Shown here: positions 1 to 64,000 of the stretch, piece after piece
Layout: the number at the start of each line of letters is the position of its first letter
Position numbering within the stretch: position 1 is the first letter of the stretch
Assembly: GCF_004834005.1 (NCBI RefSeq)
Contig: NZ_STFF01000001.1
Location: forward strand, 124,001 to 188,000
Length of the DNA stretch: 64,000 nucleotides
Direction: 5' to 3'
From: Niastella caeni
GTDB taxonomy: Bacteria > Bacteroidota > Bacteroidia > Chitinophagales > Chitinophagaceae
Program-made: the position numbers and the translations under genes
Notes under the pieces: model-generated
Seen by the model: the letters and a program-made list of their open reading frames with translations, nothing else
Database searches by the model: none
What the model was told of the DNA's origin: nothing

Positions 1-67
1 GCCTTTTAATACGGGTGTCATTCAGGTATAGTATCTTGCCGGCTCAAATCATTAATCTGTATTCAAT

Positions 68-547
68 TTGGCAACTTCTGCGAATAAAGAATTAGTTATT
101 TATACCGATGGTTCATCCCGTGGAAACCCAGGTCCGGGCGGGTATGGCGCTATATTGCAATGGGGCAATAGCCGCAAAGAGTTATCGGCCGGTTACCGCC
201 GCACCACCAATAACCGCATGGAATTGATGGCGGTGATCGCTGCGCTGGAAGCATTGAACCGCGAAGGATTAAAGATCACTATATACTCCGATAGCCAGTA
301 TGTTGTAAAAGCTGTAATGGAAGGCTGGCTGAAAAACTGGATCGCTACTGATTTCAGGGGTGGTAAAAAGAATAAAGACTTATGGACCCGCTTTTATAAG
401 CTGATGCAAAAACACCAGCTCAAATTTGTGTGGGTGAAAGGTCATGCCGATAACCCATTCAATAATCGCTGCGATCAATTGGCCACCGCCGCCGCCGATG
501 GCGGTAACCTCCTAATTGATTCTGGTTTTGAGAACGGGGACCTGTAA
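68..547 (+). CDS. rnhA: Ribonuclease HI
   Basis: Degrades the RNA strand of RNA-DNA hybrids in the cytoplasm (R-loops, replication primers). The 159-residue protein has the usual single-domain length. The catalytic acidic residues are visible as D14 (YTDGSS), E52 (NRMELMA), D75 (YSDSQY) and D136 (NRCDQLA), with the conserved His at H126 (VKGHADN). The N-terminal glycine-rich turn (SRGNPGPGGYGAIL) is typical of bacterial type 1 enzymes. The start codon is TTG, chosen because the family fold begins about seven residues later and no in-frame ATG lies upstream inside the window. It converges on the mannose-6-phosphate isomerase gene with a 40-bp gap. The identification is secure; the exact start is less so. 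Confidence 0.95.
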   Translation: MATSANKELVIYTDGSSRGNPGPGGYGAILQWGNSRKELSAGYRRTTNNRMELMAVIAALEALNREGLKITIYSDSQYVVKAVMEGWLKNWIATDFRGGKKNKDLWTRFYKLMQKHQLKFVWVKGHADNPFNNRCDQLATAAADGGNLLIDSGFENGDL

Positions 548-587
548 ATCCCAAAATCCCGCAATCTCAAAATCCCGAAATCATACC

Positions 588-1808
588 TTACTGCGGGACC
601 GTTGCCCTGAACACCACAGCATCATGCGATGGTTGCAATTCAAACGCGGCACCGGCGGTAGACAACAGGGCTTCTCCTTTGCGTAAGGAAATTTCACGCT
701 GGCCATCTGTAGCTTTCACAGCGCCTTCATACACAAAGTAGATCTCGGCGGTAGCGGCTGTCAGCGAAACCGGGGAACCAGTTTTCAGCTCCAGCTTACG
801 CAACTCAAAATCTGCAGCCGGCGTAGGAAATACCGTTTCAACAGCAACTGCCCCCGCCGTACCTTTTATAATATCAGGAATTACCGCTTCAAATTTCGTG
901 TGGTGCATGAGCTCTGGCACATCGATATATTTATTCGTCAACCCGCCGCGCAATACGTTATCAGAATTGGCCATGATCTCCATGTTCTGTCCTTCGAGGT
1001 AAGCATGAGGAATGCCCGCATCCTGGAAGATGGCTTCGCCGGGTTGCAGTTTCACCAGGTTAAACAGGTAAATAGAAAAAATGCCGCGGTCAATTTTATT
1101 CGGCTCACAAAAGGTTTTCGCTGCCCTGGCTGCCCAGAAATCTTCCTGGCTTCTATTTAAAAAACCTTTTTCGTACAAGGGTACAATACGATCGAGTAAA
1201 GGTCGCAAATGTTCATCCACTTCAATCTGGTCCATAGTCATTACCATTTCATACAAAGCATGGTAATTTTTATTATTGAACACCGGTACTAAAAACTGCA
1301 GCTCGGGAGTTTGCATGAGGATGGATACCAATGCCTGAGGCGATTTAAACCCATGCAGCAGCCAGAAATTGCTCAGTGCCAGCATTAGTTCCGGCTTATG
1401 GTTATCGTCCTTATAATTGCGATTGGGCGCATTTAATGGTGTGCCTTTCATATTCTCTGCTGCAAAAGCCGACACCGCTGCCGCTTTGGTAGGATGCACC
1501 TGTATACTCAGCATGTCTTTTACATCCAGCACTTTCAGCAGGTACGGCAACCGGCCGAACCGCTGATGAACAGAATTTCCCAATAAGGCAACGGCATCCT
1601 GTTTTATAAAGGCATTCAACGGTTGCAGACTACCGTCAGGCAGCACAACTTCAGCGGGCACATTGTCATGAGCCCCCATCCAGTATTCGGCAAAAGGCTT
1701 CTTATCGGAATTGGAAAGGTGTAACAAGGCCGGAATAAAATCCATTCCGCCCCAGGTATAGTGTTGAACCTTACCCTGTAGTTTGAATATTTTAGTATTA
1801 TTCGCCAT
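588..1808 (-). CDS. manA: Mannose-6-phosphate isomerase, class I
   Basis: Interconverts mannose 6-phosphate and fructose 6-phosphate, feeding GDP-sugar synthesis or mannose catabolism. The 406-residue length is normal for type I phosphomannose isomerase. The cupin zinc site is readable: IQVHPTK, NHKPELMLAL and the segment GIPHAYLEGQNMEIMANSDN, followed by VLRGGLTNKYID. A C-terminal beta domain (about 330-406) completes the family layout. The ATG at 1808 lies 35 bp from the divergent yraN start, so the two genes share a very short promoter region. Confidence is high. Confidence 0.95.
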   Translation of the reverse strand: MANNTKIFKLQGKVQHYTWGGMDFIPALLHLSNSDKKPFAEYWMGAHDNVPAEVVLPDGSLQPLNAFIKQDAVALLGNSVHQRFGRLPYLLKVLDVKDMLSIQVHPTKAAAVSAFAAENMKGTPLNAPNRNYKDDNHKPELMLALSNFWLLHGFKSPQALVSILMQTPELQFLVPVFNNKNYHALYEMVMTMDQIEVDEHLRPLLDRIVPLYEKGFLNRSQEDFWAARAAKTFCEPNKIDRGIFSIYLFNLVKLQPGEAIFQDAGIPHAYLEGQNMEIMANSDNVLRGGLTNKYIDVPELMHHTKFEAVIPDIIKGTAGAVAVETVFPTPAADFELRKLELKTGSPVSLTAATAEIYFVYEGAVKATDGQREISLRKGEALLSTAGAAFELQPSHDAVVFRATVPQ

Positions 1809-1843
1809 AGAACTTCAGTAATTTGCAATGATACAAAAATGCA

Positions 1844-2203
1844 ATGAGCTATCAGCATCATGATACAGGCAAAAAAGGAGAAGACATGGCTGTTGTTTAT
1901 CTGCAGCAGCAAAACTTCACCATTTTACATCGCAACTGGCGACATGCGCGGTATGAAATTGATGTGATTGCATGTCGCGACAACGTGCTGCATATTATTG
2001 AAGTAAAGACCAGGTGCAACCTGTTGTTTGGCCATCCTGAGGAAAGTGTTTCAAAAAAGAAAATAAATCACCTGCTTCGCAGCGCAAGGGCTTTTATGTC
2101 TCAATACCCGCAATGGCGGGAAGTGCAGTTTAATATCTTATCGATTACAATGTTACCCAACCAGCCGGTAGAGTACTTTTTTATTGAGGACGTTTATTTG
2201 TAG
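1844..2203 (+). CDS. YraN family protein (UPF0102), endonuclease-like
   Basis: A 119-residue member of the UPF0102/YraN family, which has a restriction-endonuclease-like fold; its cellular role is not settled. The family signature is clear: an N-terminal G-x-x-G-E-D-x-A segment (KKGEDMAVVYL), then NWRHARYEIDVIACRD with the predicted catalytic D, and HIIEVKTR with the E-x-K motif. The length is typical. It starts with ATG only 35 bp from the divergent manA gene. A block of GAACTAAGAACT-type intergenic repeats follows it. The family assignment is firm; the function is unknown. Confidence 0.9.
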   Translation: MSYQHHDTGKKGEDMAVVYLQQQNFTILHRNWRHARYEIDVIACRDNVLHIIEVKTRCNLLFGHPEESVSKKKINHLLRSARAFMSQYPQWREVQFNILSITMLPNQPVEYFFIEDVYL

Positions 2204-2282
2204 TTCTGAGTTTTTAGTTTTTGATTTCATTTTTTATGAACCCAACTAAGAACTTCGAACCAAGAACTCAGAACTAAATAAC
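2204..2282. repeat. Intergenic 'AACTAAGAACTC' word cluster
   Basis: Between yraN and the YkgJ-like gene lies a degenerate inverted and direct repetition of AACTAAGAACTT/AACTCAGAACT and its complement (AGTTCTGAGTTTTTAGTTTT). The same word recurs at about 38680-38735 and 43725-43760. It has no coding content. The two arms can pair, so it could end transcription from both converging genes, but no T-rich tail is evident. Confidence 0.55.
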
Positions 2283-2762
2283 TTACTTACTATTCGCATT
2301 CTCCATCATTCTCTCCACCAACCTGAAAGTAGCCGGACAATACTCAATGTTTTGTTTAAATACGTGCATGTAATCAATCATCTTACGGCGGGTATGGTGT
2401 GGAAAACCGGAACAATCTTTCGGCCGCACTTCATAAATGGAGCATTTATTATCCTTAAGGTTTAGGAATTGACATGGTTGACGGGTATTTACCCAATCGC
2501 CTGCCCGGTCTTTCTTCAGCCACTTCTTCTTAAAAGCCTCCTCCGTCATTTCAAGATGGGCAGAGATCCGCTTGATATCTGTATTGGTGAATGTGGGCGT
2601 CATGGTCTTGCAGCAATTGGCGCAGGCCAGGCAATCGGTTTCGGCCCATACTTCCTTATCAGCCTGTACTGCCATGTTATCGAGCCCGCGAGGCGGATTC
2701 TTCTCCAGTTTAGTCAAAAACCTTTTAAAAGCAGACCGGTTAAGGAGCATCTTTTTTTTCAT
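2283..2762 (-). CDS. YkgJ-type cysteine-cluster (putative Fe-S/zinc) protein
   Basis: A small cytoplasmic protein of about 159 residues with the cysteine pattern of the YkgJ / CxxCxxCC family: CLACANCCKT near residue 45, then CSIYEVRPKDCSGFPHHTRR, and a last Cys in IEYCPATF. These cysteines are expected to bind a metal or Fe-S cluster; the reaction is unknown. The frame stays open far upstream into xerD, but the recognisable protein begins at M-K-K-K (ATG at 2762) or at the next ATG (2750). Starts further upstream would overlap the divergent xerD gene. The family assignment is good and the function is unknown. Confidence 0.8.
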   Translation of the reverse strand: MKKKMLLNRSAFKRFLTKLEKNPPRGLDNMAVQADKEVWAETDCLACANCCKTMTPTFTNTDIKRISAHLEMTEEAFKKKWLKKDRAGDWVNTRQPCQFLNLKDNKCSIYEVRPKDCSGFPHHTRRKMIDYMHVFKQNIEYCPATFRLVERMMENANSK

Positions 2763-2824
2763 TTTACCAAGACTAAGCAGCATGTCGACAGTTGATTTTA
2801 AAGTGGCCAATGATATGGAAACCT

Positions 2825-2832
2825 TATTTTTG
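2825..2832 (+). promoter_or_regulatory. Putative Bacteroidetes -7 promoter box for xerD
   Basis: TATTTTTG fits the Bacteroidetes -7 consensus TAnnTTTG exactly and ends about 30 bp before the chosen xerD ATG at 2863. A TTGA sequence near 2789 could serve as a weak -33 element, though its spacing is long. A transcript starting just downstream would exclude the earlier in-frame ATGs at 2782 and 2815, which agrees with the 300-residue length expected of XerD. Confidence 0.4.
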
Positions 2833-2862
2833 AAGTACGAATATACAGCTTCAAACAACACT

Positions 2863-3765
2863 ATGTGGGATCCGTATAAAAAAGGGTTTAAGGCATTCTT
2901 ACAATTGGAAAAATCGCTTTCTGATAATTCGGTAGAAGCGTATCTGCGCGATATTGAAAAGCTCACCCAGTTCTTACAGGAGAAGAACAATGTGTTAAGT
3001 CCGGCCAATGTAACCCTGCCCGATCTGCAACAATTTATCCGCTGGGTAAGCGAGCTGGGCATGACGCCTACTTCACAAGCCCGCATTATATCAGGCATCC
3101 GCTCGTTTTATAAATATTGCCTTATTGAGAACATTGTTTCCAAAGACCCCACTACCCTGCTGGAAGCCCCCAAATTGAAACGCGCCTTACCCGATGTGCT
3201 CACCTTTGATGAAATAGAAAACATCATTGCACAAATTGACCTGAGTAAACCGGAAGGAGGTCGCAACAAGGCTATCCTGGAAACCATGTATAGTTGCGGA
3301 TTGCGGGTAAGCGAGGTCGTGAACCTGAAGATATCCGCCCTTTATATGGATGTGGGCTTTATTCGTGTAACCGGTAAGGGCGATAAAGAAAGGCTGGTAC
3401 CTATTGGCGATTCGGCCATTAAATATATTACGATATACAAAAGAGATATCCGCGTGCATGTACCGGTGAAAAAGGGCCATGAAGATATTTTGTTTTTAAA
3501 TCGACGCGGCGCCAGGCTCACGCGGGTAATGATCTTTTTGCTGTTAAAAGACCTGGTAAAAAAAGCAGGCATTACGAAGAACATCTCACCACATACTTTT
3601 CGTCATTCCTTTGCCACGCATTTGGTTGAAGGAGGCGCCGATCTGCGAGCCGTACAGGAAATGCTGGGGCATGAAAGCATTACTACCACAGAGATATATA
3701 CGCATTTAGATCGCGAGTTCTTACGCGACACTTTGCAACAATTTCATCCGGCGTTTAAAGGGTAA
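2863..3765 (+). CDS. xerD: Tyrosine recombinase XerD
   Basis: Site-specific recombinase that resolves chromosome dimers at dif, acting in the cytoplasm with FtsK. An N-terminal SAM-like DNA-binding domain (about residues 1-95; LSDNSVEAYLRDIEKL) is followed by the catalytic domain with all the family residues visible: R in CGLRVSEV, K in GKGDKERLVPI, H and R in HTFRHSFATHL, H in LGHESI, and the Tyr nucleophile in TEIYTHL. The ATG at 2863 gives 300 residues, the usual length; the open frame continues upstream across the neighbouring gene but adds no family sequence. XerD and XerC are hard to tell apart here, but length and sequence resemble the XerD-type enzymes of Bacteroidota. Confidence 0.92.
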   Translation: MWDPYKKGFKAFLQLEKSLSDNSVEAYLRDIEKLTQFLQEKNNVLSPANVTLPDLQQFIRWVSELGMTPTSQARIISGIRSFYKYCLIENIVSKDPTTLLEAPKLKRALPDVLTFDEIENIIAQIDLSKPEGGRNKAILETMYSCGLRVSEVVNLKISALYMDVGFIRVTGKGDKERLVPIGDSAIKYITIYKRDIRVHVPVKKGHEDILFLNRRGARLTRVMIFLLLKDLVKKAGITKNISPHTFRHSFATHLVEGGADLRAVQEMLGHESITTTEIYTHLDREFLRDTLQQFHPAFKG

Positions 3766-3769
3766 GCCA

Positions 3770-3800
3770 CAAAAAAATACCGGCCTTGCGACCGGTATAG
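3770..3800 (-). terminator. Rho-independent terminator downstream of the Cys-rich/T9SS-CTD gene
   Basis: ATACCGG (3777-3783) pairs with CCGGTAT (3792-3798), and the A-tract at 3771-3777 becomes a T-tract on the minus strand. It sits 70 bp beyond the minus-strand gene that ends at 3870 and converges on xerD, so it may also stop xerD transcripts weakly. Confidence 0.7.
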
Positions 3801-3869
3801 AACCATGAAATAGAAATAATCACTACCTCATTTAGAACTGAACGAACCCACATATAAGGGAAAGGGAAA

Positions 3870-4910
3870 TTATTGTATGGCCACTTTTGCCTGGTAAATA
3901 TTTCTGCCCGGCGTTGAAATGCGAATGCAATATATACCCGTGTTCCAGTCAGGCTGGGTGGGTATAGTGATCTTTTGCTCTTTTGAGGTCATCACTAACT
4001 TCTGTACAGCTACTACCCGCCCACCTATATCAAGCAATTCAAGATTATAAGTGCCGGATTTTTTTAATGATACATTGGCTTGTATCGCATTTCCCCGCGC
4101 CACCGGGTTGGGATAAATCCTTATGTCTTTCTTTGGCGTTGCAGGCACCCAATCGTTGACCCTCTTTGCAACATTTTCTTCCTCTGTAACTTTTTCCGCC
4201 TCTGTTAATTCTTCCTGATCCGGCACTTTTTCCGCCACTACGATCAGGCCCATGAACATTTCCTTTTCTGCCATCATCACTTTTATGTTCTGCCAGTTGG
4301 TCTTACTATCAACCACCAACGTTTTTGTTTCATAACCAATTACGCTGATCTCCAGTGTAACAGATTTTTTTGTTTCATCAATCAAGAGCATAAACTTACC
4401 AGTTGAATCGGTAATCACCCCTTTTGTAGTACCCTTTATCCAAACACTGGCGCCATCTATCGGCTGATTGGAATTACTATCCAAAACCAAACCATCGATT
4501 TGTTTTGGCGGTAAGGGATCGGGTACAACTACAGCTATAGCTCCCATTCTTGGTGAACAATCTGGCATCTGCACCACCGGCTTTTTTTTGATCACCGGCT
4601 TACCCTGTGCAAATGAATCGGTGAAAAGGAAAGTGGCCAGTAACAGGTTCCAGATATAAGCCCATGAAAAACGCCGTTTGTTTTCTGTAACTGTTATATC
4701 CGTATTCAACTGGTCATTCGAAAAACGGCCACATACATGTTGCCCCGCAGCTTTGGAAATATGATCCAGCATTTCTTTATCGCTCATTATACTAAAATCA
4801 ATTACTGTTTTCTGACATGACCCACAAAAGCGGCCCTGTTCCTTAGGCGTCATGTTCTGCCAGTTCTCATGACAGGGGGAAGGGATCTGTATTTGTACGG
4901 CTTTAGACAT
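3870..4910 (-). CDS. Cys-rich N-terminus / TM / carboxypeptidase-regulatory / secretion-type C-terminal domain protein (copy 2)
   Basis: A 346-residue protein of unknown function. Visible parts: an N-terminal cysteine module (C13, C29, C32, C60; PCHENWQNMTP, GRFCGSCQKTVIDFS, CGRFSNDQLN) that may bind zinc; a membrane span at about 82-100; a carboxypeptidase-regulatory-like beta domain at about 150-215; and a C-terminal domain from about 260 beginning IRIYPNPVARGN, which resembles the type A sorting domain of type IX secretion substrates. There is no N-terminal signal peptide, so the Cys module should be cytoplasmic and the rest periplasmic. The ATG at 4910 is chosen because the paralogue starts at the equivalent residue. 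It lies 63 bp downstream of that paralogue and is probably co-transcribed. A receptor or membrane-anchor role is a guess. Confidence 0.8.
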   Translation of the reverse strand: MSKAVQIQIPSPCHENWQNMTPKEQGRFCGSCQKTVIDFSIMSDKEMLDHISKAAGQHVCGRFSNDQLNTDITVTENKRRFSWAYIWNLLLATFLFTDSFAQGKPVIKKKPVVQMPDCSPRMGAIAVVVPDPLPPKQIDGLVLDSNSNQPIDGASVWIKGTTKGVITDSTGKFMLLIDETKKSVTLEISVIGYETKTLVVDSKTNWQNIKVMMAEKEMFMGLIVVAEKVPDQEELTEAEKVTEEENVAKRVNDWVPATPKKDIRIYPNPVARGNAIQANVSLKKSGTYNLELLDIGGRVVAVQKLVMTSKEQKITIPTQPDWNTGIYCIRISTPGRNIYQAKVAIQ

Positions 4911-4973
4911 AAACACTATTTTTATTAGGATGCAGATGCGTGAAAAATTCCATAACAAGCATTGCCCTCATTG

Positions 4974-6029
4974 TTAATGCAACAAAAATTTTTCCTGGAA
5001 AACATTTTTTGTATTAGGCGCAGAGATGCGTATCCAGTAAATACCGGCGCTCCAGTTTGCGGCAGTATGCAAATCAAGCAACTGTTCTTTTGTTTGCATT
5101 AATAAAGGCTGCACCAGCATTACCTGCCCCGCCGCATTCAAAACTTCCAACTTATAACTACCGGGTTGTTTCAAGGCAAGACTCACATTAATACTATTAC
5201 CATGCATAACGGGGTTGGGAGATATTTTAACATTTTTCTTAAAGGCAGCAGGTAGCCAATCATTAATAAAGTTTTTTATGGTATCTACCTTTACTGTTTT
5301 AACCTGCCTAACACCGCCCATTATTACTCTACCCTTGGTAATGCTACTGGTAATGTACACATCCTTTAATACGACAGCGGCGGGTTGCAGGTATACCTGT
5401 ATATCCTGCCAGTTGGTAAGATCATCTACTACCCGGGTTTGTGTTTCGTAGCCAATGGCACTGAATTCAAGCACAATGGAATCTTTCTGCTGAACTTTCA
5501 AAATAAACTTACCCGAGGTATCTGCCATGACGCCGCCTGTTGTTCCTGCTACACTGATACTGGCCCCAATAATCGGTTGGTTATTTGATTCATCAACCAC
5601 CTTGCCTTTCATTATTATTGGTATCGCACTGTTAATTGCAGGTCTTCCGGGCACATAGGCAACTTTACCCATTTTGCGATCCTGAGGTATATTTTCTGTT
5701 ACCGGCTTTTTGGGTTTAGGTTTTACCTGCGCATTGGTTTCGGTAATGAGTAAAGTGGCCAATATTACATTCCAGGCATAAGCCCAGGAAAAGCGTTTCT
5801 TCTTTCCAGTTACTACCAATTCCTTGTTCAACTGGTCGTTTGCAAACCTGCCGCAAACGTTATGGTCTGCTTTTAAAAAATAATTCATCACCTCCTGGTC
5901 GGTCATCAGGCTAAAATCCACAACCGTCTTCTGACAGGCTCCGCAAAAACGCCCTTGTTCCTGCGGGGTCATATTTTGCCAGTTTTCATGACAGGGTTCG
6001 GGTATTTGAAGTTGTATAGATTTCGGCAT
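4974..6029 (-). CDS. Cys-rich N-terminus / TM / carboxypeptidase-regulatory / secretion-type C-terminal domain protein (copy 1)
   Basis: A 351-residue paralogue of the gene just downstream, with the same order of parts: Cys module (C13, C29, C32, C59; GRFCGACQKTVVDFS), membrane span at about 81-100, carboxypeptidase-regulatory-like domain at about 139-205, and a C-terminal beta domain opening with VKISPNPVMHGNSI. The N-terminal 70 residues are better conserved between the copies than the linker after the membrane span, so the cytoplasmic module is probably the constrained part. The gene is divergent from the sigma-factor gene (start 6211) with 180 bp between them, so the pair could belong to the same regulon. 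Function unknown. Confidence 0.8.
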   Translation of the reverse strand: MPKSIQLQIPEPCHENWQNMTPQEQGRFCGACQKTVVDFSLMTDQEVMNYFLKADHNVCGRFANDQLNKELVVTGKKKRFSWAYAWNVILATLLITETNAQVKPKPKKPVTENIPQDRKMGKVAYVPGRPAINSAIPIIMKGKVVDESNNQPIIGASISVAGTTGGVMADTSGKFILKVQQKDSIVLEFSAIGYETQTRVVDDLTNWQDIQVYLQPAAVVLKDVYITSSITKGRVIMGGVRQVKTVKVDTIKNFINDWLPAAFKKNVKISPNPVMHGNSINVSLALKQPGSYKLEVLNAAGQVMLVQPLLMQTKEQLLDLHTAANWSAGIYWIRISAPNTKNVFQEKFLLH

Positions 6030-6210
6030 ACAGATCGTATTTGCTATACTGGATGTAGCTACCGGAAAAATTACATACGCCCGAATTAAAAAATATTTTA
6101 ACTCTCCTCCAACGCCGCCTTTTCAACCACCTGGCCATTGCAACCTATACACCGGTTATTCGTCTTATTATTAATTACATACGCCGGTTTTTTGTTAATT
6201 TTAACCGCCA

Positions 6211-6807
6211 GTGGCATTTTTAAAGAACATACCAACCAATGAGTTGCCCGATAAGGAATTGGTCAACCTGTTTCGCACATCCGGGAATATGGATGTGTTG
6301 GCTGTTCTTTTTCAACGTTATATGGACCTTTTATACGGGGTTTGCCTGAAATACCTGAAACAACCCGAAACGGCCAAAGACGCAGTGATGCAGATTTTTG
6401 AGGAATTAGTGGCCAAACTGCCTAAGCATGAGGTAGATAACTTCAAAAGCTGGCTGTATACCCTGGCTAAAAACTACTGCCTGATGCAGTTGCGAACGCC
6501 TAAAAACCTCAAAACAACAGAATTTAAGCCGGAGAGTATGCAATTGGAAGAAGAAGTGCATCTGAATGGCATACAGTTGAAGGAAGAAAACCTGCAAAAG
6601 CTGGAGCGTTGTTTGCAAACCTTATCATTAGAGCAGAAGAACGCCGTGGAACTGTTCTATCTGCAAAATAAATGCTATAAAGAAATTTCGGAAGCTACCG
6701 GTATTGAGTGGAATAAAGTACGCAGCTTTATCCAGAACGGCAGGCGCAATTTAAAAATATGTATGGAGAAGGGACAGGAAACAGAGGAATTGGAAATGAG
6801 AAAATAA
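6211..6807 (+). CDS. RNA polymerase sigma factor, sigma-70/ECF-like
   Basis: A 198-residue alternative sigma factor. Region 2 is recognisable at about residues 20-85 (AVLFQRYMDLLYGVCLKYL, then AKDAVMQIFEELVAKLP and NFKSWLYTLAKNYC), and region 4 at about 130-185 (LSLEQKNAVELFYLQNKCYKEISEATGIEWNKVRSFIQ in two blocks) with a helix-turn-helix. The start is GTG at 6211; no in-frame ATG precedes the conserved sequence. It is followed after 39 bp by a membrane protein whose N-terminus looks like an anti-sigma domain, so the two probably form a sigma/anti-sigma pair. Target promoters are not evident. Confidence 0.88.
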   Translation: MAFLKNIPTNELPDKELVNLFRTSGNMDVLAVLFQRYMDLLYGVCLKYLKQPETAKDAVMQIFEELVAKLPKHEVDNFKSWLYTLAKNYCLMQLRTPKNLKTTEFKPESMQLEEEVHLNGIQLKEENLQKLERCLQTLSLEQKNAVELFYLQNKCYKEISEATGIEWNKVRSFIQNGRRNLKICMEKGQETEELEMRK

Positions 6808-6846
6808 AAAAGGGAAAGAAGAATAAAATGATCAGGCATTAGCATC

Positions 6847-8286
6847 ATGAACGATCATAAGGAACATATTAGTCATTATTCAACGGCAGATATTCAGCGA
6901 TATGTGCAGGGAAAATTATCTGCCCGGGAAATGCACGCAATGGAAAAAGCGGCGCTGGATGACCCGTTCCTGGCTGATGCCATTGAAGGAATGCAACAGG
7001 CTTTAACAGATCACCCTGAAAGTCTTGTAACCGGTCAATTTCAGCAGTTACAGCAACAATTTCAAACCCGTACAGCAGCCACCGGAAAAGTAGTATCGTT
7101 TAAGCCATTCCGGTATTGGCAGGCCGCCGCTGCTGCTTCAGTGGTGATCATAACCGGCGTTTGGATCTATACGCTTGTTACCAGGCCGAATGAAAGCAGT
7201 ATGAGCCCGGTAGTGGCAAAAACGGAAGAACAAAAGCAAGCGCCCGCACCAGTGTCTACGTTACCAGATAGCGAAAAAAACATCAATTCAACACCTGCAC
7301 AAGAAGTTACCGCTAATGCAACAACCGGTAAAACCAATACATTCCAGGAAAATAAAAAAGAAGTAGCGGCGGCAACCATTCCTGCTGCGGCCCCACCTGC
7401 TGAGCAAGCGCCTGCATTGGCACGCCAACAATTTGATTCATCCAAGGCAGGGGCGGAAGAGTTAAAGTTAACTGACCAACTCGCTGATAGAGCTAACGGT
7501 GTAGCTATTACAAAGCAGGAAACTGCCGAAAAACAGAAAGCTGCTGTAACGCCGGCCGCTGTTCCTGAAACATTGAGGTCCCGGAAAGAATCGGACACAA
7601 AAGCGTTCGATAAAGACCGGGAAACAGAACTGATCACAATTGCAAAAAGCGATAGCCATTATAACAAATATAAAAAATCGACAACCGTTAATAAAGAATT
7701 GTCGGGTGTTATTAAAGGCCAGGTGACTGATCTCAATAACAACCCGGTTGCCAATGCGTATATACAGATAACTAAAAACAACAATAATATTATTACGGAT
7801 AAATCAGGATTTTTTAAAATACCCGTAACGGATTCCGTAGTAGATGTGGCAGTAAATGTTACCGGTTATGGTACGCAAAACTTCACACTACAAAATAATT
7901 TGGCCATGAACCAGTTGCAATTGCAACCTGCCAATGTGACCTTGAATAAGCCTGCTGCACCTGATGTAAAAGGGAAAAAAGCAGCGGCGGCTCTTAATAC
8001 TTATCCCAATACCATGATATATGAGGCAGAACCGGTATTTGGGTGGGTAGCCTTCGATCAATATCTTGAAAAAAATAAAAAAATACCGGCTGGAAGTACA
8101 GGCACCACCGGTAATGTAGTAGTATCCTTCCAGGTCAATAAAAAGGGAACGCTTTCTGATTTCAAAATACAGCAATCACTGTCAAAAGCATACGATGAAG
8201 AAGCCATCCGGCTTATTTCGCAAGGCCCTTCATGGAAAGTGCTCAATGGACGCAAAGCCCGCGTAACTGTCATGGTACGTTTTTAA
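6847..8286 (+). CDS. Anti-sigma-like / carboxypeptidase-regulatory / TonB C-terminal hybrid membrane protein
   Basis: A 479-residue single-span inner-membrane protein with an unusual layout. Residues 10-50 (YSTADIQRYVQGKLSAREMH, then EKAALDDPFLADAIEGM) resemble the cytoplasmic N-terminus found in Bacteroidota anti-sigma-like proteins. A membrane span lies at about 91-111, then a long Ala/Pro/Lys/Glu-rich periplasmic linker (about 115-280), a carboxypeptidase-regulatory-like domain (about 285-355; VIKGQVTDLNNNPVANAYI) and a TonB-type C-terminal domain (about 400-479; GNVVVSFQVNKKGTLSDFKI). It directly follows the sigma-factor gene and is probably co-transcribed. Inference: it senses the cell envelope or TonB-dependent transport and controls the sigma factor. 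The domain calls are moderately sure; the role is inferred. Confidence 0.82.
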   Translation: MNDHKEHISHYSTADIQRYVQGKLSAREMHAMEKAALDDPFLADAIEGMQQALTDHPESLVTGQFQQLQQQFQTRTAATGKVVSFKPFRYWQAAAAASVVIITGVWIYTLVTRPNESSMSPVVAKTEEQKQAPAPVSTLPDSEKNINSTPAQEVTANATTGKTNTFQENKKEVAAATIPAAAPPAEQAPALARQQFDSSKAGAEELKLTDQLADRANGVAITKQETAEKQKAAVTPAAVPETLRSRKESDTKAFDKDRETELITIAKSDSHYNKYKKSTTVNKELSGVIKGQVTDLNNNPVANAYIQITKNNNNIITDKSGFFKIPVTDSVVDVAVNVTGYGTQNFTLQNNLAMNQLQLQPANVTLNKPAAPDVKGKKAAAALNTYPNTMIYEAEPVFGWVAFDQYLEKNKKIPAGSTGTTGNVVVSFQVNKKGTLSDFKIQQSLSKAYDEEAIRLISQGPSWKVLNGRKARVTVMVRF

Positions 8287-8355
8287 TGATCCGTTCATCC
8301 CAACTTCCCATTGTACATACCTTTAATGTCTTACTTTCGCAAAAATTTGTTCGTC

Positions 8356-9195
8356 ATGAGAAAGACATTACTGATAGGATGCTTGCTGGCATTTGCTTTT
8401 ACCACTGAAGCGCAATTAAAAACACCTGCGCCTTCCAGTACACAAACCATTAAACAGGATTTTGGGCTGGGTTCAATTGAATTGTCATATTCCCGTCCAA
8501 ATATAAAAGGCCGTAAAATATACGGCGACCTCGTGCCTTTCGGCAAAGTATGGCGTACCGGCGCCAACGCGGCCACCACCCTTACATTTGCTGATGAAGT
8601 AATTATCGGCGGTCAAAAAATTCCCGCCGGTAAATACGGTTTGTTGACCATTCCCGACAAAGGTTCCTGGACCATCATTATTTCCAAACAAACGGATGTA
8701 ACCTCACCCGCTGCCTACAAACAGGAAAGTGATGTGGTGCGTGTACAGGCAAAACCTGAAAGCATTAAAAACAAGATTGAAACCTTTACCATGCAATTCG
8801 CCAATGTAAAACCAACCAGCATTGAGTTGCATATTTTGTGGGACAAAACCGATGTTATTCTGCCCATCACTGCCGATGTAGAGACCAAAGTAATGGCCAA
8901 GATCGATGAACTGATGAAACTGGAAGATAAAAAGAGCCATCCTTATTTCGGCGCTGCCATGTATTATATGGATAATGGCAAAGACCTGAACCAGGCGCTG
9001 GAATGGTTCAATAAAGCATCAGAACAAAATCCTAAAGCCTTCTGGGTGCTTCACCAAAAAGCCAATTGCCTGGCCAAACTGGGTAAAAAACAGGAAGCGG
9101 TTGAATCAGCTAACAAATCGATCGAGCTGGCCAAAGAAGCTAAAAACGATGATTATGTAGCCCTGAACCAAAAACTGTTGGCTACTTTGAAGTAG
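8356..9195 (+). CDS. DUF2911 domain protein with C-terminal TPR-like repeats
   Basis: An exported protein of 279 residues. A signal peptide (RKTLLIGCLLAFAFTTEAQ) is followed by the DUF2911 domain (about 25-180; LSYSRPNIKGRKIYGDLVP, GKVWRTGANAATTLTF), which is common in Bacteroidota and has no established function. The last 70 residues form one or two TPR-like helical pairs (NQALEWFNKASEQNPKAFW, KQEAVESANKSIELA). The ATG at 8356 is preferred over the in-frame ATGs at 8311 and 8326 because it puts the signal peptide at the N-terminus. It is followed by a strong terminator. Confidence 0.85.
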   Translation: MRKTLLIGCLLAFAFTTEAQLKTPAPSSTQTIKQDFGLGSIELSYSRPNIKGRKIYGDLVPFGKVWRTGANAATTLTFADEVIIGGQKIPAGKYGLLTIPDKGSWTIIISKQTDVTSPAAYKQESDVVRVQAKPESIKNKIETFTMQFANVKPTSIELHILWDKTDVILPITADVETKVMAKIDELMKLEDKKSHPYFGAAMYYMDNGKDLNQALEWFNKASEQNPKAFWVLHQKANCLAKLGKKQEAVESANKSIELAKEAKNDDYVALNQKLLATLK

Positions 9196-9214
9196 TTTAA
9201 GAAAATATTTTAAA

Positions 9215-9256
9215 CAAAAAAGGTGTATCCGCCAGTTGGCGGATGCACCTTTTTTG
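9215..9256 (+). terminator. Rho-independent terminator after the DUF2911 gene
   Basis: AGGTGTATCCGCC (9221-9233) pairs with GGCGGATGCACCT (9238-9250) across a 4-nt loop with one G-U pair. It is flanked by AAAAA upstream and TTTTTTG downstream. It lies 20 bp past the stop codon and is among the strongest hairpins in the window. The flanking A and T tracts would let it work in both directions. Confidence 0.88.
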
Positions 9257-9401
9257 TTTCCGGTTACCCCTGGGAGCCGGTTACCAGCTCCGGCGGCCAA
9301 TGTCTTTGTTCTTCCCGGAAACAGGAACCGGGAACAGAAGCAATTCACCGTTGACCATGCAACCTTCCCGAATTTTAATATGCAAGTCCCAAATAAAGTC
9401 G

Positions 9402-9430
9402 TAAATTACGTAATCAATTACATAATTGCT
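9402..9430. promoter_or_regulatory. Palindromic putative MarR operator
   Basis: ATTACGTAAT (9405-9414) is a perfect 10-bp palindrome embedded in an AT-rich, partly symmetrical stretch (GTAAATTACGTAATCAATTA). It ends about 20 bp upstream of the ATG of the MarR-GNAT gene. MarR proteins often bind such palindromes over their own promoter; that this is one is inferred. Confidence 0.3.
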
Positions 9431-9436
9431 TAAATA

Positions 9437-10387
9437 ATGGACTTCTATAATAATATCGGCAAAATGGCCCTGGGGAGCAGACTGCGTCGTTTAAGTGAGC
9501 AAATAACTGAAGACGCCAGCCAGGTTTATAAGATGTACAATGTATCGTTGCAACCAAAATGGTTCCCGGTTTTTCATGCCTTATCACAGGGCCAGGATAA
9601 AACAATTACTGCTATAGCAGAGGAAATTGGCCACTCCCACCCTTCGGTAAGCACCATCATCAGGGAAATGGTTAAGCAAGGCATTGTAGTGGAGAAAAAA
9701 GATAAGCTCGATGGCCGAAAGAATGTGATTGGTCTTTCAAAAAAAGGCAAAGAAGTGGTGACCAACATGGCGCCGCAATACCTGGATGTGACCAATGCCA
9801 TTGAAGAGGCCTTATCGCAAACCCGGTATGACCTGTGGAAGGCGATTGAAGAATGGGAGTTCTTATTAAAACAGAAATCTTTATTGCGCAGGGTGCAGGA
9901 GCAAAAAAAACTGCGCGAAAGCCGCGATGTACAGATCGTTGATTACAAACCGGCTTACCAGGAAGCGTTTAAGAAATTGAATGAAGAATGGATCTCAAAA
10001 TATTTCAAGATGGAAGCGGCAGACCATAAGGCGCTGGACCAGCCGCAAAAAAACATTATCGCCAAAGGAGGACATATTCTGGTGGCCTTGTACAACAATG
10101 AACCAGTAGGCGTTTGTGCGCTGATGAAGATGGATGATCCGGTGTATGAATACGAATTGGCGAAGATGGCGGTATCCCCTGCCGTACAGGGTAAAAGCAT
10201 CGGCTGGCTATTGGGAAAAGCTGCTATTGATAAGGCCAGGTCGCTGGGCGTTAAAAAACTCTATCTCGAAAGCAATACCATATTGCAACCGGCCATTAAC
10301 CTGTATCACAAATTAGGATTTAAAAAAGTGATCGGGCATGCTACTCCGTATGAGCGGTGCAATATTCAAATGGAGCTGGTTCTTTAG
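9437..10387 (+). CDS. MarR-type regulator fused to a GNAT acetyltransferase
   Basis: A 316-residue two-domain protein. Residues 1-150 form a MarR winged helix (TAIAEEIGHSHPSVSTIIRE as recognition helices, then the wing KKDKLDGRKNVIGLSKKG). Residues 160-316 form a GNAT acetyltransferase, with the acetyl-CoA loop in MAVSPAVQGKSIGWLLGKAA and the usual C-terminal NLYHKLGFKKV. This fusion recurs in bacteria as 'bifunctional HTH regulator/GNAT'; substrates are mostly unknown. The gene stands alone between a terminator and a convergent symporter gene. The palindrome just upstream suggests autoregulation. Confidence 0.88.
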   Translation: MDFYNNIGKMALGSRLRRLSEQITEDASQVYKMYNVSLQPKWFPVFHALSQGQDKTITAIAEEIGHSHPSVSTIIREMVKQGIVVEKKDKLDGRKNVIGLSKKGKEVVTNMAPQYLDVTNAIEEALSQTRYDLWKAIEEWEFLLKQKSLLRRVQEQKKLRESRDVQIVDYKPAYQEAFKKLNEEWISKYFKMEAADHKALDQPQKNIIAKGGHILVALYNNEPVGVCALMKMDDPVYEYELAKMAVSPAVQGKSIGWLLGKAAIDKARSLGVKKLYLESNTILQPAINLYHKLGFKKVIGHATPYERCNIQMELVL

Positions 10388-10529
10388 TTAGTAAGTTTGC
10401 CGCGAGGTCTCAGAGGTTAATAGTTGTTGAGTTATTTGTTACCGGGTTCAGGGTTTATTTTTCATAATCCATAATTATAATTTACCTTCTCTTCCCGGGA
10501 ACTGGAAACCGGTAACTGGTAGCTGGTCT
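10388..10529. repeat. Intergenic GGTAACTGG-type words
   Basis: This short convergent gap contains GGAACTGGAAACCGGTAACT and TGGTAGCTGG near 10497-10527, members of the degenerate GGTAACCGG/GGTAACTGG family that also occurs at about 9262-9330, 46966-47090, 55985-56020 and 59880-60012. No terminator with a T-tract is evident. Confidence 0.5.
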
Positions 10530-12275
10530 TTATTTCTCAATGGCAGGTTGTTGTTTAACAGAGTTGTTTTTTCCCACAAACGCAACCTGAATAATCCCCG
10601 CGAACAACACAACGCCAACAGCGCCAATTACGTTCAACCATAAAAAAGAGATCAGATCGAGCGAGTATATGCTGATTACAATTGCTTCCGCAATAAGCGC
10701 GGCAATGAAAACCGCATGTCCGCCTACCCATTTCATATAAAAGGCAACGAGGAATATGCCCAATATGGTTCCATAGAACCAGGAGCCCAGGATATTCACG
10801 GCTTCTATTAAACTATTACCGAGGTTATAACCAAACTGAGCTACTACAATACAAAACACCCCCCAAACCAATGTATACGCTTGCGACCAGCGATATTCCT
10901 GCAATGGTGTAGCGGTAGATTTCGATAACCGTTTATGAAAATCTACCATAGTACAGGAAGCCAACGCGTGTAATGCCGCGGCAATACTGCTCCAGGAGGC
11001 CAGAAAAATAATGGCGATTATCAACCCCACTAATCCATTGGGTAAAAAATCACCAACAAAGCGGAGGAAAACATAATTGGTATCATTGCCATCACTGCCA
11101 GGAATTGTTTTTTTAACGATGTTCTTGATAGAATCGCGCACCAGCCCGGCCTGTTGCTGTTGCTGTTGCAATTGAGCGCGTAACCGGTTGATGTTGTTAT
11201 GATCATGCTGTTGCAATGCCTGACCTAACGCTGCCACCGTTTTTCTTTTTTCGTCCTGTACCTTTTGATATTGTTGAGAAACAGCGGCATATTCACCGGC
11301 ATTGCTACTCTGTTGTAATGTTCTTTCCTGTGCCAGGTTAAAATAAGCCGGCGCTTTATTGAATTGATAGAATGCAAAAAGAAAAATGCCTATAAGCAGG
11401 ATGCTAAATTGCAAAGGAACCTTTACGAGTCCGTTCATCAATAAACCGATCCTGCTTTCCTTTTCGGTACGGGCAGTGAGGTAACGGCCAACCTGGCTTT
11501 GATCGGTGCCAAAATAACTCAACGCTAAAAAGAAACCGCCGATCACACCACTCCAGATATTGTACCGGTCTTTCCAGTCGAACCCCTTTTCTGTGAAGCC
11601 AGATGTAATTACATTCAGCTTGCCCGACTTGCCGCCAATGTGCAGCGCTTCTGTAAAACTTATTCCCTGCGGCAGCATTTTAATGGCCCACCAGGCCGCA
11701 ATAAACATAGCCGCATAAATAATAATGAACTGTAATTGTTGGGTATAGGCTACCGCTTTAGCGCCACCGCTCACAGTGTAAATGATCAACAAACCACCCA
11801 TAAACAAATTGGTGAAGATAATATCCCAACCCAGCATACTATGCAGTACAATGGAAGGTGCGAGAATGCTTATACCGGTGGATATGCCGCGCGACAATAA
11901 GAACAGGGATGAAGTGAGTAACCGGGTCTTTACATCGAACCGTTGCTCCAGGTATTCGTAAGCAGTGAAAACCTTTAACCGGTGAAAGATGGGCACAAAC
12001 GTGATACATATCACGACCATGGCTATGGGCAATCCAAAATAGTATTGAACAAACCGCATCCCATCGCTATACGCCTGACCCGGCGCCGTTAAAAAAGTGA
12101 TGGCGCTGGCTTGCGTACCCATGATGCTTAACAACACCAGCCACCAGGGCATTTGCCGGTCACTTAATAAATACCCTTCCAGGTTTTTAGACGTGCGGCT
12201 GCGATACACCCCATACACAATAATGAGTAATAGGGTGAACACCAATACTGTCCAGTCTAACCGGGAAAAGTTCAT
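10530..12275 (-). CDS. Sodium:solute symporter (SSS family)
   Basis: A 581-residue inner-membrane transporter with about 13 membrane spans. The N-terminus (SKNLEGYLLSDRQMPWWLVL, MGTQASAITFLTAPGQAYSD) is the hallmark first part of SSS/SGLT proteins, and SYFGTDQSQVGRYLTARTEK is the conserved mid-protein block. A hydrophilic, Gln-rich insert (about 300-385, including RLRAQLQQQQQQAGLV) separates two spans, as in many Bacteroidota members. The substrate is not predictable. Its ATG overlaps the TGA of the 41-residue membrane protein upstream (ATGA), so translation is coupled. It is the last gene of the PIG-L/small protein/small protein/symporter series, which suggests import of a compound related to the deacetylase substrate. 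Confidence 0.9.
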   Translation of the reverse strand: MNFSRLDWTVLVFTLLLIIVYGVYRSRTSKNLEGYLLSDRQMPWWLVLLSIMGTQASAITFLTAPGQAYSDGMRFVQYYFGLPIAMVVICITFVPIFHRLKVFTAYEYLEQRFDVKTRLLTSSLFLLSRGISTGISILAPSIVLHSMLGWDIIFTNLFMGGLLIIYTVSGGAKAVAYTQQLQFIIIYAAMFIAAWWAIKMLPQGISFTEALHIGGKSGKLNVITSGFTEKGFDWKDRYNIWSGVIGGFFLALSYFGTDQSQVGRYLTARTEKESRIGLLMNGLVKVPLQFSILLIGIFLFAFYQFNKAPAYFNLAQERTLQQSSNAGEYAAVSQQYQKVQDEKRKTVAALGQALQQHDHNNINRLRAQLQQQQQQAGLVRDSIKNIVKKTIPGSDGNDTNYVFLRFVGDFLPNGLVGLIIAIIFLASWSSIAAALHALASCTMVDFHKRLSKSTATPLQEYRWSQAYTLVWGVFCIVVAQFGYNLGNSLIEAVNILGSWFYGTILGIFLVAFYMKWVGGHAVFIAALIAEAIVISIYSLDLISFLWLNVIGAVGVVLFAGIIQVAFVGKNNSVKQQPAIEK

Positions 12276-12397
12276 GCGAAGTATTTAGTGAAGAGATAAA
12301 ATAGCACCACCAGCAACAACAAAAAACCGATCACCAGCCAGTACCAATACCGCCACTTTTTAAATACAGGTATTTGTTCGTTTTCTACCGGTGACAT
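12272..12397 (-). CDS. Small single-span membrane protein (41 aa)
   Basis: A very short ORF: MSPVENEQIPVFKKWRYW, then a hydrophobic span (about residues 19-36, LVIGFLLLLVVLFYL), then FTKYFA. The ATG at 12397 lies 17 bp after the stop of the 51-residue protein, and the TGA overlaps the symporter ATG by the four bases ATGA. The tight coupling and the single-span, positive-inside layout (charged K-K-W-R before the span) argue that it is real. It may be an accessory subunit of the symporter; nothing in the sequence identifies a family. Confidence 0.6.
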   Translation of the reverse strand: MSPVENEQIPVFKKWRYWYWLVIGFLLLLVVLFYLFTKYFA

Positions 12398-12414
12398 GCA
12401 ACGTATTTAATGTA

Positions 12415-12570
12415 TTATTTCTTTTTATTCGAAACGATCATGATCGCCATAATCGTCAGTAATAATCCCAATGCCAGTCCTAAGGTTACTTTTTTTAACA
12501 GCTTACCCAGTATAAGTCCAACACCAATAGCAATAATGAAGAACCATTCACGCTTTGTTAAAGGGCCCAT
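12415..12570 (-). CDS. Small hydrophobic membrane protein (51 aa)
   Basis: A short ORF whose ATG (12570) immediately follows the TAG of the PIG-L gene with no spacer, ending 17 bp before the next small gene. The sequence begins MGPLTKREWFFIIAIGVG and continues with GLILGKLLKK, LGLALGLLLTIMAIMIV and a basic tail SNKKK, giving two short hydrophobic stretches (about 10-24 and 29-46). The position, between two genes in an unbroken series, is the main support. Glycine-spaced hydrophobic repeats (GVGLILG, LGLALGLLL) suggest helix packing. Function unknown; assistance to the symporter is a guess. Confidence 0.6.
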   Translation of the reverse strand: MGPLTKREWFFIIAIGVGLILGKLLKKVTLGLALGLLLTIMAIMIVSNKKK

Positions 12571-15087
12571 CTAAAATCCTTTCTTTTTATTTAATGCAAT
12601 AATATTTGCCAGCAACCGGTATGCACCGGGTACGCCGGCAGGTAACTCACGAAAGAACACCAGACCGGTATATACAAATTTTCCTTTGCCATAATTAGCA
12701 ATGATCAGGCTGCCTTTCTGTTCTTTTTCATTCGGATCGGCCATTGCCAACGGTGTTTCATAAGCGGCGTCTAACTGGTCGGCAAAATAAATACCACGCT
12801 CCTGTACCCAGTTATTAAAATCTTTGGCGGTGATCTTGTTAGGATAGTTTAATACGGGATGACCGGGCAACAGGAAGTTAACGGTAGCCGTTTCATCCGT
12901 AACACGATTGCGTGAAATAGCAAATGGGTAAGGTCCTATTTTGGAAGTTACAGAACTGATAAAATTGCTGGTGTTGTATTGAACGATGAGGTTGCCGCCG
13001 TTCTTTACATAATCCATCAACACCTCGTGTTTTCCTTCCAGGTAATCATGCACGTTGTATGCCCGCACACCGGTGATCACTGCATCAAACTGCTTTAACA
13101 TAAAGGGGTTGAGGTCCTTTTCTTTCAAAATGGTTACTTCGTACCCCATTTGCTGCAAGGCAATGGTCACTTTATCGCCAGCACCTTCAATATAACCGAT
13201 CTTTTTGCCAACAGTCTTTATGTCTATATTCAACACTTTGATGGCATCCTGGTAAAAATAATGGATATGTGGAATATGATCGTACCGGATGTTGGTCAAA
13301 TTTAAATAAGCAGGTTGTTCTTCCGTGCCATTCTTCAGTTCAACAAAGGCCTGCACAAAATCCTGCTCCTTTTCTTTTAACATGCCATTATCTATAGCAA
13401 ATATGTATTGCCGTTGCATGCCCGGTTGCACCGTGAAGTTGCTATCGGTCTTTATGCTGTTATCATATGTAAGCCGCTTCGATACTTTTGCTTTATAACC
13501 GGTAAATCGTTTATTGGCGGTTACGGTAACAGCTACTTCAGCGCTTTGCTTTTCATTTTTGCGGAAGATGATGACGCTTGGTTCGGTAGTAACTATAGAA
13601 GAAGGCACTACTACCAATGGCTGGTACAATTCGCCTTTCACCGGATCGGTATGTTTGTACTGGACCGGTTTAAAAAAGGTGAACGGTTGCCCGGCGATAA
13701 CCAGGTCGAAACGCGCCTGGTAAGCAGGATCGTTTTGTGGCATTCCTATCAACAACTGGTTATTAACGGTAAAGGACCCATCGTTCATCTTATGCTCCAG
13801 CCAGTAAGGTTGTGAAATGGGTTTGTTGGTAAAAACATAAAATGTTCGCTGCAGGCTTACATTCCGGTTCTTTTCCAGGTTCATAGCCATCGTTGTGTCC
13901 AGCACATCGAGGTTGATCTTGCTTAATTGAATGGGGGCGCCTAACCGGTTATTGATGGTGATATTAATTTTTATAGAGTCGCCTTCAACAGCCTGTTCAT
14001 TACCGGTAGTGGCTTCCATAAATAATCCGCTGCATTGTTCAATCAGGCGTTGCACTTCTTCCATTTTCTGTTTCTTCCAATAATCATCTTTTAACGCCTG
14101 TAATGATTTATACAAATTCACCAGTGCAGGAATAGTGTTCTCAGGGTTCAACAGGGAATAGTTCTTTAGTATTTCATCTATCATTGCATCTATCGCACTC
14201 CCGCCTTCTATTTTTGCCCAACTGGTGTTTACGCCATCCATCAGGTCGCTTTGCGGCGCGTCGCCTTCCGTCAATGAAAAATATTCCAGTTGGCTGCCCC
14301 TGCTGGCCGGCACGCCAAATCCCTGGCTTTTATGCTGGCTACGGCTTTCAGCGGCTATTTCTCCATAACTTTTTCCTACTAAAGCATTGTATCCGCCTAC
14401 ATCAATTTTCAATTGATCGTTGCTGGTCGTATTGGTACTGCCGAAGTTATAGGTGTTCCAGAATATGCGCTTTGCTTTCCAGGGTTGTACGCCCTGTTTT
14501 AATTGTTCGGGAAAGCGGTTGGGATCGGCAGCCGCGCGAAATGCTTCATGAGCAACCACGGCTGATGCGGAGTGATGTCCATGACCGGCCCGGCTGTCTT
14601 CAGGGAACCGGGTAATAATTATATCGGGTTGAAATTTGCGAATGATCCAGACCGCGTCACTAAGCACTTTTTCTTTGCCCCACTTTTCCATGGCTTCATC
14701 GGTGCTTTTGCTGAACCCAAAATCATAAGCGCGACTGAAAAACTGTTCGGCGCCATCTGTACGGCGGGCAGCCAGTAGTTCCTGGGTGCGAATTAAACCC
14801 AGGTCAATACCCTGTTCGTCGCCAATGAGGTTTTGGCCACCGTCGCCCCGGGTCAATGATAAATAACCGGTGCGGTATAATCGTTCGCGGGCAAGCCATG
14901 CCAGTAAACGGGTATTTTCGTCATCAGGATGTGCGGCTATATATAATACCGATCCTAATACTTTAAGTTTTTTTAATTGCAGGAAGATATCGGCCGAGGT
15001 AGATGCAGCGGGCGACTGTCCTGATACAGGCAGTACATACAGCAAAGCAAGCAATATCAGTAATCGCCCGGGGTATAATTCATTCAT
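12571..15087 (-). CDS. PIG-L/LmbE family deacetylase, large secreted form
   Basis: An exported protein of 838 residues. A signal peptide (LLILLALLYVLPVSGQS) is followed by a PIG-L domain (about 40-290) with the zinc motif AHPDDE at 52-57 and a later H-x-x-H-type site in GHGHHSASA. PIG-L enzymes remove acetyl groups from N-acetylglucosamine-like or related amide substrates. The middle is beta-rich (about 370-600). The C-terminus (about 620-830) resembles a glutamine-amidotransferase-like/trehalose-utilisation fold (FDAVITGVRAYNVHDYLEGK, GNLIVQYNTSN). The ATG at 15087 places the signal peptide correctly. Its stop touches the start of the next small gene. It probably deacetylates a glycan or glycoconjugate in the periplasm. 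Confidence 0.88.
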   Translation of the reverse strand: MNELYPGRLLILLALLYVLPVSGQSPAASTSADIFLQLKKLKVLGSVLYIAAHPDDENTRLLAWLARERLYRTGYLSLTRGDGGQNLIGDEQGIDLGLIRTQELLAARRTDGAEQFFSRAYDFGFSKSTDEAMEKWGKEKVLSDAVWIIRKFQPDIIITRFPEDSRAGHGHHSASAVVAHEAFRAAADPNRFPEQLKQGVQPWKAKRIFWNTYNFGSTNTTSNDQLKIDVGGYNALVGKSYGEIAAESRSQHKSQGFGVPASRGSQLEYFSLTEGDAPQSDLMDGVNTSWAKIEGGSAIDAMIDEILKNYSLLNPENTIPALVNLYKSLQALKDDYWKKQKMEEVQRLIEQCSGLFMEATTGNEQAVEGDSIKINITINNRLGAPIQLSKINLDVLDTTMAMNLEKNRNVSLQRTFYVFTNKPISQPYWLEHKMNDGSFTVNNQLLIGMPQNDPAYQARFDLVIAGQPFTFFKPVQYKHTDPVKGELYQPLVVVPSSIVTTEPSVIIFRKNEKQSAEVAVTVTANKRFTGYKAKVSKRLTYDNSIKTDSNFTVQPGMQRQYIFAIDNGMLKEKEQDFVQAFVELKNGTEEQPAYLNLTNIRYDHIPHIHYFYQDAIKVLNIDIKTVGKKIGYIEGAGDKVTIALQQMGYEVTILKEKDLNPFMLKQFDAVITGVRAYNVHDYLEGKHEVLMDYVKNGGNLIVQYNTSNFISSVTSKIGPYPFAISRNRVTDETATVNFLLPGHPVLNYPNKITAKDFNNWVQERGIYFADQLDAAYETPLAMADPNEKEQKGSLIIANYGKGKFVYTGLVFFRELPAGVPGAYRLLANIIALNKKKGF

Positions 15088-15291
15088 TCGTTTAGTTTTG
15101 AGCTGAAACCGGGGACAAAATAACACAATGCGGAGGAGTGTGCCAATCCGCTGGTAAATTTTAACACCTTACGCAATATTGAATATCGAATTTTTAATTT
15201 CGAATAACGAAGTTCGGCCCTTTTCAGCAGGCTGACCTTTGTTAAGTTTTCCTTCAACATTCGAAGTTCATTATTCAATATTCGACATTCT
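15088..15291. repeat. Intergenic AT-rich word cluster (TTCGAATATT type)
   Basis: Between the M14 peptidase and PIG-L genes, 15170-15290 contains repeated, mutually complementary copies of CAATATTGAATATCGAA / TTCGAAGTTCATTATTCAA. The family recurs at 54895-55003. It could form a long imperfect hairpin. No ORF of note is present. Confidence 0.5.
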
Positions 15292-17823
15292 CTACTGCCC
15301 TACCATAAATACCGCATTGCTAAACAGCAACCTCCCATTCTCCCAAAAGCTTCTGAACAGGGGATTGTCGGCCAAATAAATAACGTTACCCCTTCCCATG
15401 TCCTGAACGCCAAATAACAACCCATCTTTCAGCTTATCCTTCAATTTGGAGCCAACAAAGCCCGCCACCTGGTTGTCTTTTTTGATCACGCCTACGTTCC
15501 AGCCCATATCTTTAAAAAATTCGTAAATGGTATTGTCCTGCTTCAGGGTATAATAGGCATCATCATAACCGAACGCCAACGGGTGCGAATTATCCAATTC
15601 TACTTTATAAATAGAACCGGGATTGAAGCCGGGAATAAAATCCCGCTCACGGTTCTCATACCGGCGCAACAGACTGTAATCTTCTTTCTTCTCCTCTTTA
15701 TCGCTTTTGTCATCATCGCTTTTCTTGATCTTGATCCCCCAGTCGGCCGCCGACAATTGCGCTACCCCACTTTCAAGGGCAATCAACCGGCCCCCGCTGC
15801 TCACCCAGTCTTTCAGAGCATCATTCATTGTGCGGTCTGCTAAAAAGCGGTAATTGCCATCGGGCATGATCAGTACATCCAGTTCGCGCAGGGTATTTTT
15901 AGTAAGGTCGTTCGACCAGATGATATTGATGGGATAACCGATCTGCACATCAAAAAAGTGCCAAACTTCGCCCATTCCTAATGAAGAAACGCCATCGCCT
16001 GCGAGCAAACCTATTTTGGGCGCCTGCATGCTGTGTACTTTTTCCGAACCGAAATCAAATCCTTTATCAACAAAAGAGGAAGTAACTTCAGTATACCCTA
16101 TGTCTGCCTTGTCTGCAGCCTTACTGATAATATCCGCCAGTGAAGCGCCGATCGACTGGTTACTGGTACGGGTAATGATGAGGGTACCTTTATCAAAATC
16201 TTCATTGCCGATATTGAATGGTTGCTCTGCATACCGCACTTTTACTTTCTGTTGCAGAATGGAACTCAGGAATTGCACACTGTTCAATCCATTCCAACGT
16301 ACAAGCCAGGCTACTGGTGACTCCTTAACCTGAGATTTTTTGGTAGTCGTGCTGGCTTCACGTTTTGTCAACCCTGTTACATAGGTATTCAGGCCGTAAG
16401 TAGTAAGGCCATATACAAAAGGCACCGACCAGGCGGTGATATCATAAGTCACAGAGTCGCTGAGGCGGGAATTCCTTTCAAAAAGCACTTTCACCAGGTT
16501 GGCATTGGGTTGATTGGCATTGATCACAACATCATTGCTATCTGTTTTAACCGTTGCCATTTTTCCGGTGAAATAATTAATGCCCGTATAATTGGCATTG
16601 CCGGCATCAGACCATTTAATGTTATTCCGGTCGAGCAATTGCTTCAGCCGGACAATCTTTTTGCCTTCATCTGCTTTTATAACATACGCTTTAAATTCGC
16701 CGGGAGGTGCAGTTCGTGCTTTGTCGTAATACTTTTTAAATTCCTGCACCACTTTATTTGAATGCTGCGCAGTAGCTTCAATGGTGCTCATACCAGTGGT
16801 GAAATGATGGTACAGCCGGTCCCACAAGGTAAGAGTATCGCCATCGTGGTTAATGACTGCCGCGCCACCACGACTATGGCCGCCTTGCTCATAGGTCATA
16901 CCAATGGCGCCTTTATATAATGGATAGGTATCGCCATAACTGGGGTAGAAAAGATCGAATCGCTCTTTGGTGAAGAACAACCAGCCGTGCTGATCGAAAT
17001 ATTTTGCATTGTTTTTACCAATGATGGTTTGAAATTCGCGTTGCCAGCCGGTGATCACTTCATGATACGGCTCTGCAGCCGGCGCAAAGTAATAGGGACT
17101 ATTATACGATTGTTCATGATAATCGACATGAACCTGCGGCAACCATTGGTTATATTTTACTATGCGTTGTTGCGTTTCAACCTGTGTTTGCCAGGCCCAG
17201 TCGCGGTTCAGGTCAAAATAATAATGATTGGGCCTGCCACCCGGCCAGGGTTCTGAATGCTCCCGCGTATAGGGTTGTGGATTGGGCTGTATGCCTACCA
17301 CCGAATTGAACCAGTTTACATATCGATCGCGGCCATCAGGGTTTATACAAGGGTCGATTATAATAACTGTATGCTGCAACCATTCTTTTGCTTTTGTATT
17401 GGCAGGGTTTACCAGTTCATACAGCGTAAGCATAGCTGCTTCAGAAGAAGAGGTTTCATTACCATGCACATTATAACTCAGCCAAACGATGGCCGGCGCT
17501 TTTTCATCGGGCGCCATTTTATCTGATGTCATTCCCGCCAGCCGCAGGTTATTTTGCCTGACGGCCTCCAGGCGTTCCATGTTCCCGGGCGATGTTACAT
17601 ACAACAATAACAAAGGGCGGCCTTCATTGGTAGTCCCGTACTGCTCCAGCTTTACCATATTGGGTGCCGCCTCCGCTACCTGTTTACAATAGTTAACGAT
17701 ATTATAATGGGGTGTATACCGGGTACCCAATTTATAACCCAGAAATTGATCGGGCGATTTTACCTGCGACAATGCCAGACTCGTGATAAGCAATAATGCC
17801 AGAACTACCGGAACTTTCTTCAT
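15292..17823 (-). CDS. M14 family zinc carboxypeptidase
   Basis: A secreted metallopeptidase of 843 residues. A signal peptide (KKVPVVLALLLITSLALSQ) precedes the M14 domain (about 35-330). Zinc ligands are visible as H120 and E123 (NVHGNETSSSEA) and H236 (VHVDYHEQSYNS); the INPDGRDRYVNW block is also typical. The C-terminal 400 residues include a GATase-like segment (DVLIMPDGNYRFL, VSSGGRLIALESGVAQL), also found at the C-terminus of many Bacteroidota M14 proteins. The ATG at 17823 is preferred over an upstream TTG. It lies upstream of PIG-L on the same strand, 204 bp away, so it may or may not belong to that operon. Confidence 0.9.
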   Translation of the reverse strand: MKKVPVVLALLLITSLALSQVKSPDQFLGYKLGTRYTPHYNIVNYCKQVAEAAPNMVKLEQYGTTNEGRPLLLLYVTSPGNMERLEAVRQNNLRLAGMTSDKMAPDEKAPAIVWLSYNVHGNETSSSEAAMLTLYELVNPANTKAKEWLQHTVIIIDPCINPDGRDRYVNWFNSVVGIQPNPQPYTREHSEPWPGGRPNHYYFDLNRDWAWQTQVETQQRIVKYNQWLPQVHVDYHEQSYNSPYYFAPAAEPYHEVITGWQREFQTIIGKNNAKYFDQHGWLFFTKERFDLFYPSYGDTYPLYKGAIGMTYEQGGHSRGGAAVINHDGDTLTLWDRLYHHFTTGMSTIEATAQHSNKVVQEFKKYYDKARTAPPGEFKAYVIKADEGKKIVRLKQLLDRNNIKWSDAGNANYTGINYFTGKMATVKTDSNDVVINANQPNANLVKVLFERNSRLSDSVTYDITAWSVPFVYGLTTYGLNTYVTGLTKREASTTTKKSQVKESPVAWLVRWNGLNSVQFLSSILQQKVKVRYAEQPFNIGNEDFDKGTLIITRTSNQSIGASLADIISKAADKADIGYTEVTSSFVDKGFDFGSEKVHSMQAPKIGLLAGDGVSSLGMGEVWHFFDVQIGYPINIIWSNDLTKNTLRELDVLIMPDGNYRFLADRTMNDALKDWVSSGGRLIALESGVAQLSAADWGIKIKKSDDDKSDKEEKKEDYSLLRRYENRERDFIPGFNPGSIYKVELDNSHPLAFGYDDAYYTLKQDNTIYEFFKDMGWNVGVIKKDNQVAGFVGSKLKDKLKDGLLFGVQDMGRGNVIYLADNPLFRSFWENGRLLFSNAVFMVGQ

Positions 17824-18280
17824 AATAAACAAAATGTACTGTGAAAGTAATTAAATCGCTGAAAATGAAAAAAGCACCTCACAAATGGAGATGCTTTTTA
17901 TTTTCTCATGTGACCACTAAGAGTTTATAATAAACGCAAAGTAACTTTGCGCAAGTGATCGTTTTTAACCCCGCAGGGGTCACTACCTGCAAGGAATACT
18001 ACTTATTGAAACGTCTGCGTGAATATATGGGTAAATAATATATTTAAACTGTGTGAATAACAGGGAAATGGCAAAAACCCGCAAAACACATGGGAATGTA
18101 TATGGTAAGAAGATAGGTATACGCTCTGTACATATGCGTTCTCTCATAAGCTCATGTAGTTTGGTCCCCGTAAAACAGTTTTTGTTAGTGTTCTAAAATT
18201 AGAACTTTTACTTCAAACAGAAAAAAAACCGGAAGCTAATTTTGGTTTGTTAATTTTAGCTACTCAACTTATTCCTTAAT
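17824..18280. other. Divergent intergenic region (M14 peptidase / ggt)
   Basis: This 457-bp gap has no convincing gene. It contains a terminator-like hairpin at 17868-17900 (AAAAGCA pairing with TGCTTTT, plus CTC with GAG, loop ACAAATG). It also has a perfect CGCAAAG/CTTTGCG inverted repeat near 17935-17952, a CCCCGCAGGGG hairpin near 17970-17980, and the palindrome GTTCTAA-AA-TTAGAAC at 18190-18205, about 75 bp before the ggt ATG. A terminator between divergent genes suggests an unannotated short transcript here. Confidence 0.4.
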
Positions 18281-19993
18281 ATGAAAGTATTGTTTTTATA
18301 CTCGTTCCCGTTAGTACTGCTTTTCACCGCATGTTCAGGTACGCGTTCCACCACTTCCCTGCCGGTTAACCCTTATGAATATACTATACAGAAAAAGGTA
18401 ACGGGAACAAATGGCGCTGTTGTTTCTGCACATCCGCTGGCCAGCGAGATCGGTGTTGCCATTATGAAACAGGGCGGCAATGCCATAGACGCTGCTATTG
18501 CCACCCAGTTAGCGTTGGCAGTAGTGTACCCCGGTGCAGGAAATATCGGAGGTGGCGGATTTACGGTGATCCGGTTAGCGAACGGTTCAAACATTACGAT
18601 CGATTACCGGGAGAAAGCGCCGGCTACTGCACACCGTGATATGTACCTTGATAAATCGGGCAATGCCCAAACTGAATTAAGTCAAAATGGTCATTTGGCA
18701 GCCGGTGTGCCCGGCACCATTGCCGGTTTATTCGATTGCATGAAGTACGCCCGCCTGCCATTTAAAAAGTTAATACAACCGGCCATTGACCTGGCCGAAA
18801 AAGGATTTGTATTAACTGCTTCAGAAGCCAAAAACTTAAACGGCAACAAAGATGAGTTTATTAAATACAATACCGTTACCCCTGTTTTTGTAAAACCCGG
18901 AGGCTGGAAAGCCGGTGATACATTGGTGCAGCAGGACCTGGCCAACACCTTAAAACGCATTCGAGATAACGGGGCGAAAGGTTTTTACGAAGGAGAAACC
19001 GCCCGGCTGATCGTTGAAGAAATGAAACGGGCCAATGGCATCATCAGTTATGATGATTTAAAAAACTATGAAGCCAAAGAGCGGGAGCCGGTAGTTTTCG
19101 GGTATAAAACATATAAAATAATCACCATGCCGTTGCCCAGCAGTGGCGGTATCTTATTACCACAAATGATGTACATGATAGAAGATCAGCCGGTGAAGCA
19201 GTATGGATTTCAATCGGCCCAGGCGGTGCAACTGATGACGGAAATAGAACGCCGCGCTTATGCCGACCGTGCTAAATACCTGGGTGATGCTGATTTTTAT
19301 AAAGTGCCTGTAAAAAAACTTACCAGCAAGGCGTATGCCCTGGAAAGAATGAAAGATTACAATGCCCAAACGGCTGGCAGCAGCCAAACTACGCAGGCAG
19401 GTGTTATTACCGAAAGCGAAGAAACTACCCACTTCAATGTGTACGACAAAAACGGCAATGCCGTATCAGTGACCACTACCCTAAATGGATCTTATGGCAG
19501 CAAGACCGTCGTAGGCGGCGCCGGATTTTTATTGAATAATGAAATGGATGATTTCAGCATTAAGCCGGGCGTACCCAATATGTATGGCGCCATTGGCGCC
19601 GATGCCAATGCTATTGCGCCGGGTAAACGTATGCTTAGCTCCATGACGCCTACCATTGTTTTAAAAGACAACAAACCGTTCCTGATAGCCGGCACACCGG
19701 GCGGCACAACGATCACAACATCGGTATTTCAAACTCTTGTTAACATTATGGAATTTGAGCTGAGTACGGAAGATGCGGTGAACAAACCCAAATTCCATCA
19801 TCAATGGCTGCCGGATGAGATCTTCGTGGAAGCCGAATTTCCGCAAGCGGTACGGCAACAATTGAAACAAATGGGATATAAAGTAACGCAGCGTAGTTCC
19901 ATCGGCCGCACTGAAGTGATACGTATTAATGCAAATGGCGTTATTGAAGCTGTAGCCGACAATAGAGGCGATGATGCCGCGGCCAGTTATTAA
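18281..19993 (+). CDS. ggt: Gamma-glutamyltransferase (lipoprotein form)
   Basis: Cleaves or transfers the gamma-glutamyl group of glutathione and related peptides, outside the cytoplasm. It has 570 residues with a lipoprotein signal (VLLFTAC, lipidated C18). The family blocks are clear: GGNAIDAAIATQLALAVVYP and GNIGGGGFTVIR in the large subunit, and the autoprocessing/catalytic Thr at T382 (EETTHFNVYDKNGNAVSVT), followed by NGSYGSKTVVGGAGFLLNNE and GTPGGTTITTSVFQ in the small subunit. The precursor is normally split just before T382. A 16-bp palindrome about 75 bp upstream may be an operator. Confidence is high. Confidence 0.95.
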   Translation: MKVLFLYSFPLVLLFTACSGTRSTTSLPVNPYEYTIQKKVTGTNGAVVSAHPLASEIGVAIMKQGGNAIDAAIATQLALAVVYPGAGNIGGGGFTVIRLANGSNITIDYREKAPATAHRDMYLDKSGNAQTELSQNGHLAAGVPGTIAGLFDCMKYARLPFKKLIQPAIDLAEKGFVLTASEAKNLNGNKDEFIKYNTVTPVFVKPGGWKAGDTLVQQDLANTLKRIRDNGAKGFYEGETARLIVEEMKRANGIISYDDLKNYEAKEREPVVFGYKTYKIITMPLPSSGGILLPQMMYMIEDQPVKQYGFQSAQAVQLMTEIERRAYADRAKYLGDADFYKVPVKKLTSKAYALERMKDYNAQTAGSSQTTQAGVITESEETTHFNVYDKNGNAVSVTTTLNGSYGSKTVVGGAGFLLNNEMDDFSIKPGVPNMYGAIGADANAIAPGKRMLSSMTPTIVLKDNKPFLIAGTPGGTTITTSVFQTLVNIMEFELSTEDAVNKPKFHHQWLPDEIFVEAEFPQAVRQQLKQMGYKVTQRSSIGRTEVIRINANGVIEAVADNRGDDAAASY

Positions 19994-20012
19994 CTTGCAT
20001 AAAATTCCAGTC

Positions 20013-20564
20013 ATGCCAACCACATTAGGAACCGAATACCTGCAAACAGCCATCAGGCGGTTACGGTATTATAAATCGTTGGGTGAAAAAACATTTGAAC
20101 AGTTAACAGATGCCGATTTTCATTTTACGCCCAATGAAGCCTCTAACAGCATAGCCGTTATTATTCAACATCTCTCGGGCAATATGCTCAGCCGCTGGAC
20201 CAACTTTTTAACAGAAGACGGTGAAAAGTTGTGGCGGCAACGGGATGAAGAGTTTGAAGTGCACGATTATTCCAGGCAGCAATTGGTGGCGTTGTGGGAA
20301 AAAGGCTGGAACTGTTTTCTAAGCTCACTTACGGCTTTAACAGAAAATGACCTGTTAAAAACGATTTACATCCGGGAAGAACCGTTATTAGTAGTAGATG
20401 CCATCAACCGGCAACTGGCGCATTATCCCTATCACGTTGGACAGATCCTTTACATTGCCAAAATTATCAAAGACGCCGGATGGAAAAGCCTGTCGATCGA
20501 AAAAGGAAAATCGGAGGCGTATAATAAAAGCGATGGCATTAAAGACCCGGCGAAGAATCAATAG
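20013..20564 (+). CDS. DUF1572 family protein (DinB-like fold)
   Basis: A cytoplasmic protein of 183 residues matching DUF1572, a branch of the DinB/YfiT-like four-helix metal-binding superfamily. Recognisable segments are EYLQTAIRRLRYYKSLGEK, DADFHFTPNEASNSIAVII and QHLSGNMLSRWTNFL, with a late His pair in RQLAHYPYHVGQILYIAK. The histidines (QHLSGN, AHYPYHVGQ) are positioned as the metal site of DinB-like proteins. The ATG at 20013 gives the normal N-terminus; an earlier in-frame start would overlap ggt. Its role is unknown; thiol-dependent chemistry is known for some relatives only. Confidence 0.85.
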   Translation: MPTTLGTEYLQTAIRRLRYYKSLGEKTFEQLTDADFHFTPNEASNSIAVIIQHLSGNMLSRWTNFLTEDGEKLWRQRDEEFEVHDYSRQQLVALWEKGWNCFLSSLTALTENDLLKTIYIREEPLLVVDAINRQLAHYPYHVGQILYIAKIIKDAGWKSLSIEKGKSEAYNKSDGIKDPAKNQ

Positions 20565-20744
20565 GCAATAGACATGGGCAAAAGCAGCCTAAAGCTATAA
20601 CTGCCCTATCATCTGCAAGCAAGGCCAGAAATGTGCTGTAATAGATGCACATCAACGCCAATTTATATATTTATTTTTTGACCAATATTAAATAGCGCAT
20701 AACCTACTTTGTTGTACTTTCAAACTGCTAAATCAAGTAGTGGT

Positions 20745-21508
20745 ATGCCAAACAGTAAGGTTATTGTTGTAAAAGAAACATCTGTTAGGATCATTGAAGT
20801 AAATGAGCAGGACTATATTTCGTTAACGGATATGGTTCGAAGCATGGAAGATGGTACCGTTCTTATTGAAAAATGGCTTCGCAATAAAAACACCATTGAA
20901 TTTATTGGAATTTGGGAAAAGATAAACAATCCTGAGTTTAATTCCCTCGAATTCGAGGGAATTATGCTGGAAGCGGGGATAAACCGGTTCACTTTATCGG
21001 CAAAAAAATGGGGTGAACGAACAAATGCAATAGGAATTATAGCCAAAACAGGCCGATTCAATAGCGGCGCACCTATGCCTACAAAGACATTGCCTTCGAG
21101 TTCGGCAGCTGGCTCAGCGCCGAGTTTAAACTTTATCTCATTAAAGAGTTCCAACGTCTAAAAGATGAAGAGAACAAAACCCTCCAACTGGAATGGAACC
21201 TGCAACGCACCCTGTCTAAAATAAATTACCGTATTCATACTGATGCCATTAAAGAAACTTTAATCCCTCCACAACTTACCCGCCAGCAAACCGGTGCTAT
21301 TTATGCAAGCGAAGCAGACCTCTTGAACAGGGCGCTTTTTGGAAAAACAGCCGTAGAATGGCGTAAAGAAAATCCTGGTAAAGGGGGGAATATTCGGGAT
21401 GAAGCTACCCTGGAGCAACTGGTTGTGCTCAGCAACCTCGAAAGTATTAATGCGGTGTTATTACGCCAGGAACTTCCACAATCGCAACGGGAGAGATCTC
21501 TCAAATAA
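20745..21508 (+). pseudogene. KilA-N domain gene broken by a frameshift
   Basis: Two overlapping frames together encode one KilA-N-type protein of about 255 residues. The first frame (from ATG 20745) gives VKETSVRIIEVNEQDYISL through KKWGERTNAIGIIAKTGRF. The continuing family sequence, TYAYKDIAFEFGSWLSAEF and KLYLIKEFQRLKDEE, sits in another frame and ends at the TAA at 21506-21508. The break lies at about 21064-21070 in AGCGGCGCACC, consistent with loss of one base in a run of GGC. KilA-N domains bind DNA and occur in phages and in bacterial genomes, where they are often found with mobile or RhuM-like genes. It is either a true pseudogene or a sequencing or programmed frameshift. Confidence 0.8.
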
Positions 21509-22247
21509 GATCCCTGCTGGCAAACAATTCTATGAAAAAATTGAAACCCCAAACCTGACAGTTGAGAAGCTGTATTTGCCTTTGACTTTCAGCTTGCGGC
21601 TTAAAGCTTGCAGCTGTATTCGCCTTTGGTTTTCAGCTTGAAGCTTGCGGCTTGCAGCTTGCAGCTGTATTTGCCTTTAGTTTTCAGCTTGCAGCTTGCA
21701 GCTGTATTTGCCTTTGGTTTTCAGCCTGCGGCTTAAGCTTGCAGCTGTATTTGCCTTTGACTTTCAGCTTGCGGCTTAAAGCTTGCAGCTTGCAGCTGTA
21801 TTCGCCTTTGGTTTTCAGCCTGCGGCTTAAGCTTGCAGCTGTATTTGCCTTTGACTTTCAGCTTGCGGCTTGCAGCTGTATTCGCCTTTGGTTTTCAGCT
21901 TGAAGCTTACAGCGTGAGGCGTATAGGGCAGCCTAAATAATTACCCACTCCCCTGCTTTGAAGGCCCGCGCCTTTTAACTATCTTTCCGCTTTCTCCCCC
22001 CAACCCATAGACCCCATTAGCCCCGTTTACCTTTTTTTGAACCATTCACCCAAATTATTCGTTAAAAACCAATGAAATAACCAACCTTCATATCCATTTT
22101 GCGTATGTACAATACAGCCACAGGCGCTTTGCGCGTTTTTATCAATGTTAAAGGCACTGAAAAGTTGCTCAAAAACAACTCATTGGTATTGATTTTGCGC
22201 AGGAAAGACAACGGTTTTATTACTTTTACATTTAATACGCCTTAACC
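21509..22247. other. Gene-poor spacer before tamB
   Basis: This stretch holds the tandem repeat array at 21569-21924 (listed separately) and then about 320 bp of AT-rich sequence. One 46-codon ORF (ATG 22105 to TAA 22245; LRVFINVKGTEKLL, RRKDNGFITFTFNTP) ends just before tamB. It matches no family I know and is probably fortuitous. A promoter for tamB should lie here, but no clear TAnnTTTG box stands out. Confidence 0.4.
21569..21924. repeat. Tandem array of about eight GCTGTATTYGCCTTT...GCTTGCAG units
   Basis: Eight imperfect units of about 37-51 bp follow one another. Each opens with GCTGTATTTGCCTTT or GCTGTATTCGCCTTT, continues with GGTTTTCAGCTTG or GACTTTCAGCTTG, and ends in one to three copies of GCTTGCAG / GCGGCTTAAAGCTTGCAG. 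Units differ in the number of the 8-9-bp GCTTGCAGC subrepeats and in T/C and GA/GT substitutions, giving a mosaic. It is not a CRISPR: there are no unique spacers. Related single words appear at 36600-36660, 39938-39972, 61360-61400 and 61500-61535. Confidence 0.85.
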
Positions 22248-25200
22248 CTGAGAAAGTTTTGGAAAATATCCCGGACCGTGCTGCTGATATTGATCGGACT
22301 GATCATATTAGCCTGGCTGGCTATACAAACCTCACTGGTCCAAAACTGGCTGGTAAAAAAGGTTACGACCAAGCTTTCCAAGAATCTCCACGCTACAGTT
22401 CGCATTCAACACGTTGATTTCGCTTTATTCAATAAAATGGTGCTGGAAGGCACACTGGTAAACGATCAGCACAACGACACCCTGCTGTATGCCGGCGCCG
22501 TAAAGGTCAACATTACCGACTGGTTTTTCCTCAAAGACCGAATCGTGCTGAGCTATATCGGTCTCGATAATGCGGTCATTCAACTAAAACGCAGCGACAG
22601 CACCTGGAACTACCGCTTCCTGGCAGAATACTTTAGCAGCCCGCAAAAAAAAGAAGTTAAAAAACAGGACGACATTGACCTGGACCTTGAAAAAATAGAG
22701 TTCCGCAACGTTAAGCTGATGCAGGTAGATGGCTGGCGCGGCGAAAACATGATGCTGCACCTGGGTTCCATGGATATAGATGCCGATGAGATCAACCTCA
22801 AAAAAAGGGTCGCCCATATAAACGACATTGAAATCGACAAACCGGTTTTCGCCATCTACAACTATGACGGTAAACGGCCCGATTCGTTACGGCCCAAACC
22901 TGACACCATCCCTATCGTCAACGATCCCAAAAATCTGCGCTGGAATCCCGGCAACTGGGACATAGCCGTTAACAAACTCACGCTGAAAAAAGGCACTTTC
23001 CATAACGATTTGCAAACAGAGCGCCAACCTTATGAGTACTTCGATGGCAACCATATTCTGTTCACCAATATCAACGCGGTATTCAGCAAGGTAGCCTTCA
23101 GGCAGGATACCATCACTGCCGGTTTAATGCTTTCAACCAAAGAACGCAGCGGACTGGTAGTTAAAAAATTAAATGCCCGCGTTACCTGGCATCCCGAAGC
23201 CATGGAATTTGCGCACCTTGATATTCAAACCAATCGCAGCCACCTGCAGAACTTTTTCGCCATGCGCTATGCCACGTTCGACGACATGAGCGATTTTGAA
23301 ACCAAAGTTCGCATGGAAGGCGATTTTACGAATGCCGTATTGAACAGCGACGACATCGCCTACTTTGCACCCGAGCTGCAAGCCTGGAAAAAAGAGATCC
23401 GCATTACCGGTAAAGTAAAAGGTTCCCTCGAAAGCCTGAGCGCCCGCAAGCTGGTGATCGAGGCCGGTAAAGACACCTACCTCAACGGTAACATCCGGCT
23501 TAACAGTTTAACCAACATCGATAAAACCTATATCGACTTTGAAGCAAACGAATTCAGAACTACCTACCATGATGCCATCACCATCGTTCCCGATCTAAAA
23601 GAATTCGATCAGCCACGGCTCGATAAACTCGAATACCTCCGCTTCAAAGGCAACTTCACCGGCTTTATAAAAGACTTTGTTACCTATGGTACCATTGAAA
23701 CAAAGCTGGGTGTGGTGGTGAGCGACGTAAATATGAAATTCCCGGATAACGGTCCAACCGTTTACACAGGTAGTATCGAAACCCGGTCTTTTGCCCTGGG
23801 CGAATTTGTAGATGCACCCCAGGTAGGTAAAATTAACTTCACGGGTTCGGTGAACGGCCGGGGGCTTAAAGCCAGTACGCTCAATGCCAAACTCGATGGC
23901 AACATCCGTTCGCTCGATGTAAATAATTACAACTACCAGAACATCGTGGTAAAAGGTACGGTGGCCAAACGCCTGTTCAATGGAGAAGTGATCAGCAATG
24001 ATCCCAATTTAACCGCGCGCCTGAACGGATTGGTCGACTTCAGCAAAAAAGTACCCACGTTTAATTTCGAAGCGGAGATCAGCAAAGCCGACCTCAGAAA
24101 TGTTAAACTAACCCGCGACAGTATTGAAGTAAAAGGAAAGTTCAGGATGAACTTCACCGGCGACAATATCGACAACTTCCTGGGTACCGCCCGCATTTAT
24201 GAAGCCTCGGTACTGAAGAACAGCAAGCCGCTTTCATTCGATTCATTAAGCATTGAATCGAAAACCATGGGCACCAACAAAGTGATCACCGTTGTCAGCA
24301 ATGAATTCGATGGCGCGTTGGTCGGCGAATTCTCTATCCGGGACCTGCCCGCCGCCGTAAGGTCTTTCCTGAATAAATACTACCCCAGCTACGTTAAGCC
24401 GCCAACGACGGTGCTGAAGAATGAGAATTTCAGTTTTGTGTTCACCACTAAAAGAGTGGATGAATACATGAGCTTTATTGATAAAAACTTAAGCGGATTT
24501 AATTACAGTACCGTTACCGGTCGTATCAACAGCAAGGAAAATCAGCTCGACCTGAATGCGGAGATCCCCCAGTTCAGTTATAAAAACATTTTTTTCTATA
24601 ATCTTAACCTGAAAGGAAGCGGCAATTACGACACCCTGTCAATGACCAGTTCCATTGCAGATGTTTACATCAACGACAGCCTGCATTTTCCGGGCACCGA
24701 CCTGCGGGTAAGATCTGCGAATGATATGTCGCTGGTACAGTTAAAAACAGCCGCCAATCAAACGCTTAACTCGGCCGACCTTTCTGCCCGCGTGCAAACC
24801 ATGCCAACGGGTGTACGCATCCTGTTCAATCAATCGAACTTTGACCTGAATGGTAAAAACTGGACGGTTGAAAAGAACGGCGAGCTCGTATTAAGTAAAG
24901 AACTCGTATCTGCCGACGGCGTAAAAATTTATAACGGCCAACAGGAGATCCTGGTTACCACTCATCCTTCCGACATAGGCAATACCAATGACATCAAGGT
25001 AGAAATGAAAAAAGTGAACATTGGCGACTTTGCTCCCTATGTTGTTACCGATAACCGGTTGGAAGGTTTGCTTACCGCCACCGCCGATATTATTGATCCC
25101 TTTGGTAAACTGCAGGTAGACCTGGCAGGTGAAGCCGAAATGTTCCGGCTCGATAACGACTCCATTGGCAAACTGCAACTGAAAGCCAATTACAGCCAGC

Positions 25201-27059
25201 TGACCGGCAAGGTGAACTTCAATACCATTTCAGAAAACGACCAGTATAATTTTGACCTTACCGGATTATACAACCTGTCTGACACAGCCAATACTTCTCC
25301 GCTTGATATCACCGGTAATTTCAAGGATACGAAGATCAACCTGCTCGATAAATATTTGTCGGGTGTATTCACCGACCTGAACGGATACGCTACCGGGCAA
25401 TTGCGCATTGTTGGCCCAACCGATAACCTGAAGTACCTGGGACGGATGCAATTGCGCGATGGTCAATTGCGGGTGATCTATACCAATGTATTGTACAAGA
25501 TCCCATCAGCCGTGTTCGATTTTAAAGACGATGCCATCGACTTCGGCTCTTTTGCTTTTAAAGATGAGAAAGGCAATAGGGGGCATATTACCAAAGGCAT
25601 TTTAAGACACCAGGCCTTTGATAACCTGTACTTCGACTTTGCCTTCAACACAAATAAACTACAGGTGTTGAACACGCCCAACACCAGCAAAGACCCGTTC
25701 TTCGGCACTATGTATGCCAGGGCCAATGCTACATTCAGAGGACCATTGGAAAACATGCGCCTGGATGTTCGCGGCGAGCCCGCCGATAGTTCGGAATTGT
25801 ATATCCGTTCACAAACCGGTCGCGAAAGCGGCGAGGCTAATTTTGTTGTGTGGAAACAATACGGTAGCGAAATGAAGGCAGTACGCAGTGCTGATGCCAG
25901 CAACCTGTATGTAACGCTCGATGTAACGGCAAATAATTACGCCAAAATGTATGTGATCCTCGACGAGTTAACGGGCGACATCATTCAGGCTAACGGGCAT
26001 GGCAACCTTAAAATGCAAACCGGCACCGATGGCAATTTCAGCATCACCGGCCGGTACGATATAGACCGCGGTAATTACAATTTCAATTTTCAATCCCTGC
26101 TGCGCAAACCCTTTAAATTGCGTGAGAACGTAGGTAATTATATTCAATGGCGGGGCGACCCATACGATGCAGATATTAAAATAGATGCAGAATACGAGGC
26201 AGATGATGTGCGCTTCAGTGACCTGGCAACAGAAGCAGTGACGAACGCCAACTCAAATGTGCGCAAATACCGGGGTAAAGTAATTGTAGTAGCCCAGCTC
26301 ACTAAAAAGCTGATGAAGCCCGACATCCTGTTCCAGATAGAGCTGCCTACCAACAGCCCGTTAAAGGATGATCCGGATGCATTGGCCATTTTGCAATTGA
26401 TCCAGCGCGACCAGAACGAATTGAATAAACAGGTGGCGTTCCTGATCGTATTCAACAGCTTCGGCCCCGTGTCTTCGTCCAGCAATCAAAGCGGACTTGG
26501 CTCCGGGCTTTTCAGTGGCGTGGTAGTAAACAGTATTTCCGGTGTACTGTCAGGGGCTCTCAGCAAACAGTTCTCCAGCATCTTCCAAAAACTGTTCAAC
26601 GATAAAAGCATCAAGGTTAACTTCAATGCGCAACTGTACAATGGTTCTAACCTGGTCGACAATATTGACCGCAGTAAATTGAATATCGACCGCACCAACC
26701 TCAATTTCAATATTGGTAAAAGCTTTTTGAACGAACGGCTCACGTTCACGTTTGGCAGTGCGGTTGACTTTGGCCTATCGGCTCAACAGGTACAGGCGAC
26801 AAAGAACCTGCAATTCCTCCCCGATATTTCGGCAGACTGGAAAATACGCCAGGATGGAAAACTGGTGCTTACCTTCTTTTACCGCGACTCGTATAATTAT
26901 CTCTCCGGTGCAGGCGCCCGTCAAAACCGATCCGGCGCCAGTATCAGCTATCGCCGCGACTTTGAACGCCTGAGCGATCTGTGGCGCGCTGAAAGAAAAA
27001 AGAAATTGAAAGTTCCTGTTGTAAATGATACTTCGAAGTCTGATACAGGAAGCAATTAA
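22248..27059 (+). CDS. tamB: Translocation/assembly module TamB-like protein (AsmA family)
   Basis: A giant envelope protein of about 1600 residues: one N-terminal membrane anchor (ILIGLIILAWLAIQTSLVQ) and a long repetitive beta-rich periplasmic part. It ends in a TamB/DUF490 domain (about 1150-1560; SITGRYDIDRGNYNFNFQSL, then VVAQLTKKLMKPDILFQIEL). TamB-like proteins bridge the inner and outer membranes and are linked to outer-membrane protein or lipid transport. The start is unclear: the first GTG (22278) falls inside the hydrophobic anchor, whereas CTG at 22248 would give the basic N-terminus RKFWKISRT expected of the family. I use 22248 as the likely biological start; 22278 is the conservative alternative. 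No partner TamA gene is adjacent. Confidence 0.87.
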   Translation: MRKFWKISRTVLLILIGLIILAWLAIQTSLVQNWLVKKVTTKLSKNLHATVRIQHVDFALFNKMVLEGTLVNDQHNDTLLYAGAVKVNITDWFFLKDRIVLSYIGLDNAVIQLKRSDSTWNYRFLAEYFSSPQKKEVKKQDDIDLDLEKIEFRNVKLMQVDGWRGENMMLHLGSMDIDADEINLKKRVAHINDIEIDKPVFAIYNYDGKRPDSLRPKPDTIPIVNDPKNLRWNPGNWDIAVNKLTLKKGTFHNDLQTERQPYEYFDGNHILFTNINAVFSKVAFRQDTITAGLMLSTKERSGLVVKKLNARVTWHPEAMEFAHLDIQTNRSHLQNFFAMRYATFDDMSDFETKVRMEGDFTNAVLNSDDIAYFAPELQAWKKEIRITGKVKGSLESLSARKLVIEAGKDTYLNGNIRLNSLTNIDKTYIDFEANEFRTTYHDAITIVPDLKEFDQPRLDKLEYLRFKGNFTGFIKDFVTYGTIETKLGVVVSDVNMKFPDNGPTVYTGSIETRSFALGEFVDAPQVGKINFTGSVNGRGLKASTLNAKLDGNIRSLDVNNYNYQNIVVKGTVAKRLFNGEVISNDPNLTARLNGLVDFSKKVPTFNFEAEISKADLRNVKLTRDSIEVKGKFRMNFTGDNIDNFLGTARIYEASVLKNSKPLSFDSLSIESKTMGTNKVITVVSNEFDGALVGEFSIRDLPAAVRSFLNKYYPSYVKPPTTVLKNENFSFVFTTKRVDEYMSFIDKNLSGFNYSTVTGRINSKENQLDLNAEIPQFSYKNIFFYNLNLKGSGNYDTLSMTSSIADVYINDSLHFPGTDLRVRSANDMSLVQLKTAANQTLNSADLSARVQTMPTGVRILFNQSNFDLNGKNWTVEKNGELVLSKELVSADGVKIYNGQQEILVTTHPSDIGNTNDIKVEMKKVNIGDFAPYVVTDNRLEGLLTATADIIDPFGKLQVDLAGEAEMFRLDNDSIGKLQLKANYSQLTGKVNFNTISENDQYNFDLTGLYNLSDTANTSPLDITGNFKDTKINLLDKYLSGVFTDLNGYATGQLRIVGPTDNLKYLGRMQLRDGQLRVIYTNVLYKIPSAVFDFKDDAIDFGSFAFKDEKGNRGHITKGILRHQAFDNLYFDFAFNTNKLQVLNTPNTSKDPFFGTMYARANATFRGPLENMRLDVRGEPADSSELYIRSQTGRESGEANFVVWKQYGSEMKAVRSADASNLYVTLDVTANNYAKMYVILDELTGDIIQANGHGNLKMQTGTDGNFSITGRYDIDRGNYNFNFQSLLRKPFKLRENVGNYIQWRGDPYDADIKIDAEYEADDVRFSDLATEAVTNANSNVRKYRGKVIVVAQLTKKLMKPDILFQIELPTNSPLKDDPDALAILQLIQRDQNELNKQVAFLIVFNSFGPVSSSSNQSGLGSGLFSGVVVNSISGVLSGALSKQFSSIFQKLFNDKSIKVNFNAQLYNGSNLVDNIDRSKLNIDRTNLNFNIGKSFLNERLTFTFGSAVDFGLSAQQVQATKNLQFLPDISADWKIRQDGKLVLTFFYRDSYNYLSGAGARQNRSGASISYRRDFERLSDLWRAERKKKLKVPVVNDTSKSDTGSN

Positions 27060-27061
27060 TT

Positions 27062-27141
27062 AGTTTGTGGTTAGAGCAACCACAAACAACAAACCATAAA
27101 CCACAAATAAAAAATGCCAAGCTATTTAAACGTGGCATTTA
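27062..27141. terminator. Convergent tamB/ribBA spacer with hairpins
   Basis: AAATGCCA (27112-27119) pairs with TGGCATTT (27133-27140) and is followed by an A/T-rich tail, a plausible weak bidirectional terminator. Just before it, TTTGTGGTTAGAGCAACCACAAA forms another hairpin (GTGGTT with AACCAC), followed by further CAACCATAAACCACAAA words of the family also seen at 39851-39885. Confidence 0.55.
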
Positions 27142-27189
27142 TAAAAAATTGATGCGGAAACCGTCGACAACTACCTTGTCAACTACCCC

Positions 27190-28392
27190 CTACTTCTTCA
27201 ATATCTCATGTCCCAACTTGTCTCTTTTGGTAGTGAGGTATTTTTCGTTATGCGGGTTCGGTTCAACTTCAATAGGTACGGCTTCTACTATTTCCAAACC
27301 ATATCCCAGCAAACCGGCGCGTTTTTTAGGATTGTTGCTCAACAACCGCAGCTTGGTAACGCCCAGGGAACGCAATATTTGAGCGCCAATGCCATAATCC
27401 CGTTTATCCATCGGGAAACCCAGGTGCAGGTTGGCTTCCACCGTATCAAAACCGCTTTCCTGCAGCTTATACGCTTTTAATTTATTAACCAATCCAATAC
27501 CCCTGCCCTCCTGGTTCATATATAATATAATACCCTTTCCTTCTTTTTCAACATGTTGCATGGCAGCGTGCAGTTGCTCGCCACAATCGCACCGCATAGA
27601 TCCCAGAATATCACCGGTAAAGCAGGAAGAATGCACCCGCACCAGCACCGGCTCGTCTTTCTGCCATTCGCCTTTTATGAGGGCCAGATGCTCGTTAGCC
27701 GTGCCTTTTTCGTTGAAGGCAATCAATTTAAAATTGCCCCATTTGGTTGGCATATCTACCCGTACAATTTCTTCGATCAGTGAATCCGTTTTCAGGCGGT
27801 ATTCGATCAGGTCTTTTATGGAGATCAGCTTCAGATCAAACCTTTTGGCAATTTCCTGCAGTTCGGGTAATCGGGCCATGGTACCATCTTCATTCATGAT
27901 CTCTACCAGTACCCCGGCAGGTTCAAAACCAGCTAACCGGGCCAGGTCATTCACCGCCTCCGTATGACCTGCGCGGCGTAAAACGCCACCCTTTTTTGCC
28001 CGCAGGGGGAAAATATGGCCTGGGCGGCCCAGGTCTTCAGGTTTGGTATTCGGGTCTAACAGCGCCTGAATGGTCTTTGCCCGGTCATGGGCAGAAATAC
28101 CGGAGGTACAGCCATGCCCAAGCAGGTCGACCGACACGGTAAAAGCCGTTTCGTGCAGGGCCGTATTATTATTAACCATCAGGTCGAGTTGCAATTCCAC
28201 GCAACGTTCTTCTTCCAGGGGAGCACAGATCAGCCCACGCCCGTATTTACTCATAAAATTCACTATCTCAGGGGTCACATTACGCGCTGCTGTCAAAAAA
28301 TCACCCTCATTTTCACGGTCTTCGTCATCCACTACAATAACCAGTTTACCATTTTTAATGTCTTCAATGGCACTTTCAATAGAATCCAGCAT
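27190..28392 (-). CDS. ribBA: Bifunctional 3,4-dihydroxy-2-butanone 4-phosphate synthase / GTP cyclohydrolase II
   Basis: Carries out the two entry steps of riboflavin synthesis. The 400-residue protein has an N-terminal RibB domain (about 1-200; [18 protein letters not shown]-type active-site loop region with [13 protein letters not shown], and [12 protein letters not shown]) and a C-terminal RibA domain (about 205-400) with the zinc cysteines in [20 protein letters not shown] and the catalytic block [18 protein letters not shown]. The ATG at 28392 matches the family N-terminus MLDSIESAI; longer in-frame starts add unrelated residues. It stands alone, and no FMN riboswitch is recognisable upstream. 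Confidence 0.96.
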
Positions 28393-29122
28393 GTTATGAA
28401 ATTTCGGCAAAGTTAACATAAAACAGGAAAGCAAACAGCCCGTTCAAATGAACAGAAAACGGCCGCAGCAATACGCCCGTGCTTTACCATTCATTTGTAA
28501 TCGATTGATTATTTGCTCTGTATGAATAGTTAAACAACAACCACTTGTATAAATTGTTTACTTGCATCAGAAACAATTATAAACACATGGAATTATCAAA
28601 ATAATATACCCCATTTTTCCCTTTCCGGTTGCCTGACGTTTTGGCTTATTTTGACCTATATCAAGCAGCCTTTTCACCCTTCACATTGCCTCTATAGCAG
28701 ATAGGAAAGCGAGTTTTTTACCAACTTATTCGAATAAAAATTAATACAGGAGTACCCAAGGTTTATGGGTAAAATTCAGTGTATATGTTAGCGTTAATAA
28801 CCTGTGCACTGCTTTTACTACCGGAACAATACGTTTGATTTCAATTTCAGCTACATTTGCGCAACGATTAATTAACTATTCTAATAGCATGATACGTTGT
28901 GAATTGCTTTCAATATTATTATATACGATATATCTGAACAACGTATCTGCACTAAAATAAAACCCTGCCCTGGATTTGCCTGATGGATCATAGTAATTAC
29001 TTATCAGTTTATTAATAACCCTAACAGGCACAGTCATGTGATGCCATTATAGGGCAATGCTTGCTCCGTTAACCGTTATCGTACCCCATGTAAATTATAT
29101 TGACAAACTTAAACATCGATAT
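28393..29122. other. 730-bp intergenic region before the first TonB receptor
   Basis: I see no gene here. It contains a -7-like box (28852-28859) about 260 bp upstream of the receptor ATG, which would give an unusually long 5' leader. The leader is not obviously a known riboswitch. The remainder is AT-rich with short hairpins only. Confidence 0.4.
28852..28859 (+). promoter_or_regulatory. Putative -7 box upstream of the first TonB receptor
   Basis: TACATTTG matches TAnnTTTG. A TTTG at 28834-28837 lies upstream but at only 14 bp spacing, shorter than the usual -33/-7 distance, so the -33 element is doubtful. If used, the leader before the ATG at 29123 is about 255 nt. Confidence 0.3.
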
Positions 29123-32100
29123 ATGAGAAAACTTAAAGCTTATTTACTAAGCCTATTATTGGTTTGTACCGGTGTGCTAAGCGGTTATTCGCAGGTTACA
29201 ACCAGTAGTATGTCGGGCGTTGTTAAATCAAGCAAAGGAGAACCGCTGGTAGGAGCCACCGTGGTAGCACGCCACGAACCAACAGGTTCAGCTTTTACAA
29301 CCATAACAAGAACAGGAGGCATTTTTGATCTCACCAACCTGCCACCCGGCGGACCATATACCGTTACAATTACATATGCAGGTTATGCTGCATATAAAAG
29401 AAGCGATATAAATATTCCATTAGGTGAAAAGTTCGACCTGCTGGGTGAACTGGCCGATAAAGAAATGACATCGGTGATCGTAACAGCCGCAGGCCGCAGA
29501 GTCGCCACCGAAAAAACCGGCGCTTCCACCAACATCAGCAACCGGTTGGTGCAAAACATGCCAAACATTGCGCGCAGTTTAACCAACTTAACCCGCGTTA
29601 CGCCCCAAAGCAATGGAAACAGTTTTGCGGGTATGAACAACCGGTTCAATAATATTATGATCGATGGCTCGCTGTTCAATAACAACTTTGGCCGCAGCGG
29701 CGATGGCATGGTACCCGGTGGCGCCACATCAGCCGTATCAATTGATGCGGTAGACCAGGTACAGGTGAATATTGCGCCTTATGATGTTCGCCAGGCCGGC
29801 TTTGTGGGCAGCGGTATCAATGCGGTAACCAGAAGAGGTACCAACAACTGGTATGGAACAGCCTATGGTTATTACAGGAACCAGGAGTTCACTGGTAAAA
29901 AAGTAAAGGAAACAGATGTTCCCAACGCAAAAAGATCAACAAAGATATTCGGCGGCAGCATTGGCGGTCCTATTATTAAAGACAAGTTGTTCTTCTTTTT
30001 CAATGTAGAAAGTGAAAAAAGAACGCAACCCGGTCAAACGTATGTAGCTAAAAAAAGCGCCTCGGATACCGATCCCAATGCCACTTCCGTGCTGGCCAGC
30101 GACCTGAATACATTAAGAACATACCTTATTAATACCTACAGTTACGACCCGGGCGGTTATGAAGGCTATGATTTTGAAACTGACAATACCAAATTCCTGG
30201 GCCGTGTTGACTGGAATATTAACACTAAACACCGTTTAACACTCCGCTACACCAACTCAGAGACCAATGACGATGATATGGTGAACTCTGCCAGTGTTAC
30301 TGGTGTTACCGCCAATCGTATCAACAACAGCCGTCGGGGCGGCGCTACAGGCGGTATGGCTTATGAAGGAACCAACTTCAAGAACAATGTGAAAGTATGG
30401 TCGGGGGTTATTGAACTGAACTCTACGTTCAACAACAAATGGAGCAACCAGTTCATTGCCTCTTATACCAATAATGAATTGATACGTGTTCCCAACAGCA
30501 ATATGCCGTTCGCCGATATCATGCGTGATGCCAATAACGTGTATATTTCTTTCGGCACCGACCTGTTCTCTTACAAAAATGAAATACGCGATAAAGCCTT
30601 TAACGTTGCCAACAACCTTACCTATATCATGGGTAAGCATACGTTTACCGGTGGCGCCAACTTCGATGCCATGCAGTTTGCCAACTCTTTTACAAGTGCG
30701 GGCGGCCCCAGTTATTACCGGTATAATTCATTGAATGATTTTCTCAACAACACAGCACCGGCTGTATTTGCAGTAGCGTATGACCCCAGCAACCCAAAAG
30801 GAATAAAAGTGCCCGAAGCCAAATTTTCTCAATTGGGATTCTATTTGCAGGATATTTTCACCATTACCAATAAGCTTAAAGTTACTTATGGCTTGCGGAT
30901 GGATATACCTATATATCCTTACGATCCACCACGCAACCCGGCACTGGAACAGGTTTATTTCAAAGACGAGAACCTGATGGACGAACGGTTTGACGTAAGC
31001 AAATGGCCCGATGCCAAACCGCTATGGTCGCCCCGGTTAGGTTTCACCTATGATGCAAAAGGCGACAAATCGCTTATAGTACGCGGTGGTACCGGCATCT
31101 TCACCGGCCGCATTCCGTTCATCTGGCTGGTGAACCAGGTGGGTGATAATGGCGTGGTCCGTGCTTTATATCAACCAACCGGCGCCGCATTGTCGGCTAT
31201 CCGGTATAACAAAGACAGAACAACGTATATTCCTACGAATCCACCAGTAGTAGGTACCACCATTCCATCTGGCTCATCATACAGCGCCGCAGCCAAAGAT
31301 TTCAAAATGCCACAGGTATGGCGTTCGAACCTGGCAGTTGATAAACGATTTGCCAATAATTACACCGCTACTTTCGAAGCTATATACACGAAGATGATCA
31401 ACAACGTATATTTCCGCAATGCCAACCTGGGCTGGCAAACCGGGAACCTGGGCGGCGTTGCCGATAAGCGCCCTACCTACCAGACAAGACTTAATTCCAA
31501 TGTTAGCCAGATGATCGTTATGGATAACACCAGCAAAGGATACAGCCTGGCATTAACAGCCCAGTTACAAAAGGCTTTCTCCAATAAATGGGAAGCTGGT
31601 ATCGCATACACCTACACCCTGGCAAAAGAAGTTGCGCTCGGCAGCTCTGACCAAAGCGGCAGCGGCTGGAACACCAATAACATCATATTCAACCCCAATC
31701 AACCGGACTTAGGTTATTCCAATTATTCGGTACCACACCGCATTGTAGCGAATGTATCTTATCGCCTTGAATACCTGACTAATCGCATGGCCACTACCTT
31801 CAGCCTGTTCTATTCAGGACAACCGCAGGAACGGTACAGCTTCCGGTACGGCGGCGATATAAACGGCGATGGACAAAGCAATGATGTGATATACATTCCT
31901 AAAGACCCATCAGAAATTTCTTTTGTAGATGCATTCACAGCCAATGGCGTTACCTATACCGCCCAACAGCAGAGCGATGCCTTCTTCAAGTTTATTGAAA
32001 ACGACAAATACCTGAAAGATCACAAAGGTGAGTATATGACGAAGTACGGTGCAAAGCTGCCCTGGAACCACACGGTTGATCTGCGTGTGTTACAGGATTT

Positions 32101-32374
32101 CATTTACAGAAGAGGCACTACCAAACATACCTTACAGTTCAGTGTAGATATAATTAACCTGTTGAACCTGTTGAACAGCGAATGGGGTTACCGGTATTCC
32201 TATAATTATGGAACCTTCCAGGATATGGGTATTTTAGGTTTACCATCCGGCTTCAGCCAGGCTGCGCCCCGATACACTTTCAACCCGACAAATCCGACAA
32301 AAGCGTATCAACCTAACTTTTCAACAACCAGCACCTGGGGTATTCAATTGGGCTTACGGTATATCTTTAATTAA
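29123..32374 (+). CDS. TonB-dependent receptor, Oar-like (first of a tandem pair)
   Basis: An outer-membrane, TonB-energised transporter of 1083 residues. A signal peptide (KAYLLSLLLVCTGVLSGYSQ) is followed by a carboxypeptidase-regulatory-like domain (about 25-110; SGVVKSSKGEPLVGATVVA), a plug domain (about 120-240; NNIMIDGSLFNNNFGRSGDG, GSGINAVTRRGTNNWYGTAY) and a long beta-barrel ending in a terminal aromatic-type strand (WGIQLGLRYIFN). The Oar-type plug with SIDAVDQVQVNIAPYDVRQ distinguishes it from SusC-type receptors, and no SusD gene is present. The ATG at 29123 puts the signal peptide first. The substrate is unknown. A paralogue follows 413 bp downstream. Confidence 0.92.
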   Translation: MRKLKAYLLSLLLVCTGVLSGYSQVTTSSMSGVVKSSKGEPLVGATVVARHEPTGSAFTTITRTGGIFDLTNLPPGGPYTVTITYAGYAAYKRSDINIPLGEKFDLLGELADKEMTSVIVTAAGRRVATEKTGASTNISNRLVQNMPNIARSLTNLTRVTPQSNGNSFAGMNNRFNNIMIDGSLFNNNFGRSGDGMVPGGATSAVSIDAVDQVQVNIAPYDVRQAGFVGSGINAVTRRGTNNWYGTAYGYYRNQEFTGKKVKETDVPNAKRSTKIFGGSIGGPIIKDKLFFFFNVESEKRTQPGQTYVAKKSASDTDPNATSVLASDLNTLRTYLINTYSYDPGGYEGYDFETDNTKFLGRVDWNINTKHRLTLRYTNSETNDDDMVNSASVTGVTANRINNSRRGGATGGMAYEGTNFKNNVKVWSGVIELNSTFNNKWSNQFIASYTNNELIRVPNSNMPFADIMRDANNVYISFGTDLFSYKNEIRDKAFNVANNLTYIMGKHTFTGGANFDAMQFANSFTSAGGPSYYRYNSLNDFLNNTAPAVFAVAYDPSNPKGIKVPEAKFSQLGFYLQDIFTITNKLKVTYGLRMDIPIYPYDPPRNPALEQVYFKDENLMDERFDVSKWPDAKPLWSPRLGFTYDAKGDKSLIVRGGTGIFTGRIPFIWLVNQVGDNGVVRALYQPTGAALSAIRYNKDRTTYIPTNPPVVGTTIPSGSSYSAAAKDFKMPQVWRSNLAVDKRFANNYTATFEAIYTKMINNVYFRNANLGWQTGNLGGVADKRPTYQTRLNSNVSQMIVMDNTSKGYSLALTAQLQKAFSNKWEAGIAYTYTLAKEVALGSSDQSGSGWNTNNIIFNPNQPDLGYSNYSVPHRIVANVSYRLEYLTNRMATTFSLFYSGQPQERYSFRYGGDINGDGQSNDVIYIPKDPSEISFVDAFTANGVTYTAQQQSDAFFKFIENDKYLKDHKGEYMTKYGAKLPWNHTVDLRVLQDFIYRRGTTKHTLQFSVDIINLLNLLNSEWGYRYSYNYGTFQDMGILGLPSGFSQAAPRYTFNPTNPTKAYQPNFSTTSTWGIQLGLRYIFN

Positions 32375-32400
32375 TAATAGTACAAAAAACAATTATATGA

Positions 32401-32432
32401 ATCCGTCTCGCTTCTGCGGGACGGATTTTTTT
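32401..32432 (+). terminator. Rho-independent terminator after the first TonB receptor
   Basis: ATCCGTCTCGC (32401-32411) pairs with GCGGGACGGAT (32416-32426), loop TTCT, one mismatch, followed by a run of T. It separates the two receptor genes into independent transcripts. Confidence 0.85.
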
Positions 32433-32787
32433 ATGTATGGCATATTAATATTACCCAAAAACCTTATCCCATTAACAAAAGGAGATAATAATAGCTTGCA
32501 GCATTTGGTGCATAACCTGTGTCTATTTTCACGTTAACATTTTTTTAATCTGAATCTCTTTTCAGTTACTTTTGGCACTTGTGCGTTTATATCAGTGCTA
32601 ACCGGAATGTCAAAACTGCTACGATTCTTGTCTATTGCGCCTGAAAAACAAAGAGCTAACACCCAATATCATATTGCTGTAACGTATTGCTACAAATGAG
32701 ATTTAATCATTTGGTAATAATGTATTTGTAATATACGTAATAACAGCCCTGTTTCTTTGCACCCGAATTAAAACCAAACAAGTCAAT
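32433..32787. promoter_or_regulatory. Intergenic region with putative promoter of the second TonB receptor
   Basis: There is no gene in this 355-bp stretch. TTTG (32725-32728) and TTTCTTTG (32752-32759; one mismatch to TAnnTTTG) are separated by 23 bp and lie 28 bp before the ATG at 32788, a plausible Bacteroidetes -33/-7 promoter with a short leader. The rest is AT-rich without strong structure. Confidence 0.4.
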
Positions 32788-35700
32788 ATGAGAAGATGCA
32801 CTCTTTTGTTACTGGTAGCAGTACTATGCCTTGGAGTTGGGGTTTATGCCCAGGAAACAACTTCAGAGATCCATGGTACAGTAACAGACAATAACGGATC
32901 ACCCCTGTCTGGTGCTACTATAATTGCCCTTCACACCCCATCTGGTACAAAGTATGCTACCACCACCCGTAAAGACGGTCGTTTTAACTTACCCAACCTG
33001 CGCGTTGGCGGTCCTTATACAGTTTCGGTTACCTATGTGGGTTTTAAAAAAATGGAACAGGATAATATCAACCTGTTACTGGGTCAGGAATTTAAAGCAG
33101 ATTTCTCCCTCACGGGCGATGGAAAAGAACTGAAAGAAATAGTGGTGGCTGCTTCCAAACAAAACAAAGTATTCAGCACCAGCCATATTGGTAGCCAGGA
33201 GATAATCAATCGCACTCAGATTGAAAGATTACCTACCATCAACCGGTCGTTACAGGACTTTACCAAACTGGAACCTACCTCCAATGGTTTAAACATTGGC
33301 GGCCGCAGCAACCAGTACAACAACATGACCGTTGACGGCGCCAACTTCAACAACTCATTTGGTCTTTCTTCTGTATTGGGCGGACAAACCAACTCACAGC
33401 CCATCAGCATTGACGCCATTGAGCAGATCCAGGTGAACGTTTCTCCCTATGATGTAACACAAGGCGGTTTTGCAGGAACCGGTATCAACTCCGTAACCCG
33501 TAGCGGTACCAACCAGTTTAAAGGTTCTGTATACACTTATTTAAAAGGAAAAGGAACCCAGGGTTACAACGTTGCCAATACCAAAGTTGCCAAAACGCCT
33601 CTTACCTATAACTTACGTGGCTTTTCAGTTGGTGGCCCCATCATAGAAAACAAGGTATTCTTCTTTATAAGCGGCGAACAGGTTCGCCAGGAAGTACCCG
33701 CCACCAGCTTCACCGCATCTGATGCCAGCAAACCACCCGTATCTGGTAGTGTTTCAAGAGCGAACAAGGATTCGTTGGAAGCATTGATAAGCTTGTTGAA
33801 AAATTCACCTAAACTGGGCGGATACGATCCCGGCGCTTATCAGGGTTATAATTTCCTGACCAAAAGTGATAAACTGACACTTAAAATTGACTGGAACATT
33901 AACCGTAACCACACCCTTACCGTTAAATACAATTACCTGAAGTCTTATGCCGACCAGTTTGCCAGTGGCAGCCGGCCTAACAATGGTACATCAATGGTTA
34001 CCAGTGGCTCAGGTGCAGCTAATAACACGGCCATGCCATTCTGGGCTGCCGGTTATGGCATCAATAATAACTTCAACATTTTTATTGCCGAGTTGAATTC
34101 GCGCTTCGGGAACTCCATGTCTAACAAACTGCAAGTAGGTTATACGGCATTAAGAGATTTCCGTTCACAGCACTCGCCTTCCGATACCATGCCTTTTGTT
34201 GACATCCTGGATGGCACCGGTAACATTTTTACTTCCTTCGGTTATGAAATGTTTACTTACAACAACAGGCTGAACACCGATGTATTCCAACTGTCAGATA
34301 TCTTTAAGATGTATGCAGGAGCCCACGAATGGACCTTCGGTTTCCAGGCTTACCAGAGAAAATATGAAAATGCATTTGCACCCGGCTATCGCGGCGTATA
34401 CCAGTTTAACAGCCTGAACGACTTCAGGAACAGTTTACTGAATGGAGCCGCCAATGCCAGAACTTTTTACTTACAATATTCTGCCTTACCTGGTGGGGCT
34501 TTCCCCTGGGCTGAAGCCGGTTCAACAGAAGCTGGTGTGTTTGTACAGGACAAATGGCGTTTGCACAAAAACCTGACCCTTACATTAGGTGTACGCGCAG
34601 ATATGACCTTCTACAAACAATCATTCACCGATAACCCATACTTTAACGCCTTAAAGTTCAAAGACGGCAAATCGTATAACATTGGAAAAGCGCCTGGCAA
34701 TGCACTGATCATCTCTCCAAGACTCGGATTTAACTGGGATGTATTGGGCAATAAAACATTACAGCTGCGTGGTGGCGCCGGTGTATTCTCTGGTCCCCCA
34801 CCCTTTGTTTGGGTAAGCAACCAGGCAAGCAATAATGGTATACAGTTCGGCGCATTGCAAACCAGCAATGTACCCTTCGGTTATAAACCAGCAACGGGCG
34901 CCTCTAATACCAGTTACAGCGTAGCCCTGGTAGATGATAATTTCAAATATCCTACCGTATTGAAATCTAACCTGGCTATTGATAAAAAATTCGCCAACGA
35001 CTGGACGATCACAGTGGAAGGGTCTTATTTCAAAGACCTTAATGCAGTATACTATTCTAACCTGAACCTGAACCAAGGCAACGCCTTTGAATTAAGCGGT
35101 TGGGATACCAGACCCCGTTATATTCAGGCAACAGGAAGCTCTTATGATATTTACAGAAGTAATAAATACTATTACAACAAGCCAAGCGCCAGCAACTTTA
35201 CCGGCAATACCCTGGCCGATCCTTCCATAGGAACCGCCATCTTAATGAAGAACTCTAAAAAGGGATATGGCTATACGTTAACAGCCAGAATTGAAAAGAG
35301 CTTCAAAAACCTGTTTACCAGCGTAGCCTACACTTATAGCGCATCCAAGAACGTTGCCGAAGGCGGTAGCACCGCTTCTTCTTTGTGGAGCGCAAGAGCA
35401 GTTGGTAATATGGACCCCAATAGCGATAACCTCGCCTATTCTTCCTTCTATCAACCGCACCGTATTATCGCCTTTGCAAGCTACCGGTTTGAATATGCAA
35501 AATACTTTGCCACTTCATTCGGTGCCGTATTTGAGGCAGCACCTTCAGGCGCCAGCTCTTATATTTACAATGGCGACGTTAATGGCGACGGAAACACCAA
35601 TGACCTGATCTACATTCCACGCGATGCTACTGAAATTACCCTGGTTCCTGTAAGCGGTACTGCCGATGTAAGAACTGCTTCACAGATCTGGGCGCAGTTA

Positions 35701-36126
35701 GACAACTACATTAAACAGGATAATTACCTCAGCAAACATCGTGGCGAGTATGCGCAGGCAAATGCCTGGACCTGGGCGTTCTACAAAAAGTTAGACCTGA
35801 ATATCACCCAGGATATTTACTTCTATTCAAAAGGCAAAAAAGACATCAATAAACACACATTGCGTCTGACGCTTGATTTGATCAATGCAGGTAACTTCCT
35901 GAACAAATATTGGGGTTTGGTAAAAACACCTAACTTATTGAGCAACTCTTCAGGCTATCAATTACTGCGCTATGAAGGCCTTTCTGCCGATAACAAAACA
36001 CCACGATATTCATTCCCTTACCAGGATGCTACCAACCAGGTTCCTTTTGCCAACAGCTATACCAACAATACCGGTATAACATCACGCTGGCAAATGCAAT
36101 TTGGTATCCGCTACCTGTTTAACTAA
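32788..36126 (+). CDS. TonB-dependent receptor, Oar-like (second of a tandem pair)
   Basis: An outer-membrane receptor of 1112 residues, paralogous to the one upstream. Signal peptide (CTLLLLVAVLCLGVGVYAQ), carboxypeptidase-regulatory-like domain (about 24-108; IHGTVTDNNGSPLSGATI), plug (NNMTVDGANFNNSFGLSSV, SIDAIEQIQVNVSPYDVTQG, GINSVTRSGTNQFKGSVY) and a beta-barrel ending WQMQFGIRYLFN. The plug is well conserved with the first copy, whereas the predicted extracellular loops (for example around residues 300-420) differ, so the two may import different substrates. No SusD, TonB or ExbBD gene is adjacent. It has its own terminator. Confidence 0.92.
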   Translation: MRRCTLLLLVAVLCLGVGVYAQETTSEIHGTVTDNNGSPLSGATIIALHTPSGTKYATTTRKDGRFNLPNLRVGGPYTVSVTYVGFKKMEQDNINLLLGQEFKADFSLTGDGKELKEIVVAASKQNKVFSTSHIGSQEIINRTQIERLPTINRSLQDFTKLEPTSNGLNIGGRSNQYNNMTVDGANFNNSFGLSSVLGGQTNSQPISIDAIEQIQVNVSPYDVTQGGFAGTGINSVTRSGTNQFKGSVYTYLKGKGTQGYNVANTKVAKTPLTYNLRGFSVGGPIIENKVFFFISGEQVRQEVPATSFTASDASKPPVSGSVSRANKDSLEALISLLKNSPKLGGYDPGAYQGYNFLTKSDKLTLKIDWNINRNHTLTVKYNYLKSYADQFASGSRPNNGTSMVTSGSGAANNTAMPFWAAGYGINNNFNIFIAELNSRFGNSMSNKLQVGYTALRDFRSQHSPSDTMPFVDILDGTGNIFTSFGYEMFTYNNRLNTDVFQLSDIFKMYAGAHEWTFGFQAYQRKYENAFAPGYRGVYQFNSLNDFRNSLLNGAANARTFYLQYSALPGGAFPWAEAGSTEAGVFVQDKWRLHKNLTLTLGVRADMTFYKQSFTDNPYFNALKFKDGKSYNIGKAPGNALIISPRLGFNWDVLGNKTLQLRGGAGVFSGPPPFVWVSNQASNNGIQFGALQTSNVPFGYKPATGASNTSYSVALVDDNFKYPTVLKSNLAIDKKFANDWTITVEGSYFKDLNAVYYSNLNLNQGNAFELSGWDTRPRYIQATGSSYDIYRSNKYYYNKPSASNFTGNTLADPSIGTAILMKNSKKGYGYTLTARIEKSFKNLFTSVAYTYSASKNVAEGGSTASSLWSARAVGNMDPNSDNLAYSSFYQPHRIIAFASYRFEYAKYFATSFGAVFEAAPSGASSYIYNGDVNGDGNTNDLIYIPRDATEITLVPVSGTADVRTASQIWAQLDNYIKQDNYLSKHRGEYAQANAWTWAFYKKLDLNITQDIYFYSKGKKDINKHTLRLTLDLINAGNFLNKYWGLVKTPNLLSNSSGYQLLRYEGLSADNKTPRYSFPYQDATNQVPFANSYTNNTGITSRWQMQFGIRYLFN

Positions 36127-36149
36127 GACAATAATTCGTGTTCTGAATA

Positions 36150-36180
36150 AGCCGTTCCGATCTTCGGGGCGGCTTTTTTG
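36150..36180 (+). terminator. Rho-independent terminator after the second TonB receptor
   Basis: AGCCGTTCCG (36150-36159) pairs with CGGGGCGGCT (36165-36174), using two G-U pairs and a 5-nt loop, then TTTTTT. It is 24 bp downstream of the stop codon. Confidence 0.85.
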
Positions 36181-36652
36181 TTGTTTGGAGCTTTGCGGAT
36201 TTTTGACAGACCGTTCGACCTTGATGCTACCTCAATGATACCTCATTGTGGCCTCTTTGGGTCCTCTTTGCTTCCTCGGATTCCGAGGAGCCAAAGAGGT
36301 GGAACAGAGGAGGAGCCGAGGAGGCAAAGAGGAGGCTGTGTTTTTCATCCCCCGTTTTCGACAGTTCGTCACACCATTTATCGAACAGCGTCCCAAAAAA
36401 AAGACGTTTTCGAGAAGAAAATGCTATTCATCACACCATTTCCCGAAGCCCGTCACATCAATAACAAAACACCATCACATTTTGGGAAAAAAGGTGGAGA
36501 AGCTGGTATACATTTGTAACATGCGTACGTGAAGATCTTTGAAAAGACGAACTTGAAGATTGTTTATTGCAGATTGTTTATTGTAAATTGGTTCTTTACT
36601 TTCAGCATTCGGCCTTAGGCCTTGTAGCGTATTTTGCTTACAGCTTGTGGCT
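36181..36652. other. Non-coding spacer between receptor and esterase genes
   Basis: There is no credible gene, although several short frames are open. Contents: the three-armed GAGGAGCCAAAGAGG structure (36251-36336), a near-direct repeat of CATCACACCATTT / GTCACACCATTT with nearby CGTTTTCGA (36355-36460), a GATTGTTTATTG repeat pair (about 36558-36585), and GCTTACAGCTTGTGGC-type words near 36635-36660 next to the esterase stop. Confidence 0.5.
36251..36336. repeat. Alternative-hairpin repeat (CCTCTTTGCTTCCTCGG arms)
   Basis: Arm A at 36263-36279 (CCTCTTTGCTTCCTCGG) is complementary, with a two-base interruption, to arm B at 36283-36299 (CCGAGGAGCCAAAGAGG). It is also complementary to a third arm at 36316-36333 (CCGAGGAGGCAAAGAGGA). 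Hence two mutually exclusive long hairpins can form. It is well downstream of the receptor terminator, so it is unlikely to be a simple terminator. Confidence 0.65.
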
Positions 36653-37480
36653 TTAAGCTGTATTCCGCTTCCTCCATCCCCACTTCAAAAACACGGGCAG
36701 CGCTTTGGCCCAGGAACGGATATCATGTTTGCCATCGGGCAATTGCAGGTAATGCATGTTCTTTCCCTCAACCCAGCCTTTGGCCAGCAGTTCCCGCATC
36801 ACGTCGATGGTATCGTCGATAGAATCGATCACGCCATTGTTATTGCGATCTTCGGTTTCATCGAGCTCGCCGCATTGAAAGAAGAATTTCAAACCAGGTT
36901 GATATTTCCCCTGCCTTATCTGCCGGTGCATCAGCCGGTCAGTGGCTTCGTTAAAATCTTTATCTTTTCTGTCTTTCGACCGCCACCACAAGGCCCCGGA
37001 AAATACCCCCACTTTAGAAAATAGATCCGGATGGTTCCACACCAGGTCAAGCGCACTTAAGCCACCCAATGAAAAACCGGCAAAGGCCATTTCATTAAAC
37101 ACCAGGTGACTATAACGCTCATGAATATATGGTAAAAGCTCTTCCAGGATAAACTGTCGGTACAAACCTGCTTTGGCGCCACGGCCTTTAAAATCGGGCC
37201 CACTGGTCATGCCATATTCCTGCAATCTATCTTCACCACTATGAATTCCAACACACAGCAAAGGCGTAATGGTTTCGGTTTGATGCAGGTATGCGATCAT
37301 TTTATCAAAGCCCATGGCTTCAATATCCTGACCATCATTGAACAATAATAAACCGACTGGACTATTATCTCCGAGGTTACTGGCGGGACCGTAGAAATTT
37401 ATCGTTATGGTACGTTGGAGCGCTTCAGATGGCAATTCTACCGTTTCTACCATTATTCCGGTACTAACTTCTGTTTGCAT
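36653..37480 (-). CDS. Esterase D/enterochelin-esterase-like alpha/beta hydrolase
   Basis: A cytoplasmic hydrolase of 275 residues with no signal peptide. The nucleophile elbow is AGFSLGGLSALDLVW. The family approach region (VGLLLFNDGQDIEAMGFDKM) precedes it, and the catalytic His is probably in LPDGKHDIRSWAKALP. An unusual insertion, GELDETEDRNNNGVIDSID, looks like a calcium-binding D-x-N-x-x-G turn. It is divergent from an ATP-grasp ligase gene with 139 bp between starts. In Bacteroidota such esterases accompany ATP-grasp and GCS2-type ligases, so it may hydrolyse an ester or peptide intermediate of that pathway. The ATG at 37480 is preferred to an upstream TTG. Confidence 0.82.
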   Translation of the reverse strand: MQTEVSTGIMVETVELPSEALQRTITINFYGPASNLGDNSPVGLLLFNDGQDIEAMGFDKMIAYLHQTETITPLLCVGIHSGEDRLQEYGMTSGPDFKGRGAKAGLYRQFILEELLPYIHERYSHLVFNEMAFAGFSLGGLSALDLVWNHPDLFSKVGVFSGALWWRSKDRKDKDFNEATDRLMHRQIRQGKYQPGLKFFFQCGELDETEDRNNNGVIDSIDDTIDVMRELLAKGWVEGKNMHYLQLPDGKHDIRSWAKALPVFLKWGWRKRNTA

Positions 37481-37619
37481 ACCTGTCAAAATTAGTAATT
37501 CTGCTCAAGCAGTAACGTTAAAAGTACGGGAATTGTCCGATTTGTTTATTCACCAACCTTCCGATAAATTTGGTAAGAAAGTTTGTGAGAAAAGATTTGA
37601 ATCACCCAAATGCGCTTGT

Positions 37620-38618
37620 ATGAAAAAAATTGGCATTCTTTTCGGCCGCGAAAGATCATTCCCCATGGCTTTTATTGAGCGCGTCAACAGCAGGAATACA
37701 CCCGGGATTACCGCAGAACCTGTTCATATAGACAAAGTAATACAAGGCGCCGCAGTTGAATATGATGTGATCATCGACCGCATTTCACAGGATGTTCCTT
37801 TTTACCGTTCCTTTCTTAAAAATGCAGCCATCTGCGGTACAGCCGTCATCAACAATCCCTTTTGGTGGAGTGCCGATGAAAAGTTCTTCAACAACTGCCT
37901 CGCCACAAAGATCGGCGTGCCGGTGCCTAAAACAGTGATCCTTCCTTCGTACGACCTGCCGGCTGATACCAGCAATGAATCATATGCCAACCTGGCCTAT
38001 CCATTAGATTGGGAAAAGATCTTTGGGTACGTAGGCTTTCCGGCTTATATGAAACCCTTTGCCGGGGGCGGTTGGAAAAATGTATACAAACTTCATGATA
38101 AAGAAGAATTCTTTCATATTCATAAAGAAACCGGTCAACTGGTGATGTTGCTGCAGGAAGAAATTGTTTTTGAACAATATTACCGGTGTTATTGTATTGG
38201 CGGAAAATATGTGCACATAATGCCATACGAACCGCGTAATCCGCATCACCTGCGTTATAAATGTGATTTTACGCCCTCACCCGATCTCTTTCACCAGATG
38301 GAAGAAATTGTCATACGCATCAATCAATTCCTGGGGTACGATTTTAATACGGTTGAACTCGCCATTCGCGATGGCGTTCCTTATGCTATTGATTTCTGTA
38401 ACCCGGCTCCTGATGCAGACCGCCCCAGTGTAGGCGATGATAATTTTGAATGGGTGGTTGAAACAGCAGCAACTTACGCTATTGAAAGAGCGCTTACCCA
38501 TCAACCCGGGCACGATAATCTTACCTGGGGAGAATTTACCAAACGAAGCGTGAATCGTGTACCATTAGGGGAAATGAAGAATGAGAAATTAGAAACAGAT
38601 ACTTTTGTGGAAAGTTAA
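37620..38618 (+). CDS. ATP-grasp ligase (D-Ala-D-Ala ligase/RimK-like)
   Basis: A 332-residue enzyme expected to join a carboxylate to an amine through an acyl-phosphate. The N-terminus MKKIGILFGRERSF resembles the first domain of D-Ala ligases. ATP-binding features: K145 in AYMKPFAGGGWKNV with the glycine-rich loop, E180-E181 (LLQEEI), and the magnesium-binding N-x-N-like segment around residue 258 (YAIDFCNPAPDADRPS; E247 in TVELAIRD). The ATG at 37620 begins the family sequence; upstream open codons look non-coding. It is followed after 116 bp by the GCS2-type ligase. The substrate is unknown; peptide-like metabolite synthesis is inferred from context. Confidence 0.85.
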   Translation: MKKIGILFGRERSFPMAFIERVNSRNTPGITAEPVHIDKVIQGAAVEYDVIIDRISQDVPFYRSFLKNAAICGTAVINNPFWWSADEKFFNNCLATKIGVPVPKTVILPSYDLPADTSNESYANLAYPLDWEKIFGYVGFPAYMKPFAGGGWKNVYKLHDKEEFFHIHKETGQLVMLLQEEIVFEQYYRCYCIGGKYVHIMPYEPRNPHHLRYKCDFTPSPDLFHQMEEIVIRINQFLGYDFNTVELAIRDGVPYAIDFCNPAPDADRPSVGDDNFEWVVETAATYAIERALTHQPGHDNLTWGEFTKRSVNRVPLGEMKNEKLETDTFVES

Positions 38619-38734
38619 CAGAGCTTGCCCCGACATGTGGGGGTTCATGAGTTAACAAGTTGACAGGCGAACATAAGAACAAACGAACTAAAACATTAGA
38701 ACTCAAAACAAAGAACTCAGAACTAAGAACTCAG

Positions 38735-39847
38735 ATGGCAAATATAAATTTAACGCATTTTACGCTTGGCATTGAAGAAGAATACATGGTGATTGACCCG
38801 GTTAGCCGTGAATTGAAAAGCCACCAGCAGCGGATTGTAACCGAAGGACAAAAAGTAATTAAAGATAAAGTGAAAGCCGAAATGCACCAGGCTGTGGTGG
38901 AAGTAGGTACTGATGTTTGCCGCAATGTTGATGAAGCCTATAAAGACGTAAGCAACCTGCGACGCACCATTTCACATATTGCCGGTGACCTTGGTTTCTG
39001 GGTAGGCGCGGCAGGTACGCATCCGTTCAGCCACTGGGAAAGCCAGTTAATTACCGACCATGTGCGGTATAAAGAGATCCTTGATGTACTGCAGGATGCT
39101 GCCCGTAGTAACCTTATTTTCGGTTTACATGTGCATGTGGGCATGGAAAGCAGGGAAATGGCCAATCACATTGCCAATTCAACAAGATATTTTTTACCGC
39201 ATATTTATGCGCTCAGTACCAACTCTCCTTTTTGGGAAGGAAGGAATACCGGTTATAAATCATATCGCACGAAAGTGTTCGACAAGTTCCCCCGTACCGG
39301 TATACCCGAAACATTTGACACCATAGAAGACTATGACAATTTTATAAAGCTGCTGGTTAAGACCAACTGCATCGACAACGCCAAAAAAATATGGTGGGAC
39401 CTTCGCGTGCATCCGTTTTACAACACAGTAGAATTCAGGATCTGCGATGTTCCGTTAACCGTACAGGAAACTGTTGCCATAGCGGCTTTATTCCAGGGTG
39501 TTTGCGCTAAAATATATAAGCTGCGCTTACAAAACCTCAACTTCATTCAATACTCACGGGCCCTCATCAACGAAAACAAGTGGCGGGCCAGCCGTTACGG
39601 TATCGATGGGTTACTGATTGATTTTGGAAAGGAAGAAGAGATCAACACCCGCGTACTGATCTACGAACTCCTCGATTTTGTAGATGATGTAGTAGACGAA
39701 CTGGGTAGCCGCCATGCTGTTAATTTTATTACAAAACTGCTTGAAGAAGGCACCGGGGCCGATCGCCAGTTAAAGGTGTTTCAACAAACGAACAGCCTGG
39801 TGCCGGTGGTTGATTACATCCATAGCCAGTTCCTGGCGGGGGTATAG
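38735..39847 (+). CDS. Carboxylate-amine ligase, GCS2/YbdK family
   Basis: A 370-residue member of the glutamate-cysteine ligase 2 (COG2170) family, which forms gamma-amide bonds using ATP. The family features are plain: FTLGIEEEYMVIDP with the metal-binding glutamates, AVVEVGTDVCRNVDEA, LIFGLHVHVGMESREM, and WWDLRVHPFYNTVEFRICD near the C-terminus. The ATG at 38735 is chosen because an earlier in-frame GTG/TTG region is made of intergenic AACTAAGAACTC words. The adjacent ATP-grasp ligase, glutamine amidotransferase and esterase genes suggest a multi-step amidoligase pathway. It is not enough on its own to claim glutathione synthesis. Confidence 0.9.
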   Translation: MANINLTHFTLGIEEEYMVIDPVSRELKSHQQRIVTEGQKVIKDKVKAEMHQAVVEVGTDVCRNVDEAYKDVSNLRRTISHIAGDLGFWVGAAGTHPFSHWESQLITDHVRYKEILDVLQDAARSNLIFGLHVHVGMESREMANHIANSTRYFLPHIYALSTNSPFWEGRNTGYKSYRTKVFDKFPRTGIPETFDTIEDYDNFIKLLVKTNCIDNAKKIWWDLRVHPFYNTVEFRICDVPLTVQETVAIAALFQGVCAKIYKLRLQNLNFIQYSRALINENKWRASRYGIDGLLIDFGKEEEINTRVLIYELLDFVDDVVDELGSRHAVNFITKLLEEGTGADRQLKVFQQTNSLVPVVDYIHSQFLAGV

Positions 39848-40146
39848 GCGTATTTGGTTTGTGGTTTATGGTTTGTGGTTGTTTTATTCGTGACGGCCGC
39901 TTTTCTTTATGACTCTTTACCTTGTTGCCTTTTCTTGCTTGCAGCTTGCAGCTTGAAGCTTGCAGCCTGTATTCTGATATATAAATATTTTCCATAACAT
40001 ATCCAAAGGATCAATTGTCGCTTATTGCACTTATTGTCATTATACGACAATATTTACCCACATTTGTCCGTTTATACGTCCAATCCCGTCCCTTCGCTCG
40101 CCGTAAATTCCCGAAATAAAATATCTTTGGTTAAATCTGTTCCGGT
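39848..40146. repeat. Intergenic region with two word families and an inverted repeat
   Basis: TTTGTGGTTTATGGTTTGTG (39856-39880) belongs to the AACCACAAACC family, and GCTTGCAGCTTGCAGCTTGA (39939-39960) to the GCTTGCAG family. ATTGTCG (40014-40020) and CGACAAT (40045-40051) form a perfect 7-bp inverted repeat with a 24-nt spacer, about 100 bp before the lipoprotein ATG, and could be an operator. There is no coding content. Confidence 0.5.
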
Positions 40147-40686
40147 ATGAAAAAAGTCCTGGTTAATGGCTGGCCTGCCTTGCTATTGCTGTTTTTAGTA
40201 GCGTCCTGTGGTAAAGAAATAAGTTCAGAAGAAGATCTGGGACAATACTATCTCAAATGCAAAATAGGCAACGTAGATAAAACATTTAATTTTTTTGCTT
40301 CAGCCGATAAAGAAGACCTGGGTGGCGGCGCTTCCAGCTATGCCATCATTGGAAAAGCGGTAGCTGATGCATCCAATTTCGAAAGCCTGGCCTTCTCCAT
40401 TCAACTTTCCATTCCTTTTACGCCTGGTACATACACCGTAGCAGATCCCACCACCGATTACTTAATGATTGGTCTTTATAATCCCAACACAACCGATTCT
40501 GAAAAAATATTTGTCAGCCAGGAAAATGAATCGGATCCATTCCAGGTCACTTTTACAGAGATCACCAGCACTACTATAAGCGGTACTTTTAAAGGGAAAC
40601 TGTTTCTCAATAATTCCGCCGATCCTAATGCAACTGCTGATTCTGTTGTTATTTCCAATGGGCAGTTTAAGTTGAAGGTTCAGTAA
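40147..40686 (+). CDS. Hypothetical lipoprotein (179 aa)
   Basis: An exported lipoprotein: KKVLVNGWPALLLLFLVASC with the lipidated Cys at C21, then acidic residues (GKEISSEEDLG). The remaining 150 residues look all-beta (KIGNVDKTFNFFASADKE, FSIQLSIPFTPGTYTVADP, GTFKGKLFLNNSADPNA), a pattern common among Bacteroidota surface or periplasmic lipoproteins of unknown role. I recognise no family with certainty. It is followed after 43 bp by another small exported protein and separates the carboxylate-amine ligase from the ethanolamine genes. Confidence 0.75.
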   Translation: MKKVLVNGWPALLLLFLVASCGKEISSEEDLGQYYLKCKIGNVDKTFNFFASADKEDLGGGASSYAIIGKAVADASNFESLAFSIQLSIPFTPGTYTVADPTTDYLMIGLYNPNTTDSEKIFVSQENESDPFQVTFTEITSTTISGTFKGKLFLNNSADPNATADSVVISNGQFKLKVQ

Positions 40687-40729
40687 ACACAAATACGCCC
40701 CTACTAATCTCCCTAATCTCAAACCGATT

Positions 40730-41143
40730 ATGATGAAACTAATGAAGCTTTGGCTTTTAATAGTATGTAGTTTTATTTCCTTAACCGCATTGTCGCAAAA
40801 AAAAGAGGATATTACCGGCAATTGGAAAGTTATACGAGTGTTACTACCGGCAGAGCTTAAAGGTGACAAACAGGGAATCCAAAAGATGGAAAAAATAATG
40901 CTGCAAACCAGCTTTCATTTCAACAGCGATGGAAGTTGTACAGTAAACTCACCGGAAAAAGAAATGCAATTTAAAAAATGCAAGTGGACCTTTAATAATA
41001 AAGAAAAATCAATCAGTATCAATGGGGAAGTTAATGGTGAAAAAGGATTGCTGATGATAATTATTGTAAGCCTCAAAAACAACAAATGGTACTTTGAATT
41101 GGTTGAAACAACGGTAACACTTGAAGTTCAAAGAACTGGCTAG
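40730..41143 (+). CDS. Small exported lipocalin-like protein (137 aa)
   Basis: Signal peptide (LMKLWLLIVCSFISLTALSQ) followed by EDITGNWKVIRVLLPAELKG, then alternating strands (TSFHFNSDGSCTVNSPEKE, KCKWTFNNKEKSISINGE). The GNWK opening and the 'F...DG...' strand order resemble the lipocalin-like domains widespread in Bacteroidota. The function is unknown. Two ATGs lie close together at the start; the first is given. It converges on eutC across a 133-bp gap containing the palindrome CCTGCCGGCAGG at 41147-41158. Confidence 0.7.
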   Translation: MMKLMKLWLLIVCSFISLTALSQKKEDITGNWKVIRVLLPAELKGDKQGIQKMEKIMLQTSFHFNSDGSCTVNSPEKEMQFKKCKWTFNNKEKSISINGEVNGEKGLLMIIIVSLKNNKWYFELVETTVTLEVQRTG

Positions 41144-41276
41144 TAACCTGCCGGCAGGCAGGTAGCTAGTAGGGGTTCATTCCTTACTCCCCACTTCTGG
41201 CCATCCTCGCATATTTTCTTTCTTTTTCCCACTCGCTCCCGATAGCTATCAGGACTACTCACTACTCGCTGACCCA

Positions 41277-42047
41277 TTAGCACATTAGCGTATTAGCATT
41301 CCCATTATCCTTCAACCCCACACCAGAAAGCTGCAATCGCAGCGATTCACTGATAAGAAAAAACAGCTTTTCCGCAGCAGCCTGATAGTTCAATCCTTCG
41401 GGTCGTATATTGGAGATACAGTTGCGCGACTCATCGGTTAAACCAGGCGTTGGATGAAATGTAAGATAAACCCCTAAGCTATCCGGCGAGCTTAGTCCTG
41501 GCCGCTCCCCGATCAGTACCGCTACCAGCTTTGAGCGCAACAAGTGGCCACATTCATCACCAATGGCAACCCGTCCTTCCTGTACTACACATACAGGAGC
41601 AACAGAGAGCCCTGCCTTCTCAAACAACGGCAATAATAATTTCAATACTGGTATAGTATGATTGTTCATCGCAGTGGCAGATAATCCATCGGCCAGCACA
41701 AGGCATATATCATATCCTGTACTGTTGAACGCCTTCAACCGCGCAATCGCTTTTTCATTCAGCCGTCTGCCGCGATCGGGGTATTGCAGGTATTCACTGC
41801 GGTTGGCAGCCTGGGTATGTAAAACAAAGGCAGCCTGCCGCAATGATCGTAGTTCATTTAACAGTAACTGCTGATCCAGTACAGCATACACCGCATCCCG
41901 GGCTTCTGCATGCGCCAGCCTGAATTTCAGTAGCGCATCTAATGGTTCGGCCGTGCCGGTCCTTCCCAAAGCAATACGGGCAGCAGTGTAAGTTTTTAAC
42001 TCTGCCCAGGGATCGGGTTGTACTATCGTTTTTTGTATATCCTTCAC
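41277..42047 (-). CDS. eutC: Ethanolamine ammonia-lyase small subunit
   Basis: Small subunit of the adenosylcobalamin-dependent lyase that converts ethanolamine to acetaldehyde and ammonia. It has 256 residues. The family sequence is clear: ARIALGRTGTAEPLDALLKF, LRSLRQAAFVLHTQAANRSE YLQYPDRGRRLNEKA (in two blocks), VLADGLSATAMNNHTIPVLK and AVLIGERPGLSSPDSLGVYL. The start is GTG at 42047, immediately abutted upstream by sixteen copies of an 8-bp repeat. EutB lies upstream on the same strand, so the two subunits are presumably co-transcribed through the repeat. No eutA or microcompartment genes are in the window. Confidence 0.93.
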   Translation of the reverse strand: MKDIQKTIVQPDPWAELKTYTAARIALGRTGTAEPLDALLKFRLAHAEARDAVYAVLDQQLLLNELRSLRQAAFVLHTQAANRSEYLQYPDRGRRLNEKAIARLKAFNSTGYDICLVLADGLSATAMNNHTIPVLKLLLPLFEKAGLSVAPVCVVQEGRVAIGDECGHLLRSKLVAVLIGERPGLSSPDSLGVYLTFHPTPGLTDESRNCISNIRPEGLNYQAAAEKLFFLISESLRLQLSGVGLKDNGNANTLMC

Positions 42048-42048
42048 G

Positions 42049-42180
42049 AGTTATTCAGTTATTCAGTTATTCAGTTATTCAGTTATTCAGTTATTCAGTT
42101 ATTCAGTTATTCAGTTATTCAGTTATTCAGTTATTCAGTTATTCAGTTATTCAGTTATTCAGTTATTCAGTTATTCAGTT
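42049..42180. repeat. Tandem ATTCAGTT x16 microsatellite upstream of eutC
   Basis: Positions 42053-42180 are exactly sixteen perfect copies of ATTCAGTT, preceded by a partial AGTT at 42049-42052. On the eutC-coding strand the unit is AACTGAAT, which carries TGA; because 8 is not a multiple of 3, stops fall in all three frames and translation cannot read through. The array starts one base from the eutC GTG. Perfect identity implies recent expansion or active slippage. Confidence 0.95.
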
Positions 42181-42237
42181 AAGCTCACGACTATTTATGA
42201 ACTTAATAACTTACGAACTAAATAACTTATAAACTTA

Positions 42238-43614
42238 CTAGTTGATCAATTGCAATAACCGATGTCTGTCTTCAACAGGAACCACTGCCCCCTCTTCATT
42301 CATGATCCCCTGTTTTATCAGCCATTGCTCAAACTCCGGCGCAGGCCGTAAGCCTAATACTTTACGCACATACAAAGCATCGTGAAAAGAAGTTGACTGA
42401 TAATTCAACATAATATCATCAGCACCAGGTATACCCATAATGTAATTACAACCGGCCACACCTAACAAGGTAAGCAGGTTGTCCATATCGTCCTGGTCGG
42501 CTTCGGCATGATTGGTATAACAAACATCTACGCCCATGGGCAGCCCGAGTAGCTTGCCACAAAAATGATCTTCCAATGCCGCACGAATGATCTGTTTGCC
42601 ATCGAATAAATACTCGGGACCAATAAATCCCACCACCGTATTCACCAGTAAAGGAGAAAATTTTCTGGCTACGGCATATGCCCTTGCTTCGCAGGTTTGC
42701 TGATCAACCCCTTCGTGCGCGTTAGCCGATAATGAGCTTCCCTGCCCGGTTTCAAAATACATCACATTCGAACCCAACGTGCCGCGTTGTAATGTCAACG
42801 CTGCGTCGTATGCTTCCTGCAACAGCGCCAGGTTTATGCCAAAACTTTTATTGGTCTTCTCAGTGCCGCCGATGGATTGAAACACGAGGTCGAGCGGCGC
42901 CTTTTGTTGAATCAGTTGTAATGAAGTGGTAACATGGCACAATACACAACTTTGTGTAGGTATGTTGAATCGCTGAATGATGGCATCGAGCATCTGCAGC
43001 AGCGTTGCTACATGATCGGGAGAATCCGTAGCCGGGTTAATGCCGATCACCGCATCACCGCTGCCATATAATAATCCGTCTACGATACTGGCGGCAATCC
43101 CCTTGGGATCGTCTGTCGGGTGATTAGGTTGCAGTCGAACCGATAACCGTCCCTTTAACCCAAGCGTATTGCGAAAGGTGGTGATCACTTCACATTTTCT
43201 GGCCACGCAGATCAGGTCCTGGTTGCGCATCAGTTTTGAAACAGCCGCAACCATTTCAGGTGTTAAACCCGGCGCTAATTTTTTCAACGTTACCGGGTCG
43301 GCTTCATCACTCAACAACCAGTCGCGAAACTGGCCGGTGGTAAAATGGGCAACCGGCGCAAATGCCTGTTCATTATGTGAATCAATGATCAGCCGGGTAA
43401 CTTCATCCTGTTCATAAGGAATAACAGCTTCCTCCAGGAAATTTTTAAGTGGCACATCTGCCAGCGCCAGTTGCGCCGCCACCCGTTCTTTATAATCCGC
43501 AGCAGCTACGCCAGCCAGCGCATCGCCCGAACGAAACGGACTTGCCTTCGCCAGCAGGGTGGTTAATGTATCAAAATTATAAGTATGTTGTTGTATGGTA
43601 TGGCGGTAAGGCAT
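42238..43614 (-). CDS. eutB: Ethanolamine ammonia-lyase heavy chain
   Basis: Large, substrate- and cobalamin-binding subunit of ethanolamine ammonia-lyase. The 458-residue length is normal. Typical segments are LRNQDLICVARKCEVITTFR-like (MRNQDLICVARKCEV), RLQPNHPTDDPKGIAASIVD, GLLYGSGDAVIGINPATDS, GSSLSANAHEGVDQQTCEAR and LPMGVDVCYTNHAEADQDDM. The ATG at 43614 gives the family N-terminus; a longer frame adds ten unrelated residues. It is preceded by the permease gene (131 bp gap) and followed by eutC across a 190-bp gap containing the microsatellite. It needs imported or made cobalamin; no such genes are seen nearby. Confidence 0.95.
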   Translation of the reverse strand: MPYRHTIQQHTYNFDTLTTLLAKASPFRSGDALAGVAAADYKERVAAQLALADVPLKNFLEEAVIPYEQDEVTRLIIDSHNEQAFAPVAHFTTGQFRDWLLSDEADPVTLKKLAPGLTPEMVAAVSKLMRNQDLICVARKCEVITTFRNTLGLKGRLSVRLQPNHPTDDPKGIAASIVDGLLYGSGDAVIGINPATDSPDHVATLLQMLDAIIQRFNIPTQSCVLCHVTTSLQLIQQKAPLDLVFQSIGGTEKTNKSFGINLALLQEAYDAALTLQRGTLGSNVMYFETGQGSSLSANAHEGVDQQTCEARAYAVARKFSPLLVNTVVGFIGPEYLFDGKQIIRAALEDHFCGKLLGLPMGVDVCYTNHAEADQDDMDNLLTLLGVAGCNYIMGIPGADDIMLNYQSTSFHDALYVRKVLGLRPAPEFEQWLIKQGIMNEEGAVVPVEDRHRLLQLIN

Positions 43615-43745
43615 AAAATTCAAATAACAAGAACCAAATGACAAATTCCAAAAGACGAAAAAAGCTGTAAGCCATAAGTAGAAAGCCGAGAGCCAAAGGC
43701 CGTCGCGGCTTTAATATCTTCGAACTATGAACTAAGAACTAAAAA
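43615..43745. repeat. Spacer between permease and eutB with word repeats
   Basis: This spacer contains AAGCTGTAAGCCATAAGTAG and GAAAGCCGAGAGCCAAAGGC (variant GCTTGCAG-type words), then GAACTATGAACTAAGAACTA and GGAACTATGAACT (AACTAAGAACT family). No terminator is evident, so permease, eutB and eutC may form one transcript. Confidence 0.5.
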
Positions 43746-45044
43746 TTAGGAACTATGAACTGGTTTCCGAAAGGCCATAAACAATATCACCAACAATCCT
43801 CCCAGCCCAAAGAAAATCGTACTCAACCAGGGATTATACCAGATAATAGCAATCAAACAAACTACTGCCAGTATCAGGGCCGTTAAGGGAAACCATGGAT
43901 ACAAAGGTACTTTGAAAGGGCGTTCCATGTTGGGTTGTTTACGCCGCAACACCAGTAAACTCATCATACTGATGATATACATAACCACAGCACCCAGGGC
44001 GCTTAAAGTAATTACCTCGCCGGTATTGCCGATGCATAAAGCAACGATGCCAATACCACCGCCGGCAATCAACGCAATATGAGGGGTCTGAAACCGGGTA
44101 TTTACCCTGGCCAGCACTTCGGGCAAATAACCGCTTCTGGCCATGGCATATAACTGCCTGGAGTAACTGATAATGATGCCATGGAACGAAGCAACCAGGC
44201 CAAACAAACCAATTCCGGCGAAGATCTTTGTCCAGCTATTTTGTTTTCCCAATACAATGCTGATGGCCTCCGGCAACGGATAATCAATGCGGGCCAGGTT
44301 ATGCCAGTTGGTAACACCACCCGTAAAGAACATTACACCCAGTGCCAGCAATACAAGGGTTACAATACCATAAATATAACCGCGGGGAATGGTGCGCTGG
44401 GGATCTTTCACTTCTTCGGCCACCATGGCCACGCCTTCTATCGCCAGGTAAAACCAGATGGCGAAAGGCAATGCGGCAAATACGCCGCTCCAGCCAAAAG
44501 GCATTGGGTCCTGTTTAAAATTTTCCCAGCGAAAGGCAGGCGCAACAATACCCATGAACAATAACAGTTCGGCAACGGCCAGCAACGTAACAATAAGGGA
44601 GAACATGGCCGATTCCCTGATGCCCAAAAAATTTATTAAAGTGAACACTACGTAACACCCAATGGCCACCGGCAACACCGGCAAGGCGGGGTGCAAAAAG
44701 TGCACATAACTACCAAGGGCAAAAGCAACGGCCGGCGGCGCCAGTAAAAATTCTACCAGGGTAGCATAACCGGCAATCAATCCTCCTAGCGGACCGAATG
44801 CTTTATATGCATAAGCAAAGGGCCCGCCGGCCTGCGGTATGGCGGCCGTTAACTCCGTAAAGCTGAAAATAAACGTAATGTAAAAGATGGTGACGAGCAG
44901 CGTTGCTATCAGAAAGCCGCCTGTTCCGGCTACGTCCCAGCCCAGGTTCCAGCCAAAATATTCTCCTGAGATCACCAATCCAACCGCCAGCGCCCACAGG
45001 TGCACGGGTTTTAATACTTTTTTTAAAGAAGGGTTGCTATGCAT
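43746..45044 (-). CDS. eat: Ethanolamine permease (APC superfamily)
   Basis: A 432-residue inner-membrane amino acid/amine transporter with about 12 spans. The N-terminus (KPVHLWALAVGLVISGEYFG WNLGWDVAGTGGF in two blocks) is characteristic of ethanolamine permeases, and EVKDPQRTIPRGYIYGIVTL is the conserved APC block after span 6. Direct linkage to eutB and eutC supports ethanolamine as the substrate. The ATG at 45044 is preceded by a 292-bp region shared with the divergent SGNH hydrolase gene, which includes a 12-bp palindrome. Confidence 0.9.
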   Translation of the reverse strand: MHSNPSLKKVLKPVHLWALAVGLVISGEYFGWNLGWDVAGTGGFLIATLLVTIFYITFIFSFTELTAAIPQAGGPFAYAYKAFGPLGGLIAGYATLVEFLLAPPAVAFALGSYVHFLHPALPVLPVAIGCYVVFTLINFLGIRESAMFSLIVTLLAVAELLLFMGIVAPAFRWENFKQDPMPFGWSGVFAALPFAIWFYLAIEGVAMVAEEVKDPQRTIPRGYIYGIVTLVLLALGVMFFTGGVTNWHNLARIDYPLPEAISIVLGKQNSWTKIFAGIGLFGLVASFHGIIISYSRQLYAMARSGYLPEVLARVNTRFQTPHIALIAGGGIGIVALCIGNTGEVITLSALGAVVMYIISMMSLLVLRRKQPNMERPFKVPLYPWFPLTALILAVVCLIAIIWYNPWLSTIFFGLGGLLVILFMAFRKPVHSS

Positions 45045-45210
45045 GCAATTTGTTTTTAATAATAGCTTTTGCTGATCGTTCAGGTCCTGTAAAGCAACCG
45101 TTGCATCTTGAATGAAACATAAATTAAGACAAACTAATTAAAAGTAAGCAAAGAGGTGAAAAAGAATTTATCATGAACGGGATCAGACAGTTATGTACTT
45201 GATCCACAAA

Positions 45211-45222
45211 GCCTGTACAGGC
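45211..45222. promoter_or_regulatory. Perfect 12-bp palindrome, candidate operator
   Basis: GCCTGTACAGGC reads the same on both strands. It lies between the divergent ethanolamine permease (start 45044) and the SGNH hydrolase (start 45337), where a regulator site would be expected. The surrounding region is AT-rich, so a GC-rich perfect palindrome stands out. No regulator gene is adjacent; function inferred only from position. Confidence 0.35.
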
Positions 45223-45336
45223 ATTTAATGTGCAAAAAACGCCAACCAGACTCAATAGATATAAAAATTTGTGATTAGATTCGCTGCCGTTTACAGAGTC
45301 ATATTTTGCACACTTTTACTTCTAAACTTATTACAA

Positions 45337-46002
45337 ATGAGATTGCTTTTGTACATTTCCTTTATCGCCATTACATTAGTAAGCTTTACCGGTATGCAGC
45401 AAAAACAACGTATTGTTTTCTTTGGTGATTCCATTACACAAGCCGGCGTATCGCCTAACGGCTATATAACCGTGTTAGGCAACCTGGTAGAGCAAAAAGG
45501 ATTAAAGGACCAATACGAATTAGTAGGCGCCGGTATCAGCGGCAATAAAGTGTATGATCTTTATTTAAGAATGGAAGATGATGTACTGGCAAAAAATCCC
45601 AATACCGTAGTGATCTGGGTTGGCGTAAATGACGTTTGGCATAAAAGAAATGGTACTGGTACCGATGCGCCCAAGTTTGAACAATTCTACAATGCCATTA
45701 TCAAAAAACTACAGGCAAAAAATATTAAGGTTGTAATGTGCACACCTGCCGCCATTGGTGAAAAAACAGATTTCTCCAATGAACTGGATGGCGACCTGAA
45801 TAAATATGCCAATATCATTCGCAGCATTGCAGTAAAAAACAATTGTCCGCTGGTTGACCTTCGCAAAGGTTTCCTGGCCTATAACCTGGCCAATAATGCA
45901 GAAAATAAAGACAGAGGGATCCTGACTTCAGACGGCGTTCACCTGAATGAGAAAGGCAACCTGTTTGTTGCCGAAGAAATGATGAAGGTGCTGGTGAAGT
46001 AA
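45337..46002 (+). CDS. SGNH/GDSL-type hydrolase, exported
   Basis: A secreted esterase-like enzyme of 221 residues. A signal peptide (RLLLYISFIAITLVSFTG) precedes VFFGDSITQAG (block I with the Ser nucleophile), GAGISGNKVYDLYLR (block II Gly), WVGVNDVWHKRNGTG (block III Asn) and SDGVHLNEKGNLFVAE (block V with Asp and His). The ATG at 45337 starts the signal peptide; upstream open codons are not plausible. Possible substrates are acyl or acetyl esters of lipids or glycans. It sits between the ethanolamine block and the amidotransferase gene, 105 bp from the latter, with no obvious shared function. Confidence 0.88.
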   Translation: MRLLLYISFIAITLVSFTGMQQKQRIVFFGDSITQAGVSPNGYITVLGNLVEQKGLKDQYELVGAGISGNKVYDLYLRMEDDVLAKNPNTVVIWVGVNDVWHKRNGTGTDAPKFEQFYNAIIKKLQAKNIKVVMCTPAAIGEKTDFSNELDGDLNKYANIIRSIAVKNNCPLVDLRKGFLAYNLANNAENKDRGILTSDGVHLNEKGNLFVAEEMMKVLVK

Positions 46003-46107
46003 TGAACGGTATGCCCTAACAATTTCCCTGTTTATTTGTTATTTATTGATAAGGCTGCAGACAATGACATCGTATAAAATGCGTTATGTTTGCAGCTTTA
46101 CTTTACT

Positions 46108-46956
46108 ATGACTAAACCAACTACCATACGGGTAGCCCTTCTTGATCTGTATGAAGGGCAGGTAAATGAGGGAATGCGATGCATAAGGGACATTCTGCAC
46201 CAATATAGTAAAGCCCATGGTTTAAACCTGGTATGCAAAGAATTTGACGTACGGCTTAAATGCCAGTTGCCTGATTTACATTACGATATATATATATCTT
46301 CCGGTGGGCCCGGCTCACCGGTCGTCAGTGGCCACGAATGGGAACGCCTGTATTTTGAGTGGATCTATGAACTGGAGCAATATAACAAAAGCGCCCACGG
46401 ACCTAAAAAGCATGTGTATTTCATTTGTCATTCCTTTCAACTCGCTGTGCAATATTTCAGGGTGGCCAAAGTAACCAAACGTAAGTCCACCGCTTTTGGC
46501 GTTTTTCCCGTGCATATGTTGCCTGCCGGAAAAGAAGAACCGGTTTTTGCCGGATTGCAAGATCCCTTTTATGCAGTAGACAGCCGCAATTACCAGGTTA
46601 TAGAACCCGATCACCAACAACTCAATCGCACAGGTGTTGCTATCCTGGCTATAGAAAAGGAACGGCCGCACGTGCCGCTTGAGCGGGCCATTATGGGTTT
46701 CCGGTTCAATGACTATATGGTGGGCACTCAGTTTCATCCCGAAGCTGATGCGCCCGGCATGAGCCGTTACCTGCAACGCGACGATAAAAAACAAATGGTC
46801 ATCAAGAACCATGGGATTGAAAAATGGCAATCCATGATCGAACAACTCAATGACCCTGATAAAATTTTATATACGTACTCGCATATTCTGCCTAACTTCC
46901 TGAATATGGCGATTGAAGCGTCACGAAAAGTAACAAGCTTGTATCGTGAAACGTGA
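46108..46956 (+). CDS. Class I glutamine amidotransferase
   Basis: A 282-residue stand-alone GATase-1 domain protein. The oxyanion-region turn is SSGGPGSP (64-71). The nucleophile Cys is C107 in YFICHSFQLAVQYF, where the usual G-x-C-x-G is replaced by I-C-H-S-F. The His and Glu partners are H210 and E212 (GTQFHPEADAPG). The triad is complete, so it should release ammonia from glutamine or cleave a gamma-glutamyl amide. Its closest functional neighbours are the ATP-grasp-like gene 171 bp downstream and, 6 kb upstream, the GCS2 and ATP-grasp ligases, which suggests a shared pathway. Confidence 0.87.
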   Translation: MTKPTTIRVALLDLYEGQVNEGMRCIRDILHQYSKAHGLNLVCKEFDVRLKCQLPDLHYDIYISSGGPGSPVVSGHEWERLYFEWIYELEQYNKSAHGPKKHVYFICHSFQLAVQYFRVAKVTKRKSTAFGVFPVHMLPAGKEEPVFAGLQDPFYAVDSRNYQVIEPDHQQLNRTGVAILAIEKERPHVPLERAIMGFRFNDYMVGTQFHPEADAPGMSRYLQRDDKKQMVIKNHGIEKWQSMIEQLNDPDKILYTYSHILPNFLNMAIEASRKVTSLYRET

Positions 46957-46965
46957 ATGTCGCTG

Positions 46966-47090
46966 TTACCGGTTACCGGTTCCCAGTAACCGGGCAAAAA
47001 ATTTGAGACCCCGACGATCTGCAGAGTGATCGGGATTCAAGTCCTGGTAACCGGAACCCGGTAACTGGTAACTGTTAACAGGCATCCTGA
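46966..47090. repeat. GGTAACCGG-type intergenic words
   Basis: The gap between the amidotransferase and the ATP-grasp-like gene is mostly copies of GTTACCGGTTACCGGTTCCC and GGTAACCGGAACCCGGTAAC, with TGGTAACTG variants. Copies in opposite orientation flank a CGACGATCTGCAGAGTGATC core, so the region could fold into a long hairpin in the transcript between these two co-directional genes. Confidence 0.6.
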
Positions 47091-47127
47091 AACTTCTTTG
47101 TATCTTCAGTTTCAAAACAATAGTAGC

Positions 47128-48321
47128 ATGGTTCCCGGTTTACGGAAAGCATTTAATGAATCTTTTACCGATCAACAATACGAAGCATTTTCAAAAGACC
47201 TTAACAATAAATATCCCGGCGCCATTGAATTCAGATTATCAGAAACACCGGTATTTGCCGATAAACAGTTTGCCCAACAAATGATAGATGCCTGCGAGCA
47301 CATCATTGATGTGATCACCGATCCGGCATTTAAACAAATTACCGAGGCATCCATCCCAAAAAACGAACGCGTTCCCAATGAAAGCAACCGGTGTGAAATG
47401 ATCGCTTTTGATTTTGGCGTTTGTCTCAATGAGCAGCAGGAGCCTGAACCGCGGTTAATTGAAATGCAGGGCTTCCCTTCCCTGTTTGGTTTCCAGGTAT
47501 ATTATCCCGATCTGTACAGAAAATATTTTTCCATCCCGGATAATTACAGCCAGTACCTGAACGGCCATACCCGTGATACGTACCTGCAGTTGTTAAAAGA
47601 AGTAATTATCGGAGATGAGCCGGTTGAGCATACCATTCTGCTGGAAATAAAACCACACGAGCAAAAAACGCGGATCGATTTTTATTGCACCCAGGAATAC
47701 CTGGGCATTCAACCTGTTTGCATCACCGAACTGATACAGGAAGGAAAAGACCTGTACTATATGCGCGCCGGTAAAAAAACACCCGTAAAGCGCATTTACA
47801 ACCGCGTTATATTCGATGAACTGCAGGCAAAGAAAGATACATTGGGAAAATATACTGATATTACGCAGGAGCTGAACGTGCAATGGGTGCCGCATCCCAA
47901 TTGGTTTTACCGCATCAGCAAGTACACGTTGCCATTCCTGCATCACCCGTACGTGCCTGCTACTTATTTCCTGAACGAAATAAAACAATTACCGGCCAAC
48001 CTGGAGAATTATGTATTAAAACCGCTGTTCTCATTTGCTGGCCAGGGCGTGCTGATTGATGTAACGCCGGAAGACATTGAAAAAATATCCGACCCGCACA
48101 ACTGGATCTTACAACGGAAAGTGCAATATGCCAGTATCATTGAAACGCCCGACGAACCGGCCAAAGCAGAGATCCGGATTATGTATGTCTGGAAAAACGG
48201 CTGGGACCGCCCTCAACCGGTTATCAACCTGGCCCGGTTAAGCAAAGGCAAAATGATCGGGGTAAATTTTAATAAAAATAAACAATGGGTTGGCGGCAGC
48301 GTTTGTTTTATTGAACGATAA
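47128..48321 (+). CDS. ATP-grasp-like ligase, uncharacterised
   Basis: A 397-residue cytoplasmic protein. The C-terminal half has an ATP-grasp look: ENYVLKPLFSFAGQGVLID (Lys plus Gly-rich loop, about 285-305), NWILQRKVQYASII (where the QE-type pair is expected) and AEIRIMYVWKNGWDRPQPVI with a late NLARLSKGKMIGVNFNKNK. The N-terminal half (SNRCEMIAFDFGVCLNEQQ, EPRLIEMQGFPSLFGFQVYY) is distinctive. It is followed by a cupin gene after only 23 bp. It is probably a second ligase of the amidoligase pathway; the fold is a moderate-confidence call and the substrate is unknown. Confidence 0.75.
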   Translation: MVPGLRKAFNESFTDQQYEAFSKDLNNKYPGAIEFRLSETPVFADKQFAQQMIDACEHIIDVITDPAFKQITEASIPKNERVPNESNRCEMIAFDFGVCLNEQQEPEPRLIEMQGFPSLFGFQVYYPDLYRKYFSIPDNYSQYLNGHTRDTYLQLLKEVIIGDEPVEHTILLEIKPHEQKTRIDFYCTQEYLGIQPVCITELIQEGKDLYYMRAGKKTPVKRIYNRVIFDELQAKKDTLGKYTDITQELNVQWVPHPNWFYRISKYTLPFLHHPYVPATYFLNEIKQLPANLENYVLKPLFSFAGQGVLIDVTPEDIEKISDPHNWILQRKVQYASIIETPDEPAKAEIRIMYVWKNGWDRPQPVINLARLSKGKMIGVNFNKNKQWVGGSVCFIER

Positions 48322-48344
48322 TCATTCTATTTAAAAACATATTT

Positions 48345-48662
48345 ATGCAACACCTCGATGACGTAAAAGGCAAAGAGATCGTACCTGGATTATACGGCCG
48401 GTTTGTACATGGCGAAAATATAACGCTGTCATTCGTAGATATTAAACCAGGATCACAATTGCCCGAGCACAGCCATCCGCATGAACAAATAACCTATATC
48501 CTCGAAGGAGAACTGGAAATGGTTATTGGGGGTGAAAAAATGTTGCTCATGCCCGGCATGGTGCATGTTATTCCGGGAAATGTACCGCACAGCGCCTACG
48601 CCCGTACAGCAGTGAAGGTTTTAGATGCCTTTTCACCGGTAAGAGAGGATTACAGAATTTAA
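48345..48662 (+). CDS. Single-domain cupin protein
   Basis: A small cytoplasmic cupin of 105 residues. The metal-binding pattern is intact: PEHSHPHEQITYILEGELEM (H-x-H, then E) and the second-motif His in HVIPGNVPHSAY. Small cupins act as dioxygenases, isomerases or sensors; this one cannot be assigned. The 23-bp gap after the ATP-grasp-like gene suggests co-transcription. Its stop lies at the edge of a nested inverted repeat that separates it from the convergent efflux operon. Confidence 0.85.
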   Translation: MQHLDDVKGKEIVPGLYGRFVHGENITLSFVDIKPGSQLPEHSHPHEQITYILEGELEMVIGGEKMLLMPGMVHVIPGNVPHSAYARTAVKVLDAFSPVREDYRI

Positions 48663-48771
48663 CGATCCTGAGCGTAGTCGAAGGATCTGTTTTAAGGCAT
48701 CGAGCGTAGTCGAGCTGCAACACCTCGACTACGCTCAGTGTTGCAGCCCATGCCTTCGACTTCGCTCAGGC
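48663..48771. repeat. CTGAGCGTAGTCGAAGG-type nested inverted repeat
   Basis: CCTGAGCGTAGTCGAAGG (48668-48685) is matched by CCTTCGACTTCGCTCAGG (48753-48770) with one mismatch, and AAGGCAT (48694-48700) by ATGCCTT (48750-48756). Inside, GAGCGTAGTCGAG (48702-48714) pairs perfectly with CTCGACTACGCTC (48724-48736), and its 9-nt loop CTGCAACAC pairs perfectly with GTGTTGCAG (48738-48746). From memory, CTTCGACTACGCTCAGG-like palindromes recur in Bacteroidota genomes. It lies between convergent genes and may act as a bidirectional terminator. Confidence 0.8.
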
Positions 48772-48775
48772 CCTG

Positions 48776-49912
48776 TTATTCTTCCTCTTCAGTATTCTTC
48801 ATCTTACCCAGTACTGCATACGCATTTTTAGTCACCACCTGCATGCCTGATAACTCAGTGGAGGTTGAACTTACGGCCACCCGCCCATTTTCACGCAGGC
48901 CCGTCTCTACATTCACCAGTTGAAAATGGTTCTTACCTGTTACCTGCACAATATATTGCTGGTTGCTATAGCGCACTACGGCATCTTCCGGCACGGTAAG
49001 CGACGGTACATTTTCAATATGGATGGATGCATTCAAAAACATGCCGGGTAACAGGTTTTTGGGCCTCGTTTTAAAATGGCAATGAATGATGCCGCTACGG
49101 TTGGCATCTACGTTGCGGGTAACCAGTATCACTTCACAATCGTATTCTTTACCAGGCTCATCAACAAAAGATACTTTCACCAACTGGTCTACCTTTATTT
49201 TAGGCATGTCTTTTTCAAAAACGGTAAGCGCGGCATGAATGTCATCGGGATTAATGAGTTCAAACAATACATCGGTAGCGTTTACAAACTTGCCAATATT
49301 TACATTCACTTTCGATACAAAGCCATTAATGGGCGAATACATGGGCACACTGCGGGAGATGTTATTCTCCGTTAACGAACCCGGATTAATATTTATCAGC
49401 CGCAGTTTTTCCGCCAATCCTTTTACCTGCACTTTCTGTGCGGCAAAATCAGCCTGCACCTGTTGAAAGGTCTTGGCGGAGCTTACCTGCTGTTCGCTCA
49501 ATTCCTTTTGCCGGTCATATTCCTGTTGCAAAAAATGTAAACGGGCCTGTGCCATCAGGTAATCCTGCTGCAGTTGAACCAGTCCCTGGTCTTCAATGAG
49601 GCCTATTACCTGTCCTTTGTTCACATGCATCCCAGGCAGCAGCGTCGTATTTTTAAGATAACCACCCAGGGGAAAGCTTACCGATACAATATTCTGCGGC
49701 GGCACATCCACTACCCCATTCACTTTTAATACATCGTTCAGGTTTTGCGATTGCACGTTTCCGGTTTCAATACCGGCATTTTTAACCTGTGCATCAGTTA
49801 AGGTCGCCGCATTCTCTTCGGCTGGCGTTTCCGCTTCAATCGCTTTTTCTGAAGGGGAAGAGCAGGATGCTGATAAAAACAGAACAGCTATATATATAAA
49901 CAGTTTCTTCAT
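48776..49912 (-). CDS. Efflux RND periplasmic adaptor lipoprotein (CusB/HlyD type)
   Basis: Membrane-fusion subunit of a three-part metal efflux pump, 378 residues. Lipoprotein signal with lipidated C17 (FIYIAVLFLSASC). It then has a beta-barrel/lipoyl part (GYLKNTTLLPGMHVNKGQVI and PMYSPINGFVSKVNVNIGKF), a helical hairpin between them (about 120-185; LQQDYLMAQARLHFLQQEYD), and a C-terminal barrel (ALTVFEKDMPKIKVDQLVKV). No Met-rich N-terminal extension is evident, so copper specificity is not shown. Its ATG lies 7 bp after the RND gene stop, so they form an operon. Confidence 0.9.
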   Translation of the reverse strand: MKKLFIYIAVLFLSASCSSPSEKAIEAETPAEENAATLTDAQVKNAGIETGNVQSQNLNDVLKVNGVVDVPPQNIVSVSFPLGGYLKNTTLLPGMHVNKGQVIGLIEDQGLVQLQQDYLMAQARLHFLQQEYDRQKELSEQQVSSAKTFQQVQADFAAQKVQVKGLAEKLRLININPGSLTENNISRSVPMYSPINGFVSKVNVNIGKFVNATDVLFELINPDDIHAALTVFEKDMPKIKVDQLVKVSFVDEPGKEYDCEVILVTRNVDANRSGIIHCHFKTRPKNLLPGMFLNASIHIENVPSLTVPEDAVVRYSNQQYIVQVTGKNHFQLVNVETGLRENGRVAVSSTSTELSGMQVVTKNAYAVLGKMKNTEEEE

Positions 49913-49919
49913 TTCGTGA

Positions 49920-52900
49920 TCATTTTCCGGTTAAGTATTCCAGTTCTATAATGGTATTGTTCAGAGCATGCACCGCTTCCAGGTAACTCAATTCAATACG
50001 CACGGCATTGTTCATTTGCAACGTCCACTCCACATAACTAACATCACCTTTTTCAAAACCCAGGCGGGCATTACGGGTGATCAGCGCTGCTTGCTGCAAG
50101 CCGCTCGTTTCATAATACCGAACCTGTTCAGCGTATTTCTTATGGGCCTCGTTCAATTGCTGCCATTGATTTACCAGGTATTGACTGGTAGCGGCCACTT
50201 CCATACGGGCCGTTTCTTCCTGAACCTGGTCTGCTTTTATACGTGACTTCACCGCTTTATTAAATAAAGGCAATGCAACAGATAACTGGTAAATATGAAA
50301 GCGATCTCCTGCCCCATAGTATTGCTGATCTATGCCATCTTTTGTCTGGTACCCGATGATGGATTGGTTACTATAGCCAACTGTAAATCCGGGGGTAAGC
50401 CTTGCCTTGTCTATATTGGTTTGCGCCGCGTGTACTTTTACCTGTTGTTGTTGTGCCTGCACGGCGGGGTGACTGGTAATGGCCGTGGTATCTGTTGTCC
50501 ATTCATGTTTTTTTTGCAAGGCCTGGTATTCTGGTAACAGGTTATCGCGGGTATTCAGTAACCACTGCAGTTGTTGCTGTTCAATACGCAGATCAGCTTT
50601 TACCTGTTCCTGTTGCAGCTTCAATTGTTGTATCTGGGCTTCGGCATTGCTTTTTTCCAGCATAGTGCTTTCGCCCGTCTTTAACCGCAAGGTGGCGGCG
50701 TTCAGGAAACGGCTATAAATAGAATCAAGCCGCAATAGCAGTTGTTGCCGTTCCAGCAGATCAACCATGTTATAAAAAACGGTCTTTACAGCTTTATGCA
50801 ACTCCTGTTGTTTTAACGCTACCTGTTTTGTTACCGCCTGCTCCTGTGCCTGGTACAGTTCTTTTTGCCGCCGGTATACGACCGGCAGTTCAAATGATTG
50901 ATTAATATAAAAACGGGTATCATTTTGAAAACTGTTTACGTTGCCATACTCTGCACCCACCTGCGTTCGTGGTAGTTCGGTGGTAGCGTTTTGCAATTGC
51001 CGCCAATAGCCAACGCCCGATTTGCTGGCTTGTAACGACAAATTATTGGAATTGGCTTGTTGTAACATTTGTTCCAGTGGCATTTTACGGGCAGCAGGTG
51101 TTTGCGAAAAAGCCGGTTGACACAACCCCAGCAAAATAATTATTCCAGCTACTTTGGTTGTACCCTTTATTGAAGGCATGCGCTTTTCGAACCACATATA
51201 CAACACCGGTAATACAACCAGGGTAAGAAAAGTTGCGGTGATCAATCCGCCAATAACAACCGTAGCCAGTGGTCGTTGCACTTCGGCGCCGGGCCCATGG
51301 CTTAAGGCCATTGGTAAAAAACCAAGTGAGGCTACTGACGCGGTCATCAAAACCGGGCGCAGCCGTACACGTGTTCCTTCCATAATAATTTGTTTAATAT
51401 CGTGTATACCCTGATGTTTTAAACGAATGAATTCAGCAATCAATACAATGCCGTTCAATACGGCTACGCCAAACAGGGCAATAAAACCAATGCCTGCCGA
51501 AATGCTGAATGGCATGCCCCGCATCCATAAGAACAGAATACCGCCAATAGCAGATAAGGGAATAGCGGAGAAAATCAGCAACCCGTACCTCACCTTACCA
51601 AATGCGAAATACAACATTACCAGTATCAGCAATAGGGCTACCGGTACGGCAATAGACAACCGTGCCTGTGCTTCTGTTAAATTCTGGAACTGGCCGCCAT
51701 AATCGATGTAATACCCCGCTGGCAGATGCACTTGCTGCTTTATCTTTTTATCCAGTTCTTCAACAATGCTTTCAACATCCCTGCCCTGCACATTGAACCC
51801 CACAATGATCCGCCGTTTGGCATCTTCGCGCTGTATTTGATTAGGTCCTTCCTTTATGGCTACGGCAGCTACCTGGCTCAACGGTATCTGCGCGCCTTTG
51901 GGCGTAGGAATCAACAAATTCTGTACATCGGTTACATCCTGGCGTTGGTTATCCTCCAACCGCACAACCAGGTCAAACCGTCGTTCACCTTCATACACCA
52001 GGCCGGCGCTTTGCCCCGCAAAAGCGGTATTCACGACCCGGTTAATAGCTGAAATATTCAACCCGTAATGCGCAATAGCCGTTCTGTTGTAACTGACCAG
52101 TATTTGTGGTGTGCCGGTCACTGTTTCTACATACAGATCAGTTGCGCCTTTAACGCCATTTATTATAGAACCCAGTTTATTGGCGTATTGCGACAGTGTA
52201 TCCAGGTCTTCGCCAAAGATCTTGCACACTACATCCTGCTTGGCCCCGCTGATCAACTCATTAAACCGCATTTGCACCGGGTACTGAAAACCGAACGTGG
52301 CATCGGGAATATCCTGCAAGGCTACCCGCATTTTTTCCGCCAGTTCATCAAAAGTGCGGGCGCTGGTCCACTCCCTTTTGTCTTTCAGTATTATCATCAA
52401 GTCGCTGGCCTCAATGGGCATAGGGTCGGTAGGTATTTCACTACTGCCGTTCTTACCTACTACTTTTTGCACTTCGGGAAAACGGCTCTTTAAAATATGG
52501 GCGGCCCTGGTTAATGTGCTCACCGATGTATGAATGTTGCTGCCCGTCAATATCCGCGTCTCTACGGCAAAATCGCCCTCTTCCAGCTCAGGAATAAATT
52601 CTCCGCCCAGTTTGGTAAAAATAAACAGACTGGCAGCCAGGAACAGTACACAGCCGCCAATAATTGTTTTAGGAAAGCGAAGCATTTGTACAAGCGCACG
52701 CTGATATGCTTTTTCCAGCCACGCCATCATGCGGTCGCTGATACTTTTTTTGTGCGATAACTTTTTGCTTAGGAACAGGGATGTCATCATCGGCACGTAT
52801 GTGAACGACAGCAGGAAAGCCCCCAGTAAAGCAAAGGTTACCGTTTGCGCCATAGGCCGGAACATTTTTCCTTCAATGCCCTGTAAAGAATAAATAGGCA

Positions 52901-54290
52901 GGTAAACAACCAGGATAATGATCTGTCCAAAGATGGCGGCGTTCATCATCTTCGATGCACTTTGCTGCACTTCTTCATCCATGGTGCTTTGGTTAAGCCG
53001 GTTCACCGCAGCAAAATGCCGCGAATGACTTAAGCGATGCATCACAGCTTCTACAATGATCACCGCGCCATCTACGATCAATCCGAAGTCAATAGCACCC
53101 AGGCTCATCAGATTACCGCTTACGCCAAACACATTCATCAATATAATGGCGAACAGCATCGATAAGGGAATAACAGACGCCACTACAAGTCCGGCCCGCA
53201 GGTTACCCAAAAACAGCACCAGTACAAACACCACGATCAATGCGCCTTCAATCAAATTCGTTTCAACCGTACCAATGGCCTGGTTCACCATTTTTGTGCG
53301 ATCGAGAAACGGTTCCAGCACCACCCCTTCCGGTAATGTTTGCTGGATCTGCTTCACTTTTTCCTTTACCCGCTTGATAACAGCCGATGAATTTTCTCCT
53401 TTCAACATCATCACCACCGCACCGGCTACTTCACCTTTATCATTATACGTTAGCGCTCCATAGCGGGTAGCGCTGCCCATATGTACAGATGCTACATCGC
53501 GCATCAGCACCGGGATACCCGTGTCTGTCATTTTCACTACGATGTTAGCAATGTCCTGCTCACTGGTTATTAATCCTTCGCTGCGGATGAACAACACGGC
53601 GGGTCCTTTTTCAATGTAAGCGCCGCCGGTGTTCTGGTTGTTTTTTTCCAGGGCACTGAATACATCGTCCATCGTAAGGTTATACGATTTAAGCCGTGAC
53701 GAATTCACGCCTATTTCATATTGCTTCAACAGTCCGCCAAAGCTGGCCACATCTGCCACACCGGGCGTACCTAACAATTGCCGGCGAATGATCCAGTCCT
53801 GGATGGTACGCAATTGCATGGCATCGTATTGCTGCTCATAACCCTTTTTCGGTCGCACCACATACTGGTATATTTCGCCCAAACCTGTTGTAACAGGCCC
53901 CAGTTCGGGTTTGCCTAGTTCCTCAGGTATCTGGCTTTGCACCTGCTGCAGCCGCTCGGTTATTTGTTGCCGGGCCCAGTATACATCGATATTATCATTA
54001 AAAACAATGGTTACTACCGACAAGCCAAACCGCGAAAAACTCCTGATCTCCTTAAGGCCGGGTATATTGCTATTTACCTGCTCAATGGGGAAAGTGATCA
54101 ACCGTTCTACATCGGGCGCTCCCAATGATGGCGACGTAGTGATCACCTGTACCTGGTTATCGGTGATATCTGGCACTGCATCAATGGGTAGCCGGGTTAC
54201 CGAATAACCGCCCCATATTATAAGCCCCAGGATAAATAAACCGATGACCAGCTTATTCTTTATTGAAAAACGAATGATTGAATGGATCAT
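49920..54290 (-). CDS. CusA/CzcA-type heavy-metal RND pump fused to a TolC-like protein
   Basis: A 1456-residue fusion. Residues 1-1040 are an RND pump of the CusA/CzcA group (RLPIDAVPDITDNQVQVITT, TFPIEQVNSNIPGLKEIRS, GAIDFGLIVDGAVIIVEAVM with the proton-relay acidic residues). Residues about 1060-1456 are a TolC-like outer-membrane channel protein (LEQMLQQANSNNLSLQASKS, KTGESTMLEKSNAEAQIQQL). Between them is MPSIKGTTKVAGIIILLGLC followed by QPAFSQ, a complete signal-peptide-like segment with its own Met. It is followed by the adaptor gene, giving all three pump parts in two genes. Exported metal unknown (Co/Zn/Cd or Cu/Ag). The ATG at 54290 is the family start. Confidence 0.92.
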   Translation of the reverse strand: MIHSIIRFSIKNKLVIGLFILGLIIWGGYSVTRLPIDAVPDITDNQVQVITTSPSLGAPDVERLITFPIEQVNSNIPGLKEIRSFSRFGLSVVTIVFNDNIDVYWARQQITERLQQVQSQIPEELGKPELGPVTTGLGEIYQYVVRPKKGYEQQYDAMQLRTIQDWIIRRQLLGTPGVADVASFGGLLKQYEIGVNSSRLKSYNLTMDDVFSALEKNNQNTGGAYIEKGPAVLFIRSEGLITSEQDIANIVVKMTDTGIPVLMRDVASVHMGSATRYGALTYNDKGEVAGAVVMMLKGENSSAVIKRVKEKVKQIQQTLPEGVVLEPFLDRTKMVNQAIGTVETNLIEGALIVVFVLVLFLGNLRAGLVVASVIPLSMLFAIILMNVFGVSGNLMSLGAIDFGLIVDGAVIIVEAVMHRLSHSRHFAAVNRLNQSTMDEEVQQSASKMMNAAIFGQIIILVVYLPIYSLQGIEGKMFRPMAQTVTFALLGAFLLSFTYVPMMTSLFLSKKLSHKKSISDRMMAWLEKAYQRALVQMLRFPKTIIGGCVLFLAASLFIFTKLGGEFIPELEEGDFAVETRILTGSNIHTSVSTLTRAAHILKSRFPEVQKVVGKNGSSEIPTDPMPIEASDLMIILKDKREWTSARTFDELAEKMRVALQDIPDATFGFQYPVQMRFNELISGAKQDVVCKIFGEDLDTLSQYANKLGSIINGVKGATDLYVETVTGTPQILVSYNRTAIAHYGLNISAINRVVNTAFAGQSAGLVYEGERRFDLVVRLEDNQRQDVTDVQNLLIPTPKGAQIPLSQVAAVAIKEGPNQIQREDAKRRIIVGFNVQGRDVESIVEELDKKIKQQVHLPAGYYIDYGGQFQNLTEAQARLSIAVPVALLLILVMLYFAFGKVRYGLLIFSAIPLSAIGGILFLWMRGMPFSISAGIGFIALFGVAVLNGIVLIAEFIRLKHQGIHDIKQIIMEGTRVRLRPVLMTASVASLGFLPMALSHGPGAEVQRPLATVVIGGLITATFLTLVVLPVLYMWFEKRMPSIKGTTKVAGIIILLGLCQPAFSQTPAARKMPLEQMLQQANSNNLSLQASKSGVGYWRQLQNATTELPRTQVGAEYGNVNSFQNDTRFYINQSFELPVVYRRQKELYQAQEQAVTKQVALKQQELHKAVKTVFYNMVDLLERQQLLLRLDSIYSRFLNAATLRLKTGESTMLEKSNAEAQIQQLKLQQEQVKADLRIEQQQLQWLLNTRDNLLPEYQALQKKHEWTTDTTAITSHPAVQAQQQQVKVHAAQTNIDKARLTPGFTVGYSNQSIIGYQTKDGIDQQYYGAGDRFHIYQLSVALPLFNKAVKSRIKADQVQEETARMEVAATSQYLVNQWQQLNEAHKKYAEQVRYYETSGLQQAALITRNARLGFEKGDVSYVEWTLQMNNAVRIELSYLEAVHALNNTIIELEYLTGK

Positions 54291-54479
54291 GAAATGCTTT
54301 TTGTACAAAGTGCATGCATGCTATAAGCAACATGCATTGCATACGGTATATACCTGTATACAATCATGCATCGCCTAAGTATGCACTTTGCCTGATTGGG
54401 GACCAATACGAAATAAACATAGGGTGATGCTGATTCAACAACACTCTACTTCGTTCAATAAATTAAAACAGCTATAGTT
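54291..54479. promoter_or_regulatory. Leader/promoter of the efflux operon with inverted repeats
   Basis: CAAAGTGCAT (54307-54316) and ATGCACTTTG (54391-54400) form a perfect 10-bp inverted repeat spaced by 74 bp. Inside lie further symmetric words: ATGCATGC, CATGCATTGCATAC, GTATATAC and CCTGTATACA. This is either a set of operator half-sites for a metal-responsive regulator or an RNA structure in the leader. No metalloregulator gene (MerR, ArsR, CueR type) lies next to it. Confidence 0.45.
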
Positions 54480-54869
54480 CTAAGCGCAACGGGGAGGTTG
54501 AAAGATATCTGCTACTGAAAGTAAGGAGTGGTTATCTTCATCGGTAAGAATAAACTCATTCTTTATTTCGGTTGTGCGTACCGGCCATTCAATGAAGGCA
54601 TTAGCCGGACATTCACAACAAATATTGGCATTGGTTACACAACAATCGGTATGACGGAAAGGCAATTCCTTATCGTGTTGGTAATCCTCGTCTTTCACAT
54701 ACTGATGAATGTAATGCTGGCTTAAAAAAGAAAGTAAAGAGATAGAAGGGTCCTGATGCCTGTGCTCTACAAAATGTTGTATCAATACCGGCATTCGCAA
54801 AAACTGGTGTAGTTCTGCGAACGACAGCATATAAATACTCACAAAGAATATGGCAACGGCCTTTTTCAC
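54480..54869 (-). CDS. Small exported Cys/His-rich protein upstream of the metal efflux operon
   Basis: A 129-residue protein with a signal peptide (KKAVAIFFVSIYMLSFAE) and a hydrophilic part rich in His and Cys: LIQHFVEHRHQDPSI, LSQHYIHQYVKDEDYQHDK, and HTDCCVTNANICCECPANAF. Such residues suit metal binding, and the gene lies 189 bp upstream of the RND efflux gene on the same strand. I do not recognise a characterised family, although similar short proteins are often seen beside metal RND genes in Bacteroidota. The start is GTG at 54869. Role inferred: periplasmic metal binding or sensing. Confidence 0.75.
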   Translation of the reverse strand: MKKAVAIFFVSIYMLSFAELHQFLRMPVLIQHFVEHRHQDPSISLLSFLSQHYIHQYVKDEDYQHDKELPFRHTDCCVTNANICCECPANAFIEWPVRTTEIKNEFILTDEDNHSLLSVADIFQPPRCA

Positions 54870-54889
54870 TTGTCAAATGTACAAAACAG

Positions 54890-55003
54890 CCCCGAATATC
54901 GAATATCGAATATTAAATATCGAATGTAGAAGTAAGGTATTAATTTCGGGCATTTGGATTCAACTTCAACATTCAATATTGGACATTTAACATTCAATAT
55001 TTT
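54890..55003. repeat. TTCGAATATT-type intergenic words upstream of the LytTR gene
   Basis: CGAATATCGAATATCGAATA and TTAAATATCGAATG (54895-54926) are followed by complementary words TTCAACATTCAATATTGGAC and ATTTAACATTCAATATT up to the LytTR ATG at 55004. The two halves can pair, so the 5' leader of the regulator gene would be strongly structured. It is the same family as 15170-15290. Confidence 0.55.
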
Positions 55004-55885
55004 ATGATATTACGTCGTCCTTTTCCGCTAGATACGCCTTCGCGTCACACATTCCGGTATACTTTTTATGCCGCATTATGTGTATTTCTGATCCTGGTGC
55101 TGCTACAACCCTTTGGCCTCGATGAGTTACCCTTTCTTACCCGCAGCTTTCATGCTGCCTTATATGGACTGGTCACATTTATCTCAACTACGGTAAATTC
55201 ATTTCTGCTTCCCGGGCTTTTTCCGGCCGTTTACCGCGAAGAAAAATGGACGGTTGGTAAAGAATTGCTGCACATGTGCTGGCACCTTGTTCCAATTACC
55301 ATAGGTAACTGGTTGTTGACCCATTGGCTTTACGGTGTACCATTATCGTTGCATACCCTGTTCACGTTTTTATGGATCACATTCGTGGTTGGTATTTTTC
55401 CGCTATGGTTAAATGTTTTATTAAAGCAACAACGCTTATTAAAGAAATACCAGGCCGGCGCCACCCGGCTCGATGAACAATTGCACCAACCTCAAAGCAT
55501 CTCCCAGGAAACAACGCACTTGCCGGCTGCCATTGTATTTGAGAGCGAAAATGGAAAAGAGCAATTTACCGTGGCGGCTGCCGACATCAGGTATATCACA
55601 TCTGCAGACAATTACATGCGCATTTATTTTTTACAGGAAAATAAATTGGCATCCCACCTCTTACGCAATACCCTGCGGAAAGCTGAGGGGGTACTATCCC
55701 CTTTCCCGCAATTTTTCCGGTGTCACCGGGCATACATTGTAAACCTGGCGGTAGCAGAACATGTGAGCGGAAATGCCCAGGGGTACAAACTGCATTTGAA
55801 AGATGTGGCGGAAGTGATCCCCGTTTCGCGCAATTTTAATGCTAAACTTACTGAAGTATTAACTCAACAGCAAAGCGTGAAATAA
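55004..55885 (+). CDS. LytTR-family transcriptional regulator with membrane N-terminus
   Basis: A 293-residue membrane-anchored regulator. Residues about 18-150 contain four hydrophobic segments (FYAALCVFLILVLLQPFGL, FHAALYGLVTFISTTVNSFL, LLHMCWHLVPITIGNWLLTH, LFTFLWITFVVGIFPLWLNV). Residues about 190-290 form a LytTR DNA-binding domain (FTVAAADIRYITSADNYMRI, FPQFFRCHRAYIVNLAVAEH, and the terminal VIPVSRNFNAKLTEVL). No histidine kinase or response-regulator receiver domain is present, so it may sense a membrane signal directly. It is divergent from the efflux operon; any control of that operon is speculative. Confidence 0.88.
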   Translation: MILRRPFPLDTPSRHTFRYTFYAALCVFLILVLLQPFGLDELPFLTRSFHAALYGLVTFISTTVNSFLLPGLFPAVYREEKWTVGKELLHMCWHLVPITIGNWLLTHWLYGVPLSLHTLFTFLWITFVVGIFPLWLNVLLKQQRLLKKYQAGATRLDEQLHQPQSISQETTHLPAAIVFESENGKEQFTVAAADIRYITSADNYMRIYFLQENKLASHLLRNTLRKAEGVLSPFPQFFRCHRAYIVNLAVAEHVSGNAQGYKLHLKDVAEVIPVSRNFNAKLTEVLTQQQSVK

Positions 55886-56136
55886 AATGCAGTTACAAGT
55901 TTCAGGGTACAGGTTCCAGGGTTTTAGTCATAAACTCAAACTATAATTCAATTTCTCCAATCCAGGCCCAGGAACCTTGCATCACGCCCCTGGCAACTGG
56001 TAACCAGTACCCGGCAACCTTCATTCTGTCCCAAATCCTTGCTATTCACCCCTTGCATTTGGAAAACGCACTGATATACAGGCATTTTTGCAATAGACAA
56101 CAAAACGGTTTGTCTGTTATATTAAAACACAATCGT

Positions 56137-56823
56137 ATGACCAGCCTGTTAAAAATTATGCTCATTCTGCACATCATCAGTGGTTTTATTTCATTAGCCT
56201 GTGGGCTGATTTCCATGCTCAACAAAAAAGGGGCGCGGCAACATCGCCTTACCGGTAAAATTTTCTTTGCGGGCATGACGGGGGTATTTATTACGGCTAC
56301 GTTCATTTCCATCGCCAAAAACATTCCCTTCCTGTTCATGGTAGGCTTTTTTAGTTATTACCTGGCCTGCTCAGGATACCGGGTCTTATATCTTAAAAAA
56401 GTGCATGCGCAGCAGCAACCTGCTTTTTTAGACTGGACCATCAACATCATAGGGATAGTTTCCGGATTGGCACTGGTTGCGTTCAGCTATGTATGGTTCA
56501 CTCAACGGGGCATGTGGGGAGCTGTGCCGCTTTTATTCGGTCTTACTTGTTTAATAAGTGGCTTTAAAGACATTCGTTTATTTTACAAACGGCCTGCTGA
56601 AAAACAACATTGGTTTTTCACGCATGGCAGCCGGATGGGTGGCGCTTTTTCCGCAACGGTTACCGCATTTATAGTGGTGAATGTACAAATAGGCTCGTTG
56701 ACCTGGCTGTTGTGGATCCTGCCCGGTGTATTGATTGGTTTTTGGATAAGCGCCATTTTAAAACGCTATCGTAAAATTTTTCAGGGGAAGAAAACGACCG
56801 GTGTTGCTGAACCAGCCATTTGA
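56137..56823 (+). CDS. DUF2306-like polytopic membrane protein
   Basis: A 228-residue inner-membrane protein with about seven spans. The opening (LILHIISGFISLACGLISML, then KKGARQHRLTGKIFFAGM with a G-x-x-H-R-x-x-G motif) resembles DUF2306 proteins, whose function is unknown. The ATG at 56137 is used because the upstream in-frame sequence is hydrophilic, unlike the family. It converges on the putative porin gene with only 2 bp between stops. The domain call is moderately confident. Confidence 0.75.
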   Translation: MTSLLKIMLILHIISGFISLACGLISMLNKKGARQHRLTGKIFFAGMTGVFITATFISIAKNIPFLFMVGFFSYYLACSGYRVLYLKKVHAQQQPAFLDWTINIIGIVSGLALVAFSYVWFTQRGMWGAVPLLFGLTCLISGFKDIRLFYKRPAEKQHWFFTHGSRMGGAFSATVTAFIVVNVQIGSLTWLLWILPGVLIGFWISAILKRYRKIFQGKKTTGVAEPAI

Positions 56824-56825
56824 GA

Positions 56826-58898
56826 TTAATTCACAAAACTCCAGAAAATACCTACGCGTACCTGTAATCCGGGATAGGGATAATTGATGGTAGGTATATT
56901 ATTCTTGAGGAATCCACCCTGCGGGAATTTCAGGGAGTTCAGGTTTTCACCACGTACATAAGCGGTAAAGCTTTTAATGCGGAAGTGTAAGTAGGCACTT
57001 ATATCCGGCATTTTTAAACTTACGTTTTCGGCATCCTGGAAAAAGTATTGTCCTATTAACGGAGAATACTGCGGCGCTTTATACGAAGTGAAATAACGCA
57101 TTTCGGCGCCAAAACTAATACGCAGGTTTTTAAAGCCCAGGGAACCGTCGTACCCCACCTGGTTGCGGGTACTAAGCAATGGCATATTTACCGGGCCGTC
57201 GCCTATACGCTGCTGTAATACCAGCCATGTTTTCCAGTTCCAGTTTCCACCGATCCGGAAGATCTTTTCAGCTGATACCTGCAATACATTGAACAAGGTA
57301 GAAGCCTGCCCTACCTGGAAGTAACTGTTATAATACGCATAATTGGTAACCAGGTAATAGCGTCCTGTTAATTTCAGCTTCAATTTGGGTTGTACAAAAG
57401 ATGCAAAAAGAACAGTGGTATTTTCTTTTTTAAAATCTATAGGGCTGGCGGCTGTATCAAGGTAAAATGAACTGAGCGGGTTGAACACGAAAGAAGGCGT
57501 ACGGTTCGTGTTTTGGAAACCGATCTGTAAATAACCGATCTGCCGGCTGATCAATCGTTGCAGGCTGATGTATGCGTTGTAATCTCCGGCATTGAACCCG
57601 GTCACATAAAAATTACCGAGGGCCTCAATATCCCATTTTTTATTACGGGTACGGTTACGGTATTCGCCGTGTACAAAGAAGTTATAATAATCTTTACTGG
57701 TAGAAACAACATCCACATAACCCGAATCGAACCTTCCCTGCAGGGTTTGAAAAGAAGCGCCCAGCTTCAGGAATTGTTGCGGATTCTTTGCATCAGGGAA
57801 TGTATAGATCGAAAAATCATTCACCAGTTCCCGCCAATGGTCCCTGATCAAAAAAGAATCCCTGCTTTTTGTGAGTTTTGCATCGTATAAACTATCATAA
57901 TACACGCTATCAGCATAAGTATCCCTGAAGCGGTAATGATAGGTGCTCAACGCAATGGTATGTTCCAGTCGCAGGCGCGGATAAAATAAAGGAATTACCG
58001 TAGTATCATTTACAACCATGGAATCTTTTTGTCCCAGGTCGTACTGCTGCCGCATTAAATAAGAAGCATTGGTATAATACGTACCGGTTGCAATACTGGT
58101 GCTGAAAAAATTACGGCCGCCCGGTTGATCGGGTCCCAGTTTGGTGGGAATATTCGAACGCTCATCATAGGCGCCACCGGCACTGTCTAAAAAGTTATTA
58201 TCCTGGATGCCTCCGTTTTCTCCTGATTGCAGTTTGTTACCAACGATCACTATGAAATTCTGGTATCGCTTGTTTTTCGATTGGTACCAGGAAGTAAAGC
58301 GGTAATTATTGTGATTGGTATTCTGGTTTTGGAAAAACCCGGGCGCATTGATCAGCCGGTATTCAAAAGCCATATTCCAGTTGGGTTTTAAATTCTGGGT
58401 ATGCATCAGGCGAATAAACTGCTCTGACTTTGAGCCCAGCATATAATTTATTTCGGCATAAGGCCGGGTAGTATTATAAAATCGGGCATCGCTCACCGTT
58501 AAATTATAAATATCATAGGCATGAAACCCATGGTCCCAACCTGCTTTCATTTCCGGAGTAAATAACAGGCTGCGGGAAGCGTTGCCAAAATTACCCAGGG
58601 TAATATGATACCAGGGTAAAGGTATGCGTTTGGTAAAATCGTATAATACTGAATCAAAATCCTGTAACCGGCTGGTGTCCATATAGCGGAAACGGATAGT
58701 AATAGAATCTTCCAGACCGGTACGGTGTGCAATGGAATCGCCGCCGCCCTGTCCCATGGTCATACCACTAAACCGGCCCTGCGCTTTGCGAAGCAGATCA
58801 TCCTGTGCCTTGGTTGTGTTCACAAAGCCTGTGAGTAAAAACAGGGTCCCAATAAATATGTACCAGATCCTTAACAAGTATGAACGATTATTAAACAA
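56826..58898 (-). CDS. Putative porin (Bacteroidota outer-membrane barrel)
   Basis: An outer-membrane protein of about 690 residues. Signal peptide (IFIGTLFLLTGFVNTTKAQ), then a family start with PWYHITLGNFGNASRSLLFT and HAYDIYNLTVSDARFYNTTR. A long run of alternating beta strands (WNMAFEYRLINAPGFFQNQN, HTIALSTYHYRFRDTYADS) ends in GLQVRVGIFWSFVN with a terminal aromatic. It belongs to the group annotated 'putative porin' in Bacteroidota; the substrate is unknown. There is no ATG at the N-terminus: the first usable codon is TTG at 58898, and a second TTG at 58877 is an alternative. It lies 96 bp downstream of the PNP gene on the same strand. Confidence 0.85.
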   Translation of the reverse strand: MFNNRSYLLRIWYIFIGTLFLLTGFVNTTKAQDDLLRKAQGRFSGMTMGQGGGDSIAHRTGLEDSITIRFRYMDTSRLQDFDSVLYDFTKRIPLPWYHITLGNFGNASRSLLFTPEMKAGWDHGFHAYDIYNLTVSDARFYNTTRPYAEINYMLGSKSEQFIRLMHTQNLKPNWNMAFEYRLINAPGFFQNQNTNHNNYRFTSWYQSKNKRYQNFIVIVGNKLQSGENGGIQDNNFLDSAGGAYDERSNIPTKLGPDQPGGRNFFSTSIATGTYYTNASYLMRQQYDLGQKDSMVVNDTTVIPLFYPRLRLEHTIALSTYHYRFRDTYADSVYYDSLYDAKLTKSRDSFLIRDHWRELVNDFSIYTFPDAKNPQQFLKLGASFQTLQGRFDSGYVDVVSTSKDYYNFFVHGEYRNRTRNKKWDIEALGNFYVTGFNAGDYNAYISLQRLISRQIGYLQIGFQNTNRTPSFVFNPLSSFYLDTAASPIDFKKENTTVLFASFVQPKLKLKLTGRYYLVTNYAYYNSYFQVGQASTLFNVLQVSAEKIFRIGGNWNWKTWLVLQQRIGDGPVNMPLLSTRNQVGYDGSLGFKNLRISFGAEMRYFTSYKAPQYSPLIGQYFFQDAENVSLKMPDISAYLHFRIKSFTAYVRGENLNSLKFPQGGFLKNNIPTINYPYPGLQVRVGIFWSFVN

Positions 58899-58994
58899 GG
58901 CGACAAATTAATAATTATTAATCCGATACGGGTTATAAGAAAGTTAATTGTGCTGACTAAGCAAAGCCGTCAGCACGTCGACAGTGCCGGCATA

Positions 58995-59816
58995 TTACAG
59001 TTCGGCCACCATTTGTTTGAAAATAGCGGTAAGCTTTGGTTCTGCTTCTTTGGCCGCCTGCAACACTTCTTCATGTGTTATTATATTATCTTCTTCCCGA
59101 ATACCAATATCGGTAATTACGCTAACCGCAAACACAGGCAAATTCATATGCACTGCTATGATCACTTCCTGTACGGTGCTCATACCCACCGCATCACCAC
59201 CCAGTCGATGGATCAGTTTGTATTCCGCCCTTGTTTCAAATGTTGGACCAGTAACGCCAAAATAAACGCCTTCCTGTACTTTTATTTGTAAAGCGGCCGC
59301 TATGGCGCGGGCTTTTTTTATGATTTCTTTTGAATAAGGCTCACTCATATCAGGGAAACGCGGTCCCAGTTCAGAAAGATTTTTACCTATCAGCGGATTT
59401 ACCGTGCTAAAGCTGATATGATCGGTAATAAGCATCAGGTCGCCCACTTTAAACGCCGGGTTTACCCCGCCAGCTGCATTGGACAACAGCAAATGCCCGA
59501 TACCCAGTTGCTTCATTACGCGTATAGGATAGGCCACCTGTTCGGGCGTATACCCTTCATAAAAGTGGAACCGGCCTGCCATTACCACGATCTTTTTTCC
59601 GCTTAATTCGCCAAAGATCAGTTTACCATGGTGGCCTTCTACAGTAGAGACCGGGAAATGCGGAATAGCATCGTATGGAATTTCTTTCTCTACTTTAATT
59701 TCCTGGGCAAAATTTCCTAATCCGCTTCCTAATACAATGCCCACTTCGGGTGTATGGGAATAATTGCTTTTTATAAAGGCTGTGGTTTCCTGTAATTGCT
59801 GGATGATTCCGGGCAT
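58995..59816 (-). CDS. punA: Purine-nucleoside phosphorylase (type I)
   Basis: Phosphorolyses purine nucleosides to a free base and (deoxy)ribose 1-phosphate in purine salvage. The 273-residue length is normal for the trimeric class. Family blocks: VGIVLGSGLGNFAQEI, IPHFPVSTVEGHHGKLIFG, GRFHFYEGYTPEQVAYPIRV, LLLSNAAGGVNPAFKVGDLM, YFGVTGPTFETRAEYKLI and DAVGMSTVQEVIIAVHMNL. The ATG at 59816 begins the family sequence; the upstream frame runs through GGTAACTGG-type repeats and is not coding. The symbol punA is given on orthology; deoD is a different family. Confidence 0.93.
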   Translation of the reverse strand: MPGIIQQLQETTAFIKSNYSHTPEVGIVLGSGLGNFAQEIKVEKEIPYDAIPHFPVSTVEGHHGKLIFGELSGKKIVVMAGRFHFYEGYTPEQVAYPIRVMKQLGIGHLLLSNAAGGVNPAFKVGDLMLITDHISFSTVNPLIGKNLSELGPRFPDMSEPYSKEIIKKARAIAAALQIKVQEGVYFGVTGPTFETRAEYKLIHRLGGDAVGMSTVQEVIIAVHMNLPVFAVSVITDIGIREEDNIITHEEVLQAAKEAEPKLTAIFKQMVAEL

Positions 59817-59875
59817 AATGATTAATAATATTGATGGCTGATCGCTGGTTGAAAACGGGTGCAAATATAAGAGTT

Positions 59876-60015
59876 TCCGGGTACCGGGTGCCAGTTCCCT
59901 GGTCACACCCCGCGACTAACAATTGTTTCCCCGGTAACCGGTAACTGGTAACCGGTAACTATTCTCTCCCCCGCAATCGTTCCCGTAAATAGAGGCCGGT
60001 AACTGGTAACTAACT
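59876..60015. repeat. GGTAACCGG-type words between punA and sucC
   Basis: The divergent spacer carries GTACCGGGTGCCAGTTCCC, CCCGGTAACCGGTAACTGGT, AACCGGTAACT and GGCCGGTAACTGGTAACT, the densest block of this family in the window. It precedes the sucC start by only 50 bp, so it probably forms part of the upstream promoter region or leader. Confidence 0.6.
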
Positions 60016-60063
60016 CAACACTTAACAGCTTTTTTCATTATTTTCGCCAAAATTTTTTACGGC

Positions 60064-61275
60064 ATGAATCTTCACGAATACCAGGCAAAAGAATTACTGA
60101 AAAAATACAATGTACCGGTGCAGGAAGGAATACCGGTTGACAGAGCCGACGCGGCAGAAGAAGCATATAAGAATTTAAAGGTTCAATTTGGCAACAACTT
60201 CGCGGTTGTAAAAGCTCAAATTCATGCAGGTGGTCGCGGGAAGGGCAAGATCCAGGGCACTGAACAACGCGGTGTGGCAGTAGGTAAAAGTGCCGAAGAA
60301 ATTAAAACAATCGCCTCTAATTTACTGGGTGGCACCCTGGTTACCATTCAAACCGGTGCTGCAGGTAAAGTGGTGAATAAAGTACTGGTTGCACAGGACG
60401 TTTATTATCCTGGTCCCAACCCGGTAAAAGAGTTCTACTTATCTATTCTGCTCGATCGTACAAAAGGACAGAATGTGATCATGTACAGCACCGAAGGCGG
60501 TATGGACATTGAAGAAGTAGCTCACAATACCCCCGACAAGATCTTCAAAGAATGGGTTCACCCCGGCGGCGGCTTACATGGCTTCCAGGCACGTAAAATT
60601 GCCTTCAACCTGGGCCTGAAAGGCGAGGCGTTCAAAAACTGCGTAAAATTCGTTACTAACTTATATAATGCATACGTTGGGTTGGATTGCGCTATGCTCG
60701 AGATCAACCCGCTGTTCAAAACAGCCGACGAAAAGATCATTGCCGTTGACTGTAAAATGGGTCTCGATGACAACGCATTGATGCGTCATCCTGAACTGGA
60801 AGCATTGCGTGATATCAGTGAAGAAGATCCTACCGAAGTAGAAGCCGGTAAATATAACCTGAACTTCGTAAAACTCGATGGTAACGTAGGTTGCATGGTA
60901 AACGGCGCCGGTTTGGCCATGGCTACCATGGACATGATCAAGCTCAGCGGTGGTGAGCCTGCCAACTTCCTCGACGTAGGTGGTACTGCCAACGCTACTA
61001 CAGTAGAAGCTGGTTTCCGTATCATTTTAAAAGACCCGAAAGTAAAAGCGATCCTCATCAACATCTTTGGTGGTATCGTACGTTGCGACCGGGTTGCTCA
61101 GGGTGTTATTGATGCATACAAATCAATCGGCAACATCACCGTTCCCATCATCGTACGCTTACAAGGTACCAATGCCGAAGAAGCTAAAAAACTGATCGAA
61201 GACAGCGGCCTGAAAGTACAATCAGCCATCCTGTTAAGCGAAGCGGCGGCATTGGTAGGTAAAGCGGTAGCTTAA
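60064..61275 (+). CDS. sucC: Succinyl-CoA synthetase beta subunit (ADP-forming)
   Basis: Catalytic ATP-grasp subunit of succinyl-CoA synthetase (TCA cycle, substrate-level phosphorylation); it pairs with SucD. It has 403 residues. Visible blocks: [36 protein letters not shown] (ATP-grasp), [37 protein letters not shown] and [18 protein letters not shown] (power helix/CoA region). sucD is not adjacent, which is usual in many Bacteroidota. The gene appears monocistronic, with its own terminator. Confidence is very high. Confidence 0.97.
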
Positions 61276-61300
61276 TTCGAAAATCAGCTAAAAGATATAC

Positions 61301-61333
61301 ACTAGCCCCATTCATTGAGTGGGGCTTTTTTTC
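61301..61333 (+). terminator. Rho-independent terminator after sucC
   Basis: AGCCCCA (61304-61310) pairs with TGGGGCT (61320-61326), 9-nt loop, followed by TTTTTTT. It is 28 bp past the stop codon. Confidence 0.88.
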
Positions 61334-61552
61334 ATGAATATGAGTCGTGAAAACCGCTGCAAGCTATAAGCCGTAAGCTTTAAGAAAGCAGAAAGCAAAA
61401 AAGAAGAAGGTACTCCACTTGCAGCTTATTCCTTTACCGAGTTATCACAACTTGTCACGACTTTAGTTAGGATTATCAAATTATAACATTATTACTCCGC
61501 TTACAGCTAATGGCTTGCAGCTTGAAGCTTTATTCCATTAGCACATTCTGCA
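61334..61552. repeat. GCTTGCAG-type words downstream of sucC
   Basis: This region contains GCTGCAAGCTATAAGCCGTA and AGCTTTAAGAAAGCAGAAAG (61359-61398), TTGCAGCTTATTCC, then GGCTTGCAGCTTGAAGCTTT with ATTAGCACATT (61512-61546). No ORF is present. The same word family forms the tandem array at 21569-21924. Confidence 0.5.
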
Positions 61553-62056
61553 TTACTCCTCCCCTTTCATATACCGTTTCAGCCAGCCTATTACAAAGCT
61601 TACGCGTTTATGGGTGTTTTGAAGAAGCTGGTCGTATACCAGTGATTTTACCTTAGCAGGCTTGTCCTCCAGCGGGTATTGAGGCTTGCCTTCTTTATCA
61701 ATAACTTCAAAATGATTTACCGTATAGCGGTATCTGCCGTTTATTATTTCAATGCTGAAGTGCAGGGAAACCGGAACAAAGGAAGGCGTTGATAAGCCAT
61801 GTTGTTTGGCTTTTACATTGATGTACCCAATGCCTTTTACCAGCATATTGGCCGGCTTTTCAACCCGGGCCACTGAATCCCAATGCACTAAAAAAGGTTG
61901 ATTAAAGAAGGACTTCGCCCTTTCCATGGAATGGGCTGTATTCTCAGCAACTACCTCACCATAATATTGAAACTGGCCAGAATTGGCGCGCGGGATCTGG
62001 CTTACCGCCGTAGATACCAACACTATATTTAACCATATTACAAGTACAGGCCGCAT
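61553..62056 (-). CDS. Exported DUF4468-like protein (167 aa)
   Basis: A signal peptide (RPVLVIWLNIVLVSTAVSQ) is followed by a compact alpha/beta domain: FQYYGEVVAENTAHSMERAK, SFFNQPFLVHWDSVARVEK, MLVKGIGYINVKAKQHG, then HFSIEIINGRYRYTVNHFEV. This order (an opening strand, helix with RAKSFF, GxGxxxV strand, then GRYRYTV) fits the DUF4468 / TBP-like fold of Bacteroidota periplasmic proteins. No enzymatic residues stand out. The ATG at 62056 is preferred because it begins the signal peptide. It has no close neighbours; function unknown. Confidence 0.7.
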   Translation of the reverse strand: MRPVLVIWLNIVLVSTAVSQIPRANSGQFQYYGEVVAENTAHSMERAKSFFNQPFLVHWDSVARVEKPANMLVKGIGYINVKAKQHGLSTPSFVPVSLHFSIEIINGRYRYTVNHFEVIDKEGKPQYPLEDKPAKVKSLVYDQLLQNTHKRVSFVIGWLKRYMKGEE

Positions 62057-62160
62057 ATTCAGTATACAAGATAACATATTGCTAGAATAGAAGAAAGCCG
62101 CTCAACACAAATATGAATTTTGATTAATTATGTTGCGGTTCTTTCCTCTATAAAAACAAA

Positions 62161-62196
62161 TGCCCCCGCTACGGAAAGCGGGGGCAATTTTTTTTG
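62161..62196 (+). terminator. Strong orphan terminator hairpin
   Basis: TGCCCCCGCT (62161-62170) pairs perfectly with AGCGGGGGCA (62177-62186), loop ACGGAA, then a run of T. On the plus strand no gene precedes it (the nearest upstream gene points the other way), so it ends an unknown short transcript or is an orphan. Confidence 0.8.
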
Positions 62197-62445
62197 AGAG
62201 ACGGTTTCTGTTTTCAAAGGATTACTGGATCGTTTTCAAGAGGACTTTCGGATTTTTTGGTTTTTTTCAAAGGGACATGGATCCTGGTTTTTCAATTGGA
62301 CGATGGACCTGTTTTTTTTTCAAAGGAACAATGGATTTTGGTTTTTACGGACATTGGACATTTGGACGGTTTTACACAGGGATACGTTCTGGTTTTTCTT
62401 TCGGACTTTGGACTTGGTTTTTCTTTTGGATTTTGGATACTTTAA
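62197..62445. repeat. Degenerate tandem repeat, about 25-28 bp, GGACnnTGGAnnTGGTTTTT
   Basis: About nine diverged units follow one another, for example GGGACATGGATCCTGGTTTT, GGACGATGGACCTGTTTTT, GGAACAATGGATTTTGGTTT and CGGACTTTGGACTTGGTTTT. The strand is strongly biased (G and T rich on plus, almost no long C runs). Frames through it are open (a protein rich in F, W, G and L would result), but period, composition and divergence argue against a gene. Confidence 0.65.
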
Positions 62446-62608
62446 TATCTTTCTGTTTGACTATATAAATATCGAAATATTATCTGCTTTTATTTCATTT
62501 TCGACCCTCTTATTCGCTCATCTCCTTGGTAAACTTATTTGCATCTAGGAATATACCCTTAACCATACACGCGTTTTTATAATGCCATATCGCTAACGGG
62601 TATGGACA

Positions 62609-62632
62609 TAAAAAAACCCGCCGATACCAGAC
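62609..62632 (-). terminator. Minus-strand terminator-like hairpin
   Basis: Read on the minus strand, CCCGTC pairs with GGCGGG (one G-U), loop TGGTAT, followed by TTTTTTT. No annotated minus-strand gene lies upstream within 1 kb, only a 49-codon ORF (ATG near 62727) that overlaps the hairpin. A short unannotated minus-strand transcript is possible. Confidence 0.45.
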
Positions 62633-62991
62633 GGGAAATATTGTTAGTTGTTACATTACAATATAACTCAGTTGCACTGGTTTCAAAAGATACAGGATTG
62701 ATATTATTTCTATTTTCGGTTTTCATTGAACGTTGGATTGCGCAGCAAAAATATTTAAAAGGTTTATTTCTGCGTTGCTAATATAAATATGTAACTATTT
62801 CTTTAAATTAGAAAGCTTTTGAAACTATAACTTGAACGATATCTGCGATTAATTTAGAAAGCGCTAGGATGAAACATGTAGGCCACGTATAATCACAATA
62901 AAAGTTCTTCGTACATTTACTATTTGCGTAAAACATTCATTTACTACCGGCAACACATTACATAGTGGATATTTAAAATCGCAGTAAACAA

Positions 62992-63021
62992 TTGCGAAAC
63001 TCACCTACAATTATATCTTTG
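62992..63021 (+). promoter_or_regulatory. Putative Bacteroidetes promoter
   Basis: TATCTTTG (63014-63021) matches TAnnTTTG exactly; TTGC (62992-62995) lies 18 bp upstream as a partial -33 element. The perfect palindrome TACTTAAGTA follows at the expected transcription start (about 63025-63034). What it drives is unclear: the downstream ORFs are tiny until the GNAT gene at 63648. Confidence 0.4.
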
Positions 63022-63271
63022 TATACTTAAGTACGAATAAGGAAAACACACGTGCCGCTGCGATTTCAACTGTTACTGTTACTGATATGTGTTTTCTATA
63101 ACCGCCCCATATTAACCTCTACTCAGCCCTTAGTGTTGTTACGAGCAACACACCGTATTTTCTGTAATTCTAAAAATTAGTAATTATCTCTTGTGGATAA
63201 CTGGCGTTTGGCATAGAATTTTGTCAAAATAAAAAGTTAAACATTTCGTTAACCTGATTAATCTGTAGCAA

Positions 63272-63355
63272 ATGAAAAATCCCGTACGACTATTTTTCGG
63301 TTTCATCTTTGTAACCTATGTGATCATTTACAGCCTGATGGCCCTGTTGGCATAG
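63272..63355 (+). CDS. Tiny hydrophobic peptide (27 aa)
   Basis: ATG to TAG encodes MKNPVRLFFGFIFVTYVI followed by IYSLMALLA: a basic N-terminus and one membrane span filling nearly the whole peptide. The start K-N-P-V-R fits positive-inside orientation. It lies about 240 bp after a promoter-like site, in a region without other genes, and its codons are like those of its neighbours. Nothing shows translation; it could be a real membrane microprotein or chance. Confidence 0.4.
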   Translation: MKNPVRLFFGFIFVTYVIIYSLMALLA

Positions 63356-63647
63356 CGTTGTTTTGAATCAGCTCACTTGTTCCCGATTACAAAGTTTTCT
63401 TCCCCACCCCTACGTTTATACTTCCTCCTTACTGTATATCCGGTTGTTACCGTAGAACGCATAATGTTTAACGCTTAAGGCATAACGCTTAAGGCTTTTT
63501 ACCGAACTTCGGGATTCATGCGCTTCCCGCATCTCGGTGTTTGCCTTTCACGTTTTGCGTTCCGCATTTAGCGCTCGGCAGAATTCAGCCTTCCGCGTTC
63601 AGCCTTCGGCCTTCAGTGTTCCGCGTTTTACTTGTTACCTTTGTAAC

Positions 63648-64000
63648 ATGTCACCTGCTACCATTAGGACCATTCAGCCTGCCGATAACCAGTCACTTGC
63701 CATCATTATAAGAAATGCATTGGCCGAATTCGGCGCCAATAAACCGGGTACCGTTTACTACGACGCCACTACCGATGCCTTGTATGACCTGTTTCAACAA
63801 CCCGGAAGTATTTACTATGTAGCGGAAGAAAATGGCCAGCTTATTGGCGGCGCAGGTATTTATCCTTCGCCCGGCTTACCACCCGCCACCTGCGAACTGG
63901 TGAAAATGTACCTGTCGCCCATTGCGCGGGGAAAAGGAATTGGAAGAACGCTGATAGAAAAAGCCCTGCAGTTTGCCAGCGAAACCGGCTACCGTCAGGT
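63648..64000 (+). CDS. GNAT family N-acetyltransferase (partial, runs off the window)
   Basis: The first 117 residues of an acetyltransferase: SPATIRTIQPADNQSLAIII at the N-terminus, YYVAEENGQLIGGAGIYPSP, then ELVKMYLSPIARGKGIGRTL with the acetyl-CoA-binding R-x-x-G-x-G/A loop (ARGKGIGRTL). About 40-50 residues are probably missing beyond position 64000. The ATG at 63648 starts right before the family sequence. The substrate is unknown. It is preceded by AACGCTTAAGGC-type words. Confidence 0.88.
   Translation, partial: MSPATIRTIQPADNQSLAIIIRNALAEFGANKPGTVYYDATTDALYDLFQQPGSIYYVAEENGQLIGGAGIYPSPGLPPATCELVKMYLSPIARGKGIGRTLIEKALQFASETGYRQ

Follow-up and report, generated by a model that had tools for sequence, protein, structure and literature searches.

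Four genes of Niastella caeni, encoding a RimK-like ATP-grasp ligase (ATPg1), a YbdK-type carboxylate-amine ligase (GCS2), a stand-alone GATase-fold protein (GATase) and a second ATP-grasp ligase (ATPg2), form one conserved set in many Bacteroidota, where they are often contiguous. We propose, with a probability of roughly 0.45, that this set makes a small glutathione-like γ-glutamyl peptide or pseudopeptide, a product which the GATase-fold enzyme is predicted to trim. The proposal is supported by the gene identities, an intact catalytic triad, fold models, co-occurrence and linkage, from which we infer the reactions. The window analysed is a stretch of 64,000 nucleotides (contig NZ_STFF01000001.1, positions 124,001 to 188,000); genomes for the co-occurrence and GCS2–ATPg2 distance counts were drawn evenly, 117 from the window's family (Chitinophagaceae) and 247 from the phylum.

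The locus and its enzymes

Table 1. Features of the locus, numbered from the first letter of the window.
Feature	Positions	Strand	Assignment
EST	36653..37489	-	PF00756 esterase (alpha/beta hydrolase), divergent from ATPg1; E 5.7e-24
ATPg1	37620..38618	+	RimK-like ATP-grasp ligase; TIGR00768 below cut-off; 34-sequence alignment
GCS2	38726..39847	+	YbdK-type carboxylate-amine ligase; PF04107 and PRK13515 over cut-off
Intervening genes	40147..46002		two small ORFs, EutC, EutB, ethanolamine permease, GDSL hydrolase
GATase	46108..46956	+	stand-alone class I GATase-fold protein; PF00117; triad C107-H210-E212
ATPg2	47128..48321	+	glutathione-synthetase / glutathionylspermidine-synthetase-fold ATP-grasp ligase
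Small cupin	48345..48662	+	PF07883, E 2.6e-16; starts 23 bases past ATPg2

The esterase, both ATP-grasps, GCS2, the GATase and the cupin all lie where the first-pass annotation placed them. The tabulated starts of ATPg1, GCS2 (in preference to a TTG at 38660), GATase and ATPg2 (in preference to a TTG at 47098) are the likely ones, judging by where relatives align. The same annotation described a split cluster; the two halves do belong to one set, whilst the split is a local opening, the set being contiguous in many relatives. The 6-kb gap at this locus consists of other genes sitting inside the conserved set. These genes, among them a GDSL hydrolase and, on the minus strand, EutC, EutB and the ethanolamine permease, are not part of the proposed pathway.

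A relative of EST lies on the opposite strand within 2.5 kb at 23 of 27 family ATPg1 loci. The cupin, previously counted with the cluster, is present here and proves to be a minor companion (6/29 family and 0/21 phylum ATPg2 loci). A γ-glutamyltransferase at 18281 had been suggested as a processing enzyme; that suggestion is not borne out, a relative being found near the cluster at one of 40 family loci (L086). Many of loci L062–L141 were picked by hand, L062–L081 largely for gene linkage, so that counts over loci, those for eut, γ-glutamyltransferase, esterase and cupin genes included, do not represent an even sample.

GCS2 matches PF04107 over its full length (E 2.4e-59; 201.5 bits, cut-off 21), which places it in the YbdK / GCS2 family, and scores 515 bits against PRK13515 (cut-off 371); residues 11–350 match the YbdK structure 1r8g (E 9.1e-48). 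ATP-dependent γ-glutamyl ligation is predicted for it. GCS2 is present in 85/117 family and 79/247 phylum genomes; singletons at 32–39% identity in six genomes are probably paralogues. ATPg1 falls outside the RimK alpha-L-glutamate ligases by the TIGR00768 cut-off (E 3.2e-8; 33.3 bits, cut-off 143.4), and outside the R2K clade ATP-grasps of PF18299 (15.5 bits, cut-off 26.2). It occurs in 82/117 family and 86/247 phylum genomes; singletons at 31–34% identity in G014 and G200 are probably paralogues.

ATPg2 has no Pfam match over cut-off; its score against PF03738 (GSP_synth; 12.7 bits, cut-off 29.3, E 0.074) leaves it outside that family, and Pfam returned nothing for two of its relatives at E 0.01. 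Run against PDB sequences, an ATPg2 profile found only a non-significant match to YgiC (E 0.083). Its model matches the glutathione / glutathionylspermidine synthetase superfamily over its whole length, which assigns it to that fold at about 8–15% identity to solved relatives; YgiC, GspS and human glutathione synthetase fall within two Z units of one another, so the fold does not separate substrates. Asp95 and Glu112 are invariant in 34/34 sequences; residue 93 is variable, and Gln stands at 114 in place of Asn. As mapped by eye to the L171 protein, ATPg2 therefore departs from both the R-x-D and E-x-N acyl-phosphate motifs of Cp1B and the GSP_synth proteins, lacking the R-x-D arginine and carrying E-x-Q for E-x-N, and its chemistry may consequently differ.

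The GATase belongs to the class I GATase superfamily by its match to PF00117 (32.5 bits, cut-off 22.8), its Cys-His-Glu triad and its modelled fold (pLDDT 94.6). The triad noted earlier is indeed complete, with C107, H210 and E212 each invariant in 28/28 aligned sequences. A role as a γ-glutamyl peptidase is predicted as a candidate from comparison at the fold level with Arabidopsis GGP1 (γ-glutamyl peptidase 1), to which it is 14% identical; homoserine acyltransferases such as MetA, and glutaminases, match the model equally well.

The proposed pathway and other readings of it

The first-pass annotation suggested a pathway that forms peptide or amide bonds and includes a trimming enzyme; this is retained as the best reading and is strengthened by the glutathione-synthetase fold modelled for ATPg2. 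In such a pathway GCS2 would couple an amine or amino acid to glutamate, probably at the carboxylate of the glutamate side chain. ATPg2 would phosphorylate the new carboxylate and then attach a second amine or amino acid, and the RimK-like ATPg1 might append a further residue. The GATase-fold enzyme would cleave the γ-glutamyl bond with its Cys-His-Glu triad, either in product turnover or to remove a protecting γ-glutamyl group, and the neighbouring alpha/beta hydrolases could strip an ester or thioester.

The GATase-fold protein might instead act as a glutaminase, supplying ammonia with which an ATP-grasp ligase would amidate a carboxylate, as in the two subunits of carbamoyl-phosphate synthetase, in which case the product would be an amide and there would be no trimming. 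We consider this unlikely: all three ligases are kept without the GATase in 24/247 phylum genomes (where free ammonia could serve), a metallopeptidase stands in the place of the GATase at two loci, and two residues past the nucleophile, where class I GATases usually carry Gly, S109 is invariant in 28/28 sequences. An M29 peptidase as a general substitute for the GATase is itself weakened, since relatives at ≥60% identity occur in only 3/26 GATase-less genomes (0/34 GATase-bearing and 0/6 cluster-free genomes). In one of the three (G318) the M29 gene is unlinked to the cluster; weak M29 matches, at 26–32% identity, occur in 12 GATase-bearing genomes. Given both the GATase-less genomes and the scarcity of M29 relatives amongst them, trimming by the GATase is not obligatory.

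In the Puu putrescine pathway a γ-glutamylated amine conjugate is later hydrolysed. A similar scheme here, in which GCS2 would γ-glutamylate a polyamine or ethanolamine, the GATase-fold enzyme would hydrolyse the conjugate and ATPg2 would act like glutathionylspermidine synthetase, is consistent with the GspS/YgiC fold modelled for ATPg2 and with the ethanolamine genes within the cluster here and at L092. We judge it improbable, as eut genes occur at only 2 of 40 family loci, a count on which an account centred on ethanolamine was also rejected, and no recurrent polyamine gene was noticed among the partly annotated neighbour clusters.

Less probable again is protein tagging, in which the ligases would modify proteins with amino acids or short peptides, in the manner of RimK on ribosomal protein S6 and of PafA with Pup, and the GATase-fold enzyme would detach the tag. 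The RimK-like character of ATPg1 and the derivation of PafA from the GCS2 superfamily (PMC2588565) fit this scheme, but the presence of three different ligases with esterases of two kinds suggests rather a small-molecule pathway. Moreover, a recurrent gene for a small conserved tag is lacking from the clustered neighbours, whose ORFs were called mechanically (greedy, longest first) at ≥80 aa, a length below which a shorter tag could be missed.

Linkage and co-occurrence across Bacteroidota

Linkage between the genes at 37620–39847 and those at 46108–48662, the subject of a test set in advance, is conserved across the two genome samples. At least one of the four core genes occurs in 95/247 phylum genomes and the three ligases occur together in 65/247; all four are gained and lost together, and within taxa the set tends to behave as a block. 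A chance neighbourhood was rejected on this linkage and co-occurrence. Two separate pairs, ATPg1/GCS2 and GATase/ATPg2, that are neighbours with no shared function can scarcely account for such joint gain and loss, nor for GCS2 and ATPg2 lying ≤2.5 kb apart in 39/62 genomes outside the family, even though within it only 24 of the 83 genomes having GCS2 and ATPg2 keep the halves no more than 10 kb apart, each pair staying together.

The set also varies. GCS2 is absent from four genomes (family f2) that carry the other three core genes, ATPg1, GATase and ATPg2, and ATPg1 is missing from seven family genomes, which counts against the four-gene model. In Rhodothermia and Balneolia the version is ATPg1, a CP_ATPgrasp_2-like protein, possibly related to ATPg2 (hhalign probability 8.4, E 0.004), and GATase; phylum genomes of this type are without ATPg2. 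Compact four-gene operons exist in relatives.

From the phylum table we dropped weak GATase matches (G163, G325, G170; E 5e-5 to 5e-4), weak second ATPg1 (G148, G334, G237) and weak second GCS2 matches (G183, G236), and from the family table second copies or fragments (G067, G075, G112, G028, G072, G059). G043, with an ATPg2 fragment of 34 residues, was scored as having the gene, and one of two ATPg2 fragments in G179 was used for the distance count. Fisher p-values for co-occurrence treat genomes as independent, with no species-tree correction, and were not relied on.

Relation to glutathione and bacillithiol

As in glutathione biosynthesis, one gene set supplies both a ligase of the GCS type and a second ligase whose modelled fold is that of eukaryotic-type glutathione synthetases. 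Here, however, the GCS2 is YbdK-type, ATPg2 is remote in sequence from its solved relatives, and the set further includes a RimK-like ligase and a GATase-fold protein. ATPg2 differs from GspS and YgiC/YjfC in its sub-threshold PF03738 score and altered motifs, and the hydrolase, unlike that of GspS, is a separate GATase-fold protein. Iyer and colleagues (2008; PMC2588565) predicted a carboxylate-amine ligase of GCS2 size with a GATase-like thiol peptidase as its neighbour; there too a GCS2-superfamily ligase adjoins a GATase-like protein, and the pairing was read as making glutathione-like peptide metabolites. That ligase is of another family, from proteobacteria and firmicutes, and two ATP-grasps go unmentioned in section 6 of that paper. 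We recognised no description of the present set in the open-licence literature searched, which excludes the 2009 amidoligase survey.

BshC (bacillithiol synthase) is encoded in 242/247 genomes, Niastella caeni included; the cluster is therefore not required to supply a basic thiol, and the idea that it replaces that thiol was rejected. As the set tends to come and go as a block within taxa, its product is probably used under some conditions. It is conceivable, if somewhat doubtful, that many Bacteroidota have a second glutathione-class cofactor beside bacillithiol, a γ-glutamyl peptide that would be made by YbdK-type, new glutathione-synthetase-fold and RimK-like ligases, recycled by the GATase and unloaded of acyl groups by its own esterases. 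Glutathione is built by ligases of these types, and yet almost every one of these genomes carries a bacillithiol synthase gene as well; the identity of the product would assign a function to the ATPg2 family, for which there is no Pfam model, to the YbdK-type ligase and to the stand-alone GATase-fold enzyme.

Gene content of the Niastella caeni locus

The source genome comprises 8.1 Mb in 17 contigs, of which contig 1 supplies the window (bases 124001–188000); judged by the identity of its glutathione-synthetase-fold ATP-grasp protein (ATPg2), the nearest named relatives are Niastella vici (86%) and Longitalea (84–85%). All six cluster genes are real open reading frames (ORFs) with family assignments.

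Cluster genes in the window
Gene	Description	Position	Strand
EST	Esterase	36653-37489	minus
ATPg1	RimK-like ATP-grasp	37620-38618	
GCS2	YbdK-type ligase	38726-39847	
GATase	Class I GATase fold	46108-46956	
ATPg2	Glutathione-synthetase-fold ATP-grasp	47128-48321	
cupin	Cupin	48345-48662	

The GCS2–GATase interval holds two small ORFs, genes for EutC, EutB and an ethanolamine permease (minus strand), and a GDSL hydrolase gene. The ethanolamine ammonia-lyase and permease genes (41277–45044) lie within the amidoligase set here and likewise in G029 (locus L092); in G071, a genome of the same genus (L062), a EutC relative is the sole ethanolamine gene at that place. A perfect 8-base tandem repeat, AGTTATTC, in 16.6 copies (42049–42181), separates eutB from eutC and directly precedes the listed EutC start on the minus strand; variation in the repeat length could affect EutC. 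The region downstream of the cupin (48776–54308) encodes a membrane-fusion protein and an RND efflux pump on the minus strand, with the corresponding protein clusters present in 10 and 11, respectively, of the 40 Chitinophagaceae loci fetched.

Linkage and co-inheritance across Bacteroidota

The first-pass annotation had proposed a split amidoligase cluster, an idea that hinged on the two halves being linked in relatives; across 117 Chitinophagaceae genomes and 247 genomes from the phylum, that linkage is conserved. Of the 62 genomes outside the Chitinophagaceae that have both GCS2 and ATPg2, 39 place them no more than 2.5 kb apart; of the remaining 23, 20 have them on separate contigs and 3 at distant points of one contig. 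Within the family, 83 genomes have the pair, on one contig in 34 and no more than 10 kb apart in 24.

Gene order was read from 80 fetched loci, an uneven sample, in which ATPg1 is followed by GCS2, adjacent and on the same strand, in 38 of the 40 loci that carry the pair, and GATase by ATPg2 in 30 of 32. The same arrangement of GCS2 and GATase is seen in 8/21 Chitinophagaceae and 7/7 phylum loci. Gaps within the set are mostly short, and an uninterrupted run of ATPg1, GCS2, GATase and ATPg2 occurs in 12/80 (in L071 with ATPg2 on the opposite strand). These counts indicate that genomes outside the family commonly have the compact arrangement, and that the Chitinophagaceae GCS2/GATase junction is often opened, by genes for an amidohydrolase, an amidase, an alpha/beta hydrolase lipoprotein or a GDSL hydrolase, and in the window by the ethanolamine genes. 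A 2.5-kb stretch carrying relatives of the GDSL hydrolase, EutC and ORF 40147 separates GCS2 from GATase in G071. Lipoprotein-like amidohydrolases (10/40 loci) and amidases (5/40) at opened junctions (L073, L078 and others) might process or salvage the product of the set.

Searches with each core protein (a single query per gene, E 0.001, which also defines the absences) found ATPg2 in 85, GCS2 in 85, GATase in 86 and ATPg1 in 82 Chitinophagaceae genomes; all four are present in 75, none in 28 and some in 14, seven of which lack ATPg1 alone. In the phylum, ATPg2 was found in 73 genomes, ATPg1 in 86, GCS2 in 79 and GATase in 62 (59 retained after three weak matches were dropped); all four are present in 41 and none in 152. 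The partial phylum sets comprise ATPg1, GCS2 and ATPg2 without GATase (24), ATPg1 with GATase (8), ATPg1, GCS2 and GATase (5), ATPg1, GATase and ATPg2 without GCS2 (4, all in family f2), GCS2, GATase and ATPg2 (1), another pair (3) or a lone gene (9). ATPg1 occurs in 58/59 GATase-bearing phylum genomes; the genomes sampled are related, and none of these counts is independent.

Read by eye, the core genes vary as a block among genomes of one family or genus. Family f16 has all four genes in eight genomes and none in eight; f5 has all four in six, three in one and none in nineteen (ignoring one weak match with internal stops in G170). Genera g108, g114, g134 and g154 each hold set-bearing and set-free genomes. 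G156 and G172 keep ATPg1, GCS2 and ATPg2 even though 484 kb and 1.68 Mb, respectively, separate GCS2 from ATPg2.

Companion genes and a sister operon

In 23/27 Chitinophagaceae loci, ATPg1 has a relative of EST on the opposite strand at a distance of up to 2.5 kb; another esterase-like protein (c11, which passes the PF00756 cut-off) is near ATPg1 in 7/27, and one or other is present in 27/27 Chitinophagaceae and 13/30 phylum loci. The cupin is near ATPg2 in 6/29 and 0/21, respectively. Two loci (L108, L141) have a Fes-like esterase, an extra ATP-grasp and an aminopeptidase-like protein beside the operon, the last being an M17 protein by Pfam in L108 and recognised as aminopeptidase-like by resemblance in L141. 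A gamma-glutamyltransferase relative is near the cluster in 1/40 Chitinophagaceae loci (L086, G004), one ORF from the cluster esterase, with 67% identity to the protein encoded at 18281–19993 of the window.

A CP_ATPgrasp_2-like protein, which adjoins ATPg1 in some phylum genomes, was used as a query and gave 29 loci (L142–L170), mostly from Rhodothermia and Balneolia. Several are contig ends; relatives of ATPg1 are found in 27/29, of GATase in 24/29 and of c11 in 21/29. In this sister operon (also L111, L112 and L117–L119), ATPg1 and GATase accompany the CP_ATPgrasp_2-like protein, which is present in place of GCS2 and ATPg2; profile comparison did not link this protein to ATPg2 (probability 8.4).

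A proposed glutathione-like peptide pathway

The set combines a GCS-type ligase with a glutathione-synthetase-fold ligase, following the same logic as glutathione synthesis, and adds a RimK-like ligase and a GATase-fold enzyme. We therefore propose that it builds and trims a glutathione-like gamma-glutamyl peptide; the results comprise folds, the triad and linkage, the fold matches coming from predicted models and not being indicators of function, and from these we infer the sequence of reactions, their substrates and the product. GCS2 and ATPg2 would act as in glutathione synthesis, ATPg1 could add a further residue, and the GATase-fold cysteine enzyme could cleave the gamma-glutamyl bond.

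A hydrolytic role for GATase is favoured by two loci in which an M29-type metallopeptidase takes its place between GCS2 and ATPg2 (L106, 8296–9324; L124, 7348–8367). An M29 relative at no less than 60% identity is found in just 3 of 26 GATase-less genomes, so GATase is often simply absent; this, with the absence of GCS2 from the four f2 genomes, indicates that the set is modular. Such modularity leaves room for GATase acting as a glutaminase, the set then carrying out glutamine-dependent amidation with no peptide trimming, which we consider less likely.

A literature search limited to open-licence papers found no description of this gene set. Iyer and colleagues (2008; PMC2588565, section 6) proposed that glutathione or related peptides are made by a ligase family of GCS2 size found next to a GATase-like thiol peptidase. 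What appears new here, beyond the proposed pathway for a glutathione-like gamma-glutamyl peptide, is the fold modelled for ATPg2 and the inheritance of the set as a block.
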